Notes under the pieces: generated by a model | The model's input: the letters and a program-made list of their open reading frames with translations, nothing else | What the model was told of the DNA's origin: nothing | Databases searched by the model: none | NCBI RefSeq assembly: GCF_030128825.1 | Contig: NZ_CP119128.1 | Location: 385,986 to 449,985 of the forward strand | Direction of reading: 5' to 3' | Source: Sphingobium sp. WTD-1 | GTDB taxonomy: Bacteria; Pseudomonadota; Alphaproteobacteria; Sphingomonadales; Sphingomonadaceae | Length of the DNA: 64,000 bases | Translations under genes and position numbers: made by a program | In this document: in pieces, positions 1 to 64,000 of the stretch | Numbering within the stretch: position 1 is the first letter of the stretch | Layout of the letters: each line of letters starts with the position of its first letter

Positions 1-1310
1 ACAAGCCCGGCAAGTCGCCCTTCATGGATATGCAGCTCGTGCCGCGATACGCGGACGGAGGAAGCGCCGGCGCGGCCCCCACGGTCGCCGTCGATCCCGC
101 CGCGCGGCAGAGCCTGGGATTGCGGGTCGTCGCGGCGAAGATGGGCAGCCTTGCCTCGGCCCTCGAGGTCACCGGCACGATCGACTTCAACCAGCGCGAC
201 GTCGCCGTCATCCAGGCGCGTTCGGGCGGGTTCGTGAGCCGCGTCTATGCGCGAGCGCCCGGGGACGTGGTCCGCGCCGGCGCGCCGATCGCGGACCTGC
301 TCCTGCCCGAATGGGGCGGCGCGCAGACCGAATATCTGAGCGTCAGGCGGCTCGGCAAGCCCGACCTCACCGCGGCCGCGCGCCAGCGACTGCGGCTGAT
401 GGGCATGTCCGACGGCCTCATCGCCAGCGTCGAGCGGAGCGGACGCCCGAACGGCGTGGTGACGATCACGACGCCGATCTCGGGCACGATCCAGACGCTC
501 GACGCCCGTGCCGGCGTGACGCTCGCCATGGGCCAGACGCTCGCCCAGGTAAGCGGGCTCGGCACCGTCTGGCTCAATGCCGCGGTGCCCGAAGCGCGCG
601 CGGGCGATGTCCGGGTCGGCCAGAATGCCAGCACCACGCTGGCGGGCTTCCCCGGCGAGCGCTTCGCCGGCCGGGTGATCGCGATCCTGCCGACCACGCA
701 GGCCGACAGCCGCACGCTCACCGTGCGGATCGAGCTGCCCAACCGGGACGGCCGGTTGCGGCCGGGCATGTTCGCCAGCGTCGCGCTTGGCGGCGATGCC
801 AAGCCGGCGCTGCTGGTGCCGAGCGAAGCGGTGATCCGCACGGGCAGGCGCACGCTCGTCATGCTGGCCGCAGGCGACGGGCGCTATCATCCCGCCGAGG
901 TCCGCATCGGCCGCGAGGCAGGCGGCGAGACCGAGATCCTTGCCGGCCTGTCGCCCGGCGAGAACGTCGTCGTCTCGGGGCAGTTCCTGATCGATTCCGA
1001 GGCGAGCCTGTCGGGAATCGAGGCGCGGCCGATCGGCGGCGGTGCGGCATCGGCGACCATCGCCGCGCCGGCGTCGAAAGCCACGCTGTACGAGACGACG
1101 GGCAAGATCGAGCGGATCACGGCCAATTCGGTGACGCTCAGCCACGAGCCCGTTCCCGCGCTCGACTGGCCGGCGATGACGATGACCTTCGCGCTCGCCA
1201 ATCCGGGCATCGCGCGCGGCTTCAAGGCGGGTGACCGGGTCCGGTTCGGGTTCGACCGGCCCCCGGCGGGACCGACGCTGCGGCATATGGCGAAGGTGGC
1301 GGGCCAGTGA
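1..1310 (+). CDS. cusB: CusB-type RND periplasmic adaptor with C-terminal CusF domain (5' end outside window)
   Basis: This is the membrane-fusion subunit of a Cu(I)/Ag(I) efflux pump. It would link the inner-membrane CusA pump to an outer-membrane channel and accept metal in the periplasm. The frame is open from base 3, so the true start lies upstream. The visible N-terminus ([14 protein letters not shown]) is the end of the heavy-metal-binding domain that precedes many CusB adaptors. A barrel-sandwich/lipoyl region and beta-barrel follow. The last 75 or so residues form a CusF-like domain with W382, M385 and M387 (counted from the ATG at 24) in the Trp-x-x-Met-x-Met copper site. Its stop overlaps the GTG of cusA. 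An adaptor carrying its own metallochaperone domain departs from E. coli, where CusF is separate. Confidence 0.93.
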
Positions 1311-4300
1311 TCGCCCATCTCATCCGCTGGTCGGTGAGGAACCGCTTCTTCGTCGTGCTCGGCATGCTCGCGCTGGTCGGCGCGGGCCTGTGGGCGGTGC
1401 GCTCGACCCCGATCGACGCGCTGCCCGATCTTTCCGACGTGCAGGTCGTGATCCGCACTTCCTATCCGGGTCAGGCGCCGCAGATCGTCGAGAACCAGAT
1501 CACCTATCCGCTCACCACCACCATGCTGTCGGTGCCCGGCGCCAAGACGGTGCGCGGCTATAGCTTCTTCGGCGACAGCTTCGTCTATGTGATCTTCGAG
1601 GACGGCACCGATCTCTACTGGGCGCGCAGCCGCGTGCTCGAATATCTCAACCAGGTCCAGGGTCGGTTGCCGGCCAGCGCCCGCAGCGCGCTCGGGCCGG
1701 ACGCGACCGGGGTCGGCTGGGTCTATGAATATGCGCTGGTCGACCGCACCGGCCGGCACGATCTCTCGCAGCTTCGCGGGTTGCAGGACTGGTTCCTGCG
1801 CTACGAGCTGAAGACCGTGACCGGCGTGGCCGAAGTCGCCAGCATCGGCGGCATGGTCAAGCAGTACCAGGTGCTGCTCGATCCGGTGAAGCTCGCGGCC
1901 TACGGCGTAACCCACGCCCAGGCAGTGCAGGCGATCAGCCAAGCCAATCAGGAAGCCGGCGGCTCGGTGCTGGAAATGGCCGAGGCCGAATATATGGTCC
2001 GCGCCTCGGGCTATCTGAAAACGCTCGACGATTTCCGGGCAATCCCGCTCAAGACTGCGGCGGGCGGCGTGCCCGTCCGGCTCGGCGATGTCGCCACGAT
2101 CCAGGTCGGCCCCGAGATGCGGCGCGGCATCGCCGAACTGAACGGCGAAGGCGAGGTCGCCGGCGGCGTCGTTATTCTTCGGTCAGGCAAGAACGCCCGT
2201 GAGACCATCGCGGCGGTCAAGGACAAGCTCGCCGATCTCAGGAAAAGCCTGCCGCCGGGCGTCGAGGTGGTCACGGTCTATGACCGCTCGCAGCTGATCG
2301 ATCGCGCGGTCGAGAACCTCACCCGCAAGCTGGTCGAGGAGTTCATCGTCGTCGCATTGGTCTGCGCCCTGTTCCTCTGGCACGTCCGCTCGGCGCTGGT
2401 CGCGATCCTGACCTTGCCGCTCGGTGTGCTGGCCGCGTTCGTCGTAATGCGGTTCCAGGGGGTGAACGCCAACATCATGTCGCTGGGCGGCATCGCCATC
2501 GCCATCGGCGCGATGGTGGATGCGGCGGTCGTCATGATCGAGAACGCCCACAAGAGGATCGAACGCTGGGAGCAGGATCACCCGGACAGACATCTCGATG
2601 GCGAGATGCGCTGGATCGTCGTCACCGAGGCGGCGGCCGAGGTCGGGCCGGCGCTGTTCTTCAGCCTGCTGATCATCACGCTGTCGTTCATTCCGGTCTT
2701 CACCCTGGAGGCGCAGGAAGGCCGGCTGTTCGCGCCGCTCGCCTTCACCAAGACCTATGCGATGGGCGCGGCCGCGATCCTGTCGGTGACCCTGGTGCCG
2801 ATCCTGATGGGCTGGCTGATCCGGGGCCGCATTCCGGCCGAGCAGGCCAATCCGGTCAATCGCTGGCTCACCAATATCTACCGGCCCGCGATCGACTGGA
2901 CGATGAAGCGGCCCAAGGCAGTGCTGCTGATCGCGGCTCTGGTGTTCGCCACCACGGCCTGGCCGCTCAGCCGGCTCGGCGGCGAGTTCATGCCCAATCT
3001 CGACGAGGGCGACCTGCTCTACATGCCCTCGGCGCTGCCGGGCCTCTCGGCCGCCAAGGCGAGTGAGCTGCTCCAGCAGACCGACCGCCTGATCAAGACC
3101 GTGCCCGAAGTCGAAAGCGTGTTCGGCAAGGCCGGCCGCGCCGAGACCGCGACCGATCCCGCGCCGCTCGAAATGTTCGAGACGACGATCCAATTCAAGC
3201 CCCGCGACCAGTGGCGGTCGGGCATGACGCCCGAACGCCTTGTCGACGAGCTCGATCGCCGGGTGAAGCTTCCGGGTCTCGCCAATATCTGGGTGCCGCC
3301 GATCCGCAACCGCATCGACATGCTCGCGACGGGCATCAAGAGCCCGATCGGGGTCAAGGTGTCGGGCAGTGACCTCGCCGAGCTCGACCGCATCGCGCAT
3401 GATGTCGAGACCGTGGCCAGGAGCGTGCCCGGCGTCAGCTCGGCGCTCGCCGAGCGGCTGACCGGCGGACGCTATGTCGATGTCGACATAGACCGCGCCG
3501 CCGCCGCGCGGTTCGGGCTCAACATCGCCGACGTCCAGGCCATCGTCTCCGGCGCGATCGGCGGCGAGACGATCGGCGAGACGGTCGAGGGCCTCGCCCG
3601 CTATCCGATCAGCGTGCGCTATCCGCGCGAATTGCGCGACAGCCTCGAAAGGCTGCGGGCGCTACCGATCCTGACGCCCGCGGGCCAGCAGATCACCTTG
3701 GGCACCGTGGCAAACGTCTCGATCGCCGAGGGACCGCCGATGCTCAAGACCGAGAATGCCCGGCCTTCGACCTGGGTCTACGTCGATGTGCGCGGGCGCG
3801 ATCTTGCCTCGGTGGTCGGCGATCTGCAGCGTGCGGTGGCGAAACAGGTCAGGCTCTCGCCTGGGGTCAGCATCGCTTACTCTGGCCAGTTCGAATATCT
3901 CGAGCGCGCGGTCGACCGCTTGAAGCTGGTCGTGCCCGCGACGCTGCTGATCATCTTCGTGCTGCTCTACCTCATCTTCGGCCGCTTCGACGAGGCGGCG
4001 CTGATCATGGGGACGCTGCCGTTTGCGCTGACCGGCGGCATCTGGACGCTTTATCTGCTGGGGTTCAACCAGTCGATCGCCACCGGGGTCGGGTTCATCG
4101 CGCTCGCCGGCGTCTCCGCCGAGTTCGGGGTGGTGATGCTGATCTATCTCAAGAACGCGCTGGCCGAGCGCGGCGCACATCCGGACGCTGCCGAGGTCGA
4201 GGCCGCCGTGCGCGAAGGCGCGCTGCTGCGCGTCCGTCCCAAGGCGATGACGGTGGCGGTGATCCTGGCCGGCCTGCTGCCGATCCTGCTGGGATCAGGC

Positions 4301-4450
4301 GCGGGTTCGGAGGTCATGAGCCGGATTGCCGCGCCGATGATCGGCGGCATGCTGACCGCGCCCTTGCTCTCAATGTTCGTCCTGCCCGCCGCCTACCTGC
4401 TGTTGCGCCGGCCCAAGACCGATCCCATCCCTCAACCCGTTTCATCATGA
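1307..4450 (+). CDS. cusA: Cu(I)/Ag(I) efflux RND permease
   Basis: This inner-membrane, proton-driven heavy-metal RND pump is 1047 residues long, the full CusA length. The three methionines that carry Cu(I) in E. coli CusA fall at exactly the same numbers here: M573 ([10 protein letters not shown]), M623 (APLEMFETT) and M672 ([11 protein letters not shown]). The TM4 proton-relay aspartate is D405 in [15 protein letters not shown]. This makes copper/silver much likelier than Zn/Co. Translation starts at a GTG overlapping the cusB stop by 4 nt, and the gene ends in an ATGA overlap with a reading frame that leads into the CusF-like gene. All three genes therefore look co-transcribed and coupled. 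Confidence 0.96.
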
Positions 4451-4461
4451 AGGAGAAGACG

Positions 4462-4851
4462 ATGAACCATGCACGACTGACCATTGCCCTCGGCCTCGCC
4501 GCCCTGACTGCCGCGTGCGGCAAGAAGGCGGAGGCCCCCGTTGCGACTGAGACCAACGAGGCGGCGCCCGCCGCGACCATGAGCGGCGACATGGGCAACA
4601 TGTCGATGGCGCCTGACGCGAACGCCGCGATCAAGGCCAAGGGCCATGGCACCGTCACCGCGATCGACAAGGCGGCAGGCACGATCACGCTCGATCATGG
4701 TCCGATCCCGGAGGCCAAGTGGCCCGCGATGACGATGGCGTTCAAGGCCGCGCCGTCGATCACCGATGCGGTCAAGGTCGGCGACAAGGTCGATTTCGAC
4801 CTCTCGCTCAAGGGCAGCGATGGCGAGGTCACCGCGATCGCAAAGCAGTGA
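4462..4851 (+). CDS. CusF-like copper-binding lipoprotein
   Basis: This small periplasmic Cu(I)/Ag(I) metallochaperone would hand metal to the CusBA pump. An ATG at 4447 overlaps the cusA stop, but the start chosen here is the next ATG because AAGGAG lies six bases before it. The N-terminus (MNHARLTIALGLAALTAACG) is a lipoprotein signal ending in a TAAC lipobox, so the protein is probably membrane-anchored, unlike soluble E. coli CusF. A Met/Asp-rich linker (MSGDMGNMSM) leads to a CusF domain with W87, M90 and M92 in KWPAMTMAF and a His in LDHGPIP. The organism therefore has two CusF domains, one here and one fused to CusB. Confidence 0.88.
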   Translation: MNHARLTIALGLAALTAACGKKAEAPVATETNEAAPAATMSGDMGNMSMAPDANAAIKAKGHGTVTAIDKAAGTITLDHGPIPEAKWPAMTMAFKAAPSITDAVKVGDKVDFDLSLKGSDGEVTAIAKQ

Positions 4852-5099
4852 TCCGCTAAGTTCGACCGGAAAAAGCTGGTTGCGGCGCCGCTCCCGGGCG
4901 GCGACGCCCGTGCCGGCCGTCTGCCTGGCTGTGCGCCCGGTCGACGGTTGCGACCGGCAACGCCCAATGCCAGCGGCGTTTCCCTGCGCGATCACCGACA
5001 ATTTGAGCACGCTTCGCGGATCGCACATTGAACGTGCAAGCCGCCCTTGCTCGCGATAGCCTGAACGGCAAGGAGCCCAGTTTAGATGACCCAGCCAGT

Positions 5100-6395
5100 A
5101 TGACCTTGTTACCCGCGACACATCATGATCTCGTGAGCGAGCTTGTCCGTCGTTGGCGAGACGATCCCGGCGCCACCTATCGCTCCTGGTTTCTGTGGGA
5201 CGAACGGCTGAAAAACTTCCGCTCCATCCGTCGCGGGCTGCAGCAGGTGGTCGCAGAAATCGAAAGTGGGCGGTTCGGCGTCGCCTATCGCGGCTCGTCA
5301 CTGGAAACGGTTGTCCACTCGATCGCCGAACAGCGGCAGATCTTCAAGGGCGCCGACCATGCCTGGCTGTGGAAGCCCAAGCTGCGCATTCCAGACATCT
5401 ACGAAAGCCCGGACAACCAGCGGGCGTTCGGTCGCCTGCTCGACAATTGCTCGTGCTGCGATACCGCCGAGGAGATCATCAGCCACATCCGCAGCATAGA
5501 CGCGCTCAAGATCAAGGGGCTGGGGCCGGCGGCGGCCAACCTGCTCTATTTCCTTCACCCGACGCTGGTGCCGCCCTTCAATACCGCGATCGTCAAGGGC
5601 TACAATGCCGTCACCGGCGCCAAGGTGAAGCTCGGGTCATGGGATCATTTTCTCGCCATGCGCGCCGGCATCCTCGACCTCAACGACCGTTACCGCGAGT
5701 TGCTCTCCAACGATCTCGGCGCGATCGGCGGACTGTTGTTCGACATTGGCTCGGGCCGCTATCCCGCGCCACCGCTGGAGGATGACGCAACGGCGGCCGA
5801 CGACTGGCTCGGCAGATTGGAACATGCCAGAGCGGAGGCAAGCCGGCTCGACAAGACAGCCGCCGCGCAGGGCGAAACCGATCGCACGCACGCCGAAATC
5901 CAGGCCTGGCTGCGCGACCTCGGCCATGCCCTCGGTTACGATGTGTGGATCGCCGCCAATGACCGCGGTCGACTTCACGCTGGCTGCCCGCTTGGACAGG
6001 GATGCCTCGAGCGCCTTCCAGACGCCATTGCGACCTCTCCCGGAGCGGACTCGATCCGCCTCATCGACGTGTTGTGGCTGGCGAAGGGTGGCGACGGCGT
6101 CGCCGCCGCGTTCGAGGTTGAACATTCGACCTCGATCTACTCGGGGATCGTGCGCATGCTCGATCTGGCGCTGTCGGGGAGCGATCTGCACGCTGCCGCC
6201 GGGCTATTCCTGGTCGCACCGAATGCGCGCGAGCAGGACGTTCGCGCGCAACTCCGTCGCCCGGCTTTCAGCCGTATTGCCGATCTCGACTTCGCCTATC
6301 TGCCCTATGGCGAGCTGGAGAGAAACAGGGACGCGATCGCTCGTTTTGGAACGGGATTGAAGGCCATCAAGGCGATCTCAAGCCCCCTTCCCTGA
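5100..6395 (+). CDS. Probable HhH plus PD-(D/E)XK-like nuclease (putative restriction/defence enzyme)
   Basis: I do not recognise a named family. The ATG chosen gives 431 residues; a TTG 72 bp upstream in the same frame is an alternative and neither has a well-placed ribosome binding site. The N-terminal half contains a helix-hairpin-helix (KIKGLGPAAANLLYF, glycines at 140 and 142), the usual sequence-independent DNA-binding element of glycosylase and nuclease folds. The C-terminal half has IDVLWL followed by AAAFEVEHSTS, so D323, E339 and E341 fit a PD-(D/E)XK core with an E-x-E variant. Function as a modification-dependent or type II endonuclease is inference. No methyltransferase is adjacent. 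The stop lies three bases from the left transposon repeat, so the original C-terminus may have been altered. Confidence 0.5.
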   Translation: MTLLPATHHDLVSELVRRWRDDPGATYRSWFLWDERLKNFRSIRRGLQQVVAEIESGRFGVAYRGSSLETVVHSIAEQRQIFKGADHAWLWKPKLRIPDIYESPDNQRAFGRLLDNCSCCDTAEEIISHIRSIDALKIKGLGPAAANLLYFLHPTLVPPFNTAIVKGYNAVTGAKVKLGSWDHFLAMRAGILDLNDRYRELLSNDLGAIGGLLFDIGSGRYPAPPLEDDATAADDWLGRLEHARAEASRLDKTAAAQGETDRTHAEIQAWLRDLGHALGYDVWIAANDRGRLHAGCPLGQGCLERLPDAIATSPGADSIRLIDVLWLAKGGDGVAAAFEVEHSTSIYSGIVRMLDLALSGSDLHAAAGLFLVAPNAREQDVRAQLRRPAFSRIADLDFAYLPYGELERNRDAIARFGTGLKAIKAISSPLP

Positions 6396-6403
6396 AAGGG
6401 GGC
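6382..6403 (+). terminator. Hairpin formed across the transposon junction
   Basis: GCCCCCTT and AAGGGGGC form an 8-bp stem with a 6-base loop that contains the stop codon of the preceding gene. The right arm is supplied by the first bases of the Tn3-family repeat. No U-tract follows, so termination is uncertain. Confidence 0.3.
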
Positions 6404-6435
6404 GTTTGCGGGAGGGGGCGGAATCCTACGCCAAG
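6398..6435 (+). repeat. Left terminal inverted repeat of the Tn3-family transposon
   Basis: This 38-bp repeat begins GGGGGCGTTTGCGGG and ends ACGCCAAG. It matches the right repeat at 37 of 38 positions. The GGGG start and the -ACGCTAAG-type inner end are typical of the Tn3 family. Confidence 0.95.
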
Positions 6436-6461
6436 CTCGCCCAGATAGCCGGCGCGAGATC

Positions 6462-6992
6462 TTACTTGTTGCTGCCTTCTACGGTCGCGCCAGAAAGGCG
6501 ACGGCTCAGTTCTATCCGGCGATGGCTACGCATTTTGAAGGTGTCTGGCCCAACGCGCCGATACTCAATGAAGCCGAGAGAACGCCAAAATCGCTCTGCC
6601 GCTTCATTCGCTTCCAGCACGGCCAACCGAATCTCTGTGGAACCTCTCGCAGCGGCCCAGCTTTCGACCGTCGAGTAAATTGAGCGTCCGACGCCACGAC
6701 CACGCTGTGCGGCATCTACGATCATGAAGCCGAGATACCATGTGCCATCACGCGGATAATCGCGGAGGATGGCCGCGATTGCATATAGGCCGCCAGGCCC
6801 CTTCCATCCCAGGACAGCTTGATTGTGGGCGCTCTTTTCGGGCGGCACATCGGAGAAAAGCTCGCGAGCATCGTCCAGCGTGGGCGCGGCCCCGTCCTGC
6901 AACAGGAAATAGTCGCTGCAACGGTTGTACAGGTCTGCAACGTCTGCGGCGTCCGCTTGGGTAAGTTTGATCGGGGCTCCCGTCATCATCAT
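6462..6992 (-). CDS. GNAT-family N-acetyltransferase (transposon passenger)
   Basis: This 176-residue acetyl-CoA-dependent acyltransferase of unknown substrate carries the GNAT motif A loop QRGRGVGRSIY, which binds the coenzyme A pyrophosphate. It also has the usual late motif AAERFWRSLGF. Its ATG overlaps the tnpR stop (ATGA), so it is translated after the resolvase and travels with the Tn3-family core rather than with the integron. It does not resemble the aminoglycoside AAC(6')-Ib or AAC(3) enzymes closely enough to call a resistance function. Confidence 0.85.
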   Translation of the reverse strand: MMMTGAPIKLTQADAADVADLYNRCSDYFLLQDGAAPTLDDARELFSDVPPEKSAHNQAVLGWKGPGGLYAIAAILRDYPRDGTWYLGFMIVDAAQRGRGVGRSIYSTVESWAAARGSTEIRLAVLEANEAAERFWRSLGFIEYRRVGPDTFKMRSHRRIELSRRLSGATVEGSNK

Positions 6993-7609
6993 CGCGTTTT
7001 GGCAGCAAGCACGCGCTGACCGTAATCCCGGAGTTCCCCGTTGGGACCGACATAGCGGTAGAGAGTGACGCGCTCGATCCCGAGTTCCTTGCAGAGGTCG
7101 GAAACGGACGTGTCGCGTTGGGCCATAGCAGCCTGAGCGAGCCGCACCTGGGCCTTGGAGAGGGCGAACTTGCGGCCACCCTTGCGTCCCCGCGCGCGGG
7201 CAGCGGCCAGGCCAGCCATGGTGCGCTCGCGGATCATATCCCGCTCAAACTCCGCCAGTGTGGCAAAAATGCCGAACACCATCCGGCCCGATGGCGTCGT
7301 GGTGTCGATCTGCGCGCCCTTGCCGGTGAGCACCCGCAGACCGATACCGCGATCCGACAGATTCTGCACCGTGCTGACCAGGTGGGTGAGCGTTCGGCCG
7401 AGCCGGTCGAGCTTCCAAACGATGAGGACATCGCCGTCGCGCAACGATTTCAGGCAGGCGGCAAGACCGGGGCGATCATCACGGCTACCGGATGCACGAT
7501 CATCATAGATATTGCCTGGCTCGACACCGGCAGCGCGAAGGGCATCGTGCTGCAGGTCGAGCGACTGCGAGCCGTCGGCTTTGGACACGCGGGCGTAGCC
7601 GATCAGCAT
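6989..7609 (-). CDS. tnpR: TnpR serine resolvase of the Tn3-family transposon
   Basis: This 206-residue small serine recombinase resolves transposition cointegrates at res. The catalytic serine lies in the N-terminal YARVSKADGSQS block. The resolvase signatures VWKLDRLGR and EFERDMIRERT follow, and a C-terminal helix-turn-helix (VSDLCKELGIERVTLYRYV) closes the protein. It reads away from tnpA, with res between them, and is directly followed by the overlapping GNAT gene. The Tn402-like insertion lies 35 bp upstream of its start and so cuts the res/promoter region. Its expression and resolution activity may be impaired or driven from inside the insertion. Confidence 0.93.
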   Translation of the reverse strand: MLIGYARVSKADGSQSLDLQHDALRAAGVEPGNIYDDRASGSRDDRPGLAACLKSLRDGDVLIVWKLDRLGRTLTHLVSTVQNLSDRGIGLRVLTGKGAQIDTTTPSGRMVFGIFATLAEFERDMIRERTMAGLAAARARGRKGGRKFALSKAQVRLAQAAMAQRDTSVSDLCKELGIERVTLYRYVGPNGELRDYGQRVLAAKTR

Positions 7610-7644
7610 GGATCACAAACGAAGGTTTGAGGCGGTGACGAACA
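7610..7644. promoter_or_regulatory. Left half of the split res/promoter region
   Basis: This is the tnpR-proximal part of the res region, cut by the Tn402-like insertion. It ends in one copy of the GAACA duplication (7640-7644). The remainder lies beyond the insertion, before tnpA. Confidence 0.75.
7640..7644. repeat. Target-site duplication GAACA (left copy)
   Basis: This five-base direct repeat is identical to 17534-17538 on the other side of the Tn402-like element. Five-base duplications are normal for Tn5053/Tn402 transposition, so the insertion happened by transposition and both ends are original. Confidence 0.95.
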
Positions 7645-7669
7645 TGTCATTTTCAGAAGACGACTGCAC
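7645..7669 (+). repeat. IRt, tni-side terminal repeat of the Tn402-like element
   Basis: This 25-bp end runs from TGTCATTTTC to CGACTGCAC and matches the integron-side end except at a few positions. Confidence 0.95.
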
Positions 7670-7740
7670 CAGTTGATTGGGCGTAATGGCTGTTGTGCAG
7701 CCAGCTCCTGACAGTTCAATATCAGAAGTGATCTGCACCA
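7653..7740. repeat. 19-bp TniA-binding repeats inside IRt
   Basis: TCAGAAGACGACTGCACCA (7653-7671) recurs as TCAGAAGTGATCTGCACCA (7722-7740). A third, inverted copy lies at about 7693-7711. The opposite end has two such repeats (TCAGAAG...CTGCACT) at about 17487-17527. Arrays of this kind are the known transposase-binding sites of Tn5053/Tn402 elements. Confidence 0.8.
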
Positions 7741-7785
7741 ATCTCGACTATGCTCAATACTCGTGTGCACCAAAGCGAGGTGAGC

Positions 7786-9465
7786 ATGGCGACGGACACC
7801 CCACGGATTCCAGAACAAGGCGTGGCCACTCTGCCTGATGAGGCTTGGGAGCGTGCGCGCCGTCGTGCGGAGATCATCAGTCCGTTGGCGCAGTCGGAGA
7901 CGGTCGGGCACGAAGCGGCCGATATGGCGGCTCAGGCGCTGGGCTTGTCTCGGCGCCAGGTATACGTTCTGATCCGGCGTGCCCGGCAAGGCAGCGGCCT
8001 CGTGACGGATCTGGTGCCCGGCCAGTCCGGTGGAGGTAAAGGTAAGGGGCGCTTGCCGGAACCGGTCGAGCGCGTCATCCACGAGCTACTGCAAAAGCGG
8101 TTCCTGACCAAGCAGAAGCGCAGCCTAGCGGCCTTTCACCGCGAAGTCACTCAGGTGTGCAAGGCTCAAAAACTGCGAGTGCCGGCGCGCAATACCGTGG
8201 CCTTACGGATCGCTAGCCTTGACCCGCGCAAGGTCATCCGCCGGCGGGAAGGCCAGGATGCCGCTCGTGACCTACAAGGTGTGGGCGGCGAGCCTCCTGC
8301 CGTGACCGCGCCGCTGGAGCAGGTGCAGATAGACCATACGGTCATCGACCTGATCGTGGTCGATGACCGCGACCGGCAACCTATTGGCCGCCCGTACCTG
8401 ACCCTCGCCATCGACGTGTTCACCCGCTGCGTGCTCGGCATGGTCGTCACGCTGGAAGCGCCGTCTGCCGTTTCGGTTGGCCTGTGCCTCGTGCATGTCG
8501 CCTGCGACAAGCGCCCTTGGCTGGAAGGACTGAACGTGGAAATGGATTGGCAGATGAGCGGCAAGCCCTTGCTGCTCTACCTAGACAACGCGGCCGAGTT
8601 CAAGAGCGAGGCCCTGCGCCGGGGTTGCGAGCAGCATGGCATCCGGCTGGACTATCGCCCGCTGGGACAGCCGCACTATGGCGGCATCGTGGAACGGATC
8701 ATCGGCACGGCGATGCAGATGATTCACGACGAACTGCCGGGAACGACCTTCTCCAACCCTGACCAGCGCGGCGACTACGATTCCGAAAACAAGGCCGCCC
8801 TGACGCTGCGCGAGCTAGAGCGCTGGCTCACATTGGCGGTCGGCACCTACCACGGTTCGGTGCACAACGGCCTGCTCCAACCGCCGGCCGCGCGCTGGGC
8901 CGAGGCCGTGGCGCGTGTCGGCGTACCGGCCGTCGTCACACGCGCTACTTCGTTCCTGGTCGATTTTCTGCCGATCCTCCGGCGCACGCTGACCCGCACC
9001 GGCTTTGTCATCGACCACATCCACTACTACGCCGATGCGCTCAAGCCGTGGATTGCGCGGCGTGAACGCTGGCCGTCCTTTCTGATCCGGCGCGATCCGC
9101 GCGACATCAGCCGTATCTGGGTCCTGGAACCGGAGGGACAGCATTACCTGGAAATTCCCTACCGTACCTTGTCGCATCCGGCTGTCACCCTCTGGGAACA
9201 ACGGCAGGCGCTGGCGAAACTGCGGCAGCAAGGGCGCGAACAGGTGGATGAGTCGGCGCTGTTCCGCATGATCGGCCAGATGCGTGAGATTGTGACCAGC
9301 GCGCAGAAGGCCACACGCAAGGCGCGGCGTGACGCGGATCGCCGCCAGCACCTCAAGACATCAGCTCGGCCGGACAAGCCCGTTCCGCCGGATACGGATA
9401 TTGCCGACCCGCAGGCAGACAACTTGCCACCCGCCAAACCGTTCGACCAGATTGAGGAGTGGTAG
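7786..9465 (+). CDS. tniA: TniA DDE transposase of the Tn402-like element
   Basis: This retroviral-integrase-type transposase cuts and joins the TGT/ACA ends together with TniB and TniQ. The ATG chosen follows GAGGTGAGC and gives 559 residues, the usual TniA length; an upstream in-frame ATG at 7750 would add 12 residues. The DDE core is visible as QIDHTVIDL, LLLYLDNAAEFKS and GGIVERIIG, followed by a Mu-type C-terminal domain. It is first in the tniA-tniB-tniQ operon, with TniA-binding repeats just upstream. Confidence 0.96.
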   Translation: MATDTPRIPEQGVATLPDEAWERARRRAEIISPLAQSETVGHEAADMAAQALGLSRRQVYVLIRRARQGSGLVTDLVPGQSGGGKGKGRLPEPVERVIHELLQKRFLTKQKRSLAAFHREVTQVCKAQKLRVPARNTVALRIASLDPRKVIRRREGQDAARDLQGVGGEPPAVTAPLEQVQIDHTVIDLIVVDDRDRQPIGRPYLTLAIDVFTRCVLGMVVTLEAPSAVSVGLCLVHVACDKRPWLEGLNVEMDWQMSGKPLLLYLDNAAEFKSEALRRGCEQHGIRLDYRPLGQPHYGGIVERIIGTAMQMIHDELPGTTFSNPDQRGDYDSENKAALTLRELERWLTLAVGTYHGSVHNGLLQPPAARWAEAVARVGVPAVVTRATSFLVDFLPILRRTLTRTGFVIDHIHYYADALKPWIARRERWPSFLIRRDPRDISRIWVLEPEGQHYLEIPYRTLSHPAVTLWEQRQALAKLRQQGREQVDESALFRMIGQMREIVTSAQKATRKARRDADRRQHLKTSARPDKPVPPDTDIADPQADNLPPAKPFDQIEEW

Positions 9466-9467
9466 CC

Positions 9468-10376
9468 GTGGACGAATATCCCATCATCGACCTGTCCCAC
9501 CTGCTGCCGGCGGCCCAGGGCTTGGCCCGTCTTCCGGCGGACGAGCGCATCCAGCGCCTTCGCGCCGACCGCTGGATCGGCTATCCGCGCGCAGTCGAGG
9601 CGCTGAACCGGCTGGAAGCCCTTTATGCGTGGCCAAACAAGCAACGCATGCCCAACCTGCTGCTGGTTGGCCCGACCAACAATGGCAAGTCGATGATCGT
9701 CGAGAAGTTCCGCCGCACCCACCCGGCCAGCTCCGACGCCGACCAGGAGCACATCCCGGTGTTGGTCGTGCAGATGCCGTCCGAGCCGTCCGTGATCCGC
9801 TTCTACGTCGCGCTGCTCGCCGCGATGGGCGCGCCGCTGCGCCCACGCCCACGGTTGCCGGAAATGGAGCAACTGGCTCTGGCACTGCTGCGCAAGGTCG
9901 GCGTGCGCATGCTGGTGATCGACGAGCTGCACAACGTGCTGGCCGGCAACAGCGTCAACCGCCGGGAATTCCTCAACCTGCTGCGCTTCCTCGGCAACGA
10001 ACTGCGCATCCCGTTGGTTGGGGTAGGCACGCGCGACGCCTACCTAGCCATCCGCTCCGATGACCAGTTGGAAAATCGCTTCGAGCCGATGATGCTGCCG
10101 GTATGGGAGGCCAACGACGATTGCTGCTCACTGCTGGCCAGCTTCGCCGCTTCGCTCCCGCTGCGCCGGCCTTCCCCAATTGCCACGCTGGACATGGCTC
10201 GCTACCTGCTCACACGCAGCGAGGGCACCATAGGGGAACTGGCGCACTTGCTGATGGCGGCGGCCATCGTCGCCGTGGAGAGCGGCGAGGAAGCGATCAA
10301 CCATCGCACACTCAGCATGGCCGTTTACACCGGACCCAGCGAGCGGCGGCGGCAATTCGAGCGGGAACTGATGTGA
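9468..10376 (+). CDS. tniB: TniB ATP-binding transposition protein
   Basis: This AAA+ ATPase regulates target selection with TniA. The GTG start follows GAGGAG and gives 302 residues, the standard length. The Walker A motif is seen in LLLVGPTNNGKSMIVEKF and Walker B in MLVIDELHNVL. An N-terminal TniB-type segment precedes the nucleotide-binding core. It begins 2 bp after tniA and overlaps tniQ by 4 bp (GTGA), so the three genes form one coupled operon. Confidence 0.95.
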   Translation: MDEYPIIDLSHLLPAAQGLARLPADERIQRLRADRWIGYPRAVEALNRLEALYAWPNKQRMPNLLLVGPTNNGKSMIVEKFRRTHPASSDADQEHIPVLVVQMPSEPSVIRFYVALLAAMGAPLRPRPRLPEMEQLALALLRKVGVRMLVIDELHNVLAGNSVNRREFLNLLRFLGNELRIPLVGVGTRDAYLAIRSDDQLENRFEPMMLPVWEANDDCCSLLASFAASLPLRRPSPIATLDMARYLLTRSEGTIGELAHLLMAAAIVAVESGEEAINHRTLSMAVYTGPSERRRQFERELM

Positions 10377-11590
10377 AGCCTGCGCCGCGCTGGCCGCTGC
10401 ATCCCGCCCCGAAAGAAGGCGAGGCGCTGTCCTCATGGCTCAACCGCGTGGCCCTTTGCTATCACATGGAGGAGCCCGACCTGCTGGAGCACGATCTTGG
10501 TCACGGCCAGGTCGATGACCTGGACACCGCGCCACCACTCTCGCTGCTGGCGTTGCTTTCCCAGCGGAGCGGCATCGAGCTGGACCGGCTGCGCTGTATG
10601 AGTTTCGCCGGATGGGTGCCTTGGCTACTGGACAGCCTTGATGACCAGATTCCAGACGCCTTGGAAACCTATGCGTTTCAGCTCTCGGTGTTGCTGCCAA
10701 GACTCCGCCGTAAGACGCGATCCATCACGAGCTGGCGTGCCTGGCTGCCCAGCCAGCCGATAAACCGCGCCTGTCCGCTCTGCCTGAGCGATCCGGAGAA
10801 CCAAGCCGTACTGCTCGCGTGGAAGCTGCCCCTGATGCTGAGCTGCCCGCTGCATGGCTGCTGGCTGGAATCCTATTGGGGCGTGCCAGGGCGGTTTCTC
10901 GGCTGGGAGAACGCCGACGCCGAACCGCGCACCGCCAGCGACGCGATTGCGGCGATGGACCAGCGTACCTGGCAGGCACTGACAACCGGTCACGTGGAGC
11001 TGCCGCGCCGACGCATCCACGCCGGATTGTGGTTTCGACTTCTTCGCACGCTGCTCGATGAGCTGAACACCCCGCTTTCCGCGTGCGGAACCTGCGCGGG
11101 GTATCCCCGCCAAGTCTGGGAAGGCTGCGGGCATCCGCTGCGTGCTGGGCAAAGTCTGTGGCGACCGTATGAAACCCTGAATCCGATAGTACGGTTACAG
11201 ATGCTGGAGGCGGCGGCAACGGCAATCAGCTTGATTGAGGTGAGGGACATCAGCCCGCCAGGCGAGCAGGCAAAGCTATTCTGGTCCGAGCCCCAAACCG
11301 GGTTCACCAGTGGCCTGCCGACGAAAGCGCCGAAGCCCGAGCCCATCAATCACTGGCAGCGTGCAGTCCAGGCCATCGACGAGGCCATCATTGAAGCGCG
11401 ACACAACCCCGAGACGGCACGCTCGCTGTTCGCGTTGGCTTCCTATGGTCGGCGCGATCCCGCTTCCTTGGAACGGTTGCGCGCCACCTTCGTGAAGGAA
11501 GGCATCCCGCCGGAATTTCTGTCACATTACCTGCCTGATGCACCCTTTGCATGTCTTAAACAAAATGACGGGTTAAGTGACAAATTTTGA
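10373..11590 (+). CDS. tniQ: TniQ transposition accessory protein
   Basis: This 405-residue protein is required for Tn402/Tn5053 transposition and for res-site targeting; the family also includes TnsD-type targeting proteins. Cysteine pairs of a zinc-binding TniQ domain are visible (NRACPLCLSD, MLSCPLHGCW, SACGTCAGYP). The GTG start overlaps the tniB stop. The last codons run into the recombination site used by TniR. Confidence 0.94.
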   Translation: MKPAPRWPLHPAPKEGEALSSWLNRVALCYHMEEPDLLEHDLGHGQVDDLDTAPPLSLLALLSQRSGIELDRLRCMSFAGWVPWLLDSLDDQIPDALETYAFQLSVLLPRLRRKTRSITSWRAWLPSQPINRACPLCLSDPENQAVLLAWKLPLMLSCPLHGCWLESYWGVPGRFLGWENADAEPRTASDAIAAMDQRTWQALTTGHVELPRRRIHAGLWFRLLRTLLDELNTPLSACGTCAGYPRQVWEGCGHPLRAGQSLWRPYETLNPIVRLQMLEAAATAISLIEVRDISPPGEQAKLFWSEPQTGFTSGLPTKAPKPEPINHWQRAVQAIDEAIIEARHNPETARSLFALASYGRRDPASLERLRATFVKEGIPPEFLSHYLPDAPFACLKQNDGLSDKF

Positions 11591-11636
11591 CGGATAGAGC
11601 TTTCCGGCTCACACTGTCACATAATCGAACGTATAC
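11545..11636 (+). promoter_or_regulatory. res site and promoter of tniR
   Basis: This AT-richer stretch spans the tniQ 3' end and the short gap before tniR. It carries recurring GTGAC/GTCAC half-sites (TTAAGTGAC, CTGTCACATAATCG, TATACGTGAC). It is where TniR is expected to bind, resolve cointegrates and repress itself. Confidence 0.65.
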
Positions 11637-12275
11637 GTGACGGGTGAAAAGGTGCTGATCGGCTACATGCGGGTATCGAAGGCGGACGGATCCCAGTCCA
11701 CCAATTTGCAACGCGATGCGCTCATCGCCGCTGGTGTGAGCCTTGCGCACCTTTACGAGGATCTGGCCTCGGGCAGGCGCGATGATCGCCCAGGGTTGGC
11801 TGCTTGCCTGAAGGCGCTTCGTGAAGGGGACACGCTGATCGTGTGGAAGCTCGATCGGCTTGGCCGTGATCTGCGCCACCTGATCAACACCGTGCACGAC
11901 CTAACTGCGCGTAGCGTGGGCCTGAAGGTCCTGACCGGTCACGGTGCGGCGGTCGACACGACGACTGCCGCCGGCAAGCTTGTGTTCGGTATTTTTGCCG
12001 CGCTGGCCGAGTTCGAGCGTGAGTTGATTTCCGAGCGAACAGTCGCTGGACTTATCTCGGCGCGCGCTCGCGGCAGGAAAGGGGGGCGCCCCTTCAAGAT
12101 GACCGCCGCCAAGCTACGCCTGGCGATGGCCAGCATGGGGCAACCGGAAACCAAGGTGGGCGATCTCTGCGAAGAACTCGGGATTACCCGGCAGACGCTC
12201 TACCGGCACGTGTCGCCCAAGGGCGAACTGCGGCCAGACGGCGTAAAGCTGCTCTCCCTCGGTTCAGCCGCATAA
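11637..12275 (+). CDS. tniR: TniR serine resolvase of the Tn402-like element
   Basis: This small serine recombinase of 212 residues (207 if the GTG at 11652 is used) resolves Tn402 cointegrates. The catalytic serine is in YMRVSKADGSQS, with VWKLDRLGRDL and EFERELISERT as further resolvase marks. A C-terminal HTH (VGDLCEELGITRQTLYRHV) follows. It is related to, but distinct from, the tnpR of the surrounding Tn3-family transposon. It points toward the integron array and ends 71 bp before the last cassette gene, which reads toward it. Confidence 0.94.
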   Translation: MTGEKVLIGYMRVSKADGSQSTNLQRDALIAAGVSLAHLYEDLASGRRDDRPGLAACLKALREGDTLIVWKLDRLGRDLRHLINTVHDLTARSVGLKVLTGHGAAVDTTTAAGKLVFGIFAALAEFERELISERTVAGLISARARGRKGGRPFKMTAAKLRLAMASMGQPETKVGDLCEELGITRQTLYRHVSPKGELRPDGVKLLSLGSAA

Positions 12276-12346
12276 ATGGAGGCGACCTGGAACGGGGCGC
12301 TGTTCAGTGCGGCAACGATCCGATTACCGGTGTCGACCCAAAGCTG
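12276..12346. other. Junction between tniR and the cassette array
   Basis: These 71 bp hold neither an attC-like R''/R' pair nor any 3'-conserved-segment sequence that I recognise. The beta-lactamase cassette should have ended here with an attC. Its absence suggests that the cassette's tail was lost when the array joined the tni module. Confidence 0.5.
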
Positions 12347-13510
12347 TCATTGTTTCCCGGTTAGATTGCTATAAATTTTGTGGGCAATTTCTACCCGTTC
12401 AGCATTGGGGTAGTTTTTATTGGCCAGCAACACAACCCCGAAGCGCTTTTCAGGCACAAACGCAACATAAGCACCGAAGCCGTTGGTAGCACCAGTCTTG
12501 TTAACCCACACATTGCTGTTAGGTGTGGCTGCAGGAACCTTAGCGCTTACTGGGGTTGGATTCAGGATAAGTTTGGGAGCATTGCCTTCTTGCAGCATAG
12601 GCAAGTCAACAGGCATTGCATACTCCTCCCAGATGAGGTCTTGAGTCATCTGGCCTACGCTGAAATAGCTCTTGCGGGTATTGTTTAAAGCCGATTGCAG
12701 CATGCTATCCAAGGGCAACATGCCCATGTTGGCCTTCACAAAGGTGATCAGGTCAGTAGCCGTGGTTTTGATGCCGTAGGCTTCACTGTCCAACATGCCT
12801 GGATTGACACGCACAGGCTTCTTATCGTTGTTGTAGCCCCAAGCGTAGCTGGACATCTTCTGTGCAGGGATGCTCAGATAAGTGCTAGTCAAACCGAGGG
12901 GCTGGAAAATGGTTTGAGTCATGGCGGTGCTGAAATCTTGCCCCAAACTTTTCGCCGTTATCCACCCTAAAGCACCGATGCTTGGGTTTGCATAAGTACG
13001 CATCGTGCCGGTTTTGTACGCAGGCTTCCAGGTGCGGAGGTATTCCAGAAGCTGCTCCCGAGTTTGGACTTCATCAGGCACCTGCAGAGGAATGCCGCCA
13101 ACGGTGTGCGTTCCAAGATGGAAAAGCTGCAAGTTACCGAAGTCCGTACCAGACAACTCAGGCAAATACTTTGCTGCTGTATCGGTCAGTTTCAGCTTCC
13201 CAGTGGCTTCTGCGTGCGTCGCCAGTGTGGCTGTGAAGGTCTTACTGATAGAGCCAATCTCAAAAATCGTCTCGTCAGTTACCGGTGTTTGTTTCTCAAC
13301 ATCTGACACGCCATAGTTTAAGACATAAGTCTTGTCCCCCAATACCAATGCCACAGCCATACCAGGAATCTGGTTCTTTTCCATGGCAGGCAGCACGGCT
13401 GCAGAGATGGCTTTCATTGCTTCAGCACTGGAAATTTCAGCAGCATTGACAGCCGAGCCAAGACCAAAGACAGCGGCTGTCAGAAGGACAGTAAACAGAC
13501 GGTTTTTCAA
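12347..13510 (-). CDS. Class C (AmpC-type) beta-lactamase in the integron
   Basis: This 387-residue periplasmic serine beta-lactamase would hydrolyse penicillins and cephalosporins. The signal peptide ends near VNAA. All class C motifs are present: S87-I-S-K90, Y173-A-N175 and K338-T-G340. It reads in the same direction as the other resistance cassettes and is the most distal from attI1. About 240 bp of noncoding DNA separate its start from the catB3 attC, and base composition is visibly less GC-rich than the surroundings, suggesting chromosomal ampC origin. Integron-borne class C genes are uncommon (IDC-type enzymes are known). I cannot assign this one to a named variant. Confidence 0.9.
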   Translation of the reverse strand: MKNRLFTVLLTAAVFGLGSAVNAAEISSAEAMKAISAAVLPAMEKNQIPGMAVALVLGDKTYVLNYGVSDVEKQTPVTDETIFEIGSISKTFTATLATHAEATGKLKLTDTAAKYLPELSGTDFGNLQLFHLGTHTVGGIPLQVPDEVQTREQLLEYLRTWKPAYKTGTMRTYANPSIGALGWITAKSLGQDFSTAMTQTIFQPLGLTSTYLSIPAQKMSSYAWGYNNDKKPVRVNPGMLDSEAYGIKTTATDLITFVKANMGMLPLDSMLQSALNNTRKSYFSVGQMTQDLIWEEYAMPVDLPMLQEGNAPKLILNPTPVSAKVPAATPNSNVWVNKTGATNGFGAYVAFVPEKRFGVVLLANKNYPNAERVEIAHKIYSNLTGKQ

Positions 13511-13749
13511 TTTTTACCTTACGGGTGAAGGAGGAAAGCCAACGCTGGCACTTGCGATGCAATTGAGTGCTGTAGCGCTACGAGCTGGGGATTCTAAAAA
13601 ATTTGATAGCAAATTGGCTCGGCATCGCGGAGCGATGAGTGACTGCTTCTGGCCGGACTGAGACTCTCACTTGTGATGCGGCACGGCCGACCGCCCCCGA
13701 GCGTCTCGACCCGACCCAGAGCAGCCGTAGAGCTTTTGGGAAAGCTGTC
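13511..13749 (-). promoter_or_regulatory. Long untranslated leader of the beta-lactamase cassette
   Basis: This stretch has no gene on either strand that I would call. Most cassettes start within 50 bp of the recombination point, so this leader may preserve the gene's own promoter from its previous host. Confidence 0.4.
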
Positions 13750-13809
13750 GTTCAACGCCTGAAATAAGCCGTGCCGCGAAGCGGCATCGGCTTGATTGAA
13801 TTGTTAGAC
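13750..13809 (-). other. attC site of the catB3 cassette
   Basis: This imperfect inverted repeat is bounded by GTCTAAC (R'') and GTTGAAC (R') on the minus strand, with a central GCCGATGCCGC / GCGGCACGGC hairpin. The catB3 stop lies within R''. It is 60 bp long. Confidence 0.9.
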
Positions 13810-14436
13810 GGCAAACTCGAGCCAATACTTGTGCAGGCCAACAATATTAGACGAGCACAGCATGGGCATTGCCGCTTTGATCTTCTCCAGTGACCAATTC
13901 CACCACTCCATCTCCAGAAGCAATGAAATTTCCTCATCGGTGAAGCGTTTCTTAATCTTCTTAGCGGGATTGCCGCCAACGATAGCGTAAGGCTCCACAT
14001 CTTTTGTCACCAACGAGCGGCTGCCTATCACCGCACCGTGCCCGATCTTGATTCCGGGCATGACCATTGCCTCAGAGCCGATCCAAACGTCATTGCCAAT
14101 GACAGTATTACCTGCTTTTTGGAAGGCATCGAGTGCGCTTGAGAATGCAGGTTCTTCCTGCATATAAAAGAACGGGAAAGATGATGCCCAGTCGTACCGA
14201 TGCCCCTGATTGCCAGCCATGATAAAGGAAGCCCCACTCCCGATAGAGCAGAAACTACCGATGATCAACTTATCAACGTCATCACGGTCCGGAAACAGAT
14301 ACCGTGCGCAGTCATCGAATGAGTGCCCATGATAGTAGCCAGAGTAATAGCTGTACCGCCCAACTTTGATATTGGGGTTCTTCACTTGCTCAGAAAGCAG
14401 CTTGCCTTTGAAGGGGCTATCAAAGTAGTTGGTCAT
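13804..14436 (-). CDS. catB3: CatB3-type chloramphenicol O-acetyltransferase
   Basis: This xenobiotic acetyltransferase of the left-handed beta-helix (hexapeptide-repeat) class acetylates chloramphenicol with acetyl-CoA. Its 210-residue sequence reads as CatB3 from [14 protein letters not shown] to the C-terminus. Hexapeptide repeats are seen in [20 protein letters not shown]. It is the penultimate cassette from the tni side, in the standard cassette orientation. Pc is about 2 kb away, so transcription is likely weak unless helped by a local promoter. Confidence 0.96.
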
Positions 14437-14464
14437 AAGAGATCCCGCGGTCTGTGACTTTGCC

Positions 14465-14554
14465 GTCTAACGTTTGAAATAAGGGGCGCCGAGCGCCAGC
14501 GAGGGGAGCCAAAAGCTTGCTTTTGGCCGTCCCGACTTGATTGAAGGGTTGGGC
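14465..14554 (-). other. attC site of the yefM-yoeB cassette
   Basis: This 90-bp element has GCCCAAC at one end and GTTAGAC at the other on the minus strand. Complementary internal arms include AAAAGCTTGCTTTT. It closes the toxin-antitoxin cassette whose genes read opposite to their neighbours. Confidence 0.88.
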
Positions 14555-14586
14555 GTTTTTTTGCCTCGCCTTCGAGTTGCTCTTGT

Positions 14587-14604
14587 TGTACAATTTTCTG
14601 TACA
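14587..14604 (+). promoter_or_regulatory. YefM operator with two TGTACA boxes
   Basis: Two perfect TGTACA palindromes start at 14587 and 14599, 12 bp apart, and a near copy (TGTACG) follows directly. The E. coli yefM-yoeB operator is built from TGTACA cores with 12-bp centre spacing, so autorepression by the YefM/YoeB complex is expected. Confidence 0.8.
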
Positions 14605-14619
14605 TGTACGGAGGATGTT

Positions 14620-14871
14620 ATGGACGCTATCACTTACACACACGCCCGCGCCAACCTGGCTGGAACCATGGATCGTGTTTGCAACGATCATGAGCCGGTG
14701 ATCATCACACGTAACGGCGACCAATCGGTTGTGATTCTCTCGCTGGAAGATTTCCAGGCGCTGGAAGAAACTGCGTATCTGCTGCGCAGCCCCGCCAACG
14801 CCAAGCGGCTTTTCAAGTCGATCGAGCAACTTGAAGCGGGCCGAGGACAGGCGCGGGAGTTGGCCGAATGA
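14620..14871 (+). CDS. yefM: YefM/Phd-family antitoxin in an integron cassette
   Basis: This 83-residue antitoxin should bind and neutralise the downstream RNase and repress the operon as a DNA-binding complex. The N-terminus (ITYTHARANLAGTMDRV) is the Phd/YefM DNA-binding fold, and VIITRNGDQSVVILSLEDF is the family's second signature. GGAGG precedes the ATG. It overlaps yoeB by 4 bp (ATGA). The pair is transcribed opposite to the other cassettes from its own promoter, so it does not depend on Pc. Confidence 0.94.
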   Translation: MDAITYTHARANLAGTMDRVCNDHEPVIITRNGDQSVVILSLEDFQALEETAYLLRSPANAKRLFKSIEQLEAGRGQARELAE

Positions 14872-15122
14872 GATTAATTTTTTCCGATGATGCATGGGAA
14901 GATTATCTGTTCTGGCAAAAACAAGACCGCCGCATGGTTGATCGAATTAACAAGCTAATTAAAGAAACCACCCGAGAGCCTTTCTCTGGAGTGGGCAAGC
15001 CAGAGCCATTAAAACATGCTTTGGCCGGTTATTGGTCTCGTCGAATTACGGATGAGCACCGAATGGTTTACAAAGTGGCGGATGATGCCCTTTGGATCGT
15101 TCAACTCAAGTACCACTACTGA
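14868..15122 (+). CDS. yoeB: YoeB/Txe-family mRNA endonuclease toxin
   Basis: This 84-residue ribosome-dependent RNase cleaves translated mRNA. Family landmarks are WEDYLFWQKQDRR near the N-terminus, GVGKPEPLKHALAGYWSRRI in the middle and the C-terminal LKYHY with the catalytic His and Tyr. It is translationally coupled to the antitoxin. Loss of the cassette would leave stable toxin and labile antitoxin, so the pair could select for retention of the array. Confidence 0.94.
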   Translation: MRLIFSDDAWEDYLFWQKQDRRMVDRINKLIKETTREPFSGVGKPEPLKHALAGYWSRRITDEHRMVYKVADDALWIVQLKYHY

Positions 15123-15128
15123 AAAGAC

Positions 15129-15200
15129 GCCCAACGTTTGACATGAGGGGCGGCCAAGGGCGCCAGCCCTTGGACGTCCCCCTCGATGGAAGGGTTAGGC
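15129..15200 (-). other. attC site of the aac(6')-Ib cassette
   Basis: This 72-bp site is bounded by GCCTAAC and GTTGGGC on the minus strand. Strong internal arms include CCAAGGGC/GCCCTTGG. The aac(6')-Ib stop lies in R''. It is the standard attC of this cassette. Confidence 0.94.
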
Positions 15201-15749
15201 ATCACTGCGTGTTCGCTCGAATGCCTGGCGTGTTTGAACCATGTACACGGCTGGACCATCTGGGGTGGTTACGGTACCTTGCCTCTCAAACCCCGCTTTC
15301 TCGTAGCATCGGATCGCTCGCAAGTTGCTCGGCGACGGGTCCGTTTGGATCTTGGTGACCTCGGGATCATTGAACAGCAACTCAACCAGAGCTCGAACCA
15401 GCTTGGTTCCCAAGCCTTTGCCCAGTTGTGATGCATTCGCCAGTGACTGGTCTATTCCGCGTACTCCTGGATCGGTTTCTTCTTCCCACCATCCGTCCCC
15501 GCTTCCAAGAGCAACGTACGACTGGGCATACCCAATCGGCTCTCCATTCAGCATTGCAATGTATGGAGTGACGGACTCTTGCGCTAAAACGCTTGGCAAG
15601 TACTGTTCCTGTACGTCAGCAAGTGTCGGGCGTGCTTCTTCTCCGCCCCACCACTCGACGATATGAGATCGATTTAGCCACTCATAGAGCATCGCAAGGT
15701 CATGCTCAGTCATGAGGCGCAGTGTGACGGAATCGGTGCTGTTGGTCAC
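15195..15749 (-). CDS. aac(6')-Ib: AAC(6')-Ib' aminoglycoside acetyltransferase (Ser variant)
   Basis: This GNAT enzyme acetylates the 6'-amino group of aminoglycosides. It reads as AAC(6')-Ib over 184 residues from a GTG start. One position is informative: the usual RGIDQLLAN is RGIDQSLAN (Q101-S102 here, Q118-S119 in the published numbering). That Leu-to-Ser change defines AAC(6')-Ib' and is known to shift specificity from amikacin to gentamicin. The two '-cr' changes are absent: W87 and D164 keep the parental Trp and Asp. Second cassette from attI1, driven by Pc. Confidence 0.95.
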
Positions 15750-15767
15750 GATGCTGTACTTTGTGAT

Positions 15768-15824
15768 GCCTAACGAATTAGCTCAGCGGGCGGCGAAGCC
15801 ATCCGCTGGAGCGACTAGTTGGGC
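15768..15824 (-). other. attC site of the dfrB cassette
   Basis: This 57-bp site has GCCCAAC and GTTAGGC ends on the minus strand and a short central stem. It separates dfrB from aac(6')-Ib. Confidence 0.92.
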
Positions 15825-15877
15825 TGTGGACGGTGCCGCATGATTTGGCCGTCAGGCGGTGCATTTCAACCGTGACT

Positions 15878-16114
15878 TCAGGCCACCCGTTCAAGCGCAG
15901 TCATGGGATAAATCTGGACTGAGCCTGGGTGAGATTCGGACTCGACGGCGTAGCCTTCAGGGGTAAGTGTTGTGCAGTACCACCCGACAATGCGCCCCTG
16001 CCAAGCAGCGCCAGACTTCTTGCGTACGCGATCCCCCAAGGCAAACGTGGCGTTTGATGGGAATGCGAACCGGCCAGCAGCTGAAGTACTGACCTCATTT
16101 TTTCCTTCATTCAT
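15878..16114 (-). CDS. dfrB4: DfrB4-type trimethoprim-resistant dihydrofolate reductase
   Basis: This is a 78-residue type II DHFR, unrelated to chromosomal FolA. It works as a homotetramer with one central active pore and is not inhibited by trimethoprim. The pore residues V66-Q67-I68-Y69 and K32 are intact, and the SH3-like core ([19 protein letters not shown]) is unbroken. The N-terminal [18 protein letters not shown] fits DfrB4 rather than DfrB1 or DfrB3. As first cassette after attI1 it gets the strongest Pc transcription. The ATG is preceded by AGAGG. Confidence 0.94.
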
Positions 16115-16175
16115 TTCAAACCTCTTTTTAATGTTTTAGGTTATCGCCAGCTCGGCAACTTGATACTCTGGTGAA

Positions 16176-16240
16176 GCCCAACTTTGTTTTAGGGCGACTG
16201 CCCTGCTGCGTAACATCGTTGCTGCTCCATAACATCAAAC
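16176..16240 (-). other. attI1 primary recombination site
   Basis: The simple site GTTGGGC (minus strand) marks the crossover point next to the dfrB cassette. The adjoining bases carry the known IntI1-binding repeats, including the ATGTTACGCAGCAGGGCAG segment read on the minus strand. Confidence 0.92.
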
Positions 16241-16317
16241 ATCGACCCACGGCGTAACGCGCTTGCTGCTTGGATGCCCGAGGCATAGACTGTACAAAAA
16301 AACAGTCATAACAAGCC

Positions 16318-17331
16318 ATGAAAACCGCCACTGCGCCGTTACCACCGCTGCGTTCGGTCAAGGTTCTGGACCAGTTGCGTGAGCGCATACGCTACTTGCA
16401 TTACAGTTTACGAACCGAACAGGCTTATGTCCACTGGGTTCGTGCCTTCATCCGTTTCCACGGTGTGCGTCACCCGGCAACCTTGGGCAGCAGCGAAGTC
16501 GAGGCATTTCTGTCCTGGCTGGCGAACGAGCGCAAGGTTTCGGTCTCCACGCATCGTCAGGCATTGGCGGCCTTGCTGTTCTTCTACGGCAAGGTGCTGT
16601 GCACGGATCTGCCCTGGCTTCAGGAGATCGGAAGACCTCGGCCGTCGCGGCGCTTGCCGGTGGTGCTGACCCCGGATGAAGTGGTTCGCATCCTCGGTTT
16701 TCTGGAAGGCGAGCATCGTTTGTTCGCCCAGCTTCTGTATGGAACGGGCATGCGGATCAGTGAGGGTTTGCAACTGCGGGTCAAGGATCTGGATTTCGAT
16801 CACGGCACGATCATCGTGCGGGAGGGCAAGGGCTCCAAGGATCGGGCCTTGATGTTACCCGAGAGCTTGGCACCCAGCCTGCGCGAGCAGCTGTCGCGTG
16901 CACGGGCATGGTGGCTGAAGGACCAGGCCGAGGGCCGCAGCGGCGTTGCGCTTCCCGACGCCCTTGAGCGGAAGTATCCGCGCGCCGGGCATTCCTGGCC
17001 GTGGTTCTGGGTTTTTGCGCAGCACACGCATTCGACCGATCCACGGAGCGGTGTCGTGCGTCGCCATCACATGTATGACCAGACCTTTCAGCGCGCCTTC
17101 AAACGTGCCGTAGAACAAGCAGGCATCACGAAGCCCGCCACACCGCACACCCTCCGCCACTCGTTCGCGACGGCCTTGCTCCGCAGCGGTTACGACATTC
17201 GAACCGTGCAGGATCTGCTCGGCCATTCCGACGTCTCTACGACGATGATTTACACGCATGTGCTGAAAGTTGGCGGTGCCGGAGTGCGCTCACCGCTTGA
17301 TGCGCTGCCGCCCCTCACTAGTGAGAGGTAG
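16318..17331 (+). CDS. intI1: IntI1 class 1 integron integrase
   Basis: This 337-residue tyrosine recombinase inserts and excises cassettes at attI1 and attC. The length and sequence are those of full-length IntI1. The catalytic set is visible as GTGMRISEG (first Arg), [11 protein letters not shown] (His and Arg), LLGHSDVST (His) and MIYTH (nucleophilic Tyr). Residues R32 and H39 identify the allele, and the H39 codon overlaps the -35 box of Pc. It is divergent from the cassettes, and only about 180 bp separate its terminus from IRi. Confidence 0.97.
16405..16433 (-). promoter_or_regulatory. Integron cassette promoter Pc, variant PcH1
   Basis: On the minus strand inside intI1, TGGACA (16428-16433) and TAAACT (16405-16410) are separated by 17 bp. 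This combination is the hybrid PcH1 promoter, weaker than PcS (TTGACA/TAAACT). It drives the dfrB4 and aac(6')-Ib' cassettes. Confidence 0.9.
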
Positions 17332-17508
17332 GGCAGCGCAAGTCAATCCTGGCGGATTCACTACCCCTGCGCGAAGGCCATCGGTGCCGCATCGAACGGC
17401 CGGTTGCGGAAAGTCCTCCCTGCGTCCGCTGATGGCCGGCAGCAGCCCGTCGTTGCCTGATGGATCCAACCCCTCCGCTGCTATAGTGCAGTCGGCTTCT
17501 GACGTTCA

Positions 17509-17533
17509 GTGCAGCCGTCTTCTGAAAACGACA
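17509..17533 (-). repeat. IRi, integron-side terminal repeat
   Basis: This 25-bp end reads TGTCGTTTTCAGAAG to GGCTGCAC on the minus strand. The second TniA-binding repeat lies just inside, next to the GGATCC typical of class 1 integron 5' segments. Confidence 0.96.
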
Positions 17534-17538
17534 GAACA
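17534..17538. repeat. Target-site duplication GAACA (right copy)
   Basis: Identical to 7640-7644. The pair proves that the integron element transposed into the Tn3-family transposon as one unit. Confidence 0.95.
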
Positions 17539-17628
17539 TGAGCACATAAGATTGGGCTATTGTGTATCTTAACCAGCATCTCAATCAAGCTATCTCAAAC
17601 CGTAGCTCGGAAAGAATAAGGAGCATGT
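17539..17628. promoter_or_regulatory. Right half of the split res region and tnpA promoter area
   Basis: This AT-richer 90 bp between the duplication and tnpA holds the rest of res, with short repeated ATCTTAACC/AGCTATCTCAA-like segments. AAGGAGC precedes the tnpA ATG. Confidence 0.6.
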
Positions 17629-20520
17629 ATGCCGCGTCGCGTGACCCTGACCGATCGACAGCGCGAGGCGCTGCTTCACTTGCCGGTCGATCAAGGTGAG
17701 CTGCTGCGGCACTATACCCTCAGCGATGAGGATCTCGGGCATATCCGCCAGCGCCGGCGCGCCCACAATCGTTTTGGCTTCGCGCTGCAACTGTGCGTCC
17801 TGCGCTACCCGGGCCGGGTGCTCGCTCCTGGCGAGTTGATCCCGGCGCAGGTATCGGATTTCATCGCGGCCCAGCTCGGCCTGACCAGCGACGATCTACT
17901 CCTCTATGCCGCGCGCGAGGAGACCCGGCACGAGCATCTGGCGGACCTTCGCCGAATCTACGGCTATCGCTCCTTTTCGGGGCGGGGCGCACGGGATTTG
18001 CGCGAATGGATCGCTCGGGAAGCCGAGGCGGCGACATCGAATGAGGATCTTGCCCGTCGCTTCGTTGCGGAGTGTCGCCGCACCCGCACGATCCTTCCCG
18101 GCTCCTCGACGATCGAGCGCCTTTGCGCCGATGCGCTGGTTGAGGCCGAGCGCCGGATCGAGGATCTTATCGCCCATCGCATCACGCCAACCCTGAGCGA
18201 GAATTTGGCTCACCTGTTGGAGGATACGGTGGATGGTCGCGTCACGCGCTTCGTATGGCTGCGACAGTTCGAGGTTGGCGCAAATTCAGCAGCCGCTAAC
18301 CGGCTGATGGATCGACTGGAATATCTTCAAAGGTTCGATCTTCCGGCGGATTTGCTGGACGGCGTGCCGGCGCATCGTGTGACCCGGCTTCGCCGGCAGG
18401 GCGAGCGCTATTACGCCGACGGCATGCGTGATCTGCCCGAAGACAGGCGGCTTGCGATCCTCGCTGTCTGCACCCTGGAATGGCGGTCATCGCTGGCCGA
18501 TGTCATCGTGGAGACCCACGATCGCATCGTAGGCCGTCTCTATCGGGCCTCCGAACGCCTTTGCAACACCAGGATCGCCGACGAAAAGGCGGCCGTTCGG
18601 GACACGCTGAAGTCCTTTGCCGAAATCGGTGGTGCTTTGCTTGGAGCGCAGGACGATGGCACGGCCCTGGACGGGATAATCGCCACCGGGCCTGGCTGGG
18701 AACGGTTCAGAACCCTTGTCGCCACGGCCTCCGCGCTGACCAACGTGCTCGCGGCCGACCCGCTCAGCCGTGTGCTGGACGGCTATCACCGTTTCCGCCT
18801 CTACGCGCCCAGGATGCTGCGCCTGCTCGACATGCAGGCGGCGCCGATCGCCACGCCTCTTCTGGCGGCCGTTGCGATGCTGCGTAACGGGATCAAGGTC
18901 GATCCGCCGGTGGATTTTCTACGTCCCAACTCGAAATGGCATCGTCATCTTCGCGCTGAGCCCAGCGGCGACCACCGGCTTTGGGAAATCGCGGTGCTGT
19001 TCCACATCCGCGACGCCTTCCGGTCCGGTGACATATGGTTGGCGGGATCGCGCCGCTATGGCGACCTCAAGCAGCTTCTGGTCCCGCCACAGGCGATAGA
19101 GCAGACCGCGCGGCTCGCCGTGCCGCTGCGGCCCGGCGAATGGCTGGCCGAGCGCAGGGCTCGACTGGATACACGGCTGAAGGAGTTTGGCCGCGCGGCG
19201 CGAACCGGCACGATCCCAGGCGGCATCATCGAGAACGGCAAGCTGCACATCGACAAGCTGAGGGCCGACACGCCCGAAGGGGCCGAGGATCTCGTGCTCG
19301 ATCTCTATCAACAGCTCCCGCCCGCGAGGATCACCGATCTGTTGCTGGAAGTCGATGAGCGAACCGGATTTTCCGAGGCGTTCACGCATCTGCGCACCGG
19401 CGCGCCCTGCAGCGACCGGATCGGCCTGATGAACGTGTTGCTGGCGGAAGGCGTCAATCTCGGTTTGCGCAAGATGGCGGCGGCGACCAACACGCACAGC
19501 TTCTGGGAATTGCTGCGGATCGCGCGCTGGCATGTCGAAGGCAGCGCCTATGATCGGGCGCTCGCCATGATCGTGGAGGCCCACGCCGCCCTGCCCATGG
19601 CCGCCTTCTGGGGACAAGGGCAATCGGCATCCAGCGACGGGCAGTTCTTCCTTGCTACCGAGCAGGGCGAGGCGATGAATCTGATCAACGCGAAATATGG
19701 CAACGTCCCGGGCCTCAAGGGATACAGCCATGTGTCCGATCAATATGCGCCGTTCGCAACCCAGGTGATCCCGGCAACGGTCAGCGAGGCTCCCTATATC
19801 CTGGACGGGCTGCTCATGAATGACGCGGGCCGCCGCGTTCGCCAGCATTTTGCCGACACGGGCGGCTTCACCGATCATGTGTTCGCCGCCTGCGCCTTGC
19901 TCGGCTACAGGTTCGCCCCCCGTATCCGCGATCTCCCTCAGAAAAGACTCTATGCCTTCACGCCCAACGCGACGCCGGCCAATGTGCGAGCGCTGGTCGG
20001 AGGTAAGATCAATGAACCGCTCATCGAGCGCAACTGGCCCGACATCCTGCGCATCATGGCGACGATCGCAGCGGGGATCGTCGCCCCCAGCCAGATTCTT
20101 CGCAAGCTCGCCTCTTACCCGCGCCAGAATGAGCTGGCCCTCGCATTGCGAGAGGTGGGCCGCATCGAGCGAACCCTGTTCATGATCGACTGGATTCTTG
20201 ATGCCGGCCTCCAGCGCCAGGCTCAGATCGGCCTCAACAAGGGTGAGGCCCACCACGCCCTAAAGCGCGCCATCAGCTTCCACCGCCGAGGTGAAATCCG
20301 GGATCGATCCGGCGAAGGCCAGCACTATCGCATCGCCGGAATGAACCTGCTCGCCGCCATCATCATATTCTGGAACACCATGAAGCTCGGCGAGGTCGTC
20401 AATACCCGGGCCGCCAGCGGTACCCATATCGCGCCTGATCTACTCGCCCACGTCTCGCCGTTGGGATGGGAACACATCAATCTAACCGGGGAATATCGCT
20501 GGCCCAAATCCTTAGCGTAG
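17629..20520 (+). CDS. tnpA: Tn3-family replicative transposase TnpA
   Basis: This 963-residue DDE transposase performs replicative transposition between 38-bp ends. The catalytic triad can be placed at D670 (SSDGQFF), D743 (FADTGGFTDHVF) and E873 (LNKGEAHHALKR). The 130-residue gap between the second Asp and the Glu equals that in Tn3 TnpA. The N-terminal DNA-binding region and C-terminal NLLAAIIIFWNTMKL are typical. The stop codon lies inside the right terminal repeat. AAGGAGC gives a good ribosome binding site. The gene is intact, so the element could still move if its ends are recognised. Confidence 0.97.
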   Translation: MPRRVTLTDRQREALLHLPVDQGELLRHYTLSDEDLGHIRQRRRAHNRFGFALQLCVLRYPGRVLAPGELIPAQVSDFIAAQLGLTSDDLLLYAAREETRHEHLADLRRIYGYRSFSGRGARDLREWIAREAEAATSNEDLARRFVAECRRTRTILPGSSTIERLCADALVEAERRIEDLIAHRITPTLSENLAHLLEDTVDGRVTRFVWLRQFEVGANSAAANRLMDRLEYLQRFDLPADLLDGVPAHRVTRLRRQGERYYADGMRDLPEDRRLAILAVCTLEWRSSLADVIVETHDRIVGRLYRASERLCNTRIADEKAAVRDTLKSFAEIGGALLGAQDDGTALDGIIATGPGWERFRTLVATASALTNVLAADPLSRVLDGYHRFRLYAPRMLRLLDMQAAPIATPLLAAVAMLRNGIKVDPPVDFLRPNSKWHRHLRAEPSGDHRLWEIAVLFHIRDAFRSGDIWLAGSRRYGDLKQLLVPPQAIEQTARLAVPLRPGEWLAERRARLDTRLKEFGRAARTGTIPGGIIENGKLHIDKLRADTPEGAEDLVLDLYQQLPPARITDLLLEVDERTGFSEAFTHLRTGAPCSDRIGLMNVLLAEGVNLGLRKMAAATNTHSFWELLRIARWHVEGSAYDRALAMIVEAHAALPMAAFWGQGQSASSDGQFFLATEQGEAMNLINAKYGNVPGLKGYSHVSDQYAPFATQVIPATVSEAPYILDGLLMNDAGRRVRQHFADTGGFTDHVFAACALLGYRFAPRIRDLPQKRLYAFTPNATPANVRALVGGKINEPLIERNWPDILRIMATIAAGIVAPSQILRKLASYPRQNELALALREVGRIERTLFMIDWILDAGLQRQAQIGLNKGEAHHALKRAISFHRRGEIRDRSGEGQHYRIAGMNLLAAIIIFWNTMKLGEVVNTRAASGTHIAPDLLAHVSPLGWEHINLTGEYRWPKSLA

Positions 20521-20548
20521 GATTCCGCCCCCTCCCGCAAACGCCCCC
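20511..20548 (-). repeat. Right terminal inverted repeat of the Tn3-family transposon
   Basis: This repeat reads GGGGGCGTTTGCGGG to ACGCTAAG on the minus strand. It has one mismatch to the left repeat (CTAAG here, CCAAG there) and includes the tnpA stop codon. Confidence 0.95.
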
Positions 20549-21136
20549 TATAGCGAGACGCTGGCGGGCATGGTGCAGAAGATCGACGCCACCTTGCAGC
20601 GCGCCGACGCGCTGGTGACGGCAGCCAGGGACGGAGCAACGCCGCGTCACGTTGTTGACCGGATCGTAGCGGCAGGCGGTGACGCCCGCGCCGAGGACCG
20701 GCGGACGATCGCGACCGCAGCCGCAGAGCTGAAGGATGCAACTCGGGCGCTTCAGGGCGTCACCGCATCGGCGCGGCGGGGCTACGAGCAGAACCGCTGG
20801 TTGATGTGGACGGCGATCGGCGGAGTGGTGCTCGGCATGGTGCTTTGGGCGGCGTTCGCCGGCGTCGTCGCGCGTGCCGTGCCGGCGAGCTGGCAATGGC
20901 CGGAAAAGATGGCGGCGCGAGCGCTCGACCTGTCAATGTGGGAAGGCGGGCAGCGGATGATGCAGGCTGCCTCGCCCACCGCGTTCCGCGCGATCATAGC
21001 GGCCGACAGGATGGTGTTGGCCAATCGCGAAACGATCGAAGGGTGCAGCAAGGCCGCAGCCCGAACGCGCGAGACGGTGCGATGCACAATCAAAGTTGGT
21101 GCTAGCCTTGAGGAGCAGCAGGATAGCGACCGCTAG
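20549..21136 (+). pseudogene. DUF6118-type protein, N-terminus removed by the transposon
   Basis: The frame is open from inside the transposon repeat. The first codons after it (YSETLAGMVQKIDATLQRAD) read as the middle of a protein, so the true N-terminal part is gone. What remains has a coiled-coil region, one transmembrane segment (WTAIGGVVLGMVLWAAFAGVVA) and a C-terminal part with PEKMAARALDLSMWEGGQRMM. That layout matches DUF6118, a family of unknown function common on alphaproteobacterial plasmids. The missing half is not found at the left end of the transposon, which agrees with the absent target duplication. Confidence 0.6.
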
Positions 21137-21139
21137 TTC

Positions 21140-22015
21140 CTATTCACTGCAACTCGATTTTGGCATGATTGCTGGCTCACTTTTTACTGATTTGCCCTGC
21201 TGGTTGCGCGAGCCGGCGCGCCAAGCTGCGACTATCAAATAGATACCTGCGGCAATCATCGGCACGGTGAGCCACTGACCCATATGAAGCCCTGTTCTGG
21301 CTGTGAAGCCGACAAGCTGGGCATCCGGCTCCCGGAAGAATTCGACAATGAAGCGAGCGAGCCCATAGCCAAGAAGGAACACGCCGACGAGCATGCCAGG
21401 GCGACGTCGGGCGTTGGTAAACCAGAAAAGGCACGCGAGCACGGCAAACAAGACCAGTCCTTCCAGCCCGGCTTCGTAGAGCTGGCTCGGGTGACGCGCG
21501 AGGCCATCGCGACTTCCGGGGAACACAATCGCCCAAGGCACATCGGTGGGCTTTCCCCAAAGCTCACCATTCACGAAATTAGCGAGGCGGCCGAAGAACA
21601 GGCCGATCGGCACGGTGCAGGCGACATAATCATGGACCCGCAGCCATTCGAGGCCGTGTCGTCGCGCGAACAGGATCAGCGCGAGCGAGACGCCAGCTGC
21701 ACCCCCGTGGAACGACATGCCGCCGTCCCACAGCTTGAGGATTTGCAGGGGGTCGAAGATCATCTCAGGACCGTAAAAGATCACATAGCCGAGACGGCCA
21801 CCGAGGATAACGCCCAACGTCGCGTAGAACACGAGATCGTCGGCTTGTGCGCGGTTCATCGGGGCCGCTGGTTGGGCCAGCAGCCGCAGCAGATACCACC
21901 ACCCGGCAATGATGCCGGCGATATAGGCCAGCGAGTACCAGCGGATGTCGAGCGGGCCTATGGAGATGGCTATCGGGCTCAATCCGAGGCTGGCGAATGC
22001 GATATGGCTATCCAA
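21140..22015 (-). CDS. lgt: Prolipoprotein diacylglyceryl transferase
   Basis: This inner-membrane enzyme moves diacylglycerol from phosphatidylglycerol to the lipobox Cys of prolipoproteins. The start is a TTG giving [17 protein letters not shown]; no ATG is available nearby. Family motifs include [11 protein letters not shown], the lgt signature [13 protein letters not shown], and [13 protein letters not shown] with the catalytic His. Seven membrane segments are expected. An lgt copy at the end of a sulfur-detoxification operon on mobile DNA is unexpected. A second copy could help the lipoproteins of this region, or it may be a hitchhiker. Stop follows directly on the DUF6118 remnant. Confidence 0.9.
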
Positions 22016-22061
22016 GGATTGTATCCTGCCTGCGAGAAGCGGCGCTCGAGCGCGCCATGGG

Positions 22062-22448
22062 TTATTCCGGTGCGATTGAAGCGCCGGCATCCTTGAGCGC
22101 CGCAAACCCGCCGGGGACGTGGGCGACATTCTCCACGCCCATCTCCTTGAGTGATTTTGCGGCCAGCGCCGAGCGGGCGCCGGACCCACAATAGAGCACC
22201 AACCGCGATCCACTGGCGAGTTTGGCATTGTGGGTGGGGCTTTCAGGATCGACCTGGAATTCCAGAAGGCCACGCGGGACATGCACCGCACCAGCCACCA
22301 GCCCCGATTTTGCGACTTCCCCTGGCTCGCGGATGTCAACGAACTGGACCTTGGGATTGCCGACAAGTTTGGCTGCATCGTCAGGCGCGATAGTTTCGAC
22401 AATCGCATTCGCTTCGGAAACGAGTTGTTTCGAGGTGCGTGTTGGCAT
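22062..22448 (-). CDS. Single-domain rhodanese (sulfurtransferase)
   Basis: This 128-residue rhodanese moves sulfane sulfur, for example from glutathione persulfide to sulfite to give thiosulfate. The active-site loop is YCGSGARS with the nucleophile C87. [11 protein letters not shown] and the late HVPGGFAAL are the other conserved blocks. It sits between the persulfide dioxygenase gene and lgt, so it probably couples with the dioxygenase's sulfite product. Expected cytoplasmic, since no signal peptide is seen. Confidence 0.93.
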
Positions 22449-22484
22449 CGACTTTCTCCTGTAAATGAACCTGTATCGGATGGC

Positions 22485-23234
22485 TCAGCCCTGCTCGGAC
22501 TTGCCGCCTATCTGGCGCAGCATTTCCGGCAAATCTGTCGGGCAATCACCGCAAAGCTTGTTTGCCGGAACGGCAACGTCGATCTTCTTTGGGTAGGGAA
22601 GATCGAGAGCGGCCATGATCGCGACGAATTCCTGAACGGTCTTGCCCGCAAGGCGCGGGTTCCGTTCACGCTCCTGCGCCACTGTCGTGATGTGGCGATG
22701 ATTGTAGTCGTGAGCCGGGTAGATCAGACCATCGCCCGGCAGCGTGAAAATCTTCTGCGTGACGGAGTGATAAAGGGTGGCGGCGTCACCGTTTTGGAAG
22801 TCGGTGCGGCCACAGCCGTCGATTAGCAGGGCGTCGCCGGTGAAGGCGCGAAGACCATCGGGCTGCTCAACCAGGTAGGTATGGTGGGCGTCGGTGTGCC
22901 CCGGCGTAAACAGCGGCTGAAGCTTGAGCGCGCCGACAGTCAAAGGCTGGTCCTCGGCGACCCCCACGTCAGCACAGGGAAGGCCGTCCATGGCGGGGTA
23001 CGCGATCTTGGAGCCGGTAAGGCTGCGCAGATAGCAGGCCGATGTGACGTGGTCCGCATGCACATGCGTCTCCAACGTATAAGCCAGTTCGAGATCCAGT
23101 TCCTGAAGCGCGGCAAGGTCGCGTTCGATCGTTTCGAGGACAGGATCGATCAGGACGGCTTTGCGCGTCTCCGGGCAACCGAGGAGGTAGGTGTAGGTCG
23201 AGGACTCCGGCTCGAACAACTGACGAAAGATCAT
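22485..23234 (-). CDS. blh: Metallo-beta-lactamase-fold persulfide dioxygenase (Blh/ETHE1-like)
   Basis: This non-haem iron enzyme oxidises glutathione persulfide to sulfite. The 249-residue start at [19 protein letters not shown] matches the family; the upstream in-frame extension is not real coding. Metal ligands are in H57-V-H59-A-D61-H62, [31 protein letters not shown] and YPAHDYNHR. The GRTDFQ block is typical of ETHE1/Blh proteins. Together with the BigR-type regulator, TauE and rhodanese it forms the known bigR-type operon. Confidence 0.94.
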
Positions 23235-23253
23235 GATCGGTCTCCAATGGTGT

Positions 23254-24033
23254 CTAGCCGCCGATCCCGCCCAGGCTGCGGAACAGCATGTAGGCGGCCA
23301 CGGCCAGCAGGACGAAAGCGAAGATGCGGGTGAGCAAGCCCTTATGATCGGCGAGCCGGATGGCGGTTTGCATGCCGGCGACGCCGCCAGCGACCCCGCC
23401 AGCGATGAAGAAGCCGGCCACGCGCCAATCCACGAGTCCTGACAGGGCATAGTTGAGGGCTGTCGCCGATCCGAACGTTCCCACCGAAAACAGCGACGAT
23501 CCGACCGCGTTGAGGATGGGCATGCCGCTGCCGAGCATGATGCCGGGCACAATCAGGAAGCCGCCGCCGATGCCGAAGAACCCTGACAGGAGGCCGGCGA
23601 GAAGGCCGATCGCCACGAGCCGCACAGCGATGGGGCGCGTGATCCGCACGCCCGGGTCGCCGCCGCCGGATTTGCCGCGCAGCATGGAAACCCCCACCAC
23701 GATCATCACGCCTGCGAACAGCACCAGGAGATGCTGACCCGCCACCATCTTGCCCAGGGTGGAGCCGATCAGGGCGCCTATGACGCCCGATGCCCCGAAG
23801 ACGAGGGCGCAGGGCCACTTCACGGTTCCGGCCCGGGCGTGCTGGATCAGGTTGGCGAAGGCATTGGCGGCCACCGCCAGCGCGCTCGTGCCGATCGCGA
23901 CGTGCGGGTCCTTCATGCCCACGACATACAGCAGCAACGGCAGGGCAAGGATCGAGCCGCCGCCGCCGATCACCCCGAGGGTAAAGCCGACGACGACACC
24001 GGATATGAGCGTGAGGATGTCGACCGGCGTCAT
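23254..24033 (-). CDS. TauE/SafE-family sulfite/sulfur-compound exporter
   Basis: This 259-residue inner-membrane transporter has about eight hydrophobic segments and a duplicated glycine-rich motif (GVIGGGGSILALPLLLYVVG and GFFGIGGGFLIVPGIML), the mark of TauE/SafE. It is proposed to export sulfite or related anions produced by the dioxygenase. The ATG chosen overlaps the upstream YeeE-half stop (ATGA). An apparent upstream extension of about 108 codons is a shadow of that gene. Confidence 0.9.
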   Translation of the reverse strand: MTPVDILTLISGVVVGFTLGVIGGGGSILALPLLLYVVGMKDPHVAIGTSALAVAANAFANLIQHARAGTVKWPCALVFGASGVIGALIGSTLGKMVAGQHLLVLFAGVMIVVGVSMLRGKSGGGDPGVRITRPIAVRLVAIGLLAGLLSGFFGIGGGFLIVPGIMLGSGMPILNAVGSSLFSVGTFGSATALNYALSGLVDWRVAGFFIAGGVAGGVAGMQTAIRLADHKGLLTRIFAFVLLAVAAYMLFRSLGGIGG

Positions 24034-24473
24034 GGGTTTGCCCCGGGCCTGGCTGCGCGATAACGTTCCTGAAGGGCGAAGACGCCCATGCCCGCCAGCA
24101 TCGCCACGACGAACACCAGCGCCGCCGGCGCTCCGAGGCTCAGGGCGACCAGGGCCGGACCAGGGCAGTAGCCGACGAGGCCCCATCCGACGCCGAACAA
24201 AGCCGCGCCCGAGAGAAGCTTCTTGTCCAGGGACCGGGACGATGGCCCATTGAACGCCGGTGCGAAAAGCGGAGCATCGCGCCTTCGGCCGAGTGCAAAT
24301 CCCAACGCTGAAACCATGACGGCCGAGGCCAGCACCAAGGCAAGGCTCGGGTCCCACGACGGCGCGGCGACATCAAGAAACGCCAGAACCTTGCTGGGGG
24401 CTATCATGGCGGAGACGATCAGGCCGAAGCCGAAAATGAGCCCCGAGGCGAGCGCGATGAGCAGCTTCCTCAT
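24030..24473 (-). CDS. YeeE/YedE-family half transporter (second half, DUF6691-type)
   Basis: This 147-residue membrane protein has four predicted helices. The YeeE/YedE core motif GLVGYCPGPALVALSLG contains the conserved Cys used for passing thiosulfate or sulfur through the membrane. Together with its upstream neighbour it makes one full YeeE/YedE channel split into two genes, as in PmpA/PmpB. Confidence 0.88.
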   Translation of the reverse strand: MRKLLIALASGLIFGFGLIVSAMIAPSKVLAFLDVAAPSWDPSLALVLASAVMVSALGFALGRRRDAPLFAPAFNGPSSRSLDKKLLSGAALFGVGWGLVGYCPGPALVALSLGAPAALVFVVAMLAGMGVFALQERYRAARPGANP

Positions 24474-24476
24474 TGC

Positions 24477-24902
24477 TCAGAGTCCGATGACGTGTCGGGC
24501 GACGTACACAGTCGCGGCCGCTGTGATGAGGAAGACGCCTGTCGCGGCGAGCGAGCGGGGCGAGAGCCTCGCTATTCCGCAGACGCCATGCCCGCTGGTG
24601 CAACCACTCCCGAGCCGAGTCCCAAATCCCACCAGAAGGCCGGCTGCGATCACGACGGCGACTGGGGCCGGCGACGTGAGGTCCGGTAGCAGGCCGCCCG
24701 CCGCCCGGTAGAGCAAGGGCGCGGCGAGCAGGCCGACCAGGAATGTTGCGCGCCAGGCCATCTCGCCGCGGACAGGCGCAAGCACCCCGCCGACGATGCC
24801 GCTGATTCCAGCGATGCGCCCATTGGCGATCCACAGGAAGGAAGCCGAGAGGCCGATTAGCGCGCCGCCCACGATGGCCGAGAATGGGGTGAAACCCTCC
24901 AT
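24477..24902 (-). CDS. YeeE/YedE-family half transporter (first half)
   Basis: This 141-residue membrane protein has four helices and the YeeE signature GSGCTSGHGVCGIARLS, whose two cysteines are the likely sulfur-relay sites. It starts three bases after the repressor stop and is three bases from the second half, so the pair is strongly coupled. The substrate (thiosulfate, sulfide or persulfide) is inferred from the family and neighbours. Confidence 0.9.
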   Translation of the reverse strand: MEGFTPFSAIVGGALIGLSASFLWIANGRIAGISGIVGGVLAPVRGEMAWRATFLVGLLAAPLLYRAAGGLLPDLTSPAPVAVVIAAGLLVGFGTRLGSGCTSGHGVCGIARLSPRSLAATGVFLITAAATVYVARHVIGL

Positions 24903-24904
24903 CG

Positions 24905-25261
24905 TCAGGATTCTCTGCTCTCAGCTTCGTCACCGGCGCAAAAGAGTGCGTAGAGTTCCGTCAGGATCGGCAGCACGCGCTCGGACGTGATGCGGTAGAA
25001 TATCGTCGTTTTCTCCCGCCGTGTTCCGACCAGGCCTTCGTCGCGCAGCGTGGCCAGATGGCGGGACAAATTCGACTGTGTCAGTCCGAGGCGTTCGCCC
25101 AGATCGGTTACCGACAACTCCCCGCCGAGCAGGCTGCACAGGATCATCAGACGGTGCCGGCTCGCAAGCGAACGGAGGAACGCTTCCGCTTCGCCGGCCT
25201 TTTCCTCCAGAAGCTCCGGAGACATTTTAACGAGGGAAGGTGGCACAGTTGCTCCAAACAT
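24905..25261 (-). CDS. bigR: BigR/SqrR-type persulfide-responsive ArsR repressor
   Basis: This 118-residue winged-helix repressor carries its two sensing cysteines at C42 (LMILCSLLGGELSV) and C108 (LYALFCAGD). BigR has the same numbers, and its cysteines form a di- or tetrasulfide on exposure to sulfane sulfur and release DNA. The recognition helix is in LTQSNLSRHLATLRDEGLV. The start chosen is the ATG right next to the palindromic operator; an internal ATG 36 bp downstream is possible. It is the first gene of the operon and likely autoregulated. Confidence 0.9.
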   Translation of the reverse strand: MFGATVPPSLVKMSPELLEEKAGEAEAFLRSLASRHRLMILCSLLGGELSVTDLGERLGLTQSNLSRHLATLRDEGLVGTRREKTTIFYRITSERVLPILTELYALFCAGDEAESRES

Positions 25262-25263
25262 CT

Positions 25264-25278
25264 TATATGTAGCATATA
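25264..25278. promoter_or_regulatory. BigR-type palindromic operator
   Basis: TATATG-TAG-CATATA is a perfect 6-bp inverted repeat within an AT-rich island in GC-rich DNA, 3 bp upstream of the repressor start. BigR boxes are AT-rich palindromes over the promoter. From here the repressor could control both the sulfur operon and the divergent multicopper oxidase unit. Confidence 0.75.
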
Positions 25279-25323
25279 TGATGGAGTGGTGTTCGATCAA
25301 GCGCCAGCTAGGAGGTTCCCCCC

Positions 25324-25449
25324 GTGAGCTACTATTTCGCCAAGCCATCGAGGCTCCTTCGAAGCGCCGGAGTGCGAGGTAACCCCATGCTGATCGACCA
25401 GGCTGTCCGTATCGCTTCCGAGCTGCGCTGCACGCTGGGACAGATTTAG
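25324..25449 (+). CDS. Uncharacterised 41-residue ORF ahead of the multicopper oxidase
   Basis: This short frame starts at a GTG eight bases after a perfect AGGAGG and runs from MSYYFAKPSRLLRSAGVRG to ELRCTLGQI. Its stop is directly followed by the ATG of the oxidase. The strong ribosome binding site and zero spacing argue for translation. It has no membrane segment and one Cys, and I recognise no family. It could be a real small protein, a coupling leader peptide, or a degraded gene end. Confidence 0.4.
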   Translation: MSYYFAKPSRLLRSAGVRGNPMLIDQAVRIASELRCTLGQI

Positions 25450-26922
25450 ATGCTCGATCGACGTTCGCTGTTGGCTGGCGGAGCGGCATTGTTCGCAACC
25501 ACCGCTTGCTCGCGCTCCACGCCGGGCCTCGGCGGGGGAGGTGCAAACCCGCTTCCGATGCCGCCGCTGTTGGACGCACGGCCTGGCCGCTCATTCGCGC
25601 TACGGGTCCAGTCCGGAACGACTTCATTTTATCCAGGCCGGCCGAGTGACACGCTCGGGTATAATGGCAGCTATCTCGGACCGACGATCAGGGTGCGCCG
25701 TGGCGACGACGTGGCGGCTGTCGTGACCAACGGGCTCAACGCGGACACGACTGTGCATTGGCACGGGCTTCTGATCCCCGGAGAGCTGGATGGCGGCCCC
25801 CATCAGATCATCGCGCCGGGCGCGACCTGGCGGCCCACGCTCCCGATCCGGCAGCCCGCAGCGACCCTCCTTTATCACTCACACGTCCATGGGTTGACGG
25901 CCGAGCAAGTCTATTCGGGCCTGGCTGGGGCGTTGCTGGTAACCGACGACGAAGAGCAGGGCCTGGGGCTCCCGTCAGAATATGGCGTGGACGATCTGCC
26001 CCTGCTCATCCAGGATCGCCAGTTCGAAAATGGTCGCCTTGTCATGCCAGGCGGCATGATGGTCGCCATGCAGGGCCGGCGCGGCGACACGATCCTTGTG
26101 AACGGCGCGGTGAATCCGCTGGCGGCGGTGCCAAATCGGTTGGTTCGCCTGCGGCTCGTCAACGCATCGAACGCGCGGATTTATGAGCTGTCGTTTTCCG
26201 ATCGGCGGAGCTTTCACTGGATCGGAACCGAAGGGGGGCTGCTCGAACACGCAGTGGCATTGGAAGCCATAACCTTGGCGCCGGGCCAACGTGCCGAGCT
26301 TCTCGTGGACTTCACGGACGGTAGGTCCGCCTCGCTGGTGACGGCGGCTGATACCAACAGCTCGATGATGGGCGGCATGGGTATGATGGGGCGTGGCGCC
26401 CGAAGGACCGATGCCGCGGCACCAGCGACCGTGCTGCGGTTTGAACCACGGCCGTTGGGACAGGCTCGTGCCAGCGGCGTCGTGCCGACCCTTCTGGCAT
26501 CACGAACTGGGCCCGACGCCAGCAAGGCGGTGCGCCGTCGCCGTCTGAGCCTCAACATGGGCATGGGCGGCATGATGGGCTCAGGAAGCGGCGGTGGCGG
26601 CCTTACGATCAATGGCAAGCCATTCGACATGAATCGCATCGATGAGACGGTGAAGCTAGGCTCCACCGAAATATGGGAGGTGTCTGGCGAAATGATGCGC
26701 CACCCGATCCATATTCACGGCGTCCACTTTGATGTTCTCACCCGCGGTGGCGGGCAGCCCGATGTTCTCGACCAGGGGCCGCGCGACACGGTCCTCGTCA
26801 AGGAACCGGTGGAGCTTCTCATCCGATTTGATCAGCCGGCCAAGAGCGCTCCCTTCATGTATCACTGCCATATCCTTGAACATGAGGATAATGGAATGAT
26901 GGGCCAGTTCAGTGTTGCGTAG
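25450..26922 (+). CDS. Multicopper oxidase, CueO/CopA-like
   Basis: This exported 490-residue oxidase probably oxidises Cu(I) in the periplasm. The N-terminus has LDRRSLLAGGAALFATTACS, compatible with Tat export and with a lipobox. All four copper motifs are present: TTVHWHG, LLYHSHVHG, RHPIHIHGVHF and MYHCHILEHEDNGMMG. Two Met-rich stretches (NSSMMGGMGMMGRG and LNMGMGGMMGSG) resemble the Met-rich copper-capturing insert of CueO. It is divergent from the BigR operon, so expression may answer to sulfane sulfur as well as copper; that is inference. Confidence 0.93.
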   Translation: MLDRRSLLAGGAALFATTACSRSTPGLGGGGANPLPMPPLLDARPGRSFALRVQSGTTSFYPGRPSDTLGYNGSYLGPTIRVRRGDDVAAVVTNGLNADTTVHWHGLLIPGELDGGPHQIIAPGATWRPTLPIRQPAATLLYHSHVHGLTAEQVYSGLAGALLVTDDEEQGLGLPSEYGVDDLPLLIQDRQFENGRLVMPGGMMVAMQGRRGDTILVNGAVNPLAAVPNRLVRLRLVNASNARIYELSFSDRRSFHWIGTEGGLLEHAVALEAITLAPGQRAELLVDFTDGRSASLVTAADTNSSMMGGMGMMGRGARRTDAAAPATVLRFEPRPLGQARASGVVPTLLASRTGPDASKAVRRRRLSLNMGMGGMMGSGSGGGGLTINGKPFDMNRIDETVKLGSTEIWEVSGEMMRHPIHIHGVHFDVLTRGGGQPDVLDQGPRDTVLVKEPVELLIRFDQPAKSAPFMYHCHILEHEDNGMMGQFSVA

Positions 26923-26949
26923 GCGTAGGCTCCCACTTCTGGAGAGTTT

Positions 26950-27534
26950 ATGCAGCGCCTACCGTCCAACAGGAGAGCAAGGTTGCCAAAAAGAGCTTTC
27001 GCCACATTTCTGCTCGCGGCAACGATGCTGACCGGCGGCACCTCGCTAGCTGCACAGGATAATCTGGTTTATCCCGTAATACCGGGATTTGGCGGGATCG
27101 TGGCCGTGCCCAGTGCTGCCGAGCGGCCCGATCCCAAGCTTCGCTACCGCGTCTTGTTCAATGTCACCAAGGCCGCAAGCTCTCCCGACAAAGTGAATCC
27201 CAGCCTTGAGAAGGTCGCGCGCTTCGTGAACCTGCTAGGCGCGGACAAGGTCCATCCGGCTGGTGACATCGCCGTCATCATTCATGGTCCCGCGACCCCG
27301 CTCGTCCTGCAGAACGCGCCATATGCGGCGCGTATGAAGGTAGCGGCCAACCCGAACGCTGCGCTGATTGCCGCTCTCCAGAAAGCCGGTGTTTCAATCC
27401 GCGTTTGCAGTCAGGCCATGGTCGGAAATGAGATCATGCCGAACCAAGTGGCTTCGGGCGTTGAGATCGATGATTCGGCGCTTACAACCTTGGCGAATCT
27501 ACAAATCCGGGGTTACGCGCTCATCCCGGATTGA
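26950..27534 (+). CDS. Exported DsrE-family protein
   Basis: This 194-residue protein has a signal peptide (FATFLLAATMLTGGTSLAAQ). Its DsrE/DsrF-like fold is seen in DIAVIIHGPATPLVLQNAPYA and the late AGVSIRVCSQAMVGNEIMP, where the Cys sits at the position used by sulfur-carrying DsrE homologues. It is placed 27 bp after the multicopper oxidase, probably in the same transcript. A periplasmic sulfur-carrier role near a persulfide operon is plausible but not shown. Confidence 0.8.
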   Translation: MQRLPSNRRARLPKRAFATFLLAATMLTGGTSLAAQDNLVYPVIPGFGGIVAVPSAAERPDPKLRYRVLFNVTKAASSPDKVNPSLEKVARFVNLLGADKVHPAGDIAVIIHGPATPLVLQNAPYAARMKVAANPNAALIAALQKAGVSIRVCSQAMVGNEIMPNQVASGVEIDDSALTTLANLQIRGYALIPD

Positions 27535-27550
27535 AAGGTGCGATACCCCC

Positions 27551-27772
27551 TCACCCGCAGCAGCCCGCCACGGTCCCGTTCGCCTTCGCCTCCTGAATCG
27601 GAGGGCATGGGACATCGCCGAACGAGCAGAACACGCAGCAGTCGCCGGCCAGGGGCCGCAGCACCGCCGCGCAATGTCGGCAATCATAGAAGAACTGGCA
27701 GGCGTTGGTGGGCATCGTCTCGGTCGCGACACCGCCGCACTCGGGACAGGTCAGCGTGGAGGTGAGCTGCAT
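27551..27772 (-). CDS. GDCCVxC-domain small cysteine-rich protein
   Basis: This 73-residue protein has 11 cysteines arranged as TCPECGG, FYDCRHC, the name-giving LAGDCCVFCSFG and a terminal GCCG. The family is found beside mercury-transport genes and is thought to bind metal; function is not established. Its ATG overlaps the merT stop by one base (TGATG), so it is co-translated with merT. Confidence 0.87.
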   Translation of the reverse strand: MQLTSTLTCPECGGVATETMPTNACQFFYDCRHCAAVLRPLAGDCCVFCSFGDVPCPPIQEAKANGTVAGCCG

Positions 27773-28188
27773 CAGGAAAGCGCCTTTATAAGCGGCGCTT
27801 CAATGCGATCCCATATCAGCGCGGTCAGCGTCAGGGTCGTGCCGATCGTGAGCATGATCGGAGTTGCGCGGGACGGTAGGGTCACGGTGCAGGACCGATC
27901 CGCAGCGCAGGTCCTCCGACGCCGCACATACGCCCACCACCCGGCAGCCAGGCCGACGAGGGAAAGCGCCGTCAGGGCCCAGCGCAGAGGCATCAGCGCG
28001 GCGAAGGTGCTCGACAGGCCCGCCCCCACGCCCAGCGCCGCCAGCGCGAGCGGCAAGACGCAGCAGGATGCGGCGGCTAGGACCGCGCCGAAGCTCGCCA
28101 GCGCACCCAGGGCGGATAGCCCCGCGTCGGCGCGGCGTGGCGATGCGGAAGCGGCCAGGGTTTCGTGCGGCAAAATCCTTTTATTCAT
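27772..28188 (-). CDS. merT: MerT-type mercuric ion transporter
   Basis: This 138-residue inner-membrane protein imports Hg(II). The first-helix Cys pair is C42-C43 (LAAASCCVLPLALAALGVG). A second pair, C94 and C100, lies in the cytoplasmic loop with the same 6-residue spacing as classical MerT. The N-terminal tail is longer than usual. No MerP, MerA or MerC is nearby, so imported mercury would need a reductase elsewhere. Confidence 0.9.
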   Translation of the reverse strand: MNKRILPHETLAASASPRRADAGLSALGALASFGAVLAAASCCVLPLALAALGVGAGLSSTFAALMPLRWALTALSLVGLAAGWWAYVRRRRTCAADRSCTVTLPSRATPIMLTIGTTLTLTALIWDRIEAPLIKALS

Positions 28189-28213
28189 CAGTCGTCTCCG
28201 GCGGAATAACCCC

Positions 28214-28244
28214 CTAATGCCTCCTGTAGCGGCTACAGGAGCAA
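28214..28244 (-). promoter_or_regulatory. MerR-type promoter/operator for merT
   Basis: On the minus strand, a -35 TTGCTC (28239-28244) and a -10-like CATTAG (28214-28219) are 19 bp apart. The spacer holds a 10-bp dyad, CTCCTGTAGC / GCTACAGGAG. A long 19-bp spacer with a central dyad is characteristic of MerR-activated promoters. The divergent merR starts 8 bp to the right. Confidence 0.8.
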
Positions 28245-28251
28245 GCGAATT

Positions 28252-28668
28252 ATGAGGGATGAGAAAGGCCTAGCTATCGGCGAGTTGTCGCGCCGAACCG
28301 GCGTGAACATCGAGACGATCCGCTATTTCGAGCGCGTCGGCATTGTGGCGACCCCACCCCGCACGAGCGGGGGCCGGCGAGTATATGGGGCCGGCCACGT
28401 CCGCGTCCTTGGATTCATCCGTGGCGCGCGTGAACTCGGCTTCACCCCGGCCGAGGTGCGCGCGATCCTGTCACTTGGCGGTCCCGCGCAGGCGTCGTGC
28501 AGTGAGGTCCGCGAGATCGCGGCCCACCACCTGGAGCGGGTTCGCGCGAAAATGGCAGACCTAGCGCAACTCGAAAGCCTGCTTGCCACGACGATCGACC
28601 GTTGCGAGGGCGACGGGGCGGCGAGTTGTGCCGTGATCGAATTGCTTGACCAATATACAACCACTTAG
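28252..28668 (+). CDS. merR: MerR-family mercury-responsive regulator
   Basis: This 138-residue dimeric activator underwinds the merT promoter when metal binds. The HTH is in IGELSRRTGVNIETIRYFERVG. Cysteines C83, C118 and C126 match the three Hg ligands of MerR, though the last spacing is 8 instead of 9 residues. The dimerisation helix lies between them. It is divergent from merT across the dyad described at 28214-28244. Hg(II) is the likeliest inducer from the merT linkage. Confidence 0.88.
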   Translation: MRDEKGLAIGELSRRTGVNIETIRYFERVGIVATPPRTSGGRRVYGAGHVRVLGFIRGARELGFTPAEVRAILSLGGPAQASCSEVREIAAHHLERVRAKMADLAQLESLLATTIDRCEGDGAASCAVIELLDQYTTT

Positions 28669-28683
28669 GTGTCAAAACCGGTC

Positions 28684-30193
28684 GGGGCTGTTGAAAAAAG
28701 GCCGGGTGATCCGATCGCGTTCCTAACGGGTTCCCTGCTTCGACACATCGGGAGCAGCGGCCATGATGGGTGAGCAACAGCGAGGCGGCAAGGGCGCAAG
28801 CTGGCGGGCGCTGGGAGCGATGATCCCCGCCGATCATATGCTGCACAGGATAGACGGGCTGATCGACCTGGGTGAACTGCGCGATGCGCTCGCGCCGCAC
28901 TACAGTTGCCGTGGGCGTCCCTCGATCGCGCCTGAATTGCTGGTCCGCATGGCGCTGATCGCTCGCCTCTATGGCATCACGTCGGAGCGCCGTCTGTGTG
29001 AGGAAGTCCGCTTCAACCTCGCCTATCGCTGGTTCTGCCGATTGCCGCTCAACGCGCCGGTGCCGCACCACTCGACGTTTAGCAAGAACCGGCATGGCCG
29101 CTTCCGCGATGCTAGCATCTTCCGCATCCTGTTCGAGCAGACGGTGCGGCGCTGCGCCGATGCGGGGCTGATCGCCCACAAGGATGCCGCAATCGATGCA
29201 TCGTTCGTCGCGGCCGATGCGAGCTGGCAGCGCAAGATGCGGGACGCCGACATGGCCGCGCCCCGGCTTCCCCGCCCGGTTTGTGAATGGCTGGCGGATC
29301 AGGCCAATGCTCCACCGCAGGAACATGGCGTACCGCGTGGCAAACCGGCCGAGGTGTCACGCACCGATCCGGCGTCGGCATGGTCGGCGCGCACGGCGCG
29401 GGGCCGGTTCGGCTATGCCTTCAATGTCCTGATTGACACGCCGGGAGGGGTGGCGATCGACGTGGAGGCCAGTCCCGCCCGCTTCGCCGCGGAAGTCGAT
29501 GCGGGGCGGACCATGCTGGCACGGGCCGACAATCGGTTCGGCTATCGGCCAAAGCGTGTCGCGGCCGACACCGCCTATGGCAGCGCTGCGTTCCTGGCGT
29601 TCGTCACCGATCGCGGCACCATCCCGCATATCCCGGTGCTGGAACGATCCGAACAGACCAAGGGCAAATTCCCCCGCGAAGCCTTCCGCTATGAGCGGGA
29701 GCAGGACCGCTATGTCTGCCCCGCTGGGAAGATACTGCCCTTTCGCGGTGCCGATCGTCGGGCGGGCTTTCTCCGATACAGCGCCAGTCCTGCCGATTGC
29801 CGCGCCTGTCACCTCAAACGGAAATGCACCGCAGGCAGCAACAGGTCGGTCACGCACAGCGAATATGAGGACGTGCGTGAGATGGTGCGCGGCGAGATGC
29901 AGACGCCGCTATTCAAGCGGTCGATGCGGCTGCGCCGGGGTGTCGAGCGGGTGTTCGCCGATGCCAAAGGCAAGCGAGGGCTGACCCGCCTGCACCTTCG
30001 CGGACTGCGCGGTGCCGAAGAAGAGTTTCTGTTGGGCGCGGCCATTGCCAATCTCGTGCTGTTAGCCCGCACCGACGCAAGACCGGCCCGGAACCGTCGC
30101 CCGCCCCCGGTGCCGGAACGCATCGAGCGCATGGCCCGGATCAGCCGTGGCCGGTTCGAGCAATCCTACTACGCGACGATCTTCTGACGCCGG
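28684..30193 (+). mobile_element. IS1182-family element lacking its right end
   Basis: The left end begins at GGGGCTGTTGAAAAAAGGCC, about 80 bp before an intact transposase gene. No matching inverted end follows the transposase: six bases after its stop the unrelated resolvase gene begins. A sequence matching the outer 13 bases (GGCTGTTGAAAAA) in inverted orientation appears 9.6 kb away at 38319-38331. Confidence 0.7.
28763..30187 (+). CDS. IS1182-family DDE transposase
   Basis: This 474-residue transposase reads full-length. The IS1182 N-terminal domain (YSCRGRPSIAPELLVRMALI) is followed by an RNase-H-like core with DAAIDASFVAADASW, VAADTAYGSAAFLAF and RRGVERVFADAKGKRGLTR. A Cys cluster (DCRACHLKRKC) lies between core blocks. 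The element's right end is missing, so the gene may be made but cannot mobilise this copy on its own. Confidence 0.92.
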   Translation: MMGEQQRGGKGASWRALGAMIPADHMLHRIDGLIDLGELRDALAPHYSCRGRPSIAPELLVRMALIARLYGITSERRLCEEVRFNLAYRWFCRLPLNAPVPHHSTFSKNRHGRFRDASIFRILFEQTVRRCADAGLIAHKDAAIDASFVAADASWQRKMRDADMAAPRLPRPVCEWLADQANAPPQEHGVPRGKPAEVSRTDPASAWSARTARGRFGYAFNVLIDTPGGVAIDVEASPARFAAEVDAGRTMLARADNRFGYRPKRVAADTAYGSAAFLAFVTDRGTIPHIPVLERSEQTKGKFPREAFRYEREQDRYVCPAGKILPFRGADRRAGFLRYSASPADCRACHLKRKCTAGSNRSVTHSEYEDVREMVRGEMQTPLFKRSMRLRRGVERVFADAKGKRGLTRLHLRGLRGAEEEFLLGAAIANLVLLARTDARPARNRRPPPVPERIERMARISRGRFEQSYYATIF

Positions 30194-30760
30194 TTAGCCG
30201 GGTTCGCGCTCGGCCGCAGGGAAGTGGCGATAGAAGGTAGAACGGCCGACCTGGAGCAGCTTCGCGACCTTCGCCGGTTTGTCGCCAGCCTTGAGCAGCT
30301 TGCGGGCGGTATCGAGCATGTCAGGCGTCATGACCGACTTGCGGCCTCCGCCCGTGCCGCCCTTGGCCCGTGCCGCTGCCAAACCGGCAATCGTCCGTTC
30401 CTTTATCAGTTCGCGCTCCATCTCCGCGACAGAAGCGAGGATATGGAACAGCAGACGGCCCGATGGGGTTGCCGTGTCGAACCCGTCCGTCAGGGACCGG
30501 AAATCAATCTTCCGAGCGGACAAGTCCGCCGCCAGTTCGATCAGGCCCCCGATCGATCGGCCAAGGCGATCGAGCTTCCATATCACCAGCGTGTCACCGG
30601 CCCGCACGAAATTGAGAGCTTCGGTCAGACCGGGACGGTTCAGCTTCGCGCCGCTCACCTTGTCGGTGAACAGCTTTTCACAGCCAGCCTTGGTCAGCGC
30701 ATCGGTTTGTAGCGTCAGGTCCTGGTCGGAGGTCGAGACACGCGCATAACCAACCAGCAT
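30194..30760 (-). CDS. Serine recombinase (Pin/TnpR type)
   Basis: This 188-residue resolvase/invertase has its catalytic Ser in GYARVSTSDQDL, followed by VIWKLDRLGRSI and EMERELIKERT. A C-terminal HTH is seen in PAKVAKLLQVGRSTFYRHF. It is cut off from any matching transposase and abuts the IS1182 transposase stop, so it is probably the remnant of a third Tn3-type transposon whose end was fused to the IS. The sequence to its right may be its res site. Confidence 0.88.
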   Translation of the reverse strand: MLVGYARVSTSDQDLTLQTDALTKAGCEKLFTDKVSGAKLNRPGLTEALNFVRAGDTLVIWKLDRLGRSIGGLIELAADLSARKIDFRSLTDGFDTATPSGRLLFHILASVAEMERELIKERTIAGLAAARAKGGTGGGRKSVMTPDMLDTARKLLKAGDKPAKVAKLLQVGRSTFYRHFPAAEREPG

Positions 30761-30900
30761 GAGTCCCGTTATCCCATCTCAAACAGCGAATTTCGGGACT
30801 CATATTTCGGGAACATATTTTGGGAAAGCCCCGGCGGGCATACAGCGGATTTTTGTGTCGGTCACGGTCGTCCCGTTGGAGGTTCCCAATCGGGAAGGCT
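30761..30900. promoter_or_regulatory. Probable res/promoter region of the 30194-30760 resolvase
   Basis: GAGTCCCG and CGGGACTC form an inverted pair about 30 bp apart. TTTCGGGA-type units recur (ATTTCGGGACTC, ATTTCGGGAAC, TTTTGGGAAAG), as expected of recombinase-binding subsites. No gene is seen here. Confidence 0.5.
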
Positions 30901-30918
30901 GATAACCGGCTCACCCAT

Positions 30919-30944
30919 GGAATAAACCCGGACGAGCGTCGTCT
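30919..30944 (+). promoter_or_regulatory. Candidate ECF-sigma promoter
   Basis: GGAAT (30919-30923, in GGAATAAA) and CGTCT (30940-30944) are 16 bases apart, the general form of an extracytoplasmic-function sigma promoter. It lies directly before an operon that encodes an ECF sigma factor and its anti-sigma factor, so autoregulation is likely. Confidence 0.55.
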
Positions 30945-30959
30945 ATGCTTTCAGGACTG

Positions 30960-31358
30960 ATGCGCCGGAGGCTTATGCGTAGACGATATTGGATGCTCGG
31001 TCTGACTGCTTCGGCCCTGCTCACAGGCGCAGTCGCGGCCGCCCCTGCCGGTGGTTACGCCAGCATGGTGGCTGCCGCGATGGACCGGATGATGGCGGGC
31101 ATGATGGTCAAGCCGTCCGGCAACGTCGACCGCGACTTCGTCACGATGATGCTCCCGCATCATCAGGGTGCGATCGATATGGCAGTGGCGGAGCTGCGCT
31201 ACGGCCATAACGAGCAGCTCAAGCGCATCGCGCAGGAGATCATCATCGATCAGCAGCAGGAGATTGCCGCTATGAAGTTGGCGATCGGTCAGCCGCTACC
31301 GCCTTCGACGCCGGCCCCGACGCAGGGCGGCGACCACCACAGCCCTATGGAGCACTGA
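30960..31358 (+). CDS. DUF305-family exported protein
   Basis: This small periplasmic protein has the DUF305 core MMLPHHQGAIDMAVAELRYG and a helical EIIIDQQQEIAAMKLAIG tail. His and Met residues in this core bind copper in CopM-like members. An N-terminal signal (YWMLGLTASALLTGAVAAAPAG) follows Arg residues. Three in-frame ATGs (30945, 30960, 30975) are possible. The first would overlap the -10 of the putative ECF promoter and is therefore less likely. It is first in a four-gene operon. Confidence 0.85.
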   Translation: MRRRLMRRRYWMLGLTASALLTGAVAAAPAGGYASMVAAAMDRMMAGMMVKPSGNVDRDFVTMMLPHHQGAIDMAVAELRYGHNEQLKRIAQEIIIDQQQEIAAMKLAIGQPLPPSTPAPTQGGDHHSPMEH

Positions 31359-31359
31359 C

Positions 31360-32799
31360 ATGATCCGGACCATCCTGCGCTCGGCCGCCTTGCTGATGAG
31401 CGCCGCACCGGGCCTCGCCATGGCGCAGCAGGCGCCGTGGAACGCCAAGGACATGCCCGTCAGCCACCGCGACCGCGTCTATGCGTCCGAACAATTCTCC
31501 AACACGGTGTCGGTGACGGACCCTGCCGACAACCGGCTGCTCGGCGTCATCAAGCTCGGCGATCCGCAGCCGATGAACTTCTCCCCGCTCTACAAGGGAC
31601 AAGTGCTGGTCCACGGCCTGGGCTTCTCGCCGGACGGGAAGACCTTGGCGGTCGTGTCGATCGGATCGAATGCCGTGTCGTGGATCGACACCGCCACCAA
31701 CACGGTCAAACACACGACCTATGTCGGGCGCAGTCCGCACGAGGCGTTCTTCACGCCGGACGGAAAGGAGGTCTGGGTCACCGTTCGCGGCGAGGACTAT
31801 ATCGCCGTGCTCGATCCCGCGACGTACAAGGAAACCGGCCGCATCAAGACGCCCGGTGGTCCGGGTATGACGATCTTCTCGCCCGATGGGCGATACGGCT
31901 ATGTCTGTTCCTCGTTCAATCCGGTGCTGGCCGTGTTCGATGTCGCAACCCACGCACAGGTCGGACAGGTGGCGCAGCCGAGCCCATTCTGCCCCAACAT
32001 CGCCGCGACGCCGGACGGCAAGCAGGCGTGGTTTACGCTAAAGGACATCGGCAAGACGGTCGCATTCGATGCCAGGCCACCCTTCACAATCCTCAAGGTG
32101 CTGGATACCGGGCCGATCACCAATCACGTCAACTTCGCCCGCACGGCCAAGGGGCAGTTCGCCTATGTGACGGTCGGCGGGGAGAATGCGGTGAAGGTGT
32201 TCCGCACGTCCGACTTCACGCTGGTGGCAACCATTCCAGTCGGCAAGATGCCGCACGGTGTCTGGCCGTCCGGCGACGGTCGGCGCATCTATGTCGGGCT
32301 GGAGAATGCCGATGAGCTGGCCGCGATCGACACCGCTGGCAACACGGTCGTCGCTACCGTGCCGGTCGGACAGGCACCGCAGGCGATCGCCTATGTGCCG
32401 AACGCTGTTCCGACAGGCCCCGGCACCGACAATCTCCAGCCGCTCGGCACGGCCGGCAAGGCGTTGCATCTGACTATGGGGCCGATCGGCGGCAAGGGTG
32501 CGGCAAGCAGCATCACCCTCTTCGACCAAGGCATCATTCAGGTCGTGCAGAGTGCCGTTACCGGTTTGCAGCCCAAGAAGCCCTACATGCTCGTGCTGAC
32601 CGCCAACGCGGATGGTAGCGGCGCTGTAGAGCCGCTTGCCAACTTCATGAGCAACCCGGCGGGTGCGGCGATCGTCAACGCGTCGGGTCCGATCCGGCAG
32701 ATCGTTCAAGGCAGCACCGCGACGCCCCGCCGTTTTCTGGCGGTCGCTGAGGTGGTGAACGGCGCGCCGGGACGCATCGTGCAGGTACAGCGCGACTGA
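31360..32799 (+). CDS. YncE-like beta-propeller exported protein
   Basis: This 479-residue protein has a signal peptide ending at AMAQQ and YVTN/YncE-type repeats that would fold as a seven-bladed propeller (VVSIGSNAVSWIDTATNTV, YVGLENADELAAIDTAGNTV and others). The last 120 or so residues form a separate domain without repeats. Such proteins bind ligands or metal sites in the periplasm, and the exact role is unknown. It starts one base after the DUF305 stop, so the two are coupled. Confidence 0.83.
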   Translation: MIRTILRSAALLMSAAPGLAMAQQAPWNAKDMPVSHRDRVYASEQFSNTVSVTDPADNRLLGVIKLGDPQPMNFSPLYKGQVLVHGLGFSPDGKTLAVVSIGSNAVSWIDTATNTVKHTTYVGRSPHEAFFTPDGKEVWVTVRGEDYIAVLDPATYKETGRIKTPGGPGMTIFSPDGRYGYVCSSFNPVLAVFDVATHAQVGQVAQPSPFCPNIAATPDGKQAWFTLKDIGKTVAFDARPPFTILKVLDTGPITNHVNFARTAKGQFAYVTVGGENAVKVFRTSDFTLVATIPVGKMPHGVWPSGDGRRIYVGLENADELAAIDTAGNTVVATVPVGQAPQAIAYVPNAVPTGPGTDNLQPLGTAGKALHLTMGPIGGKGAASSITLFDQGIIQVVQSAVTGLQPKKPYMLVLTANADGSGAVEPLANFMSNPAGAAIVNASGPIRQIVQGSTATPRRFLAVAEVVNGAPGRIVQVQRD

Positions 32800-32800
32800 C

Positions 32801-33310
32801 ATGGACCCGCTTGCCGCCGCGATCGAGCCCCTGATCCCCGGTCTGCGCCGCTATGCCCGGTCGTGGTTGCGCGATCGGGCAATGGCAGATGACGTGGTGC
32901 AGGATTGTCTCGAGCGCGCGGTCGGGCGCTGGCGACAACGACGCGGGGCGGAGGTGCGCCCATGGGTCTATACGATCCTGCACAATCTGTTGGTCGACCA
33001 TCAGCGGCAGCATAGCCGGCGAGGCACAGCGGTTCCGCTCCACCTCGTGGACGACGCCACGCTCGGCCGTCCGGCCGATCAGGAAACAGGCCTACACCAC
33101 CGCGACCTGCTGCGCGCCCTTGATGCGTTGCCCGAGGAGCAGCGAACGGTGCTGCTCCTCGTATCGGTCGAGGGCCTGCCCTATGCGGAGGTCGCTGCCG
33201 TTGTCGGCGTGCCGCTGGGCACGGTGATGTCGCGCATATCCCGGGCGCGCGACCGACTGGCGACCCTCCTCCGGGAGGGTGAACGGCCGCGATTGAGGAG
33301 CGTGCAATGA
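32801..33310 (+). CDS. ECF-family RNA polymerase sigma factor
   Basis: This 169-residue sigma70-family protein contains region 2 (SWLRDRAMADDVVQDCLER) and region 4 (LDALPEEQRTVLLLVSVEGL, followed by YAEVAAVVGVPLGTVMSRIS). Regions 1 and 3 are absent, which makes it ECF. Its stop overlaps the anti-sigma gene by 4 bp (ATGA). It probably transcribes its own operon from the GGAAT-N16-CGTCT promoter before the DUF305 gene. Confidence 0.93.
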   Translation: MDPLAAAIEPLIPGLRRYARSWLRDRAMADDVVQDCLERAVGRWRQRRGAEVRPWVYTILHNLLVDHQRQHSRRGTAVPLHLVDDATLGRPADQETGLHHRDLLRALDALPEEQRTVLLLVSVEGLPYAEVAAVVGVPLGTVMSRISRARDRLATLLREGERPRLRSVQ

Positions 33311-34077
33311 CCAGCCCGATCGGCGAGGACGATCTGGCCGCATGGATCGATGGCAGGCTGTCGCCCGAGCGGCAGCGCCTGGTCGATGCCTATCTTGAAG
33401 GCCAGCCGGACCTGCATGCCCGTTTGCGGGAACAGGCGGAGCAGGCGCGAGCCCTTGCATCCCTGTTTGCCCCGATCGCGGATGAACCGATCCCGGCGAC
33501 GATGCGCGTCGCAGCCATCAGGGGGCGGCAACGTCAGCCGCGATGGCAATTCGCCATCGCCGCGTCACTTCTGCTGGCGGTCGGGTTTGGCGGTGGTTGG
33601 TCGAGCGCGAAGTGGAGCGGTGAACCCCGCGCAGGCATCGCGGCGCTGGCCAACGAGGCGAGTGACAATTTCCGTGTCTATGCCGCCGACCGGATACGAC
33701 CGGCGGAGATCGGTCCGGATCAGCGCGCCATGCTGATCCGATGGACCTCCGCCCGTTTGGGTGAGCGCGTCACCATCCCGGACCTCAGCACAGCCGGCTA
33801 TCGCTATGGTGGGGGGCGACTGGTCGCGACGCCTCACGGCCCTGCGGCACTGCTCCTCTACGACGGACCGCAAGCGTCGAAACTCGCGGTGCTGACGAGG
33901 CCTATGCAGATCGACAAGACTGCGAGCATGACCAGCACGTCCAGCGGGACCATGGGCCGGGTCACATGGGCAGTCGACGGGATCGGCTATAGTGTGGTGG
34001 GCGAGCGGCCTGCGGCCGAGCTGCATCCGATTGCCGATGAAGTCCGGCGGCAGGCCGATGCGGCGCTGGTGTCCTGA
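33307..34077 (+). CDS. Transmembrane anti-sigma factor
   Basis: This 256-residue protein has a cytoplasmic N-terminal helical domain (LAAWIDGRLSPERQRLVDAY, and LREQAEQARALASLF), one membrane helix (WQFAIAASLLLAVGFGGGW) and a periplasmic C-terminal domain. This is the layout of anti-sigma factors that release an ECF sigma on a periplasmic signal. No HxxxCxxC zinc site is present. Coupling to the sigma gene supports the pairing. Confidence 0.88.
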   Translation: MTSPIGEDDLAAWIDGRLSPERQRLVDAYLEGQPDLHARLREQAEQARALASLFAPIADEPIPATMRVAAIRGRQRQPRWQFAIAASLLLAVGFGGGWSSAKWSGEPRAGIAALANEASDNFRVYAADRIRPAEIGPDQRAMLIRWTSARLGERVTIPDLSTAGYRYGGGRLVATPHGPAALLLYDGPQASKLAVLTRPMQIDKTASMTSTSSGTMGRVTWAVDGIGYSVVGERPAAELHPIADEVRRQADAALVS

Positions 34078-34414
34078 TAGCGCCCTTGCTGCTCCTCAGC
34101 GCCGACAGGCACCGGGCGGGCCAGCGCGATCAGGGCTTGCGCTCGGCATCCTTCCTGGCGGCCTCGGCCGGCGTCAGGCGGGCTCGCTCGCGGATGTGGC
34201 GTTCCAGCGGCGCGCCGACGAACAGGACGAGCATCGCAAGGATCACCCCGCCAGTGATGAGCGGTCATGGACGATCAAACGTCGCAGGCCCGCCTAACGC
34301 TCCAAGTCTTCGAGACCATCGCAGACGAAAGGCTGCCGATCATTCCGATATCCAGATTGGAATGACCATATCAAACGGTTGGTCGTATCGATCTAAGTAC
34401 GCGATATATGCTGC
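34078..34414. other. Intergenic region between the anti-sigma and LysR genes
   Basis: This 337-bp stretch holds one small minus-strand reading frame (described separately). On the right is an AT-richer zone with ATATC/GATAT elements (34346-34352, 34399-34404 area) that probably carries the lysR promoter. No other gene is seen. Confidence 0.5.
34130..34246 (-). CDS. Possible 38-residue small membrane protein
   Basis: A GTG-started frame reads one hydrophobic helix (MILAMLVLFVGAPL) followed by a charged tail (ERHIRERARLTPAEAARKD). The shape is typical of small accessory membrane proteins, but there is no clear ribosome binding site, and an upstream in-frame stop limits any extension. It could also be the end of a lost gene. 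Confidence 0.25.
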   Translation of the reverse strand: MILAMLVLFVGAPLERHIRERARLTPAEAARKDAERKP

Positions 34415-35287
34415 ATGACCCTGGAGCAGCTCAGAATCTTCGTCGGTGTCGCGGAGCGCGAACACGTCACCAAGGCAGCGGAGGTGCTGAACGTCACGCA
34501 GTCCGCTGCCTCCGGCGCGATTGCTGCCCTCGAAGCGCGCTACGGGGTTCCTCTGTTTCACCGCGTCGGGCGTGGCATCCAGCTGACCGAAGCAGGCCGC
34601 GGCTTTCTGGAGGAAGCGCGCGCGGTGCTGGGGCGGGCAGCGCATGCCGAGACGATGCTGGCGGACTATGCCGGGCTTGCCCGTGGTTCATTGCGGATCG
34701 TCGCCAGCCAGACGATCGCGAGCTACTGGTTGCCGGCAAAGCTAGCCGCCTTCCACGAACGCCACCCGCAGATCGCGGTCGAACTGGCGATCGACAACAC
34801 CGAAGGTGCGGCAGCGCAGGTCCTGAGCGGCGCGGCGGAGCTCGGTTTCGTCGAGGGCGAGGTGGACGAACCGGCGCTCGCCCACTGGCATGTCGGGCGT
34901 GATCCGATGGTGCTGGTCGGCCGCGAGGACACCGGGCGCGTCGACGAGGACTGGCTGCGCACTGAACGCTGGATCGTCCGTGAGCTGGGATCGGGTACGC
35001 GCTCGACCTTCGAGGACGTGCTGCGAACGCGCGGGTTTGATCCGGCCCAGCTGACGATAGCGATGACGCTGCCGTCCAACGAGGCGGTGCGCACCGCCGT
35101 CGAGGCGGGTGCCGGCGTTGCCGTCTTGTCGCGATTGGTCGTCGCGCGCGCGCTCAAGGCCGGTGACCTTGTCGAGCTGCCGCTCGGGCTGCCCGACCGC
35201 GCCTTTCACGCGCTGCGCCACAAGGAACGCTATCGCACCCGCGCGGCCGACGCGCTGACGGACCTCATCAAGGAGCAGGTCGCATGA
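34415..35287 (+). CDS. LysR-family transcriptional regulator (CysB/CbbR-like)
   Basis: This 290-residue regulator has a winged HTH in TKAAEVLNVTQSAASGAIAA and a periplasmic-binding-protein-like effector domain starting at GSLRIVASQTIASYWLP. It overlaps the downstream transporter gene by 4 bp. LysR genes are usually divergent from their targets; here it heads the same operon as the TDT transporter and the sulfite oxidase. Sulfite or a related anion is a reasonable inducer, by inference from context. Confidence 0.9.
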   Translation: MTLEQLRIFVGVAEREHVTKAAEVLNVTQSAASGAIAALEARYGVPLFHRVGRGIQLTEAGRGFLEEARAVLGRAAHAETMLADYAGLARGSLRIVASQTIASYWLPAKLAAFHERHPQIAVELAIDNTEGAAAQVLSGAAELGFVEGEVDEPALAHWHVGRDPMVLVGREDTGRVDEDWLRTERWIVRELGSGTRSTFEDVLRTRGFDPAQLTIAMTLPSNEAVRTAVEAGAGVAVLSRLVVARALKAGDLVELPLGLPDRAFHALRHKERYRTRAADALTDLIKEQVA

Positions 35288-36435
35288 CTGCCGACACGCA
35301 CTCCGTTCTCAGCGGCCTCAAGCCGCTCAGCCGGCTCGATCATCCCCGCGAGATGATTCGTCAGTTCACGCCCAACTGGTTCGCCGCGACGATGGGCACC
35401 GGTATCCTCGCGCTCGCGCTGCCGCAGGTGCCCGGCATCGGGCCTTCGCTTAAACCCGTCGGCGAGGTGTTGTGGTTCTTCAATATCGCACTCTTCGCGC
35501 TGTTCGCCGGCCTTTATGGCGCGCGCTGGGTGATGTTCGGGCACGAGGCGCGGCGCATCTTCGGGCATAACACCGTGTCGATGTTCATCGGCACCATCCC
35601 GATGGGCCTCGCGACGATCATCAACGGCTGCCTCGCCTTCGGCATCGCACGGTTCGGGAATGGCATCGTACCGGTCGCACACGTCCTGTGGTGGATCGAC
35701 GCCGCCATGTCGCTCGCCTGTGGCGTGCTGATCCCGTACATGATGTTCACCCGTCACGAGCACAGCCTGGACGGCATGACCGCGGTATGGTTGCTGCCGG
35801 TCGTCGCTGCCGAAGTGGCGGGCGCCAGCGGCGGGCTGCTCGCGCCGCATCTGGCCGATCCTCACGCGCAGCTCGTCACGCTTGCGACCTCCTATGTGCT
35901 GTGGGCCTATTCGGTGCCGGTCGCGTTCGGCATCCTCGCCATCCTCATCCTGCGCATGGCGCTCCACAAACTGCCGCAGGAGAGCATGGCGGCGTCCTCC
36001 TGGCTGGCGCTGGGACCGATCGGCACGGGTGCTCTGGGCATGCTGGTGCTCGGGGCGGACGCGCCGGCTATCCTCGCGGCGCACGGGCTGGCCGGTATCG
36101 GTGCCGTCGCGCAAGGGATCGGCGTTGTGGCCGGACTCTGCCTGTGGGGCTTCGGCCTGTGGTGGCTGGCGCTCGCGACGCTCATCACCATCCGCTACTG
36201 GCGCGCCGGCGTCCCGTTCAACCTGGGCTGGTGGGGCTATACCTTTCCGCTCGGCGTCTACACCGTCGCCACCTTACGCCTAGGCACGACGCTGAACCTC
36301 GGTTTCTTCGGTTTCGTCGGCACGGTGCTGACAGTCGCGCTTGCGGCGATGTGGCTGCTCGTCGGCGCCAAGACGCTGGCCGGCGCATGGCGCGGCAACC
36401 TGTTCGTCTCACCCTGCATCGCCACCCCGAACTGA
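35284..36435 (+). CDS. TDT-family transporter, TehA/Ssu1-like (probable sulfite exporter)
   Basis: This 383-residue protein has about ten membrane helices. It begins with a cytoplasmic tail and the TDT signature FTPNWFAATMGTGILALAL. Late segments WWGYTFPLGVYTVATLRLG and LGFFGFVGTVLTVALAAMW match the TehA/SLAC1 fold. TDT members move C4-dicarboxylates, tellurite or sulfite. The neighbouring sulfite oxidase favours sulfite. Its ATG overlaps the lysR stop. Confidence 0.87.
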   Translation: MTADTHSVLSGLKPLSRLDHPREMIRQFTPNWFAATMGTGILALALPQVPGIGPSLKPVGEVLWFFNIALFALFAGLYGARWVMFGHEARRIFGHNTVSMFIGTIPMGLATIINGCLAFGIARFGNGIVPVAHVLWWIDAAMSLACGVLIPYMMFTRHEHSLDGMTAVWLLPVVAAEVAGASGGLLAPHLADPHAQLVTLATSYVLWAYSVPVAFGILAILILRMALHKLPQESMAASSWLALGPIGTGALGMLVLGADAPAILAAHGLAGIGAVAQGIGVVAGLCLWGFGLWWLALATLITIRYWRAGVPFNLGWWGYTFPLGVYTVATLRLGTTLNLGFFGFVGTVLTVALAAMWLLVGAKTLAGAWRGNLFVSPCIATPN

Positions 36436-36445
36436 TCCGCCATGA

Positions 36446-36469
36446 TGATCGGATCAGTCGGTCCGATCA
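36446..36469. other. Hairpin between the transporter and oxidase genes
   Basis: TGATCGGA and TCCGATCA are perfect 8-bp arms around an 8-base loop. No U-tract follows. It may be an mRNA processing or attenuating stem, or an operator of the oxidase genes. Confidence 0.35.
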
Positions 36470-36524
36470 CTTGCGAAACGCCCCTTCGATCCGCCAGCGT
36501 GGCTGGCCACAGGAGAGCCTTGTC

Positions 36525-37760
36525 ATGGACAATTTCGACGCCGAACTGGCGAGTGAGACCAGCCGTCGCCGCTTTCTCAGGCATGCCGCGCTCGGTACCG
36601 CCGGCCTTGCCGCCGCGCCGGCACTGGCGCAGCAGCTCGTCGACCTGAAGCTGCCTGGCGGCAATGCCGAACGGCCGATGACCAGCGCCTTTCCCGGCAA
36701 GGGCAGCATGATCCTCCAGCGTGTCCATCCGCCCTTGCTGGAAACGCCGATGGACGTGTTCGACAAGTCGGTGTTCACGCCCAACGACCAGTTCTTCGTC
36801 CGCTGGCACTGGGCCGACATCCCGACCTCGATCGATGTCGAGACTTTCCGCCTCAACGTCTTCGGCCACGTCAACCGACCGCTGTCGATCAGCCTCGCCC
36901 AGCTGCTGCGCCTGCCGCGGGTCGAGATGGCGGCGGTCAACCAATGCTCGGGAAACAGCCGTGGGCTGTTCCAGCCACGTGTTGCCGGCGCGCAATGGGG
37001 CAACGGCGCGATGGGCAATGCCAAATGGCTCGGTGTGCGCCTGCGCGACGTGCTCGACCTCGCCGGGGTCAAGACAGGCGCGGTGCAGGTGCGCTTCGGT
37101 GCGCTCGATCAACCGGTCGTGGCGGGCGCCCCTGACTTTGAGAAGGCGCTCGACATCGACCATGCCCGCGACGGCGAAGTGATGATCGCCTTCGGCATGA
37201 ACGGCGAGCAGCTGCCGCTCCTCAATGGCTTTCCCTGCCGGCTGATCGTGCCGGGCTGGTACTCGACCTATTGGGTCAAGATGCTGAACTCGATCGAGGT
37301 ACTGCCCGGCCCCGACGACCAGTATTGGATGGCCAAGGCCTACAAGATCCCCGCGACGCCGGGCGCGAATGTCGCGCCCGGCGCCAGAGACTTCCCGACT
37401 GTCCCCATCAACCGCATGATCCCGCGCAGCTGGATGACCAGCCTGCCCGATGGCCAGACGATAGCCTATGAGGCATCGATCCCGGTCGGCGGCATCGCGA
37501 TGGGCGGCGACTGCGGCGTCGCCAAGGTCGATGTATCGTCGGACGGAGGCCGCACCTGGTACAGGACGACGCTCGGAGCGGACGAGGGCAGGTACAGCTT
37601 CCGTCGGTGGGATGGTCGCGTGCCGCTGCGACGCGGTGCCAACCCGATCATGGTGCGCTGCTGGAACACCAACGGTGTCGCCCAGCCGATGAAGCCGATC
37701 TGGAACCCGGGCGGGTTCATGCGCGGCAATATCGAGACCACCACCATCATCGCGGCCTGA
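36525..37760 (+). CDS. Molybdenum sulfite oxidase/dehydrogenase, SorA-like
   Basis: This 411-residue periplasmic enzyme should oxidise sulfite to sulfate and pass electrons to the next gene's cytochrome. A Tat signal (SRRRFLRHAALGTAGLAAAPALAQ) fits export of a folded cofactor protein. C141 in AAVNQCSGNSRGLF is the molybdenum-ligating Cys of the family. The C-terminal dimerisation domain (VAKVDVSSDGGRTWYRTTLG) is present. The ATG used follows GGAGAG; a longer upstream frame overlaps the transporter and is a shadow. Confidence 0.9.
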   Translation: MDNFDAELASETSRRRFLRHAALGTAGLAAAPALAQQLVDLKLPGGNAERPMTSAFPGKGSMILQRVHPPLLETPMDVFDKSVFTPNDQFFVRWHWADIPTSIDVETFRLNVFGHVNRPLSISLAQLLRLPRVEMAAVNQCSGNSRGLFQPRVAGAQWGNGAMGNAKWLGVRLRDVLDLAGVKTGAVQVRFGALDQPVVAGAPDFEKALDIDHARDGEVMIAFGMNGEQLPLLNGFPCRLIVPGWYSTYWVKMLNSIEVLPGPDDQYWMAKAYKIPATPGANVAPGARDFPTVPINRMIPRSWMTSLPDGQTIAYEASIPVGGIAMGGDCGVAKVDVSSDGGRTWYRTTLGADEGRYSFRRWDGRVPLRRGANPIMVRCWNTNGVAQPMKPIWNPGGFMRGNIETTTIIAA

Positions 37761-37772
37761 GGAGCGAGTAGC

Positions 37773-38255
37773 ATGAAGACCCCGTCTCCCGGCATCATGG
37801 CCGCTGGCCTGATCGGCCTGACCGGCATTATCCTCGTCTCGATCGGGGCGCCGAGCAGCCGCAAGGCGCCTGCCCCGATCTCCGAGACATCCGAGCCGGC
37901 ACCGCCCACCAGCGTCTCAGCCCGCGGCTTTTCGCTCGCCTCGACCAGCGTCGACCTGCCGGTCGATGACGCTACCTACCCCGATGGTCCGCACGCCGAC
38001 GTCATCAACGCCAACTGCACTTCGTGCCACTCGGCCAGCATGGCGCTAACTCAGCCTGCGCTATCGGCGGACCAGTGGAAGGCGACCGTCACCAAGATGC
38101 GTGAGGTGTACAAGGCGCCGGTGGCCGAGAAGGACGTTGACGCGATCGTTGCTTATCTCACCGCTATGCCGAGCCAGAAAGCGGCACCCGCAACCGGCAA
38201 GGCACAGGATCCCGACCCCAAGGTGGCTCCTGATGTCTCAGGTGGAACCGGATAA
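37773..38255 (+). CDS. Monohaem c-type cytochrome, SorB-like
   Basis: This 160-residue protein has an N-terminal membrane/signal segment (GIMAAGLIGLTGIILVSIG), a Pro-rich linker and one haem site, C82-T-S-C85-H86. A downstream Met in the YLTAMPSQ region could be the sixth ligand. It lies 12 bp after the sulfite oxidase gene, the usual SorA-SorB order, so it is the likely electron acceptor. Confidence 0.88.
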   Translation: MKTPSPGIMAAGLIGLTGIILVSIGAPSSRKAPAPISETSEPAPPTSVSARGFSLASTSVDLPVDDATYPDGPHADVINANCTSCHSASMALTQPALSADQWKATVTKMREVYKAPVAEKDVDAIVAYLTAMPSQKAAPATGKAQDPDPKVAPDVSGGTG

Positions 38256-38273
38256 GCAAACCTCTCGCATAAT

Positions 38274-38331
38274 CTAAAAAGGCGATTTCGACAGACGATC
38301 GGCAGCCTTCAGTAGGACTTTTTCAACAGCC
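38274..38331 (-). repeat. IS end inserted in a HAD gene
   Basis: GGCTGTTGAAAAAGTCC on the minus strand starts at 38331 and shares its outer 13 bases with the left end of the IS1182-type element at 28686-28698. It interrupts the HAD-like reading frame after 20 codons. The rest of the IS is not seen to its left beyond a few tens of bases. Confidence 0.55.
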
Positions 38332-38389
38332 ACGGCCGCTTGCTCTCGGCAAGCGTGCCGTCGAGGTCGAAGGCGATCAGCCACTTCAT
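38332..38389 (-). pseudogene. HAD-superfamily phosphatase, N-terminal fragment
   Basis: The fragment MKWLIAFDLDGTLAESKRPW contains the HAD motif I DxDGT with the nucleophilic Asp. It is then broken by an IS end and stops within six codons. Its ATG overlaps the stop of the P-type ATPase gene, so the original gene closed the metal operon. Confidence 0.7.
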
Positions 38390-40887
38390 GCCGCCTTCCC
38401 TGCCGGATCGCGGTAGGCGAGCAGCCTGAGCGCATTGATGACGACGAGCAGCGTCGATCCCTCATGAACCGCCACCGCTGGCCCAATGCCGAGGCCGAGG
38501 ATGGTAGCAGGCACCAGGAAGGCGACGACACCCAGGCTGACGAAGACGTTCTGCCGGATGATTCCACGGGTATGGCGGCTAAGACCGACTGCGAATGGCA
38601 GGTGCGCCAGATCGTCGGCCATCAGCGCCACGTCGGCTGTCTCCAGCGCAACGTCCGACCCCGCCGCGCCCATCGCGATGCCGACCGTGGCGCTTGCCAT
38701 CGCCGGCGCATCGTTCACGCCGTCGCCCACCATCGCGACCTTGTCTTCGCCGGCGAGCTTCTTGATCGCGGCAACCTTGTCTTCGGGCATGAGGTCGCCC
38801 CACGCTTCGTCGATCCCGACTTCGTCGGCGATCGCTTCGGCGACTTTCTGGTGATCGCCGGAGATCATTATCATCCGCGACACGCCCATCTCGTGCAGCC
38901 GACGCAACGCGGTCTTGGCAGCTTCGCGAGGCGTGTCCATCAGGCCGATCGCGCCCAGGTCGCGGTCCCCCTTGCGGACCACCATTGTCGTGCGGCCGTT
39001 CTCGCGCAGCTTCGCGATTGCGTCCTGCGCGCCCTGCCCCAGCGCCGGAATGCCCTCACTTCCGAACATCTCGGCCTTGCCGATCCACACCGTCTCGCCA
39101 TCCACGCTCGCGGTGACGCCCCGACCGGTCAGGCTCTTGAGGTCGCCGGCAGTCGGCACGGCACGATCGTTCAGACGTTCGCGGCCGTCCTTGACGATCG
39201 CTTGGGCCAGGGGATGGTCGCTCAACGCTTCGACGGCGACAGCCAGCGCCAGCAACTCGCCTTCATCGGCGCCATCGACGGGCACGACATCAGTGATGCG
39301 CGGACGACCTTCGGTCAGCGTGCCCGTCTTGTCGAAAGCGATCGCTTTGAGCGACCCGAGGTTTTCGAGCGGTGCACCGCCCTTCACGAGCACGCCGCCC
39401 CGCGCTGCACGGGCAACGCCCGACAGGACCGCGCTCGGCGTTGCGATCGCGAGCGCGCACGGGCTTGCCGCCACCAGCACCGCCATCGCGCGATAGAAGC
39501 TGTCGCGGAACGGCTCGTCGACGACCACCCATGCGAACAGCAGGAGCACTGACAGGACCAGGACGGCGGGCACGAAGATCCGTTCGAACCGGTCGGTGAA
39601 GCGCTGCGTCGGCGACTTCTGCGTCTCCGCTTCGCTCACCATCTTCACGACCTTGGCAAGCGCGCTTTCATTGGAACGGCGTGTCACCTCGATCTCGATC
39701 GCGCCGCCGCCGTTGATCGTACCAGCAAAAACCCGGCTTTCCGCGTCGACTGCATCGGGCTTGGCGCGTGCCGCTGCGGCATCTGCGACCGGCACCTTGT
39801 CGACCGGGATGCTTTCACCCGTGACCGGGGCCTGGTTGATCGCGCTGGTGCCCTTGATGACGAAGCCGTCGGCAGGCAGGCGCTCGTTCGGGCGGACGAT
39901 GGCAATGTCCCCGACGACCATCTGCTCGACCGGGATTTCGCTGGTCTGCCCGCCGCGTCGCACGGTCGCGGTTTCGGGCGCGAGCTTCGCCAGCGCCTCG
40001 ATCGCCTTCTTGGCGCGGCCCATTGCATAATGCTCAAGCGCATGGCCGAGGCTGAACAGGAACAGCAGCAGCGCACCTTCGGCCCATGCGCCCAGCGCAG
40101 CGGCGCCGGCCGCAGCGACCAACATCAGCGTGTCGATCTCGAACTTCTTCATCCGGAGGTTGTCGATCGCCTCGCGCAGCGTGAAGAATCCGCCGAAGAA
40201 ATAGGCTGCGATATAGCAGGCGGTCGGCAGCCATTCGGGCGCGCCAGCGACCAGCCTCTCGATCGCGTAGCCGATCCCCAGCAGCGCGCCACAGGCGAGC
40301 GCGAAGATCAGCTCGGTATTGGGGCCGAGAAATTCGGCGTGGCTATGGTCGTGGCCATCGCCGGGGCCGTGCTTCTCTTCGCCCGCGCCGTGGCCCCCGG
40401 GGCCGTGGTCGTGGCCGGCATGTTCATCGGCAGCGACCCGCTTGCCCACCCTCACCTTCAGCTTGCGAAGCGCAGCGCGCACCTCCTCTTCGGTGGTTTC
40501 GCGGCGATCATATTCGACCCGGACAGACCCGCTGGTGCTGGCGCTTGCCTGGACCACGCCGGGCAAGGCGCACAGCGCATCGCTGACCGTGCGCGCCCGA
40601 CGTTCGTGGTTGATCCCCGTCACCTGCCAGATCGCATGGCCGTAGCGCTCGGTGATTTCGGCACCTGCGGCGCGCACCATTTCGCGCAACCGTGGCAGCG
40701 GCAGCTTGGCGGCATCGAAATGGATGCACAGCGCCGCTGGCGTGTTGCCGTCGAGACAGATCACATGCGCCCGCTCGACACCTTCGCGCTTTGACAGGGT
40801 TGATACGAGACGGTCCAGGCAGGCATCGGCCGCGTCAGGAAGGTCCGGCAACAACACTGGAATGTCGAGTTCGAGCTTGTCGTTCAT
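38386..40887 (-). CDS. P1B-type heavy-metal-exporting ATPase (SPC motif; Zn/Co/Cd type)
   Basis: This is an 833-residue metal-pumping ATPase. The start follows AGGAGG at a perfect distance. Two N-terminal HMA-like repeats (about 20-80 and 90-145) lack the CxxC metal motif. A His-rich linker follows (DEHAGHDHGPGGHG and GDGHDHSHAE). The core has AASPCALAIATPSAV, the phosphorylated Asp in AFDKTGTLTEG, the HP motif ALSDHPLAQA and MVGDGVNDAPAMA. SPC in place of CPC is typical of P1B-4 and CzcP-like pumps for Co/Zn, while the His-rich linker also favours Zn/Co. It overlaps the upstream CDF gene by 4 bp. Confidence 0.92.
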   Translation of the reverse strand: MNDKLELDIPVLLPDLPDAADACLDRLVSTLSKREGVERAHVICLDGNTPAALCIHFDAAKLPLPRLREMVRAAGAEITERYGHAIWQVTGINHERRARTVSDALCALPGVVQASASTSGSVRVEYDRRETTEEEVRAALRKLKVRVGKRVAADEHAGHDHGPGGHGAGEEKHGPGDGHDHSHAEFLGPNTELIFALACGALLGIGYAIERLVAGAPEWLPTACYIAAYFFGGFFTLREAIDNLRMKKFEIDTLMLVAAAGAAALGAWAEGALLLFLFSLGHALEHYAMGRAKKAIEALAKLAPETATVRRGGQTSEIPVEQMVVGDIAIVRPNERLPADGFVIKGTSAINQAPVTGESIPVDKVPVADAAAARAKPDAVDAESRVFAGTINGGGAIEIEVTRRSNESALAKVVKMVSEAETQKSPTQRFTDRFERIFVPAVLVLSVLLLFAWVVVDEPFRDSFYRAMAVLVAASPCALAIATPSAVLSGVARAARGGVLVKGGAPLENLGSLKAIAFDKTGTLTEGRPRITDVVPVDGADEGELLALAVAVEALSDHPLAQAIVKDGRERLNDRAVPTAGDLKSLTGRGVTASVDGETVWIGKAEMFGSEGIPALGQGAQDAIAKLRENGRTTMVVRKGDRDLGAIGLMDTPREAAKTALRRLHEMGVSRMIMISGDHQKVAEAIADEVGIDEAWGDLMPEDKVAAIKKLAGEDKVAMVGDGVNDAPAMASATVGIAMGAAGSDVALETADVALMADDLAHLPFAVGLSRHTRGIIRQNVFVSLGVVAFLVPATILGLGIGPAVAVHEGSTLLVVINALRLLAYRDPAGKAA

Positions 40888-41492
40888 GACGACCTCCTTT
40901 CGCTTTTCTTGGTTTCGGCGCGCGCGTCGCGCAGGATTTCGACACCGCCCTTGATGGCGATGATGGCGGTGGCGAAGCCGACCAGCAGGTCCGGCCAATT
41001 GGTACCCAACCACAGCACCAGCACGCCGGCGATCAGGATGCCGCCGTTGGAAATGAAGTCGTTGAAGCTGAAGGTGGTTGCGGCCCGGAGATTGACGTCC
41101 GGATCCTTGAGGCGCTGGAGCAGCCGCAGGCAGAGGTAATTCACGACGCCGGCGATCGCGGACATGACCATCATGGTAGGTCCGATGGGCTCGCTGCCCT
41201 GCACGTAGCGCCGTCCGACATCGATCAAGATGCCGCCCGCGAAGATCAGCAGCATGACGCCCGAAGCGACCGCGGCGCGTGTCTTCCATGTCTGGCCCCG
41301 GGTGAGCGCCACAAGGCTCAGCGCATACACAGCCGTATCGGACAGGTTGTCGACGCCGTTGGCGATCAGCGCGCTCGAATCCGCGAAGAAGCCGGAAACG
41401 AAGAAGCCCGCAGCGATCGCCGCGTTCAGCAGCAGGACGATCCACAGTGTGCGGCGCTCCTGCCCGCCATTGTTGTCGTTGCCCGGGATCAT
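40884..41492 (-). CDS. Short cation diffusion facilitator transporter
   Basis: This 202-residue CDF protein has six predicted helices but none of the usual cytoplasmic C-terminal domain. The first metal-site motif is D-x3-D in ANGVDNLSDTAVYAL. In the second site the usual His is replaced, giving FSFNDFISNGGI. It overlaps both neighbours (ZIP and P-type ATPase) by 4 bp. The substrate is unclear; divalent Zn/Co/Fe is likely from family and operon. Confidence 0.85.
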   Translation of the reverse strand: MIPGNDNNGGQERRTLWIVLLLNAAIAAGFFVSGFFADSSALIANGVDNLSDTAVYALSLVALTRGQTWKTRAAVASGVMLLIFAGGILIDVGRRYVQGSEPIGPTMMVMSAIAGVVNYLCLRLLQRLKDPDVNLRAATTFSFNDFISNGGILIAGVLVLWLGTNWPDLLVGFATAIIAIKGGVEILRDARAETKKSERRSS

Positions 41493-42175
41493 CCCATCAT
41501 CTCCTCAAGTGTCAGCAGGGCCAGGAAGCCGACGAAAAACATCGAGCTGATGAGCGGGGTGTCGGGTTTCTCGTGCGCCTCGACCAGCAACTCCTCCGTG
41601 ACGAGGTAGAGCAGCGCCATCAGCCCGAAGCTGAGGAAGCCGGCGATCATCACCGGCGACAGCGCGGCGACCGGCACGGCAGCGAGCGCGCCGATCGGCA
41701 GCAGCAGGGCCAATGCCGAGACGATCACGATGATGCGCAAGCGCGAGCGATAGGTTTCCGCCAGCTCGTCGGTCAGCGTCAGTCCCAGAAATAACACTTC
41801 CAGAGTGAGCGCGATCGTCAGCAGGAGACCTGCCTTCTCGCCCGCCACGAAAGCGAGGCCGAGCACCAGGCCGTCGACCAGAATGTCGATGCCGATCGCG
41901 GCGAGTAGCGCCATCGGCCCCTTGAAGCGGGCCTCAAGAGCCTTGAGCCCCAGCATGGTCGCGACGCCCGCCGCCCCGCCGATCAACGTCGCGCTGGGCG
42001 ATGCCTCATGCTTGACCTGCGGCAGGATTTCGGTCGCTGCCGCCGCGAACACGACGCCGGCAGCGAGATGCTGTAGGCCCGCCACGAGGCCAGGTTTCAA
42101 CTTGGTGCGGCTCGCGACAATCGCGCCGAGCACGACCGCCAGCACAGGCGCAAGCGTATAGAGCAGTGCCTGCAT
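41489..42175 (-). CDS. ZIP-family metal transporter
   Basis: This 228-residue membrane protein has about eight helices. The ZIP metal-site segments are recognisable in HLAAGVVFAAAATEILPQ and GIDILVDGLVLGLAFVAGEKAG. ZIP proteins normally bring divalent metals into the cytoplasm. In an otherwise export-oriented cluster this may balance zinc supply, or members of this subgroup may work differently. Coupled by overlap to the CDF gene. Confidence 0.85.
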   Translation of the reverse strand: MQALLYTLAPVLAVVLGAIVASRTKLKPGLVAGLQHLAAGVVFAAAATEILPQVKHEASPSATLIGGAAGVATMLGLKALEARFKGPMALLAAIGIDILVDGLVLGLAFVAGEKAGLLLTIALTLEVLFLGLTLTDELAETYRSRLRIIVIVSALALLLPIGALAAVPVAALSPVMIAGFLSFGLMALLYLVTEELLVEAHEKPDTPLISSMFFVGFLALLTLEEMMG

Positions 42176-42178
42176 TTC

Positions 42179-42592
42179 CTAGGACTCCTCCGGGGTTCGG
42201 TGGCAGACGCGGATCTTCCCGCGTCGCGTGAACGCGATCGATCCGCCCGCCACGACAGCCCGCGAATGGTCGCCGCGAAACTCGTCACCGGTTCGCTGCG
42301 CGCGCAGGATCTCGGTCCTGCCCTTCGGCAGCCAGGTGACGGCCATTTTCAAGCCGTCATCGATGAAGTCGACATCGGCGCGTGTGCCGTCGTCGCAGTA
42401 CATGATGCGCTGCGCGATTAGTTTCGACGTCAGATGCTTTTCATGCGCCGGCTCGGTAGGCTGGGTCGGCGCTGGATTACACGCCCCTATAACCGCCCCG
42501 GAGACGAGAACGACGCCGAGGCGCGCGATCGCCAGACCGGCCCGATTCAGGCCGCACAAGGTTGTCACATTTGAAATCGACGTGTCAGACAT
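42179..42592 (-). CDS. Lipoprotein with a lysozyme-inhibitor-like (MliC-type) domain
   Basis: This 137-residue protein has a signal ending in the lipobox IGAC. The mature part has MYCDDGTRADVDFIDDGLKM, then RGDHSRAVVAGGSIAFTRRGKIRVC. The two Cys near the domain ends and the pattern of an N-terminal Y-C-x-D-G and C-terminal G-x-x-x-x-C resemble MliC/PliC lysozyme inhibitors. The ATG follows GGAAGAGA; a longer frame from 42643 is possible. Its neighbour is a distant paralogue with the same layout. Confidence 0.6.
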   Translation of the reverse strand: MSDTSISNVTTLCGLNRAGLAIARLGVVLVSGAVIGACNPAPTQPTEPAHEKHLTSKLIAQRIMYCDDGTRADVDFIDDGLKMAVTWLPKGRTEILRAQRTGDEFRGDHSRAVVAGGSIAFTRRGKIRVCHRTPEES

Positions 42593-42639
42593 CGGTCTCT
42601 TCCGACGAAGCGCCCTGTGGCGTTCGAAGGCAGGGCAGT

Positions 42640-43017
42640 TCATCGCGTGCCTTCCTGCTCGCAGATCCGGGTACGGCCATCGCCTTCCACGATGGTGAGC
42701 TGCGACCCCTTGAAGGTCGCGGTGGCTGTTTCGCCGACATATTGCAGGCCCTGCGCTGGCGCGGTCAGCATCATCGGCGGTCCCCCGTTGGAGCGCCGCA
42801 AATCGATCTGCAGGCCGTTGTCCTTGTAATCGACGAACAGCGGTTCCCCGTCGGAACAGCGATATCTATGCCGCCCCATTTCCCCGGTCGCCACGGCGCT
42901 GTCGGACGAATGGATCTGCTGCTCCGTTGGCGGGGCTGGCGGCTTTCTTTCCGAGCACGCCGCGAGCCCGACAACGAGGATGACGGCGGGCAGCACCCGC
43001 TTACAGTGCATCATCAT
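42640..43017 (-). CDS. MliC-like lipoprotein
   Basis: This 125-residue protein has a lipobox (VGLAAC) and a compact domain with RYRCSDGEPLFVDYKDNGLQ and SQLTIVEGDGRTRICEQ, matching the MliC/PliC pattern of a Cys-bridged beta-barrel. Family members inhibit c-type lysozyme in the periplasm. Here the domain is in a metal operon, so a metal- or envelope-stress role is equally possible. Its ATG overlaps the SRPBCC gene stop. Confidence 0.68.
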   Translation of the reverse strand: MMMHCKRVLPAVILVVGLAACSERKPPAPPTEQQIHSSDSAVATGEMGRHRYRCSDGEPLFVDYKDNGLQIDLRRSNGGPPMMLTAPAQGLQYVGETATATFKGSQLTIVEGDGRTRICEQEGTR

Positions 43018-43502
43018 CGCGCCTTCCTCCTGCAGCGGAAGGGGACGCGCTGACGATTGATAGCCCGGGCAGGCTGACCTACCCGCCAGCGGAGATAGGT
43101 TGCGAGGCGATCGTCAGATTCGACCATCAGGGATCGCAGGCGGCGCAACATCATCGCCGCGAACGGCAGGGAGAGCGCCCCGCGCAGCGTGCAGCTATGC
43201 GTTAGCCTGGTGCCGCCATCGTCCCCCGCCAGCTCGTACCGCTCTTCGAGCGTGAACAGATAGGGGATGCCGCAGGACCAAGCGAAGGCGTGCGGTTTAT
43301 CGAATCGATCAATCCGTGCTGGCGTCCGAATTGGCCGGGTGATGCCCTGGATCGCAAAGGTGCATTCTGTGTCGCCGAGCCGGGACGGATCATCGAGAAA
43401 TACGAGCGGACTCCACGCCCGGCGATGATCCGGATCGGTGAGTGCCGACCAGATGCGCAGTGGCCCGCCGTGAAGCATCGAGCTGGTTATGGTGCGAGGC
43501 AT
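43014..43502 (-). CDS. SRPBCC/START-like ligand-binding protein
   Basis: This 162-residue protein reads as a polyketide-cyclase/dehydrase-type SRPBCC fold. The N-terminus is MPRTITSSMLHGGPLRIWSA, then LTDPDHRRAWSPLVFL, with a late helix EDDRLATYLRW-like segment. No signal peptide or catalytic motif is seen, and the ligand is unknown. The ATG chosen follows GGGAGA; the longer frame crosses the terminator-like palindrome. It starts the second part of the metal cluster. Confidence 0.75.
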   Translation of the reverse strand: MPRTITSSMLHGGPLRIWSALTDPDHRRAWSPLVFLDDPSRLGDTECTFAIQGITRPIRTPARIDRFDKPHAFAWSCGIPYLFTLEERYELAGDDGGTRLTHSCTLRGALSLPFAAMMLRRLRSLMVESDDRLATYLRWRVGQPARAINRQRVPFRCRRKAR

Positions 43503-43519
43503 ATCCCCATCTCCCAGAG

Positions 43520-43552
43520 ATGGGCGGGGCGATCGCGGATCGCCCCGCCCAT
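43520..43552 (-). terminator. 15-bp perfect palindrome after czcA
   Basis: ATGGGCGGGGCGATC and GATCGCCCCGCCCAT form perfect 15-bp arms around GCG. It lies directly after the czcA stop on the minus strand. No U-tract follows, so it may reduce rather than stop transcription into the SRPBCC gene. Confidence 0.6.
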
Positions 43553-43555
43553 CCA

Positions 43556-46500
43556 TCAGGCCAAGTTGTTCACGAAGGTCTGACCGTGGTCGTCCCCTTC
43601 ATGCTCCTCATTGTAGTGCTCGGGTTTCTCGATCACTTTCTGCCCGAACCGGGCATAGAGTGTCGGCAGCACGAACAGCGTAAGAAGCGTCGCCGAGATC
43701 AGACCGCCGATGACGACCGTCGCCAAAGGCTTTTGAACCTCTGCGCCGGCGCCTTCGCCCAGCGCCATCGGCACGAAGCCGAGGCTGGCGACTAGCGCGG
43801 TCATGATGACGGGTCGCAGACGCTGCATCGCGCCAACATGCGCGGCTTCCTCGCGGCTCATCCCTGATCGGATCAGATCTTGGATCGAGCTGACCATGAC
43901 GAGGCCGTTGAGGACCGCGATGCCCGAGAGGGCGATGAAGCCCACTGCCGCCGAGATCGAGAAGTCCATGCCCCGCAGGAACAGCAACAGGACGCCGCCC
44001 ACCAGCGCGAAAGGCACGCCGGTGAACACGATCGCGGCGTCGCGGACCGATCCCAACGCCCCGTAGAGGAGCAGCAGGATCAAAATGAAGCAAGCCGGAA
44101 TGACCAGCTTCAGCCGTTCGCTTGCCGATTGGAGGTTCTCGAACTGGCCGCCCCATTCGAGATAGGTGCCGGCAGGCAGCCGGAGTTGGCTGCCGATCGC
44201 CGCCTGCGCATCCGCCACGACGGATCCGACGTCGCGGCCACGCACGTTGGCTTGCACCACCACGCGCCGCTTGCCGTTCTCGCGGCTGATCTGGTTCGGA
44301 CCATCGACCACCTTGATCTCGGCGACGCTGGACAGCGGTACATAGCCGCCGCCTGCCACCGGCACCTGCACCTGTTGGAGCAGGCCGATGTCGGCACGCT
44401 GCGCCTCCGACAGGCGGATCACCACGGGGAAGCGACGGTCGCCCTCGAAGATCTGGCCCGATGTTCGCCCGCCGATCGTCGCAGTCACGGTGTCCTGCAC
44501 ATCCTGAGCCGTAACGCCCAACCGCGCCATCGCGTCGCGGTTGACGCGAATGTCGAGCATGGGAAGACCGGTCGTCTGCTCCACCTTCACGTCCGCTGCG
44601 CCTTGCGTTCTGCGCAGCACCGCCGCGATTTGCTCGGCCGTCCGGTTCATCTGGTTGAAGTCGTCCCCGAACACCTTCACCGCGATGTCGCCGCGCACGC
44701 CGGCGATCAGCTCGTTGAAGCGCATCTGGATGGGCTGGGTGATCTCGTAGGCATTTCCCGGAATCTTCGCGAGATTACCCTCGATCCGGCTGACCAGCTC
44801 CTCCTTGGGAAGCTCAGGATCCGGCCAATCCTTGCGCGGCTTCAGGATGACGAACATGTCGGTCGCGTTCGGCGGCATCGGGTCGGCCGCCAGCTCGGCG
44901 GTGCCCGTCTTGGAATAGACGAATTGCACCTCCGGCTGCTTCGACATCATCCGCTCGATCGGCACCTGCATCGCCTGGCTCTGCTGGACCGACGTTGCCG
45001 GAATGCGGAGCGACTGGATCAGCAAATCGCCTTCGTCGAGCTGCGGCAGGAACACCGAGCCGAGCGTAGTGAAAGCAAGCGCCGCCACCACAAGGCTTCC
45101 CACACCCGCACCGATCGTCAGCGTCGGGCGCTTCATGGCCCGGTCGAGACCGGGTTCGTAGCGCTTCTTCAGCCACGTGATGATGCGGCCGTCCTTCTCC
45201 TCGACCTTCTTCGACAGCCAGATCGCAATCATCGCCGGCACGAAGGTGAGAGAGAGGATGAAGGCGAAGGCGAGCGCGATGATGACGGTCAGCGCCATCG
45301 GTCCGAACGTTTTACCCTCCACGCCGGTCAGCGTGAGCAGCGGTACGTAGACGAGGATGATGATTGCCTGCCCGTACACAGAGGGACGGATCATCTCACG
45401 CGCAGCGGCTGCCACGGTCGCGAGCCGTTCCTTGACGCTGAGCAATCGGCCTTCATGATGCTGTTGCTCGGCAAGCCGGCGCAGCGCGTTTTCGACAATG
45501 ATGACGGCGCCGTCGACGATCAGACCGAAGTCCAAAGCCCCAAGGCTCATCAGATTGGCCGAGACCCCAGCGCGCAGCATACCAAAGCCTGTCAGCATCA
45601 TGGTGATCGGGATGACCAACGCCGCGATCAGGGCCGCACGGAAGTTGCCGAGCAGCAGGAAGAGCACGACGATGACCAGCACCGCGCCTTCGGACAGGTT
45701 TTTCGCGACCGTCTTGATCGTCGAATTGACCAGCTCGGTGCGGTTCAGCACCGGCTGAATTACGACGTCAGGAGGCAGCGAAGCGTTGATCGTCTTCAGT
45801 TTCTCAGCGACCGCGGTCGACACGATGCGGCTGTTCTCGCCGATCCGCATGATCGCCGTGCCGACGACGACTTCGGTACCGTTCTCCGATGCCGAACCCA
45901 TGCGGATCGCCTGACCCGTCTTCACAGTCGCAACTTGTTCGACCGTGATCGGCACGCCGTTACGTGTCGCGATCACGGTCCTGGCCAACTCGCTGGCATT
46001 GCGAACGAGCGCATCCGAGCGAACAGCCAGACCTTCGCCATTGCGATTGACGAAGCCACCGCCGACGCTGGTGTTATTGCGCTCCAGCGCATTTCCCAGG
46101 TCCGTCAGCGTGATGCCGAGCGAGGCCAGCTTCTGCACGTCGGGCACGACGAGGAACTGCTTGGCGTAACCGCCAATCGAGTCGACACCGGCGAGGCCCG
46201 GTGTGGTCTTCAGAAGCGGCGTCACGATCCAGTCCTGCGCGGTGCGCAGGTAGGTCGCCTTGTCCTCTTCGGTCGTCAGTCGCTCGCCCTCTGGCGTGAT
46301 GTAGCTGCCATCGGGCTGTTGGCCCGGTTCACCGGGCTTGTGCTTGTCGTCCTCGCGATGATCGAGACGAACGGTGTACATGTACACCTCGCCCAGGCCT
46401 GTCGCGATCGGACCCATTTCAGGGTTCACGCCGTCGGGCAGATTCTCTTGCACGCCCCGCAGACGCTCGCCCACCTGCTGGCGGGCGAAATAGATGTCCG

Positions 46501-46801
46501 TCGCGTCCGAAAAGACCGCCGTGATCTGCGCGAAGCCGTTGCGGCTCAACGAGCGCGTATATTCCAGGCCGGGGGTGCCGGCGAGCGCGGTTTCGATTGG
46601 AAACGACACCTGCTTCTCGACCAGCTCGGGCGAGAGGGCAGGCGCGCGGACGTTGATCTGGACCTGATTGTTGGTGATGTCCGGCACCGCGTCGATCGGT
46701 AGCCGGTAGAGGGAAAAGGCGCCGATGGCGGCGACGATGACGGTGAGGAGCAGGACTAGCCAGCGCTTCTCGACCGCCCAGGTTACGATACGGGCGATCA
46801 T
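43556..46801 (-). CDS. czcA: CzcA-type Co/Zn/Cd RND efflux permease
   Basis: This 1081-residue heavy-metal RND pump has the HME1 signature DFGLIVDGAVIIVEN in TM4, which is linked with Zn/Co/Cd export. The Met triad of CusA is not conserved at the equivalent places. A periplasmic insertion after residue 160 carries many charged residues (LDHREDDKHKPGEPG), and the C-terminus is His/Glu-rich (NEEHEGDDHGQ). It ends the czcI-C-B-A unit, 3 bp after czcB. Confidence 0.95.
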   Translation of the reverse strand: MIARIVTWAVEKRWLVLLLTVIVAAIGAFSLYRLPIDAVPDITNNQVQINVRAPALSPELVEKQVSFPIETALAGTPGLEYTRSLSRNGFAQITAVFSDATDIYFARQQVGERLRGVQENLPDGVNPEMGPIATGLGEVYMYTVRLDHREDDKHKPGEPGQQPDGSYITPEGERLTTEEDKATYLRTAQDWIVTPLLKTTPGLAGVDSIGGYAKQFLVVPDVQKLASLGITLTDLGNALERNNTSVGGGFVNRNGEGLAVRSDALVRNASELARTVIATRNGVPITVEQVATVKTGQAIRMGSASENGTEVVVGTAIMRIGENSRIVSTAVAEKLKTINASLPPDVVIQPVLNRTELVNSTIKTVAKNLSEGAVLVIVVLFLLLGNFRAALIAALVIPITMMLTGFGMLRAGVSANLMSLGALDFGLIVDGAVIIVENALRRLAEQQHHEGRLLSVKERLATVAAAAREMIRPSVYGQAIIILVYVPLLTLTGVEGKTFGPMALTVIIALAFAFILSLTFVPAMIAIWLSKKVEEKDGRIITWLKKRYEPGLDRAMKRPTLTIGAGVGSLVVAALAFTTLGSVFLPQLDEGDLLIQSLRIPATSVQQSQAMQVPIERMMSKQPEVQFVYSKTGTAELAADPMPPNATDMFVILKPRKDWPDPELPKEELVSRIEGNLAKIPGNAYEITQPIQMRFNELIAGVRGDIAVKVFGDDFNQMNRTAEQIAAVLRRTQGAADVKVEQTTGLPMLDIRVNRDAMARLGVTAQDVQDTVTATIGGRTSGQIFEGDRRFPVVIRLSEAQRADIGLLQQVQVPVAGGGYVPLSSVAEIKVVDGPNQISRENGKRRVVVQANVRGRDVGSVVADAQAAIGSQLRLPAGTYLEWGGQFENLQSASERLKLVIPACFILILLLLYGALGSVRDAAIVFTGVPFALVGGVLLLFLRGMDFSISAAVGFIALSGIAVLNGLVMVSSIQDLIRSGMSREEAAHVGAMQRLRPVIMTALVASLGFVPMALGEGAGAEVQKPLATVVIGGLISATLLTLFVLPTLYARFGQKVIEKPEHYNEEHEGDDHGQTFVNNLA

Positions 46802-46804
46802 GGC

Positions 46805-47986
46805 TTAATCCTCGTGGCTCGCTTCGCCCTTGCCGATCTCGGCCTTGAGCGTGAAACTTCCGGTGGTGGCGATCTGTTCGTTGCCGGTCAGGCCCGACCG
46901 GACGATCACCGTGTCGCCCGACGCATCGCCGAGCTGGACCGGGGTCGCCTTGAAGCCGGTGGGCGTGCGCACGAACACGACCGACTTGCCCTCGAAACTC
47001 TGGACCGCCGTCGTCGGCACGCGGACCGCCCCGCTCCCGCCGCTGCCCGTGAGCTGCACGGCTGCCGTCACAGGCTCGCCGACCCGCCATTCGCCACCGC
47101 GATTGTCGAGGGTGGCGAGCGCAGGCACGAGCCGCGTCTGCGGATCAAGCGCCGGCGACACGAAGGTCACGCGGGCGGTCGCCTGACGGCCTGCCGCCTT
47201 CACCAGCACCGTATTGCCGGGACGCACCCGGCCCGCATCCTCGGGCTTGAGATTAAGCGCGATCGACACCTGGCTCAGGTTGGCGATGCGATAGAGTTCG
47301 GCATCCGCCGCGACCGTTTGTCCCAGCGTCACGGGGCGCGCAATGATCTGGCCCGAGATCGGCGCGGCAATGCCGAGCCGGTTGAGCCCGCCGCCGCCGA
47401 CACCCGCCGCCGAAACCATGCTCTGCGCCTGCGTCAGGGCGATCCGCGCCTCCGTCGCCGCTGTGCGGGCGGCGATCAGATCCTGTTCAGGGGAGACTCT
47501 CTGCGCGAACAGCCGCTGTTCGCGCGCGAGGTTCGAATTAGCGAGCTGAAGCCGCGCCCGCGCCGCCTCGACCTCGCCCTTGATCTGCGCCGCCTCGCGG
47601 CTTTCGATGACCGCAATGGTCTGGCCGCGTCCGACCGATTGGCCGAGGTTACGGGTGAGCGCGACCACGCGTCCCGCAATTGCGGCCGAGACGACCTGCG
47701 TTCCCTGTGGGTCGCCCTCGATGATCGCGGGCAGCTCGATCGTCCCGGCCCCGCCGATGATCGGCCGTCCGACCTGGACGCCCGCTGTGGCGATCTGGTC
47801 GGCACCCAATGTGACGACGCCTTCACCGGCATGACCGCCTTCAGCACCGCCCTTTTCCGTGCCCGCTGCCGTCTCATTGGCAGCTGCGCCTTCGGCAGTT
47901 GCCTCGTTTCCGCCATCCTTGCCGCCGCAGGCAGCCAAGAGCAGGGCGAGCGACGCCGCGCCCGCGAGATAAAAGCTCTTCATCAC
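46805..47986 (-). CDS. czcB: CzcB-type RND periplasmic adaptor
   Basis: This 393-residue membrane-fusion protein has a lipobox (ALLLAACGG) that anchors it to the inner membrane. The barrel-sandwich and hairpin region lies at about 75-230. A beta-barrel and C-terminal MP domain (KAEIGKGEASHED) follow. The mature N-terminus is Gly/Glu-rich, and a short GGHAGEG stretch could bind metal. It overlaps czcC by 4 bp. Confidence 0.94.
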   Translation of the reverse strand: MMKSFYLAGAASLALLLAACGGKDGGNEATAEGAAANETAAGTEKGGAEGGHAGEGVVTLGADQIATAGVQVGRPIIGGAGTIELPAIIEGDPQGTQVVSAAIAGRVVALTRNLGQSVGRGQTIAVIESREAAQIKGEVEAARARLQLANSNLAREQRLFAQRVSPEQDLIAARTAATEARIALTQAQSMVSAAGVGGGGLNRLGIAAPISGQIIARPVTLGQTVAADAELYRIANLSQVSIALNLKPEDAGRVRPGNTVLVKAAGRQATARVTFVSPALDPQTRLVPALATLDNRGGEWRVGEPVTAAVQLTGSGGSGAVRVPTTAVQSFEGKSVVFVRTPTGFKATPVQLGDASGDTVIVRSGLTGNEQIATTGSFTLKAEIGKGEASHED

Positions 47987-49260
47987 TGATTCCCCCCATT
48001 GGGCGCACGAGCGGTCAGTCGCTCCACTTGCGCGCGGGCATTCTGGTAATTGGCAAGCGCGTCGATCGCGGCGACCCGCGTTTCGGCGAGCGTGCGTTCA
48101 GCATCGAGCAATTCGAGCTGGCCGAACTTGCCCTCGCGATAGCCGATCCGCGCGATGCGGGCGGCCTCCTGTGCAGCCGCCAGCGCCGGCCCCGACGCCG
48201 CACGAGCCGTCGTTGCGGCATTGGCCGCCTGCGCCTGCGCGTCCGTGATCGCCTGTTCGATGTCGAGCGCGGTCACGCGGCGCTGCGCATCCGCCTGGGT
48301 CCGCTGCGCGGTCGCCTGCGCAATCGCGGCGCGACCATTGTTGAACACCGGGATCGGGATCGACACGCTGAACACCGCCGCCATGTCGTTGGTCGCTTCC
48401 AGGCGGCGGATCGACGGCCCGACGTTCAGGTCAGGCACGCGATTGGCGCGCGCGAGCCGCACGCCGGCTTCGGCAATGGAGAAATCCGCGTTGGCTGCCG
48501 CCAGCGCGAGTGTGCCGGTCGTGTTGACCGGTGCCAACGGCCCATAGACGTTCACACCGGGAAGGCGATCGAGCAGCGTGTCATCGAGCAGGCCGTCGAT
48601 CGGCCGTCCGATCCGACGCGCCAGATTGGCGCGGGCCGCCTCGGCCAAGCGAAGCTGCCGCTCCACATTGGCGTCGGCATTGATACGCGCGACATCCGCG
48701 CGCTGTTGCTCGAGTGGCGATGCCCGCCCTGCCTGCACGCGAACGCTCGCGGCCCGCAGCGCATCGCTGGCGATCCGGGCCTGATCGCGGGCTGTCATTA
48801 CCCGGCGATCGGCCGCGACCGCTTCGACATAGAGCTGCGTTACCTGAAGCCGGACATCCGCCGCGATGATCGCGGCCTGGATCTCGGCCCGGGACAATTG
48901 CGCATTGGCGACCGCGACGCGGGCGCCGCGCTTGCCGCCTAGCTCGATCGGGATCGCAAAGCCGACCGTGGTTTCCGCGCTGCGGACCCCCCGATACGGC
49001 CCGGAGCCGATGACATTCTCGACTTGGCCTTGAACCACCGGATTGGGCCGCAAGCCGGCGACTGTGCGACCTGCACGGGCCGCGTCGATTCCAGCTGTCG
49101 CCGCTTCCGCAGCAGGGGCCGAACCGCCCGCTGCACTGACCGCTTGGTCAAGCGTGTAGACCGGCGCATCCTGCGCAACAGGCGCGGACGGTCCGACCTG
49201 CGCCTGCGCCATCGTGGCGCAAGACGCTGCGGCCAGCATGGCCGCGAGGATACGATTCAT
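47983..49260 (-). CDS. czcC: CzcC-type outer-membrane efflux channel
   Basis: This 425-residue TolC-like protein has a signal peptide (ILAAMLAAASCATMAQAQ) and two outer-membrane-efflux repeats rich in Ala coiled coil (QAAIIAADVRLQVTQLYVEA and AAQEAARIARIGYREGKFGQ). It completes the tripartite Czc pump. The stop overlaps the czcB start region, so the three pump genes are coupled. Confidence 0.94.
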   Translation of the reverse strand: MNRILAAMLAAASCATMAQAQVGPSAPVAQDAPVYTLDQAVSAAGGSAPAAEAATAGIDAARAGRTVAGLRPNPVVQGQVENVIGSGPYRGVRSAETTVGFAIPIELGGKRGARVAVANAQLSRAEIQAAIIAADVRLQVTQLYVEAVAADRRVMTARDQARIASDALRAASVRVQAGRASPLEQQRADVARINADANVERQLRLAEAARANLARRIGRPIDGLLDDTLLDRLPGVNVYGPLAPVNTTGTLALAAANADFSIAEAGVRLARANRVPDLNVGPSIRRLEATNDMAAVFSVSIPIPVFNNGRAAIAQATAQRTQADAQRRVTALDIEQAITDAQAQAANAATTARAASGPALAAAQEAARIARIGYREGKFGQLELLDAERTLAETRVAAIDALANYQNARAQVERLTARAPNGGNQ

Positions 49261-49320
49261 GAAAATAGGACTCCTGACGATGATCGACAGGGGCGCGCCA
49301 ACGCACGCCCAAATCGGACG

Positions 49321-49650
49321 TCAGGCTTGGGGGGGCCTCAAATGGACCATGCCGGTGCGGCCGTCGAGCGACGCAGAGGCGGAGATTGTCGGCTTGGGCA
49401 CTGTGAGGACGGGGGTATATTCCATCGTCGTGCGCGCAGGCGCGCCGACGTCGTGTCCGTGACAATAATTGTGATGATGCGGGACATTCTTGTCCGAGTC
49501 CGATGGCACCTGATCGATGTCACCGGCGGTATGGACCGTGAACTCAACGCCCGCGATGCTTCCCCCCGCCAGATCGGCGGCATGGGCCATGCCGGAGAAG
49601 CTGGTCAGGACCAGCATCAGGCATGTCAGGAAAGGCAAAAAGGCTCGCAC
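49321..49650 (-). CDS. CzcI-like small periplasmic His-rich protein
   Basis: This 109-residue protein is read from a GTG after GAGGCAAGCTA. The signal peptide ends at GMAHAADL. A metal-binding patch (VPHHHNYCHGHDVG) is the main feature. Similar small His-rich proteins (CzcI) precede czcCBA in Cupriavidus and are thought to modulate pump expression or deliver metal. Sequence similarity to CzcI is only in layout. Confidence 0.75.
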   Translation of the reverse strand: MRAFLPFLTCLMLVLTSFSGMAHAADLAGGSIAGVEFTVHTAGDIDQVPSDSDKNVPHHHNYCHGHDVGAPARTTMEYTPVLTVPKPTISASASLDGRTGMVHLRPPQA

Positions 49651-49690
49651 TAGCTTGCCTCTATCACGGAAGGGTTTTCATGTCATTGCA

Positions 49691-51658
49691 CTAATTCGAA
49701 CCAAGGGTCACTGAGCCGGAACCCGAGCGGGATCGGTCGCGCCCGTTCCAGGCGAACCCGACCGCAATGGCGACCGCCATCAGGAGTTGCGCCAGCACCG
49801 ATTGCCAAGTGGGAAACACGCCGAGCATCGACAGCCGTGGCACGTCCGCGAGCGGTGCGATGTTGATAAGGCCGGCTTCCTGGAGCGCGGCGACGCCTTT
49901 ACCCGCCAGCACGACGGTCAGGACCGCCATGAGCCAGGAGCTATAGCGGAAGAACTGCGCGATCGGCAGCTTGCGACTGTAGCGAAGCATGGCCCAAGCG
50001 ATCAGGCTGAGCAGTCCAATCGCCGACCCGGCCCCCGCGAGAAGCATCCCGTTGTCACCTTGCGCCGAAAGCGCGGCATAGAACAGGATCGTCTCGAAGA
50101 CCTCGCGATAAACTACGACGAACGCCAGCCCGAACAGGAACCAGCCCGACCCGCCCGAGAGCGCCCGCGACATCTTCTCGCGAATATAGCGCTGCCACTG
50201 ATCGGCCTGCGCCTTGCCGTGCATCCAAATCCCGACCGAGAGCAGCACGACCGCGGCGAACAGCGAGCCAAACCCTTCCGTCAGCTCCCGGCTCGCACCG
50301 CTGATCCCGATCGCATAGGTGGCGACCGCCCAGGTGATCCCGCCCGCGATGATCGCGCTGACCCAGCCGCCATGCACGTACCGCAGCGCCTCGCCGCGCT
50401 CGGCTTTACGCAGGAACGCGATCATGGCGACAACGATGAGCAGGGCTTCGAGCCCTTCACGCAGCAGGATCGTGAACGCGCCCAGGAACGTGGACGCTTC
50501 GGTGGCGGCATCAGGCGCGAGCGCCGCTTCCGCATCGTCGAAAAGGCCGCCCAGTACTGCGACCTTCTCCGCGAGATCATCGGGCGACGCGCCCCGGTCG
50601 ATCGAGGCGCGGAACTCCCCCATCGCGCCCTCGATTCGACCCATCAGCGTCGCGTCGCGCGCGGTGAGTGTTGGCTCGATCGGCTCGAACCCATCGAGAT
50701 AGGCCGACAGCGCCAGCTCTTTCGCCATGCGCGCATCGCCGCGCCGCGCAGCCGCCACGCTTTCGGCGAGTTTGGCGCGGGCGACCGCGAGCGAGCCGGG
50801 AGCCTGTTGTATCACCTGTTCGGGATGACGACGCAGGAACGCGAGCACTGGGTCAGCCTTGGCGTCGCCGATCGCCGCGCCGAGCGCGGCCGGGGTGAGC
50901 GCGACCAGGGTTTTCAGGTCCGGAATGCGCCGGCGAAGGGTCGGGTCGGATTTCCAAAGCCGCTCGCCTTCGCGCGCCTGCGCATCCGTGAAGGCGAAGC
51001 TCCCGGCTCGGAATGCTAACGCCCAGCGCTGATCGTTGGGCAGATCGGCGAAGCTCTGCATCGCGGTCCCGTCGATGCCTTGCGTCACCACCTGATAGAG
51101 CGCGAACACGCTGCGCTGGCGCGCGCGCTCGGCATCGGTGAAAGCAATCGGGGGCGTAGCGAGCTTGGCGGCGTCAGGGCCACGGCCGTTGCCCGTCATC
51201 CCGTGGCAGGACGCGCAGGATTGTCGGAACAGGGCATCGCTGGAGACGAGGTTCGGAGCCTTATCGGGCGCGAGCGGCACCGGGTAGGCGCGCAACAGAT
51301 CGGCCGCGAGCCCGTGCGCCAATGTTGCCACCTGTTCAGTCGGTCCCTTTTCCGCGATCACCGCCTGGAGGTTGGCAGCCCGCTGGATGAGGGCTTGACG
51401 CTCCGGCTTCGCCGGCAGGCCCTGAAGCCGTGTCGAGACCGACGCGGCGAACTCCGTCATCTCGGCATATTCCGACGTGCTCTTGATCCGACCGTTGGCG
51501 ACCGCGCCGCCATAATCGACGGCCATATAGTCGAGCAGCCGCCATGCGGTTTGCACGTCGCCGGGTTCGGCGATTGCCGCAGCAGGGATCAGCAGCGCCG
51601 CGAGCGCGGAGAGCAGCCGCAACGAGAGCATTGCCCGGATCAACGCGAGCAGACGCAC
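49691..51658 (-). CDS. Cytochrome c - FTR1 iron/lead permease fusion
   Basis: This 655-residue protein starts at a GTG that overlaps the upstream CDF stop (TAGTG). A signal peptide precedes a cytochrome c domain with one haem site (QSCASCHGMTGNGRG, about 150-165). A helical spacer leads to a seven-helix FTR1 permease with the two REXXE motifs LLREGLEALLIVV and VVYREVFETILFY. FTR1 proteins import Fe(III) after oxidation. The haem domain could replace the multicopper ferroxidase, and a similar fused PbrT imports lead. Its place before czcICBA suggests metal import linked to an efflux cluster. Confidence 0.9.
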   Translation of the reverse strand: MRLLALIRAMLSLRLLSALAALLIPAAAIAEPGDVQTAWRLLDYMAVDYGGAVANGRIKSTSEYAEMTEFAASVSTRLQGLPAKPERQALIQRAANLQAVIAEKGPTEQVATLAHGLAADLLRAYPVPLAPDKAPNLVSSDALFRQSCASCHGMTGNGRGPDAAKLATPPIAFTDAERARQRSVFALYQVVTQGIDGTAMQSFADLPNDQRWALAFRAGSFAFTDAQAREGERLWKSDPTLRRRIPDLKTLVALTPAALGAAIGDAKADPVLAFLRRHPEQVIQQAPGSLAVARAKLAESVAAARRGDARMAKELALSAYLDGFEPIEPTLTARDATLMGRIEGAMGEFRASIDRGASPDDLAEKVAVLGGLFDDAEAALAPDAATEASTFLGAFTILLREGLEALLIVVAMIAFLRKAERGEALRYVHGGWVSAIIAGGITWAVATYAIGISGASRELTEGFGSLFAAVVLLSVGIWMHGKAQADQWQRYIREKMSRALSGGSGWFLFGLAFVVVYREVFETILFYAALSAQGDNGMLLAGAGSAIGLLSLIAWAMLRYSRKLPIAQFFRYSSWLMAVLTVVLAGKGVAALQEAGLINIAPLADVPRLSMLGVFPTWQSVLAQLLMAVAIAVGFAWNGRDRSRSGSGSVTLGSN

Positions 51659-52284
51659 TACCGCTCTCCCAATTCGCGCCGAGCGCCAGTGACGATTTCA
51701 TAAGCGGAGTGGAGGAACAGGAGGGCGATGAGGCCGGCGACGGCGAGGTCCGGCCAGGCGCTTCCTGTCCACGCCACCAGACCGGCCGCGGCGATCACCG
51801 CCACGTTGGCGAGCGCGTCGTTGCGGCTGAACAGCCAGATCGCGCGAACATTGGCGTCCCCTTCCCGGAAACGCGCAAGCACCAAGGCGGACACGACATT
51901 GATCGCGAGCGCGACAACGCCGATTGTGCCCATCAGTTCGGCATCGGGCGCGGTTGCGTTCAGGGCGCGCCAAATCGCGAAACCGATTACGCCCACGCCA
52001 AGCGCACCGAGAAACAACCCCTGCGTCAGCGCGACCTTTGCCCTCGCCCGTGCGGACCAGGCAAGCGCGAGAAGACCGATAAGGCTGATCGACCCGTCCC
52101 CGAGAAAATCGAGGGAATCCGCTTTCAGCGCTTGGCTATCGGCGATGAACCCGCCGAACAGCTCGGCGACTCCGAAGCCGAGGTTGAGCACCACGACGGT
52201 CAGCAGCGCACGGCGATAGGCCGGATCGGTTTGCGCGCGCGCGGGCTCCCCGTGGCACCCGCAGCTTTCGGTAGAAGCATTCAT
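51658..52284 (-). CDS. Short CDF-family metal transporter under MerR-type control
   Basis: This 208-residue CDF protein lacks the cytoplasmic C-terminal domain. The N-terminus has a Cys/His patch (ESCGCHGEP). The TM2 site is LKADSLDFLGDGSI with D-x3-D. TM5 is LFSRNDALANVAVI, again with the His lost as in the other short CDF of this window. It is the first gene after a MerR-type promoter and heads the long minus-strand metal operon. Confidence 0.86.
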   Translation of the reverse strand: MNASTESCGCHGEPARAQTDPAYRRALLTVVVLNLGFGVAELFGGFIADSQALKADSLDFLGDGSISLIGLLALAWSARARAKVALTQGLFLGALGVGVIGFAIWRALNATAPDAELMGTIGVVALAINVVSALVLARFREGDANVRAIWLFSRNDALANVAVIAAAGLVAWTGSAWPDLAVAGLIALLFLHSAYEIVTGARRELGER

Positions 52285-52291
52285 GCGGCCT

Positions 52292-52322
52292 TCCTTACCA
52301 CCTCCAGTCGCTGTAGAAGCAA
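52292..52322 (-). promoter_or_regulatory. MerR-type promoter of the CDF/czc operon
   Basis: TTGCTT (52317-52322) and TAAGGA (52292-52297) on the minus strand are 19 bp apart, around a CTACAG-CGA-CTGGAG near-dyad. The divergent MerR-type gene starts 38 bp to the right. The layout equals that of the merT promoter. Confidence 0.75.
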
Positions 52323-52359
52323 GCGAAATGTGCGACACGTTCGCATAAGCAAGGATGGC

Positions 52360-52779
52360 ATGATGAAGCCGGTGATGATTGGGCAGCTCGCCAGCGAGAC
52401 CTCGACGAAGGTGACGACGATCCGCTTTTATGAGTCGATCGGGTTGCTCCGATCCGCCCCTCGCACGGCGTCGGGTCGCAGAACCTACGATGCCAGTGAC
52501 ATTGAGCGTTTGCACTTCATCCGCAACGGTCGCCGGCTTGGCTTCTCCGTCGACGAGATCCGTTCGTTGATGGGGCTGGCGCAGAACCCGGACCAGGATT
52601 GTGGTGCCGCCTCAGCTATCGCTGCTCAGCACCTCAAGGATGTGGAGGAGAGACTGGCGCAACTCGCGGTGTTGCGGGATGAGTTGGCAATGCTCAGCCA
52701 GAGCTGCACCAAGGCGCGCATGGCCGATTGTCGGATCATGAAGGCGATCGGCAAAGGCCACCCTCAAGCCGATCAATAA
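52360..52779 (+). CDS. MerR-family metal-responsive activator (CadR/ZntR-like)
   Basis: This 139-residue regulator has AAGGA five bases before the first of two adjacent ATGs (the second gives 138 residues). The HTH is in IGQLASETSTKVTTIRFYESIG. Three cysteines, C81, C116 and C124 counted from the second Met, keep the same 35- and 8-residue gaps as the window's merR, so both belong to one subgroup. It probably activates the divergent CDF/FTR1/czc operon and maybe the retropepsin promoter at 54043. Inducer could be Zn, Cd, Pb or Hg. Confidence 0.88.
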   Translation: MMKPVMIGQLASETSTKVTTIRFYESIGLLRSAPRTASGRRTYDASDIERLHFIRNGRRLGFSVDEIRSLMGLAQNPDQDCGAASAIAAQHLKDVEERLAQLAVLRDELAMLSQSCTKARMADCRIMKAIGKGHPQADQ

Positions 52780-53975
52780 TAATCGGCCAGCCTGAGCTCG
52801 CGCACATCACCCGAGGCCATCGTCAGCTTTACGAGGGTGCCAGCAGGCCGGGAGCGCACTTGCCAGAGCTCCCCACGCGTATAGTTCGCATCGATCGAAT
52901 GGCCGTTCACCGCCACGATCCGGTCGCCGACCGCCCAGCCAGCCTTTTCCGCGGGACTGTTCGCCGCCACATGAACAACGGTGAGCGCCGTTGGTGAGGC
53001 TGCGAGGCCAAGGCCGCTACGGTCCTTCAGCATCGGCAGGCGACGACGAGGACCGAGTGGCCGGAGCCACACGAATCCGGCGGTCACGTCGAACACCACG
53101 TCGAATTGAGCGATCAGCGGTAGGCCGACATTGCCAACCGTGCTGGTGGAGAGCCAAGCTCTCATCCCGAGTGTGGGGACGTTCGAGACGCCAAGCCCTT
53201 CGATGTTGATGTTCTGGATCGTGAAAGCATCGTTGATACGCACACCATCGACGCCGCCGATCGCCGCGGTCGAGACGAGCTTCCCGTTCAACAGCCCTTG
53301 ATCGCGGGCATAGGCCGACGAGAGCATCAGCGCGGCCGAGCTGCCAAGATCGATCATCAAGGGCACGGGAGGCAAACCCGAGACGGAAGCTCGAATGAAC
53401 AGCTCCTGCTTGGCACCGCGCCCGAGCGCGACAGCGCGCCAGTCGGGACCGGCGAGAAACGTGCCTGACTTGACGACCGCCATACGCCTTTTCGCGAAAT
53501 CGAGCGCGATGCAGCTACCCGTGAACATATCGGCACCGAGGAGGATATCGATCGGTCGTCCGAAGGCCGCCGACACTGAACTCAGATCACCAACGACGGC
53601 AAAGGGTAAGCGACGGGTTTCGCGGGCGAGCTGTACGTCGATGTCGCGGACCAGCAGCACCGGGGCCTTGGCGCTCAGCCCGCTAATCATGCGCCGCTCA
53701 CCATCGTTCAAGCCGAGCTTCGCCGCGAGCGCCGTGCTCATGATCGACGCGCCGCTGCCACTGTCGAGCACCGCCCGCACCGGCACTCCGCGCACTTGTG
53801 CCGAAACAAGGAGGGTATCACCCGTGCCGACTTCCAGCGGCTCCCATTCGAGGTGAGCCGCACCGAAGTTCCACGAGCCCGCAGACCGGGAAGTCTGTCG
53901 CGCGAGCGTTGGAGAACCGAGCACCAAGCCGGTTCCACAGGCCACCAGCCGCGCCACTAATGAGCGTCGAGACAT
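52773..53975 (-). CDS. Exported retropepsin-like aspartyl protease with PDZ domain
   Basis: This 400-residue protein has a signal (MSRRSLVARLVACGTGLVLG) and two retropepsin-type aspartyl domains. The first has the catalytic AVLDSGSGASIMSTALAAKL. The second has MIDLGSSAALMLSSAYA, where the Asp-Ser/Thr-Gly triad is Asp-Leu-Gly. A C-terminal PDZ-like domain (AANSPAEKAGWAVGDRIVAV) follows. The start is the Met after the MerR-type promoter; a longer frame begins inside that promoter. It is convergent with the merR-like gene, overlapping by 7 bp. A periplasmic proteolytic or metal-stress role is inferred. Confidence 0.82.
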   Translation of the reverse strand: MSRRSLVARLVACGTGLVLGSPTLARQTSRSAGSWNFGAAHLEWEPLEVGTGDTLLVSAQVRGVPVRAVLDSGSGASIMSTALAAKLGLNDGERRMISGLSAKAPVLLVRDIDVQLARETRRLPFAVVGDLSSVSAAFGRPIDILLGADMFTGSCIALDFAKRRMAVVKSGTFLAGPDWRAVALGRGAKQELFIRASVSGLPPVPLMIDLGSSAALMLSSAYARDQGLLNGKLVSTAAIGGVDGVRINDAFTIQNINIEGLGVSNVPTLGMRAWLSTSTVGNVGLPLIAQFDVVFDVTAGFVWLRPLGPRRRLPMLKDRSGLGLAASPTALTVVHVAANSPAEKAGWAVGDRIVAVNGHSIDANYTRGELWQVRSRPAGTLVKLTMASGDVRELRLADYY

Positions 53976-54042
53976 ACCGATTGCTTCAACACGGGCCGTC
54001 AAAAAGCCACCTCCAGCCCCCCGTCCGCAGGAGAGCAAATTG

Positions 54043-54073
54043 CGGTTACATGCTCCAGCCACTGGAGGAGCAA
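54043..54073 (-). promoter_or_regulatory. MerR-type promoter ahead of the retropepsin-PDZ gene
   Basis: TTGCTC (54068-54073) and TAACCG (54043-54048) on the minus strand are 19 bp apart, with the perfect dyad CTCCAG-TGG-CTGGAG between. Position and direction fit the gene starting at 53975. The geometry equals that of the CDF promoter at 52292-52322. Confidence 0.75.
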
Positions 54074-54206
54074 GTGCTTTTGGTGCGCCCGAAAATCCTC
54101 AGAAGCGCTTGGAGAACTTTAGATGAAGGATGGTGCAGACCGCTTAGATGCCTTCCCGATAACGAACGGTTCCGGGGGACGCTGGGCCGATCGGGACCGC
54201 AAACGG

Positions 54207-54253
54207 TGTAAACGCTCGCGCTAAGTGGCGGCATTCTGATCGCGCTATTTGTC
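54207..54253 (+). repeat. Left 47-bp inverted end of the Tn552-type transposon
   Basis: It begins TGTAAACGCTCGCGCTAAG and ends TCGCGCTATTTGTC, differing from the right end at two positions. Confidence 0.93.
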
Positions 54254-54264
54254 GGCGAGCGTCG

Positions 54265-54837
54265 CTACGCGGCTACCGGCTTGGTCTCGGCCGATCGCAC
54301 ATAGGCGTAGAGTTTTGGCTTGGAGATGCCGAGCATCGAGCAAATCTTGGCGATCGGCATCGTGTTCTCGTGGTAGAGCCTGACGGGCAGGTCGCGCTTT
54401 TCCTTGCCGAGTGCGGCCGGCCGGCCACCCTTCTTGCCGCGAGCGCGGGCTGCGGTGAGACCGGCCTGGGTCCGCTCGCGGATCAGGTTGCGCTCGAACT
54501 CCGCCAATGCCCCGAACAGGTGGAAGGTAAGCTTGCCCGACGTGGTGGTCGTGTCGATCGCCTCGTGCAGGCTCAGCAGCCCGACCTTTTCCTCGTCGAG
54601 GTAGGTCATCCATCCGATCAGATCACGGAGCGAGCGGCCGAGCCTGTCGAGGCGCCAGACCACCAGTGTGTCGCCGGCGCGAAGCAGCTCCTTCACCTTT
54701 TCCAATCCAGGGCGAGCGGCAGTCGCCCCGGAGGCCTTGTCGGTGATGACCTTCTCGCAGCCGGCAGCCTTCAGCGCATCACGCTGGAGGTCCAGGTTCT
54801 GCTCGGCGGTCGATACGCGGGCGTAACCGATTTTCAT
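54265..54837 (-). CDS. Serine resolvase of the Tn552-type transposon
   Basis: This 190-residue serine recombinase has its catalytic Ser in IGYARVSTAEQNLDLQ, with VVWRLDRLGRSL and EFERNLIRERT following. The C-terminal HTH is in PIAKICSMLGISKPKLYAYV. It is divergent from the transposase. The gap between them is the likely res site. Confidence 0.92.
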   Translation of the reverse strand: MKIGYARVSTAEQNLDLQRDALKAAGCEKVITDKASGATAARPGLEKVKELLRAGDTLVVWRLDRLGRSLRDLIGWMTYLDEEKVGLLSLHEAIDTTTTSGKLTFHLFGALAEFERNLIRERTQAGLTAARARGKKGGRPAALGKEKRDLPVRLYHENTMPIAKICSMLGISKPKLYAYVRSAETKPVAA

Positions 54838-54950
54838 GCGTAGGGCCGGTGGCGCCCCGATCGGGCGCGGTTTGGGAAGAAAGTCGTCATCGGCAGGTCT
54901 ATGTTGCCCTAGTTTTCTTTACCGGGTAGATTTACGTCGAACAGGCCGGT
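54838..54950. promoter_or_regulatory. Putative res and divergent promoter region
   Basis: This region lies between the divergent resolvase and transposase genes and contains AT-rich GTTTTCTTTACC/GGTAGATTTACG units. It is the expected site of resolution and of both promoters. Confidence 0.45.
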
Positions 54951-56428
54951 TTGGCAACGCGAGCGGACTCGCATGGCGATGGGCAGGCAAATCTCCGTTT
55001 TCCTTACCTGCGACACGGACCGTCGGCGGTGACGCATCCGGCGCTTGTCCCGCCGCTGGCGATCGAGCGCTACCGCGTCCTTGAACCGCACCTCGCCGAT
55101 GGCATCCCGCTCGCGGACCTCGCCCGCACCGGCACGCTGAGCGAGCGGACGTTGCAGCGCTGGCTCGGGCGCTACCGTGCCGAAGGACTTGCCGGTCTCG
55201 CGCGTCTGCCGCGCAACGATCGGGGCAGGCTGCACCTGCCGGAACATCTGGTCGAACTGACCCGCACTCTCGCCACCAAGCGCCCGCGACCCCCGGTCGC
55301 CGCCATTCACCGAAAGGTGCAGGAACTCGCCATCGCGCATGGACACCGAACCCCCAGCTATGCGGCCGTCGCGCGTGTCGTCAGGGCGATACCGGCAAGC
55401 CAGATCGCCGCAGCCTCCGATCCGGCCGTCTACCGCGACCAGCACGAGCTAGTGCATCGGCGCGAAGCCGCGACCTCGAACGAGATGTGGCAGGCCGATC
55501 ATACCGTTCTCGACATTCTCGTGCTCGATGATGCCGGAACCCGGTGCGTCCTTGGCTGACCGTCATCGTTGACGATCACAGCCGAGCCATCGCCGGTTAC
55601 TTCCTCAGCCTCGATGCCCCCAGTGCCCTCAACACGGCGCTCGCCTTGCGGCAGGCGATCTGGCGCAAGCCCAATCCCGAATGGATCGTCAGCGGCATTC
55701 CCGAACAGCTTTACGTCGACAACGGCTCGGATTTCATCTCCGAGCATATCGAGCAGGCGTGCATCGCCCTCAAAATCCGCCTCATCCATTCGCTGCCGGG
55801 GCGTCCTCGCGGGCGCGGCAAGATCGAGCGGCTGTTCCGCACCATCAACGACATGTTCCTGCCCGACCTGCCCGGCCACCTGATCGCGGGCAAGCCGCTG
55901 TCGGCGCCAGTGCTCACGCTCGACGAGCTGCGCGCCCGCTTCGAGGCGTTCGTGTGCGGCGTCTATCATCGTCGCCCGCATGGCAGCACCGGCGAACCGC
56001 CGATCACGCGCTGGCAGAAGGGCGGGTTCCTGCCCGCAATGCCCGACAGCCTTGAACAGCTCGACATGCTGCTCGTGCACGTGCCCAAGCCCCGTAAAGT
56101 GCTGCGCGACGGCATCCGTCTGATGGGCAGGCGCTATGTCGAACCCACGCTCGCGGCCTTCGTCGGCGAGCAGGTCGAGGCGGTCTATGACCCCCGCGAC
56201 CTGACCGAGATCCACGTCTACCACCAGGGCCGGTTCGTCTGCCGTGCGCTCAGCTCCGAGCACGCTGGGCACCCGTCGTTGCGCGCGATCCAGCGCGCCC
56301 GGCGCGGCGCGAAGGAGCGCGACAAGCAGGTGCCTGCCCCCACGGAGACCTTCGATGGCGACCAAGAGGATACGGCTTCCCGGCCCACCACCTACCGAGG
56401 GCTCCGGCTCTACGCCGCTGACGATTGA
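54951..56428 (+). pseudogene. TniA/Tn552-type transposase with a -1 frameshift
   Basis: Two overlapping frames together make one transposase. The first (to 55559, from the ATG here or a GTG at 55029) has an HTH (LADLARTGTLSERTLQRWLG) and the first catalytic block EMWQADHTVLDILVLDDAG. The second continues as RPWLTVIVDDHSRAIAGYF, LYVDNGSDFISEHIEQA and RGKIERLFRTINDMF. Restoring one base near 55537 (GGAACC to GGAAACC) gives DDAGNPVRPWLTV. A true mutation or a sequencing error in a short A-run can explain it. Confidence 0.85.
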
Positions 56429-57233
56429 GTTCCTGGTCGAGCAGCCGTTCCTGGCGACCCGCGAACATGCCCGGTTCGTCGAGTTTGCCGAAGCCTGCGC
56501 GCACTACCGCTATATCGGCGTGTGTCATGGCCGGCCGGGCGTCGGAAAGACGCGATCGGCGCGCGAGTTTTCCAGCTTCCCCGACCTGGGGGAATATGCC
56601 GCGCTCCGTCCCATTGCCGCGCTCCTTGGCGAAAAGGTCGCTCGCTGCCGCGCCGTCTTCTACACCGTGTCGGTCAGCAACACGCCCAAGACGATCGACG
56701 CGGTGTTGGGCCTCAACCTCATTAAGCTGGGCTATGCCCGGCTGACGGTCGCGGGCGGCTCGCAGGACGAAATCACCCATGACGCCGCCCGCATCGCCTG
56801 CCCCCTCGTCATCGTCGACGAGGCCGACCGCCTGACCATAAAGTCGCTCGAACATCTCCGCGACATGGCCGATCGCCACGGCTTCGGGCTGATCCTGATG
56901 GGTATGCCGGGCTTGGAGAAGCGCCTCGCCCGCTATGCCCAGCTCTACTCGCGGATCGGCTTCGTCCACGAGTTCAAACCGCTTACCGAGACCGAAATGC
57001 GGCTGCTGCTCGCGACCCACGCCGGCGATTTCGGGATCAGCTTCGACCCGGCCCAACTCGACGCGATCGAAGCGCAGGCAGCCGTGATCCGCATCACGCG
57101 CGGCAACTTCCGGCTCATGGAGCGCCTGTTCGCGCAGATGCGGCGGATCATGACCCTCAACCGCGTCGAGGAGGTCACCGCTGACATCGTTCAGGCCGCG
57201 CGCGATTGCCTCGTCATCGGACCCGGCAACTGA
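56355..57233 (+). CDS. TniB-like AAA+ ATPase of the Tn552-type transposon
   Basis: This 292-residue ATPase is expected to guide the transposase to its target. The start is the ATG that overlaps the transposase end by 74 bp. Walker A is in VCHGRPGVGKTRSARE and Walker B in PLVIVDEADRLTI. The long upstream in-frame extension lies inside the transposase and is not used. The stop lies in the right inverted end. Confidence 0.9.
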   Translation: MATKRIRLPGPPPTEGSGSTPLTIEFLVEQPFLATREHARFVEFAEACAHYRYIGVCHGRPGVGKTRSAREFSSFPDLGEYAALRPIAALLGEKVARCRAVFYTVSVSNTPKTIDAVLGLNLIKLGYARLTVAGGSQDEITHDAARIACPLVIVDEADRLTIKSLEHLRDMADRHGFGLILMGMPGLEKRLARYAQLYSRIGFVHEFKPLTETEMRLLLATHAGDFGISFDPAQLDAIEAQAAVIRITRGNFRLMERLFAQMRRIMTLNRVEEVTADIVQAARDCLVIGPGN

Positions 57234-57278
57234 CAAATAGCGCGATCAGAACGCCGCCATTTAGCGCGAGCGTTTACA
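57232..57278 (-). repeat. Right 47-bp inverted end of the Tn552-type transposon
   Basis: It reads TGTAAACGCTCGCGCTAAA to TCGCGCTATTTGTC on the minus strand, matching the left end at 45 of 47 bases. The ATPase stop codon overlaps its inner edge. Confidence 0.93.
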
Positions 57279-57547
57279 CAGGATAAGATCCATACCGTTT
57301 CCGGAACCACTTTCTTGTTTCCTCTTCGAAATTAGACTGTGCTGATGAGTTTGAGCGATGGTGGCTTCGCTCATACACTACGCGCTACCAGGCCCCTGCC
57401 CGTTTCTTAGGCTTAACGTTGTAGCTCAAGACCCCGGGGGCTCAGCCTCCCTTCTCCGGTTCTTGCCGCTGCGCAAATCCCTCGATCTACCTGCCGCCGT
57501 CGTGTGGTCGCACGGCATCATCCAAAGACCTATTTAGGCCGTCATGA
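57279..57547. other. Intergenic region with no gene seen
   Basis: This 269-bp stretch follows the transposon. It has lower GC than its surroundings, and CCCGGGGGCTCAGCCTCCC forms a short imperfect stem. It may hold the terminator of the integrase gene that ends beside it. Confidence 0.35.
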
Positions 57548-58786
57548 CTAGCCAATCTTCGCCATAAGGCGCCCCGCCGCCCCCTGCTCTGCCGCGAGAT
57601 TGCGATTATAAGCGAGCGGCATCCGCGGCGACTTCCACCGCAGCGCGTCCATGATGCCGGCCAAATCCTCCCCGCTGGCGAACAGGTCCTGATTGAGCCC
57701 GATCCGCGTCGAGTGCGCACTGATCCCCTTCAGCAACCGCGCCAGATCGTCCGCCGTCAAATCGGGCAGCGCGCCACGGTCGAACGCGCGGCCGATGATC
57801 GACCGAAAGATTGGTCCGATCGAGCCCGGGTGCAGCGCCACGGCGCCGATGTCATACTCGACCCGCGCCTTCACAGCGGGCTTGGACAGCGTCTTGCGCA
57901 GATCCCAAGTCTCACGGCCCGAGATGCTGTCGATCGAACGACCCTTCACAGCCGCCCGCGCTTTGTAGCGCCGTACCTGCACCCGCCGGAACAACGGCCC
58001 CGCGTCGATCCCAGCGGCCTCTCTCCACGCCGCGACAGCCCGCACAGAGCGGGGCGACAAATAGGCTGTGGCTCCCTCGCCCTCCTGATCGCCTTTGCTT
58101 CGCGCGATGGCGAGGAGGCGCGCTTCGGGATCAAGCGCCTCGAGAATGTCATTGATGCTGATTGCGACGAGCTCCGATGCACGGAGCCCCGTGTCATAGG
58201 CCACCGACAACAGGGCTCGGTCCCGCAGGCCTGGCAGATCGCCCGCGCACGCCTCCAGCAAAGCTCGCACATTCAGTCCGCGAGGACTGTCGCGCTCCAC
58301 GTCTCGCACTGGCCCCTTGAAGCGCAAGGGACGCGCCTGAGCCTGCGCGGTGCCCTTCTCGCGCCGGATCGCGCGTAGCCGCAGCTTCACGAGATCAGCC
58401 TGGGTGGGATCCTTGAGATCAAGCAGCTGATGGATCTTGGCGATCGACGCCTTGTAGCGGCCAAGCGAGGCGGGCTTGGCCCCCTGCCCTGCCCGCGCGT
58501 CGAGATAGTCGGCGACGATCTCGGGCGTGGCCGGCAGTGCAATCCGGTTGTTGCGCCTACACCACGCATCGAACGCCTCGACGTCGGACTTGAGCGCACG
58601 GATGCTATGGGGCGATGAAGCGGCCTGATAGGCGGCGATCAGGCCCTCGTTGACGGTGATGCGCTCGCCGGCGCGCATCTGCACGATCGTCCACGCAAGG
58701 TCGGCCGGCGCCCTGACGGCCGGCAGGACAGCCTCAGGCGGCGCTACGGGGATTTCTGGCCCTTCCCGGGCGGTTTCGGTGCTCAC
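57548..58786 (-). CDS. Tyrosine recombinase/integrase of plasmid type
   Basis: This 412-residue recombinase has a SAM-like core-binding domain (LKSDVEAFDAWCRRNNRIAL) and a catalytic domain with Arg in YDTGLRASELVAISI, His-x-x-Arg in SAHSTRIGLNQDLF and the nucleophile Tyr in MPLAYNRNLA. It lies near par genes, suggesting a role in resolving plasmid dimers. It is divergent from the DUF1612 gene across a palindrome. Confidence 0.9.
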   Translation of the reverse strand: MSTETAREGPEIPVAPPEAVLPAVRAPADLAWTIVQMRAGERITVNEGLIAAYQAASSPHSIRALKSDVEAFDAWCRRNNRIALPATPEIVADYLDARAGQGAKPASLGRYKASIAKIHQLLDLKDPTQADLVKLRLRAIRREKGTAQAQARPLRFKGPVRDVERDSPRGLNVRALLEACAGDLPGLRDRALLSVAYDTGLRASELVAISINDILEALDPEARLLAIARSKGDQEGEGATAYLSPRSVRAVAAWREAAGIDAGPLFRRVQVRRYKARAAVKGRSIDSISGRETWDLRKTLSKPAVKARVEYDIGAVALHPGSIGPIFRSIIGRAFDRGALPDLTADDLARLLKGISAHSTRIGLNQDLFASGEDLAGIMDALRWKSPRMPLAYNRNLAAEQGAAGRLMAKIG

Positions 58787-58848
58787 GACGCGCCTCGCTC
58801 CTCAGCCGCGCTTGTAGCCCACCTTATAAAGAACGGTCAAATCTGCTT

Positions 58849-58872
58849 ATGTGATAACTGCAATTATCACAT
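58849..58872. promoter_or_regulatory. Palindromic operator between the integrase and DUF1612 genes
   Basis: ATGTGATAA and TTATCACAT are perfect 9-bp arms around CTGCAA. It sits in the AT-rich divergent promoter region. ATGTGA/TCACAT half-sites recur at 61692-61714, next to the orphan antitoxin gene. Confidence 0.65.
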
Positions 58873-58932
58873 GTTGATTTACCAACCATCCGAGCAGTTG
58901 TGCAGTGTTTTGACATTCACTACACATTCGGC

Positions 58933-60099
58933 ATGGAGCGCTTCCATCCCCTCGCCGCCGACACCGACGCCCCACCCGAAGAGCTGGCGCTCGCGCAAGG
59001 CGAATGCGCGCTGGCGCTCGGCCGGCTCGACGGGCTCCTCACCGGCCTCACCGATACCGAGAAGCGGCTGTTCTGCGTAGGGCTGCTGCGCGAGGTGCTC
59101 CTCTCGGCCTTGGCGCAGGCGGGATTTGCTGACGCCGAACACCGGTTCAACGCCTGGTTCGCCGGGCTCGATCGCGGCCCCCAAGAGACGCCCCTCACCG
59201 CCTGCTCCGCCTATGCCGTGGTCCGCGCCCTTCTGGGCGAACTCAGCCATCATCCGTGGGAACCGCTTGCCGACGCCGCGCAGACCATCGCTCTGGCCGC
59301 TCGCTTCGGGGCCGATCGCCCGATCCAAGCCGAAGATGCGCTGGCGGAGGAGGCGATCGGCAGAGCGATCACGCTGGTGAAACAGGCCGGCGCGGATGAC
59401 GAGACCCCCCTGCCCTTCGCGCGTCTGGGCCACCTGTACGCGCTGCTGCGCGCCGATCCGCTGTTCGCGCTGCTGGAGCGCACCGTGCACATCCGTTCGC
59501 TTGGGAACCGCGCGGTGGCGATCGAGCAGGCCGCCCCGCGCACACCGCTCTGGGCGGTCGATGCCTCGCTGGGGCGGCTGCTGACCGCGTGCGGCGCGTG
59601 GCAGCTTGCCCTCCCCTGCCCCGGCGCGGTGACCGCCGAAACGCTTCAGCCGCAGCTCTGGCCGGGCGAACGCGCCATTGTCTCAGCGCGGACTCTCCAC
59701 GCCAGCGCTACCCGGCTTGCAGAGCTGGTCGCGAAAGCGCGACGGCGCGCGGCGCTGATGCGCGAGCAGCTGGGGCACCTGCGCTCGAGCGCGCGGGCAC
59801 CGCAGGTGTGGATCCTGCTCGCTGGTTTTGCGCCGCTCGGGCTCGATCAGATGACCTCGGCGTTCGGGATCAGCCGGCGCGGCACCTATGCGATCGGCGA
59901 CGCGCTAGTCACAGCGGGCCTCGCGCGGCGCGCGAGCATCAAGGGCAAGGTTCTGCTGGTCGCCGAAGCGCCGCGAAGGGATCGGTTGTCGGCACCCCTG
60001 GACCACGCTCTCGCGCTCCCCCATCCGGCCCTCGCCGAGTTCGACGCGGCGATGGGCGAGATCGACCGGTTGCTCGCCGGCAGTTCTGGCCATCCCTGA
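58933..60099 (+). CDS. DUF1612 / RHE_PE00001-type HTH protein
   Basis: This 388-residue protein matches a family common on rhizobial and sphingomonad plasmids. It has an N-terminal helical domain and a C-terminal winged HTH around PQVWILLAGFAPLGLDQMTS, followed by FGISRRGTYAIGDALVTAG. DNA binding is likely, but function is unknown. An upstream ATG at 58900 would add 11 residues; neither has a clear ribosome binding site. The operator at 58849 may be its target. Confidence 0.72.
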   Translation: MERFHPLAADTDAPPEELALAQGECALALGRLDGLLTGLTDTEKRLFCVGLLREVLLSALAQAGFADAEHRFNAWFAGLDRGPQETPLTACSAYAVVRALLGELSHHPWEPLADAAQTIALAARFGADRPIQAEDALAEEAIGRAITLVKQAGADDETPLPFARLGHLYALLRADPLFALLERTVHIRSLGNRAVAIEQAAPRTPLWAVDASLGRLLTACGAWQLALPCPGAVTAETLQPQLWPGERAIVSARTLHASATRLAELVAKARRRAALMREQLGHLRSSARAPQVWILLAGFAPLGLDQMTSAFGISRRGTYAIGDALVTAGLARRASIKGKVLLVAEAPRRDRLSAPLDHALALPHPALAEFDAAMGEIDRLLAGSSGHP

Positions 60100-60143
60100 C
60101 GCGGCCTCGCGCGCATTAGGCGTGTATGAAAACTGATCTCCTC

Positions 60144-60171
60144 TTGACGTTATGTACAGATATCATACATA
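60144..60171 (+). promoter_or_regulatory. Promoter and operator of the RES-Xre pair
   Basis: TTGACG (60144-60149) and TACATA (60166-60171) are 16 bp apart. TATGTA/TACATA (60151-60171) forms a dyad over the spacer, with GATATC in the middle. This is the expected layout for an autorepressed toxin-antitoxin operon. Confidence 0.65.
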
Positions 60172-60195
60172 GACAGAGAAAGAAGGAGATGGCCA

Positions 60196-60594
60196 ATGGC
60201 CACAGCTGCACATTCCGGCGTCCCCGCCAAAGCGCCTAGCCGCAAGGATCTGAGCGGTCCGGCGCTGCGCACCTTTTTCCGCATTGCCGACGCCTGGGGC
60301 CTTAAGGAAGCCGAGCAGATGAAGCTTCTCGGGCTCGAAAGCCGCTCGACCTTCCAGACCTGGAAGCGCGGCGCCGTCGCGGCGATTCCCAAGGATGCGC
60401 TGGAGCGCATCTCCTATGTCATGGGGATCTACAAGGGGCTGAAGATGCTCCTGCCCCGTACCGCCAACGAATGGGTACGCAAACCCAATGAGGCGCCGCT
60501 GTTCGCCGGACGCCCGGCGATCGAGCGGATGGCCTCGGGCAATGTCGCCGATCTCTACGTGGTGCGCCAATATATCGACGCGCAGCGCGGCTGA
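60196..60594 (+). CDS. Xre/MbcA/ParS-type antitoxin (DUF2384)
   Basis: This 132-residue antitoxin has a helical Xre-like N-terminal domain (SRKDLSGPALRTFFRIADAW and LLGLESRSTFQTWKRGAVA). A C-terminal DUF2384 toxin-binding domain follows (WVRKPNEAPLFAGRPAIERM). AAGGAG lies seven bases before the ATG. The toxin gene overlaps its stop by one base. It should repress the operon through the dyad described at 60144-60171. Confidence 0.9.
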   Translation: MATAAHSGVPAKAPSRKDLSGPALRTFFRIADAWGLKEAEQMKLLGLESRSTFQTWKRGAVAAIPKDALERISYVMGIYKGLKMLLPRTANEWVRKPNEAPLFAGRPAIERMASGNVADLYVVRQYIDAQRG

Positions 60595-61277
60595 TGGATG
60601 CTATTGCGACGACGCAAGTGCGGTGGCAACCGTGCTATCGGATCGTCGCAAGCCGGTTCCCGCCCATATCGCTGTTTGAAGACGTAGCGGATCCGGCCGA
60701 TTTAGAAGCGGTCTATGCGATCGAGGCGATGACCAACGACCGGCTTCGCGACGAGGTCGGGGACCTCGCGCTCGTCCCATCGGAGGACCGCGTATCGGGA
60801 CCCGGGACATCGGCAATCATGGCAGCCTTCACCCACCTCAATCCAGATGGCAGCCGATTCTGTGACGGCAGTTTCGGGTTGTTCTATGCTGCCAACACCA
60901 TCGAGACAGCGGTTGCCGAGACGAGCCATCACCGAACCCGCTTCATGGCGTACACCCACGAACCGGCGCAGGAACTCGACATGCGCGTCTACGCGGTCGA
61001 CTTGGAAGCCATGCTCCACGATATTCGCGGCCTGCGCGATGAACGCCCTGCCCTCTACGCCCCGGACAGTTATGCCGCCGGCCAGGCGCTTGGCCGACAC
61101 CTGCGTGAGCAAGGTTCGGATGGCATCGTATACCAAAGCGTGCGCGACACCGACGGCGAGTGCGCCGCGGTGTTCCGCCCTCGCCTACTCGCAAACTGCC
61201 GACAGGAGCGGCACCTGTGCTACGTTTGGGATGGCCAGGCGATTGTCACCGTCTACGAGAAGAAGACATTCACCTAA
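60594..61277 (+). CDS. RES-domain toxin
   Basis: This 227-residue toxin belongs to the RES family, whose members degrade NAD+ or modify proteins using NAD+. Family residues include YRIVASRFPP near the N-terminus, SFGLFYAANTIETAVAETSH with the catalytic-region Glu, and the late GSDGIVYQSVRDTDGECAAV. It is translated from an ATG that overlaps the antitoxin stop (TGATG). The plasmid could be kept by post-segregational killing. Confidence 0.9.
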   Translation: MDAIATTQVRWQPCYRIVASRFPPISLFEDVADPADLEAVYAIEAMTNDRLRDEVGDLALVPSEDRVSGPGTSAIMAAFTHLNPDGSRFCDGSFGLFYAANTIETAVAETSHHRTRFMAYTHEPAQELDMRVYAVDLEAMLHDIRGLRDERPALYAPDSYAAGQALGRHLREQGSDGIVYQSVRDTDGECAAVFRPRLLANCRQERHLCYVWDGQAIVTVYEKKTFT

Positions 61278-61321
61278 AGATCCTGTGGACAAGCTAGCCT
61301 TTCGGCATCGAGTGACGCCTG

Positions 61322-61693
61322 TCAGGAATAGACCCCGGCAGCCATACGATCGAGATCTTCCATGACGATATCGATATCGCCATTCGCAACCAATTCCGCA
61401 GCCGTTTTCCCAACTCCAGAAAGGGGTTGATGCTTGAACCAGATAACCGCCTTGCCTTCTTCGCCTGCGAGCTCTGCCGCTCGCGTTATAACTCGGGCTA
61501 TTTCCTCCAGTTTAATCTGCACGGTCGGGGCGGAGGGATACAGAGTCATGGCCTTACGATCCAGGCGAGCAACGCGAGCCAAATGCGCCATGGAGAAGCG
61601 CAGGCGCTCCGCCAGACGACGGGGCGCGATGATCTCATTCTCGCGAATGTCATCCTGGAAGGCTGCAGTCATTGGGCAGTCCATATTCAACAT
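61322..61693 (-). CDS. Orphan DUF2384 (Xre/MbcA/ParS-type) antitoxin-like protein
   Basis: This 123-residue protein has an N-terminal helical DNA-binding-like part (APRRLAERLRFSMAHLARVA) and a C-terminal DUF2384 domain (VIWFKHQPLSGVGKTAAELV and MEDLDRMAAGVYS). It has no toxin partner of its own and is convergent with the RES toxin. It could give extra immunity to related RES toxins, or act as a regulator of the adjoining par operon. In-frame starts at 61693, 61684 and 61672 are possible. Confidence 0.78.
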   Translation of the reverse strand: MLNMDCPMTAAFQDDIRENEIIAPRRLAERLRFSMAHLARVARLDRKAMTLYPSAPTVQIKLEEIARVITRAAELAGEEGKAVIWFKHQPLSGVGKTAAELVANGDIDIVMEDLDRMAAGVYS

Positions 61694-61714
61694 GTGAAGA
61701 CAAAACTCTCACAT
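61692..61714. promoter_or_regulatory. ATGTGA/TCACAT operator-like pair
   Basis: ATGTGA and TCACAT are separated by 11 bases and overlap the first possible start codon of the orphan antitoxin gene. The half-sites equal those of the 58849-58872 palindrome. Confidence 0.45.
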
Positions 61715-61736
61715 CTCAGAACCGCTGAAGATTGTC

Positions 61737-62753
61737 CTAGCTCCAATGCTGATCGAGCAGGGCTTTCAACGCGGCCTCCGCTTCAGCCCGCGTACCACCG
61801 GCATGCGGGAGCAAGGTCAGTTTGAGCCCCTTGCGATCCACCCCCTCCACTTTCAGCAATGGTTTCCCCCCTTCGGACACGATCGTTTCTGGCTTTCCTG
61901 ACTTCTTGGGGGATCCTGACCTCTTGGGGGGATCGGCGGCCAGAGCGAGAGCGCGTATGATATCGGGAACCGGCATCGGTGCTGCGCGGTCGGACTGCAC
62001 CTGAGCGAGACGTCCCGCTTCCGCGAACACACGCTGCCGCCGGTCCTCCGGTTTCAAGAGAGGCTTGATCGCGGTGACATGCTTGATCCTGAGATCCTGT
62101 GGGATGGCAAAGGCCGCCATCAGTTCTGCCGGCAGTCGGGCAAGGTCGAGATAGCGGCTGAGCCAGCTTTCCGTGACGTTGATCCGCTCGGCCATGACCT
62201 TCTGGCGACCTTCATAATAGGCGTCGAGCGCGCGCAGATAATCGCGCGCGCGCTCCAGATCGCTAAGGTCGTCGCGCGCCCGGTTTTCCAGGTCCGCAAG
62301 CCGGAAAGCCTCTTCGTCGGTAAGGCTGCGGATATCGACGAGAAAGCGGAAATCCGGATAGTTGTGGGCGCGCAGCCAACTGATCGTCCAATGCCGGCGC
62401 GCGCCACAAATCACCTCGAAATCGAAGGCAGGGTCGTCCTTCACGCGGCGAACGATGGCGGGCATTTCCTGTTTACCCTGCGCCTTGATGCTCTCGATGA
62501 GATCGGCGCACCGCTCCTCGTTAAGCAGCGCATATTCGCGGTTATGGCCGACCCACATCCGGCAGCGTGCCGGATCAACGAGTTCATGTGTGCGTGAGAC
62601 GACACTGCCCGTCGCCAATTCGGCAAGTCGGCTTTCTCGACCCGCCAGGACGCTCGCACCGATGCCAGGGCGCCGCGCCGCTGGGGCTTGCGCCCCCGGG
62701 TCGATTCCGGCGACCAGATCAGCCGCGAAGTTGGCGTTTTTCTTGCTCATCAT
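61737..62753 (-). CDS. parB: ParB-family plasmid partition protein
   Basis: This 338-residue protein binds the centromere and stimulates ParA. The ParB/Srx nuclease-like N-terminal domain contains FEVICGARRHWTISWLR, the GxRRxxA-like box. The HTH is near MAERINVTESWLSRYLDLAR. A C-terminal dimerisation domain (GGTRAEAEAALKALLDQHWS) follows a Lys/Ser-rich linker. It is downstream of parA, with a palindrome in the 44-bp gap. Confidence 0.93.
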   Translation of the reverse strand: MMSKKNANFAADLVAGIDPGAQAPAARRPGIGASVLAGRESRLAELATGSVVSRTHELVDPARCRMWVGHNREYALLNEERCADLIESIKAQGKQEMPAIVRRVKDDPAFDFEVICGARRHWTISWLRAHNYPDFRFLVDIRSLTDEEAFRLADLENRARDDLSDLERARDYLRALDAYYEGRQKVMAERINVTESWLSRYLDLARLPAELMAAFAIPQDLRIKHVTAIKPLLKPEDRRQRVFAEAGRLAQVQSDRAAPMPVPDIIRALALAADPPKRSGSPKKSGKPETIVSEGGKPLLKVEGVDRKGLKLTLLPHAGGTRAEAEAALKALLDQHWS

Positions 62754-62770
62754 CCACCCCTTCTACCCAG

Positions 62771-62788
62771 AATTGCACCGGTGCAATT
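62771..62788. promoter_or_regulatory. parS-like centromere palindrome
   Basis: AATTGCACCGGTGCAATT is a perfect 18-bp palindrome, the only one in the parA-parB gap. It is unlike the surrounding GC-rich sequence. The position fits a centromere or ParB operator of a repABC-like or type Ib partition locus. Confidence 0.75.
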
Positions 62789-62797
62789 TTGCTCGCA

Positions 62798-64000
62798 TCA
62801 GGCGAGGCCCTCCTTGCGCAAACGCGCCAGATGGCTGGGCCACATCGACCGGATGTCGACCTCGATTTCACTGTTCACGCCGTCGAGATAGGCGAGGCAG
62901 CGGTTGCGCACCGCCGAACTGGTGACAGGTCCGTCAAGCTCATAGACGGTCATTAGCCGCGCCGTCGCATTGTCGATTTCCGCCGAATCCTTGAGCGGTG
63001 TGCGCACGATCGCGTGGCCGAAAAGGGTCCGCATCAGGTTCAGCAATTCCTTCTGCATCGACTTGTTCTCGTCAACCTTGGAGGCGACGAAGCGCAGAAA
63101 CTGCAGCGACGGGGCCAAGCCGCGATCGGCCAGCGTCTCGATGGTCTCGTCGAGCATGGCGAGGAAGGCTGCAGTCGACGAGAAGTCCATCACCGTCGGC
63201 GGGACCGGCACGACCAGCGCATTGGCCGCACGCAGCACCGAAAGCGAGATCGCGCCGAGCGCCGGCGGCGGGTCGAGAACGACGACATCGAACCGATCGG
63301 CTATGCTCGCAATGCCTTGTGCCATGCGGTCGATCAGGTTCCCCTGCCCGCGCGCCATACGCGCCGCGATTTCATATTCCGACTGGAAGAGCCGCAGATT
63401 AGCCGGGACAAGCTCGAGGCCGTCGAAGTGAGTCTTGCGCAGGGCGTAATCGAGCGACTCCATGTCGTCGTGCCGCAGGAACGGATAGAGCGTGTCCTCC
63501 TCGGTTAGGTCGAGGTCGGGAACATAGCCGAACAGGGTCGTTGCCGACGCCTGGCTGTCGCAATCTATGAGGGCCACCCGGTAACCCTTGATCGCGAGAT
63601 ATTGGGCCAGATGCACCGACAGGGTCGATTTCCCGACCCCGCCCTTGAAGTTCTGCACCGCGATGACGCAGCAGGGGTCGTTGGCAGCCCGCCAGGGCCG
63701 GGTGCCGAACAATCCCCGCATGTCGTTGAGCTGAGCCAGGGTATAACCGACGCGCCGATTATTTTCGGTTCGCGGAGGCGGCGGCAAGCGGCCGTCCTTC
63801 TCGGCCTCGCGAATGGCCGCCGCGGTCCGGCCGACCAGTTCGGCCGCTTTACCGATCGGGAAGGTGGGCTCGCGCCGTTCGTCCGCCCGGGCGCTACGCG
63901 CAGAGTCGCGAAGCCGCTCGAGAACAGAGCTGGTCCGTTGTGCAAGCGTTGAGACGGACAGCAGATCCTGCGTGCCCTCAATATCGAGTGATGCAGCCAA
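62798..64000 (-). CDS. parA: ParA-family partition ATPase (start at or beyond window edge)
   Basis: This 400-residue ATPase segregates the plasmid. The deviant Walker A is IAVQNFKGGVGKSTLSVHLA, with the signature Lys. Walker B is VVVLDPPPALG. The N-terminal extension has an HTH (PIGKAAELVGRTAAAIREAE) typical of type Ia ParA that also represses its operon. The window ends at a TTG that could be the start; a start further out cannot be excluded. It is read before parB on the same strand. Confidence 0.92.
   Translation of the reverse strand: MAASLDIEGTQDLLSVSTLAQRTSSVLERLRDSARSARADERREPTFPIGKAAELVGRTAAAIREAEKDGRLPPPPRTENNRRVGYTLAQLNDMRGLFGTRPWRAANDPCCVIAVQNFKGGVGKSTLSVHLAQYLAIKGYRVALIDCDSQASATTLFGYVPDLDLTEEDTLYPFLRHDDMESLDYALRKTHFDGLELVPANLRLFQSEYEIAARMARGQGNLIDRMAQGIASIADRFDVVVLDPPPALGAISLSVLRAANALVVPVPPTVMDFSSTAAFLAMLDETIETLADRGLAPSLQFLRFVASKVDENKSMQKELLNLMRTLFGHAIVRTPLKDSAEIDNATARLMTVYELDGPVTSSAVRNRCLAYLDGVNSEIEVDIRSMWPSHLARLRKEGLA

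What the first reader, a model, noticed from the sequence alone, without database searches (positions are those of the whole stretch)
7640..17538. Tn402-like integron inserted exactly in the res region of a Tn3-family transposon
The sequence shows a complete Tn402-like element flanked by GAACA on both sides, lying 35 bp from tnpR and 90 bp from tnpA. Tn5053/Tn402 elements are known to target res sites of other transposons. This is a clean recorded case that links two mobile systems into one 14-kb unit. It also cuts the resolvase's own site, which could turn the outer transposon into a cointegrate-forming element.
Basis: partly seen in the sequence, partly recalled or inferred. Interest (0 to 1): 0.75.

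Follow-up and report, generated by a model that had tools for sequence, protein, structure and literature searches.

The report
Integron orients by res, not tnpR
On a Sphingobium-type plasmid, a drug-resistance gene collector (a class 1 integron) sits inside the DNA-exchange site of another jumping gene and faces the opposite way from the 18 classed integrons beside a resolvase gene that were counted here, which likely means that such integrons take their direction from the exchange site itself rather than from the position of the neighbouring resolvase gene.

Summary
A complete Tn402-like class 1 integron (7645-17533; 25-bp ends; GAACA duplication) lies in the tnpR-tnpA gap of a Tn5393-like transposon (6397-20549). 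Plasmid pTB1 carries the same locus empty, with one GAACA.

The integron is reversed relative to the published rule: its IRt end, not its integrase end, faces tnpR. In a survey, 18 of 26 integrase ends and 0 of 24 tniA (IRt) ends faced a resolvase gene.

The likely reason is that res runs backwards here. In this resolvase class the crossover subsite (site I) touches the resolvase gene: hybrid elements switch parents just before or inside that subsite. The integron lies between site I and the inferred sites II/III, with IRt towards site I, the usual polarity relative to res. Plasmid pM02_c6 shows an independent reversed insertion with a duplication. Against it: a truncated integron in Stenotrophomonas (L156) lies outside a res of this class with its integrase end facing tnpR.

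Cointegrate formation is not a safe conclusion: the outer res is split, but the integron brings its own uninterrupted tniR and res. Nesting in res is known; I found no report of the polarity reading, and it is testable.

The parts
6397..6435 (+). Left terminal repeat of the outer Tn5393-like transposon
   Evidence: 39-nt inverted repeat, 97% complementary to 20511-20549
6462..6992 (-). GNAT-family acetyltransferase passenger gene, overlapping tnpR by 4 bp
   Evidence: ORF list; same gene annotated in pTB1
6989..7609 (-). tnpR, resolvase of the outer transposon, uninterrupted, 206 aa
   Evidence: 100% in pTB1, 90% to Tn5393 TnpR, 66-67% to TniR
7610..7635 (-). Predicted res site I (crossover site), next to tnpR
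   Evidence: Register of the TniR class (the score in this very sequence is not above shuffles); crossover mapped to the equivalent site in natural hybrids
7640..7644 (.). Target duplication GAACA, left copy
   Evidence: single copy in pTB1
7645..17533 (+). Complete Tn402-like class 1 integron, 9889 bp
7645..7669 (+). IRt, tniA-side end, facing tnpR
7750..9465 (+). tniA
9459..10376 (+). tniB
10373..11590 (+). tniQ
   Evidence: Position transferred from the annotation of L216; ORF ends at 11590
11521..11641 (+). Res of the inner element; site I at 11616-11641, next to tniR
   Evidence: Half-sites in shared register; crossover mapping
11652..12275 (+). tniR, inner resolvase, uninterrupted
   Evidence: Start matches annotated tniR of L216
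12347..13510 (-). Cassette gene: class C beta-lactamase, below the cut-off of the specific named families listed
13804..14436 (-). Cassette gene: catB-type chloramphenicol acetyltransferase
   Evidence: NF000490, 444.9 bits against cut-off 350
14620..15122 (+). Cassette with a toxin-antitoxin pair (Txe/YoeB-type toxin at 14868-15122)
   Evidence: TIGR02116, 123.7 bits against cut-off 51.8; the antitoxin ORF is read only
15195..15749 (-). Cassette gene: aac(6')-Ib family
   Evidence: NF033074, 432.1 bits against cut-off 400
16318..17331 (+). intI1, class 1 integron integrase
   Evidence: NF011946, 799.5 bits against cut-off 435
17509..17533 (-). IRi, integrase-side end, facing tnpA
17534..17538 (.). 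Target duplication GAACA, right copy
17564..17624 (-). Predicted res sites II and III of the outer transposon, on the tnpA side of the insert
   Evidence: Inferred from the register of the TniR class; weak scores in this sequence
17629..20520 (+). tnpA, Tn3-family transposase of the outer transposon, uninterrupted, 963 aa
   Evidence: NF033527, 1008 bits against cut-off 500; 99.8% in pTB1
20511..20549 (+). Right terminal repeat of the outer transposon

Best explanation
A complete Tn402-like class 1 integron lies, between two copies of GAACA, in the tnpR-tnpA gap of a resident Tn5393-like transposon, and it likely entered by res-hunting transposition that took its direction from the polarity of res, predicted to run with the crossover site (site I) next to tnpR and sites II/III on the tnpA side. 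Shown by sequence: ends, duplication, empty site, the reversed orientation relative to tnpR, and natural hybrids whose parents switch just before or inside the resolvase-proximal subsite. Inferred: that this subsite is site I in the outer transposon itself; where its sites II and III lie; that the TniA/B/Q machinery senses resolvase on res and places IRt towards site I and IRi/IRo towards II/III; that TnpR can no longer resolve cointegrates of the outer transposon; and that the inner TniR and its res would resolve them instead.
For: Empty pTB1 locus with one GAACA. Survey of 132 ends in 120 loci: a resolvase gene reading away from the insert within 400 bp at 18 of 26 IRi ends and 0 of 24 IRt ends with at least 300 bp of flank (first pass on 80 loci). 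Published rule: IRo nearest the resolvase gene (PMC7765201, passages). Polarity of res: in 3 of 5 fetched Tn402 relatives (L217, L218, L220) 39, 106 and 36 of 384 upstream columns differ from the window, the last 7-9 bp before the tniR-proximal dyad, then 0 of 286; L216 and L219 do not differ in this stretch. p12969-DIM joins tniABQ and res of a Tn402/Tn5053-type element to tnpR-strAB of Tn5393 inside that dyad, within AACGT, which both parents share and which holds the central AA; 8 records match this junction 100% over the full query. L156 shows the same switch with a different left parent. Half-sites in shared register give a I-II centre distance of about 63 bp, 6 helical turns. A half-site model from the TniR class ranks the tnpR-side half of site I first of 238 in 4 of 4 Tn5393-class gaps. 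Against Tn5393, identity rises from 45% in the spacer to 96% (23 of 24) over the site-I half-sites. Second reversed insertion: pM02_c6, a mer-type element, CTGGC on both sides, IRt 38 bp from a Tn5393-type tnpR, other end facing the II/III side. One-sided support: pWP7-S18-CRE-03_3, IRt 38 bp from Tn5393 tnpR; L146, an end with IRt letters 44 bp from a TniR-type gene, end type not proven.
Against: L156 (Stenotrophomonas): a truncated integron with IRi facing a Tn5393-type tnpR at 149 bp, 28 bp outside predicted site III; it obeys the gene rule and has the opposite polarity relative to res. L154: an end with IRt letters and an IS6100-type 3' end faces a 48% resolvase at 91 bp, reversed in another class, end type not classed. 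8 of 26 IRi ends have no resolvase nearby. Scores are weak: in pTB1 the best half-site (3.7) lies below the mean shuffled maximum (5.1), the tnpA-side half of site I ranks 23rd, sites II/III 3rd to 51st of 238; L209 shows no distal half-sites and the inferred II and III half-sites overlap by 5 bp. Single-sequence dyads do not exceed shuffles (P 0.115 to 1); the pooled test (P 0.012) had four of nine sequences out of register. Site order in the usual targets comes from the literature, not from my mapping. PMC7157771 states that tnpR lies next to site III in every TnpR case of its collection. pWP7 was found with a query containing IRt (biased) and its other end lacks Tn5393 flank and repeat. Fisher P is 0.016 with L156 counted against and 0.041 with L154 too; two of the 18 are one strain.
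Confidence: 0.67

Rival explanations
1. Ordinary res-hunting in which orientation is only a bias: the insert landed in the less common direction by chance, and res polarity has no role.
For: Orientation is called 'preferred' in the literature (PMC7765201); the number of reversed cases is small; L156 keeps the gene rule beside a Tn5393-type tnpR and L154 may break it beside another resolvase class.
Against: 0 of 24 IRt ends in the survey face a resolvase gene, while both insertions verified at both ends between sites I and II of this res class are reversed and lie 9 and 12 bp from site I.
Confidence: 0.23
2. The insertion was not guided by the resident TnpR-res complex at all; the element hit an intergenic gap by resolvase-independent transposition.
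For: Resolvase-independent transposition of Tn502 and Tn512 to random sites is the title of a paper that I could not read (not held; title seen in a reference list).
Against: The 5-bp target lies within a 125-bp res; the position (between sites I and II) matches reported targets (PMC12217951); two further elements hit nearly the same spot of related res sites.
Confidence: 0.06
3. One reading: the insertion disables resolution, so the outer transposon now makes lasting cointegrates.
For: Site I is separated from the inferred sites II/III by 9.9 kb; a comparable split by In104 in SGI1 leaves a resolution-deficient island that precise removal restores (PMC12217951, passages).
Against: This insert has an uninterrupted tniR and a res with half-sites in the shared register; both copies in a cointegrate would carry it.
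Confidence: 0.2

Closest known systems
Tn402 and its class 1 integron relatives (R751, recalled to be record NC_001735)
   Same: tniABQ-res-tniR plus intI1 and cassettes; the 30 listed records cover 62-72% of the element at 88.5-100% identity, NC_001735 66% at 98.8%
   Different: Cassette array with a class C beta-lactamase, catB, a toxin-antitoxin pair and aac(6')-Ib; inserted in a Tn5393-type res, reversed relative to tnpR
Tn5393 (Tn163 subgroup of the Tn3 family)
   Same: Divergent tnpR and tnpA around a 125-bp res; TnpR 90% and TnpA 74% identical
   Different: No strAB; a GNAT gene beside tnpR; 39-bp ends against 81 bp reported for Tn5393 (PMC3281130, passages)
In104 in SGI1; Tn6006 in a Tn501-like res; Tn502 and Tn5053 in Tn6603
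   Same: Tn402/Tn5053-family elements or integrons nested in a res with 5-bp repeats (PMC12217951, PMC5460862, PMC7765201; passages read)
   Different: PMC7765201 gives IRo nearest the resolvase gene as the typical orientation; here IRt is nearest
Mer-type element in pM02_c6 (JX194160)
   Same: IRt faces site I and a Tn5393-type tnpR at 38 bp, 5-bp duplication, other end facing the II/III side
   Different: Mer cargo rather than an integron; the target is a Tn402-type/Tn5393 hybrid res

Membership tests
Tn402/Tn5053 family | 25-bp terminal inverted repeats | tested here: met
Tn402/Tn5053 family | tniA, tniB, tniQ, tniR with res between tniQ and tniR | tested here: met
Tn402/Tn5053 family | 5-bp target duplication | tested here: met
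   GAACA; single copy in pTB1
Tn402/Tn5053 family | Insertion at a res site | tested here: met
   Within the 125-bp tnpR-tnpA gap
Tn402/Tn5053 family | IRo/IRi end nearest the target resolvase gene (reported preference) | tested here: not met
   IRt faces tnpR; a reported preference rather than a strict criterion
Tn402/Tn5053 family | Active transposition | not testable with these tools
   Genes uninterrupted, activity unknown
Class 1 integron | intI1 with a cassette array | tested here: met
Tn5393-like Tn3-family transposon | Tn3-family TnpA, divergent tnpR, terminal repeats | tested here: met
Tn5393-like Tn3-family transposon | Target duplication around the outer copy | tested here: not met
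   CTGAA against ATAGC; the left-flank gene is shared with pSPHCH01 (L009) but the right flank is not, which suggests later recombination between copies
Serine-resolvase res with three subsites | Crossover site I adjoining the resolvase gene in the TniR/Tn5393 class | tested here: met
   Natural hybrids and half-site model; by sequence only, no footprint
Serine-resolvase res with three subsites | Sites II and III in the outer transposon | tested here: inconclusive
   Register only, weak scores

The most novel reading that the evidence does not exclude
Tn402-family elements read the polarity of the resolvase-res complex: IRt points to crossover site I and IRi/IRo to accessory sites II/III. The textbook rule 'integrase end next to the resolvase gene' is a by-product of most res sites having site III beside that gene, and it flips for insertions into the Tn5393/TniR class, whose res runs the other way.
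Probability: 0.55. Interest if true: 0.7.

Novelty: new variant of a known kind. Interest (0 to 1): 0.57.

Why it matters
How res-hunting elements, the vehicles of class 1 integrons, choose site and direction is known to me mainly as an empirical rule about the nearest resolvase gene. This locus separates gene position from res polarity, two things that normally go together, and points to polarity. That makes the targeting question testable with one pair of target plasmids. It also shows that Tn402-type and Tn5393-type res sites have recombined with each other in nature, and that a nested element can bring a spare resolution system to the transposon whose own res it splits.

Tried and rejected
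Dyad search in single res regions: not above shuffles (P 0.115 to 1). A pooled dyad profile aligned on the start codon: P 0.012, but four of nine sequences were out of register, so little weight is put on it. Clinical plasmids whose IRt looked close to a resolvase (H132, H134): the annotated resolvase ORF overlaps the IRt end and IS6100 follows, so they look rearranged and were not used. Three loci in which an IRt-lettered end lies 58-62 bp from a tnpA (L106, L116, L057) could have been counter-examples; the resolvase found beyond the other end is 51% identical to the outer TnpR, not of the TniR class, so they fit the gene rule. L131, the fourth of this kind, is a 3-kb contig and stays undecided. 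L068: an end that interrupts a tniR gene, not a res. Phylum-wide search for the ends: 3 of 398 genomes, too few. Promoter and terminator scans of three stretches found nothing, so no claim on tnpR or tnpA expression is made. In the survey 79 of 132 ends could not be classed by the gene inside; 75 of these have 300 bp of flank, and 13 of the 75 face a resolvase (8 with IRi letters at the two variable positions, 5 with IRt letters: L068, L076, L107, L146, L154). Two IRi and one IRt end were dropped for short flank.
Full report
What is there. The window holds a 9889-bp Tn402-like class 1 integron at 7645-17533: tniA, tniB, tniQ, a res, tniR, four cassettes and intI1, between 25-bp inverted repeats that are 92% complementary. 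GAACA stands on both sides. Outside it lie tnpR (6989-7609, minus strand) and tnpA (17629-20520, plus strand) of a Tn3-family transposon with 39-bp repeats at 6397-6435 and 20511-20549. Its resolvase is 90% and its transposase 74% (over 458 residues) identical to those of a Tn5393 copy on a Klebsiella plasmid that carries strAB next to tnpR, so it is a Tn5393-like element with a GNAT gene as passenger.

The empty site. Plasmid pTB1 of Sphingobium yanoikuyae is collinear with the window on both sides (99.4% over 7646 bp, 99.9% over 18,171 bp) and has the transposon in the same place without the integron, with a 125-bp gap and one GAACA. All eight loci checked out of 28 TnpR matches listed from 397 genomes of the family show the same uninterrupted site. 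In the window's own genome the exact integron ends occur once each, and the tnpA side of the outer transposon once in full, besides partial pieces. The outer copy has no matching 5-bp flanks. The integron therefore entered a transposon that was already there; nothing shows that the 14-kb unit has moved as one.

The orientation is reversed. Rajabal et al. 2020 (PMC7765201; passages read) state that these elements insert with IRo nearest the target resolvase gene. Of 28 ends with intI1 inside, 26 have at least 300 bp of flank, and 18 of these 26 have a resolvase gene reading away within 400 bp (two of the 18 are one strain). Of 25 ends with tniA inside, 24 have the flank and 0 of 24 have such a gene. 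The other 79 ends could not be classed; 13 of the 75 with enough flank face a resolvase. In the window the tniA end (IRt) lies 35 bp from tnpR and the integrase end (IRi) 90 bp from tnpA.

Why: res polarity. Tn3 and Tn501 res have site III next to tnpR and the crossover site I away from it (PMC7157771; passages read). Three lines of evidence say that the TniR/Tn5393 class is the other way round. First, in four of five res regions of the TniR class half-sites fall at the same or nearly the same distances: a 26-bp dyad adjoining the resolvase start, then half-sites centred about 63 bp (6 turns) and about 91 bp further away; many of these scores are no higher than shuffled maxima, so the weight lies in the shared register, and the fifth region (L209) shows none. 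Second, in three of five fetched Tn402 relatives the sequence differs from the window through tniQ and the distal res (39, 106 and 36 of 384 columns) up to 7-9 bp before that dyad and then is identical for 286 of 286 columns, as expected if resolvase exchanged the two sides there; the other two do not differ in this stretch. Third, in p12969-DIM the tniABQ-res of a Tn402/Tn5053-type element is joined to tnpR-strAB of Tn5393 inside the dyad, within AACGT, which both parents share and which contains the central AA; 8 plasmid records carry this junction at 100% over the full query, and L156 shows the same switch with a different left parent. Comparing the outer transposon with Tn5393, identity is 72% in tnpA, 45% in the spacer, 96% (23 of 24) over the two site-I half-sites and 80-83% in tnpR; in L174 it falls from 92% to 67% between the two halves of site I, in L177 it rises from 58% to 83%, and in L172 there is no switch. 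The half-site model ranks the tnpR-side half of site I first of 238 positions in 4 of 4 Tn5393-class gaps, but in pTB1 its score (3.7) is below the mean of shuffled maxima (5.1), and sites II and III are weak.

Consequence. Site I of the outer res is predicted at 7610-7635, sites II/III at 17564-17624. The duplication (7640-7644) lies in the I-II spacer, where PMC12217951 says most res-hunter targets lie. IRt points to site I and IRi to II/III, which is the usual polarity relative to res. The rule about the resolvase gene and the rule about res polarity agree in the usual res and separate here.

Independent cases, for and against. The search of Tn5393 res in plasmids (625 records, 60 listed), which took no account of orientation, led to pM02_c6. 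There a mer-type element with CTGGC on both sides lies in a Tn402-type/Tn5393 hybrid res, IRt 38 bp from tnpR and the other end towards II/III. pWP7-S18-CRE-03_3 has IRt 38 bp from a Tn5393 tnpR, but was found with a query that contains IRt, and its other end lacks the partner flank. In L146 an end with IRt letters, whose first 38 bp match tniA-class ends, lies 44 bp from a TniR-type gene across site I; its type is not proven. Against: in L156 a truncated integron lies 28 bp outside predicted site III with IRi facing a Tn5393-type tnpR 149 bp away, the opposite polarity. It is not inside the I-II spacer and its other end was not found, but it keeps the gene rule. In L154 an IRt-lettered end of IS6100-type integron DNA faces a 48% resolvase at 91 bp. 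With L156 counted against, 17:0 against 1:2 gives a Fisher P of 0.016; with L154 as well, 0.041. Relatedness and small numbers limit the weight of both.

Function. Splitting site I from sites II/III should stop TnpR from resolving cointegrates, as for In104 in SGI1 (PMC12217951). The integron here brings an uninterrupted tniR and its res (site I 11616-11641), so a cointegrate of the outer transposon would contain two direct copies of a working-looking system. I therefore expect resolution to be replaced rather than lost; this is untested.

Known or new. Nesting of Tn402-family elements in res is established (PMC7765201, PMC5460862, PMC12217951). My paper searches listed no paper that I could see to treat res polarity as the orientation cue or a site-I-proximal res in Tn5393; I read passages of seven of the listed papers, not the rest. 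The papers by Minakhina, Kamali-Moghaddam and Petrovski are known to me only from reference lists, so a statement there cannot be excluded.

Noticed in passing
window 12347-13510: Cassette class C beta-lactamase passes the general class C model, but among the 25 of 47 families listed none of the specific named ones reaches its cut-off (best PNC, 495.4 against 750). Relatives are 93% in Thauera and 89% in Comamonas; one 99% cluster has 832 member sequences.
   Followed up: partly
window 14620-15122: A cassette with a toxin-antitoxin-like pair (Txe/YoeB-type toxin) read opposite to the neighbouring cassette genes.
   Followed up: no
window 5028-6395: A hypothetical gene (WP_013039108 in relatives, where it starts later) ends right at the outer transposon's left repeat, also in pTB1 and beside the transposon in pSPHCH01, though the right flank differs between pSPHCH01 and pTB1.
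   Followed up: no
G000:C3:65512-66128 and G000:C4:19190-19806: Two 617-bp remnants, 100% identical to the window's tnpA end of the outer transposon, elsewhere in the genome.
   Followed up: no
L222 3989-4014 (p12969-DIM) and relatives; L156 near 4034-4059: Hybrid Tn402-type/Tn5393 resolution sites joining tniQ-side res to Tn5393 tnpR, in several Pseudomonas plasmids and with another left parent in Stenotrophomonas.
   Followed up: partly
L156 3886-4060: A truncated class 1 integron end (intI1 seen from residue 265 on) just outside a hybrid res; whether it transposed there or was left by a deletion is unexplained.
   Followed up: partly
window 17332-17628: No terminator-like site between intI1 and tnpA, which read the same way; read-through from the integrase gene into tnpA is conceivable but untested.
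   Followed up: no
window 30221-30760 and 54295-54837: Two further resolvase-like genes, 48% and 51% identical to the outer TnpR.
   Followed up: no
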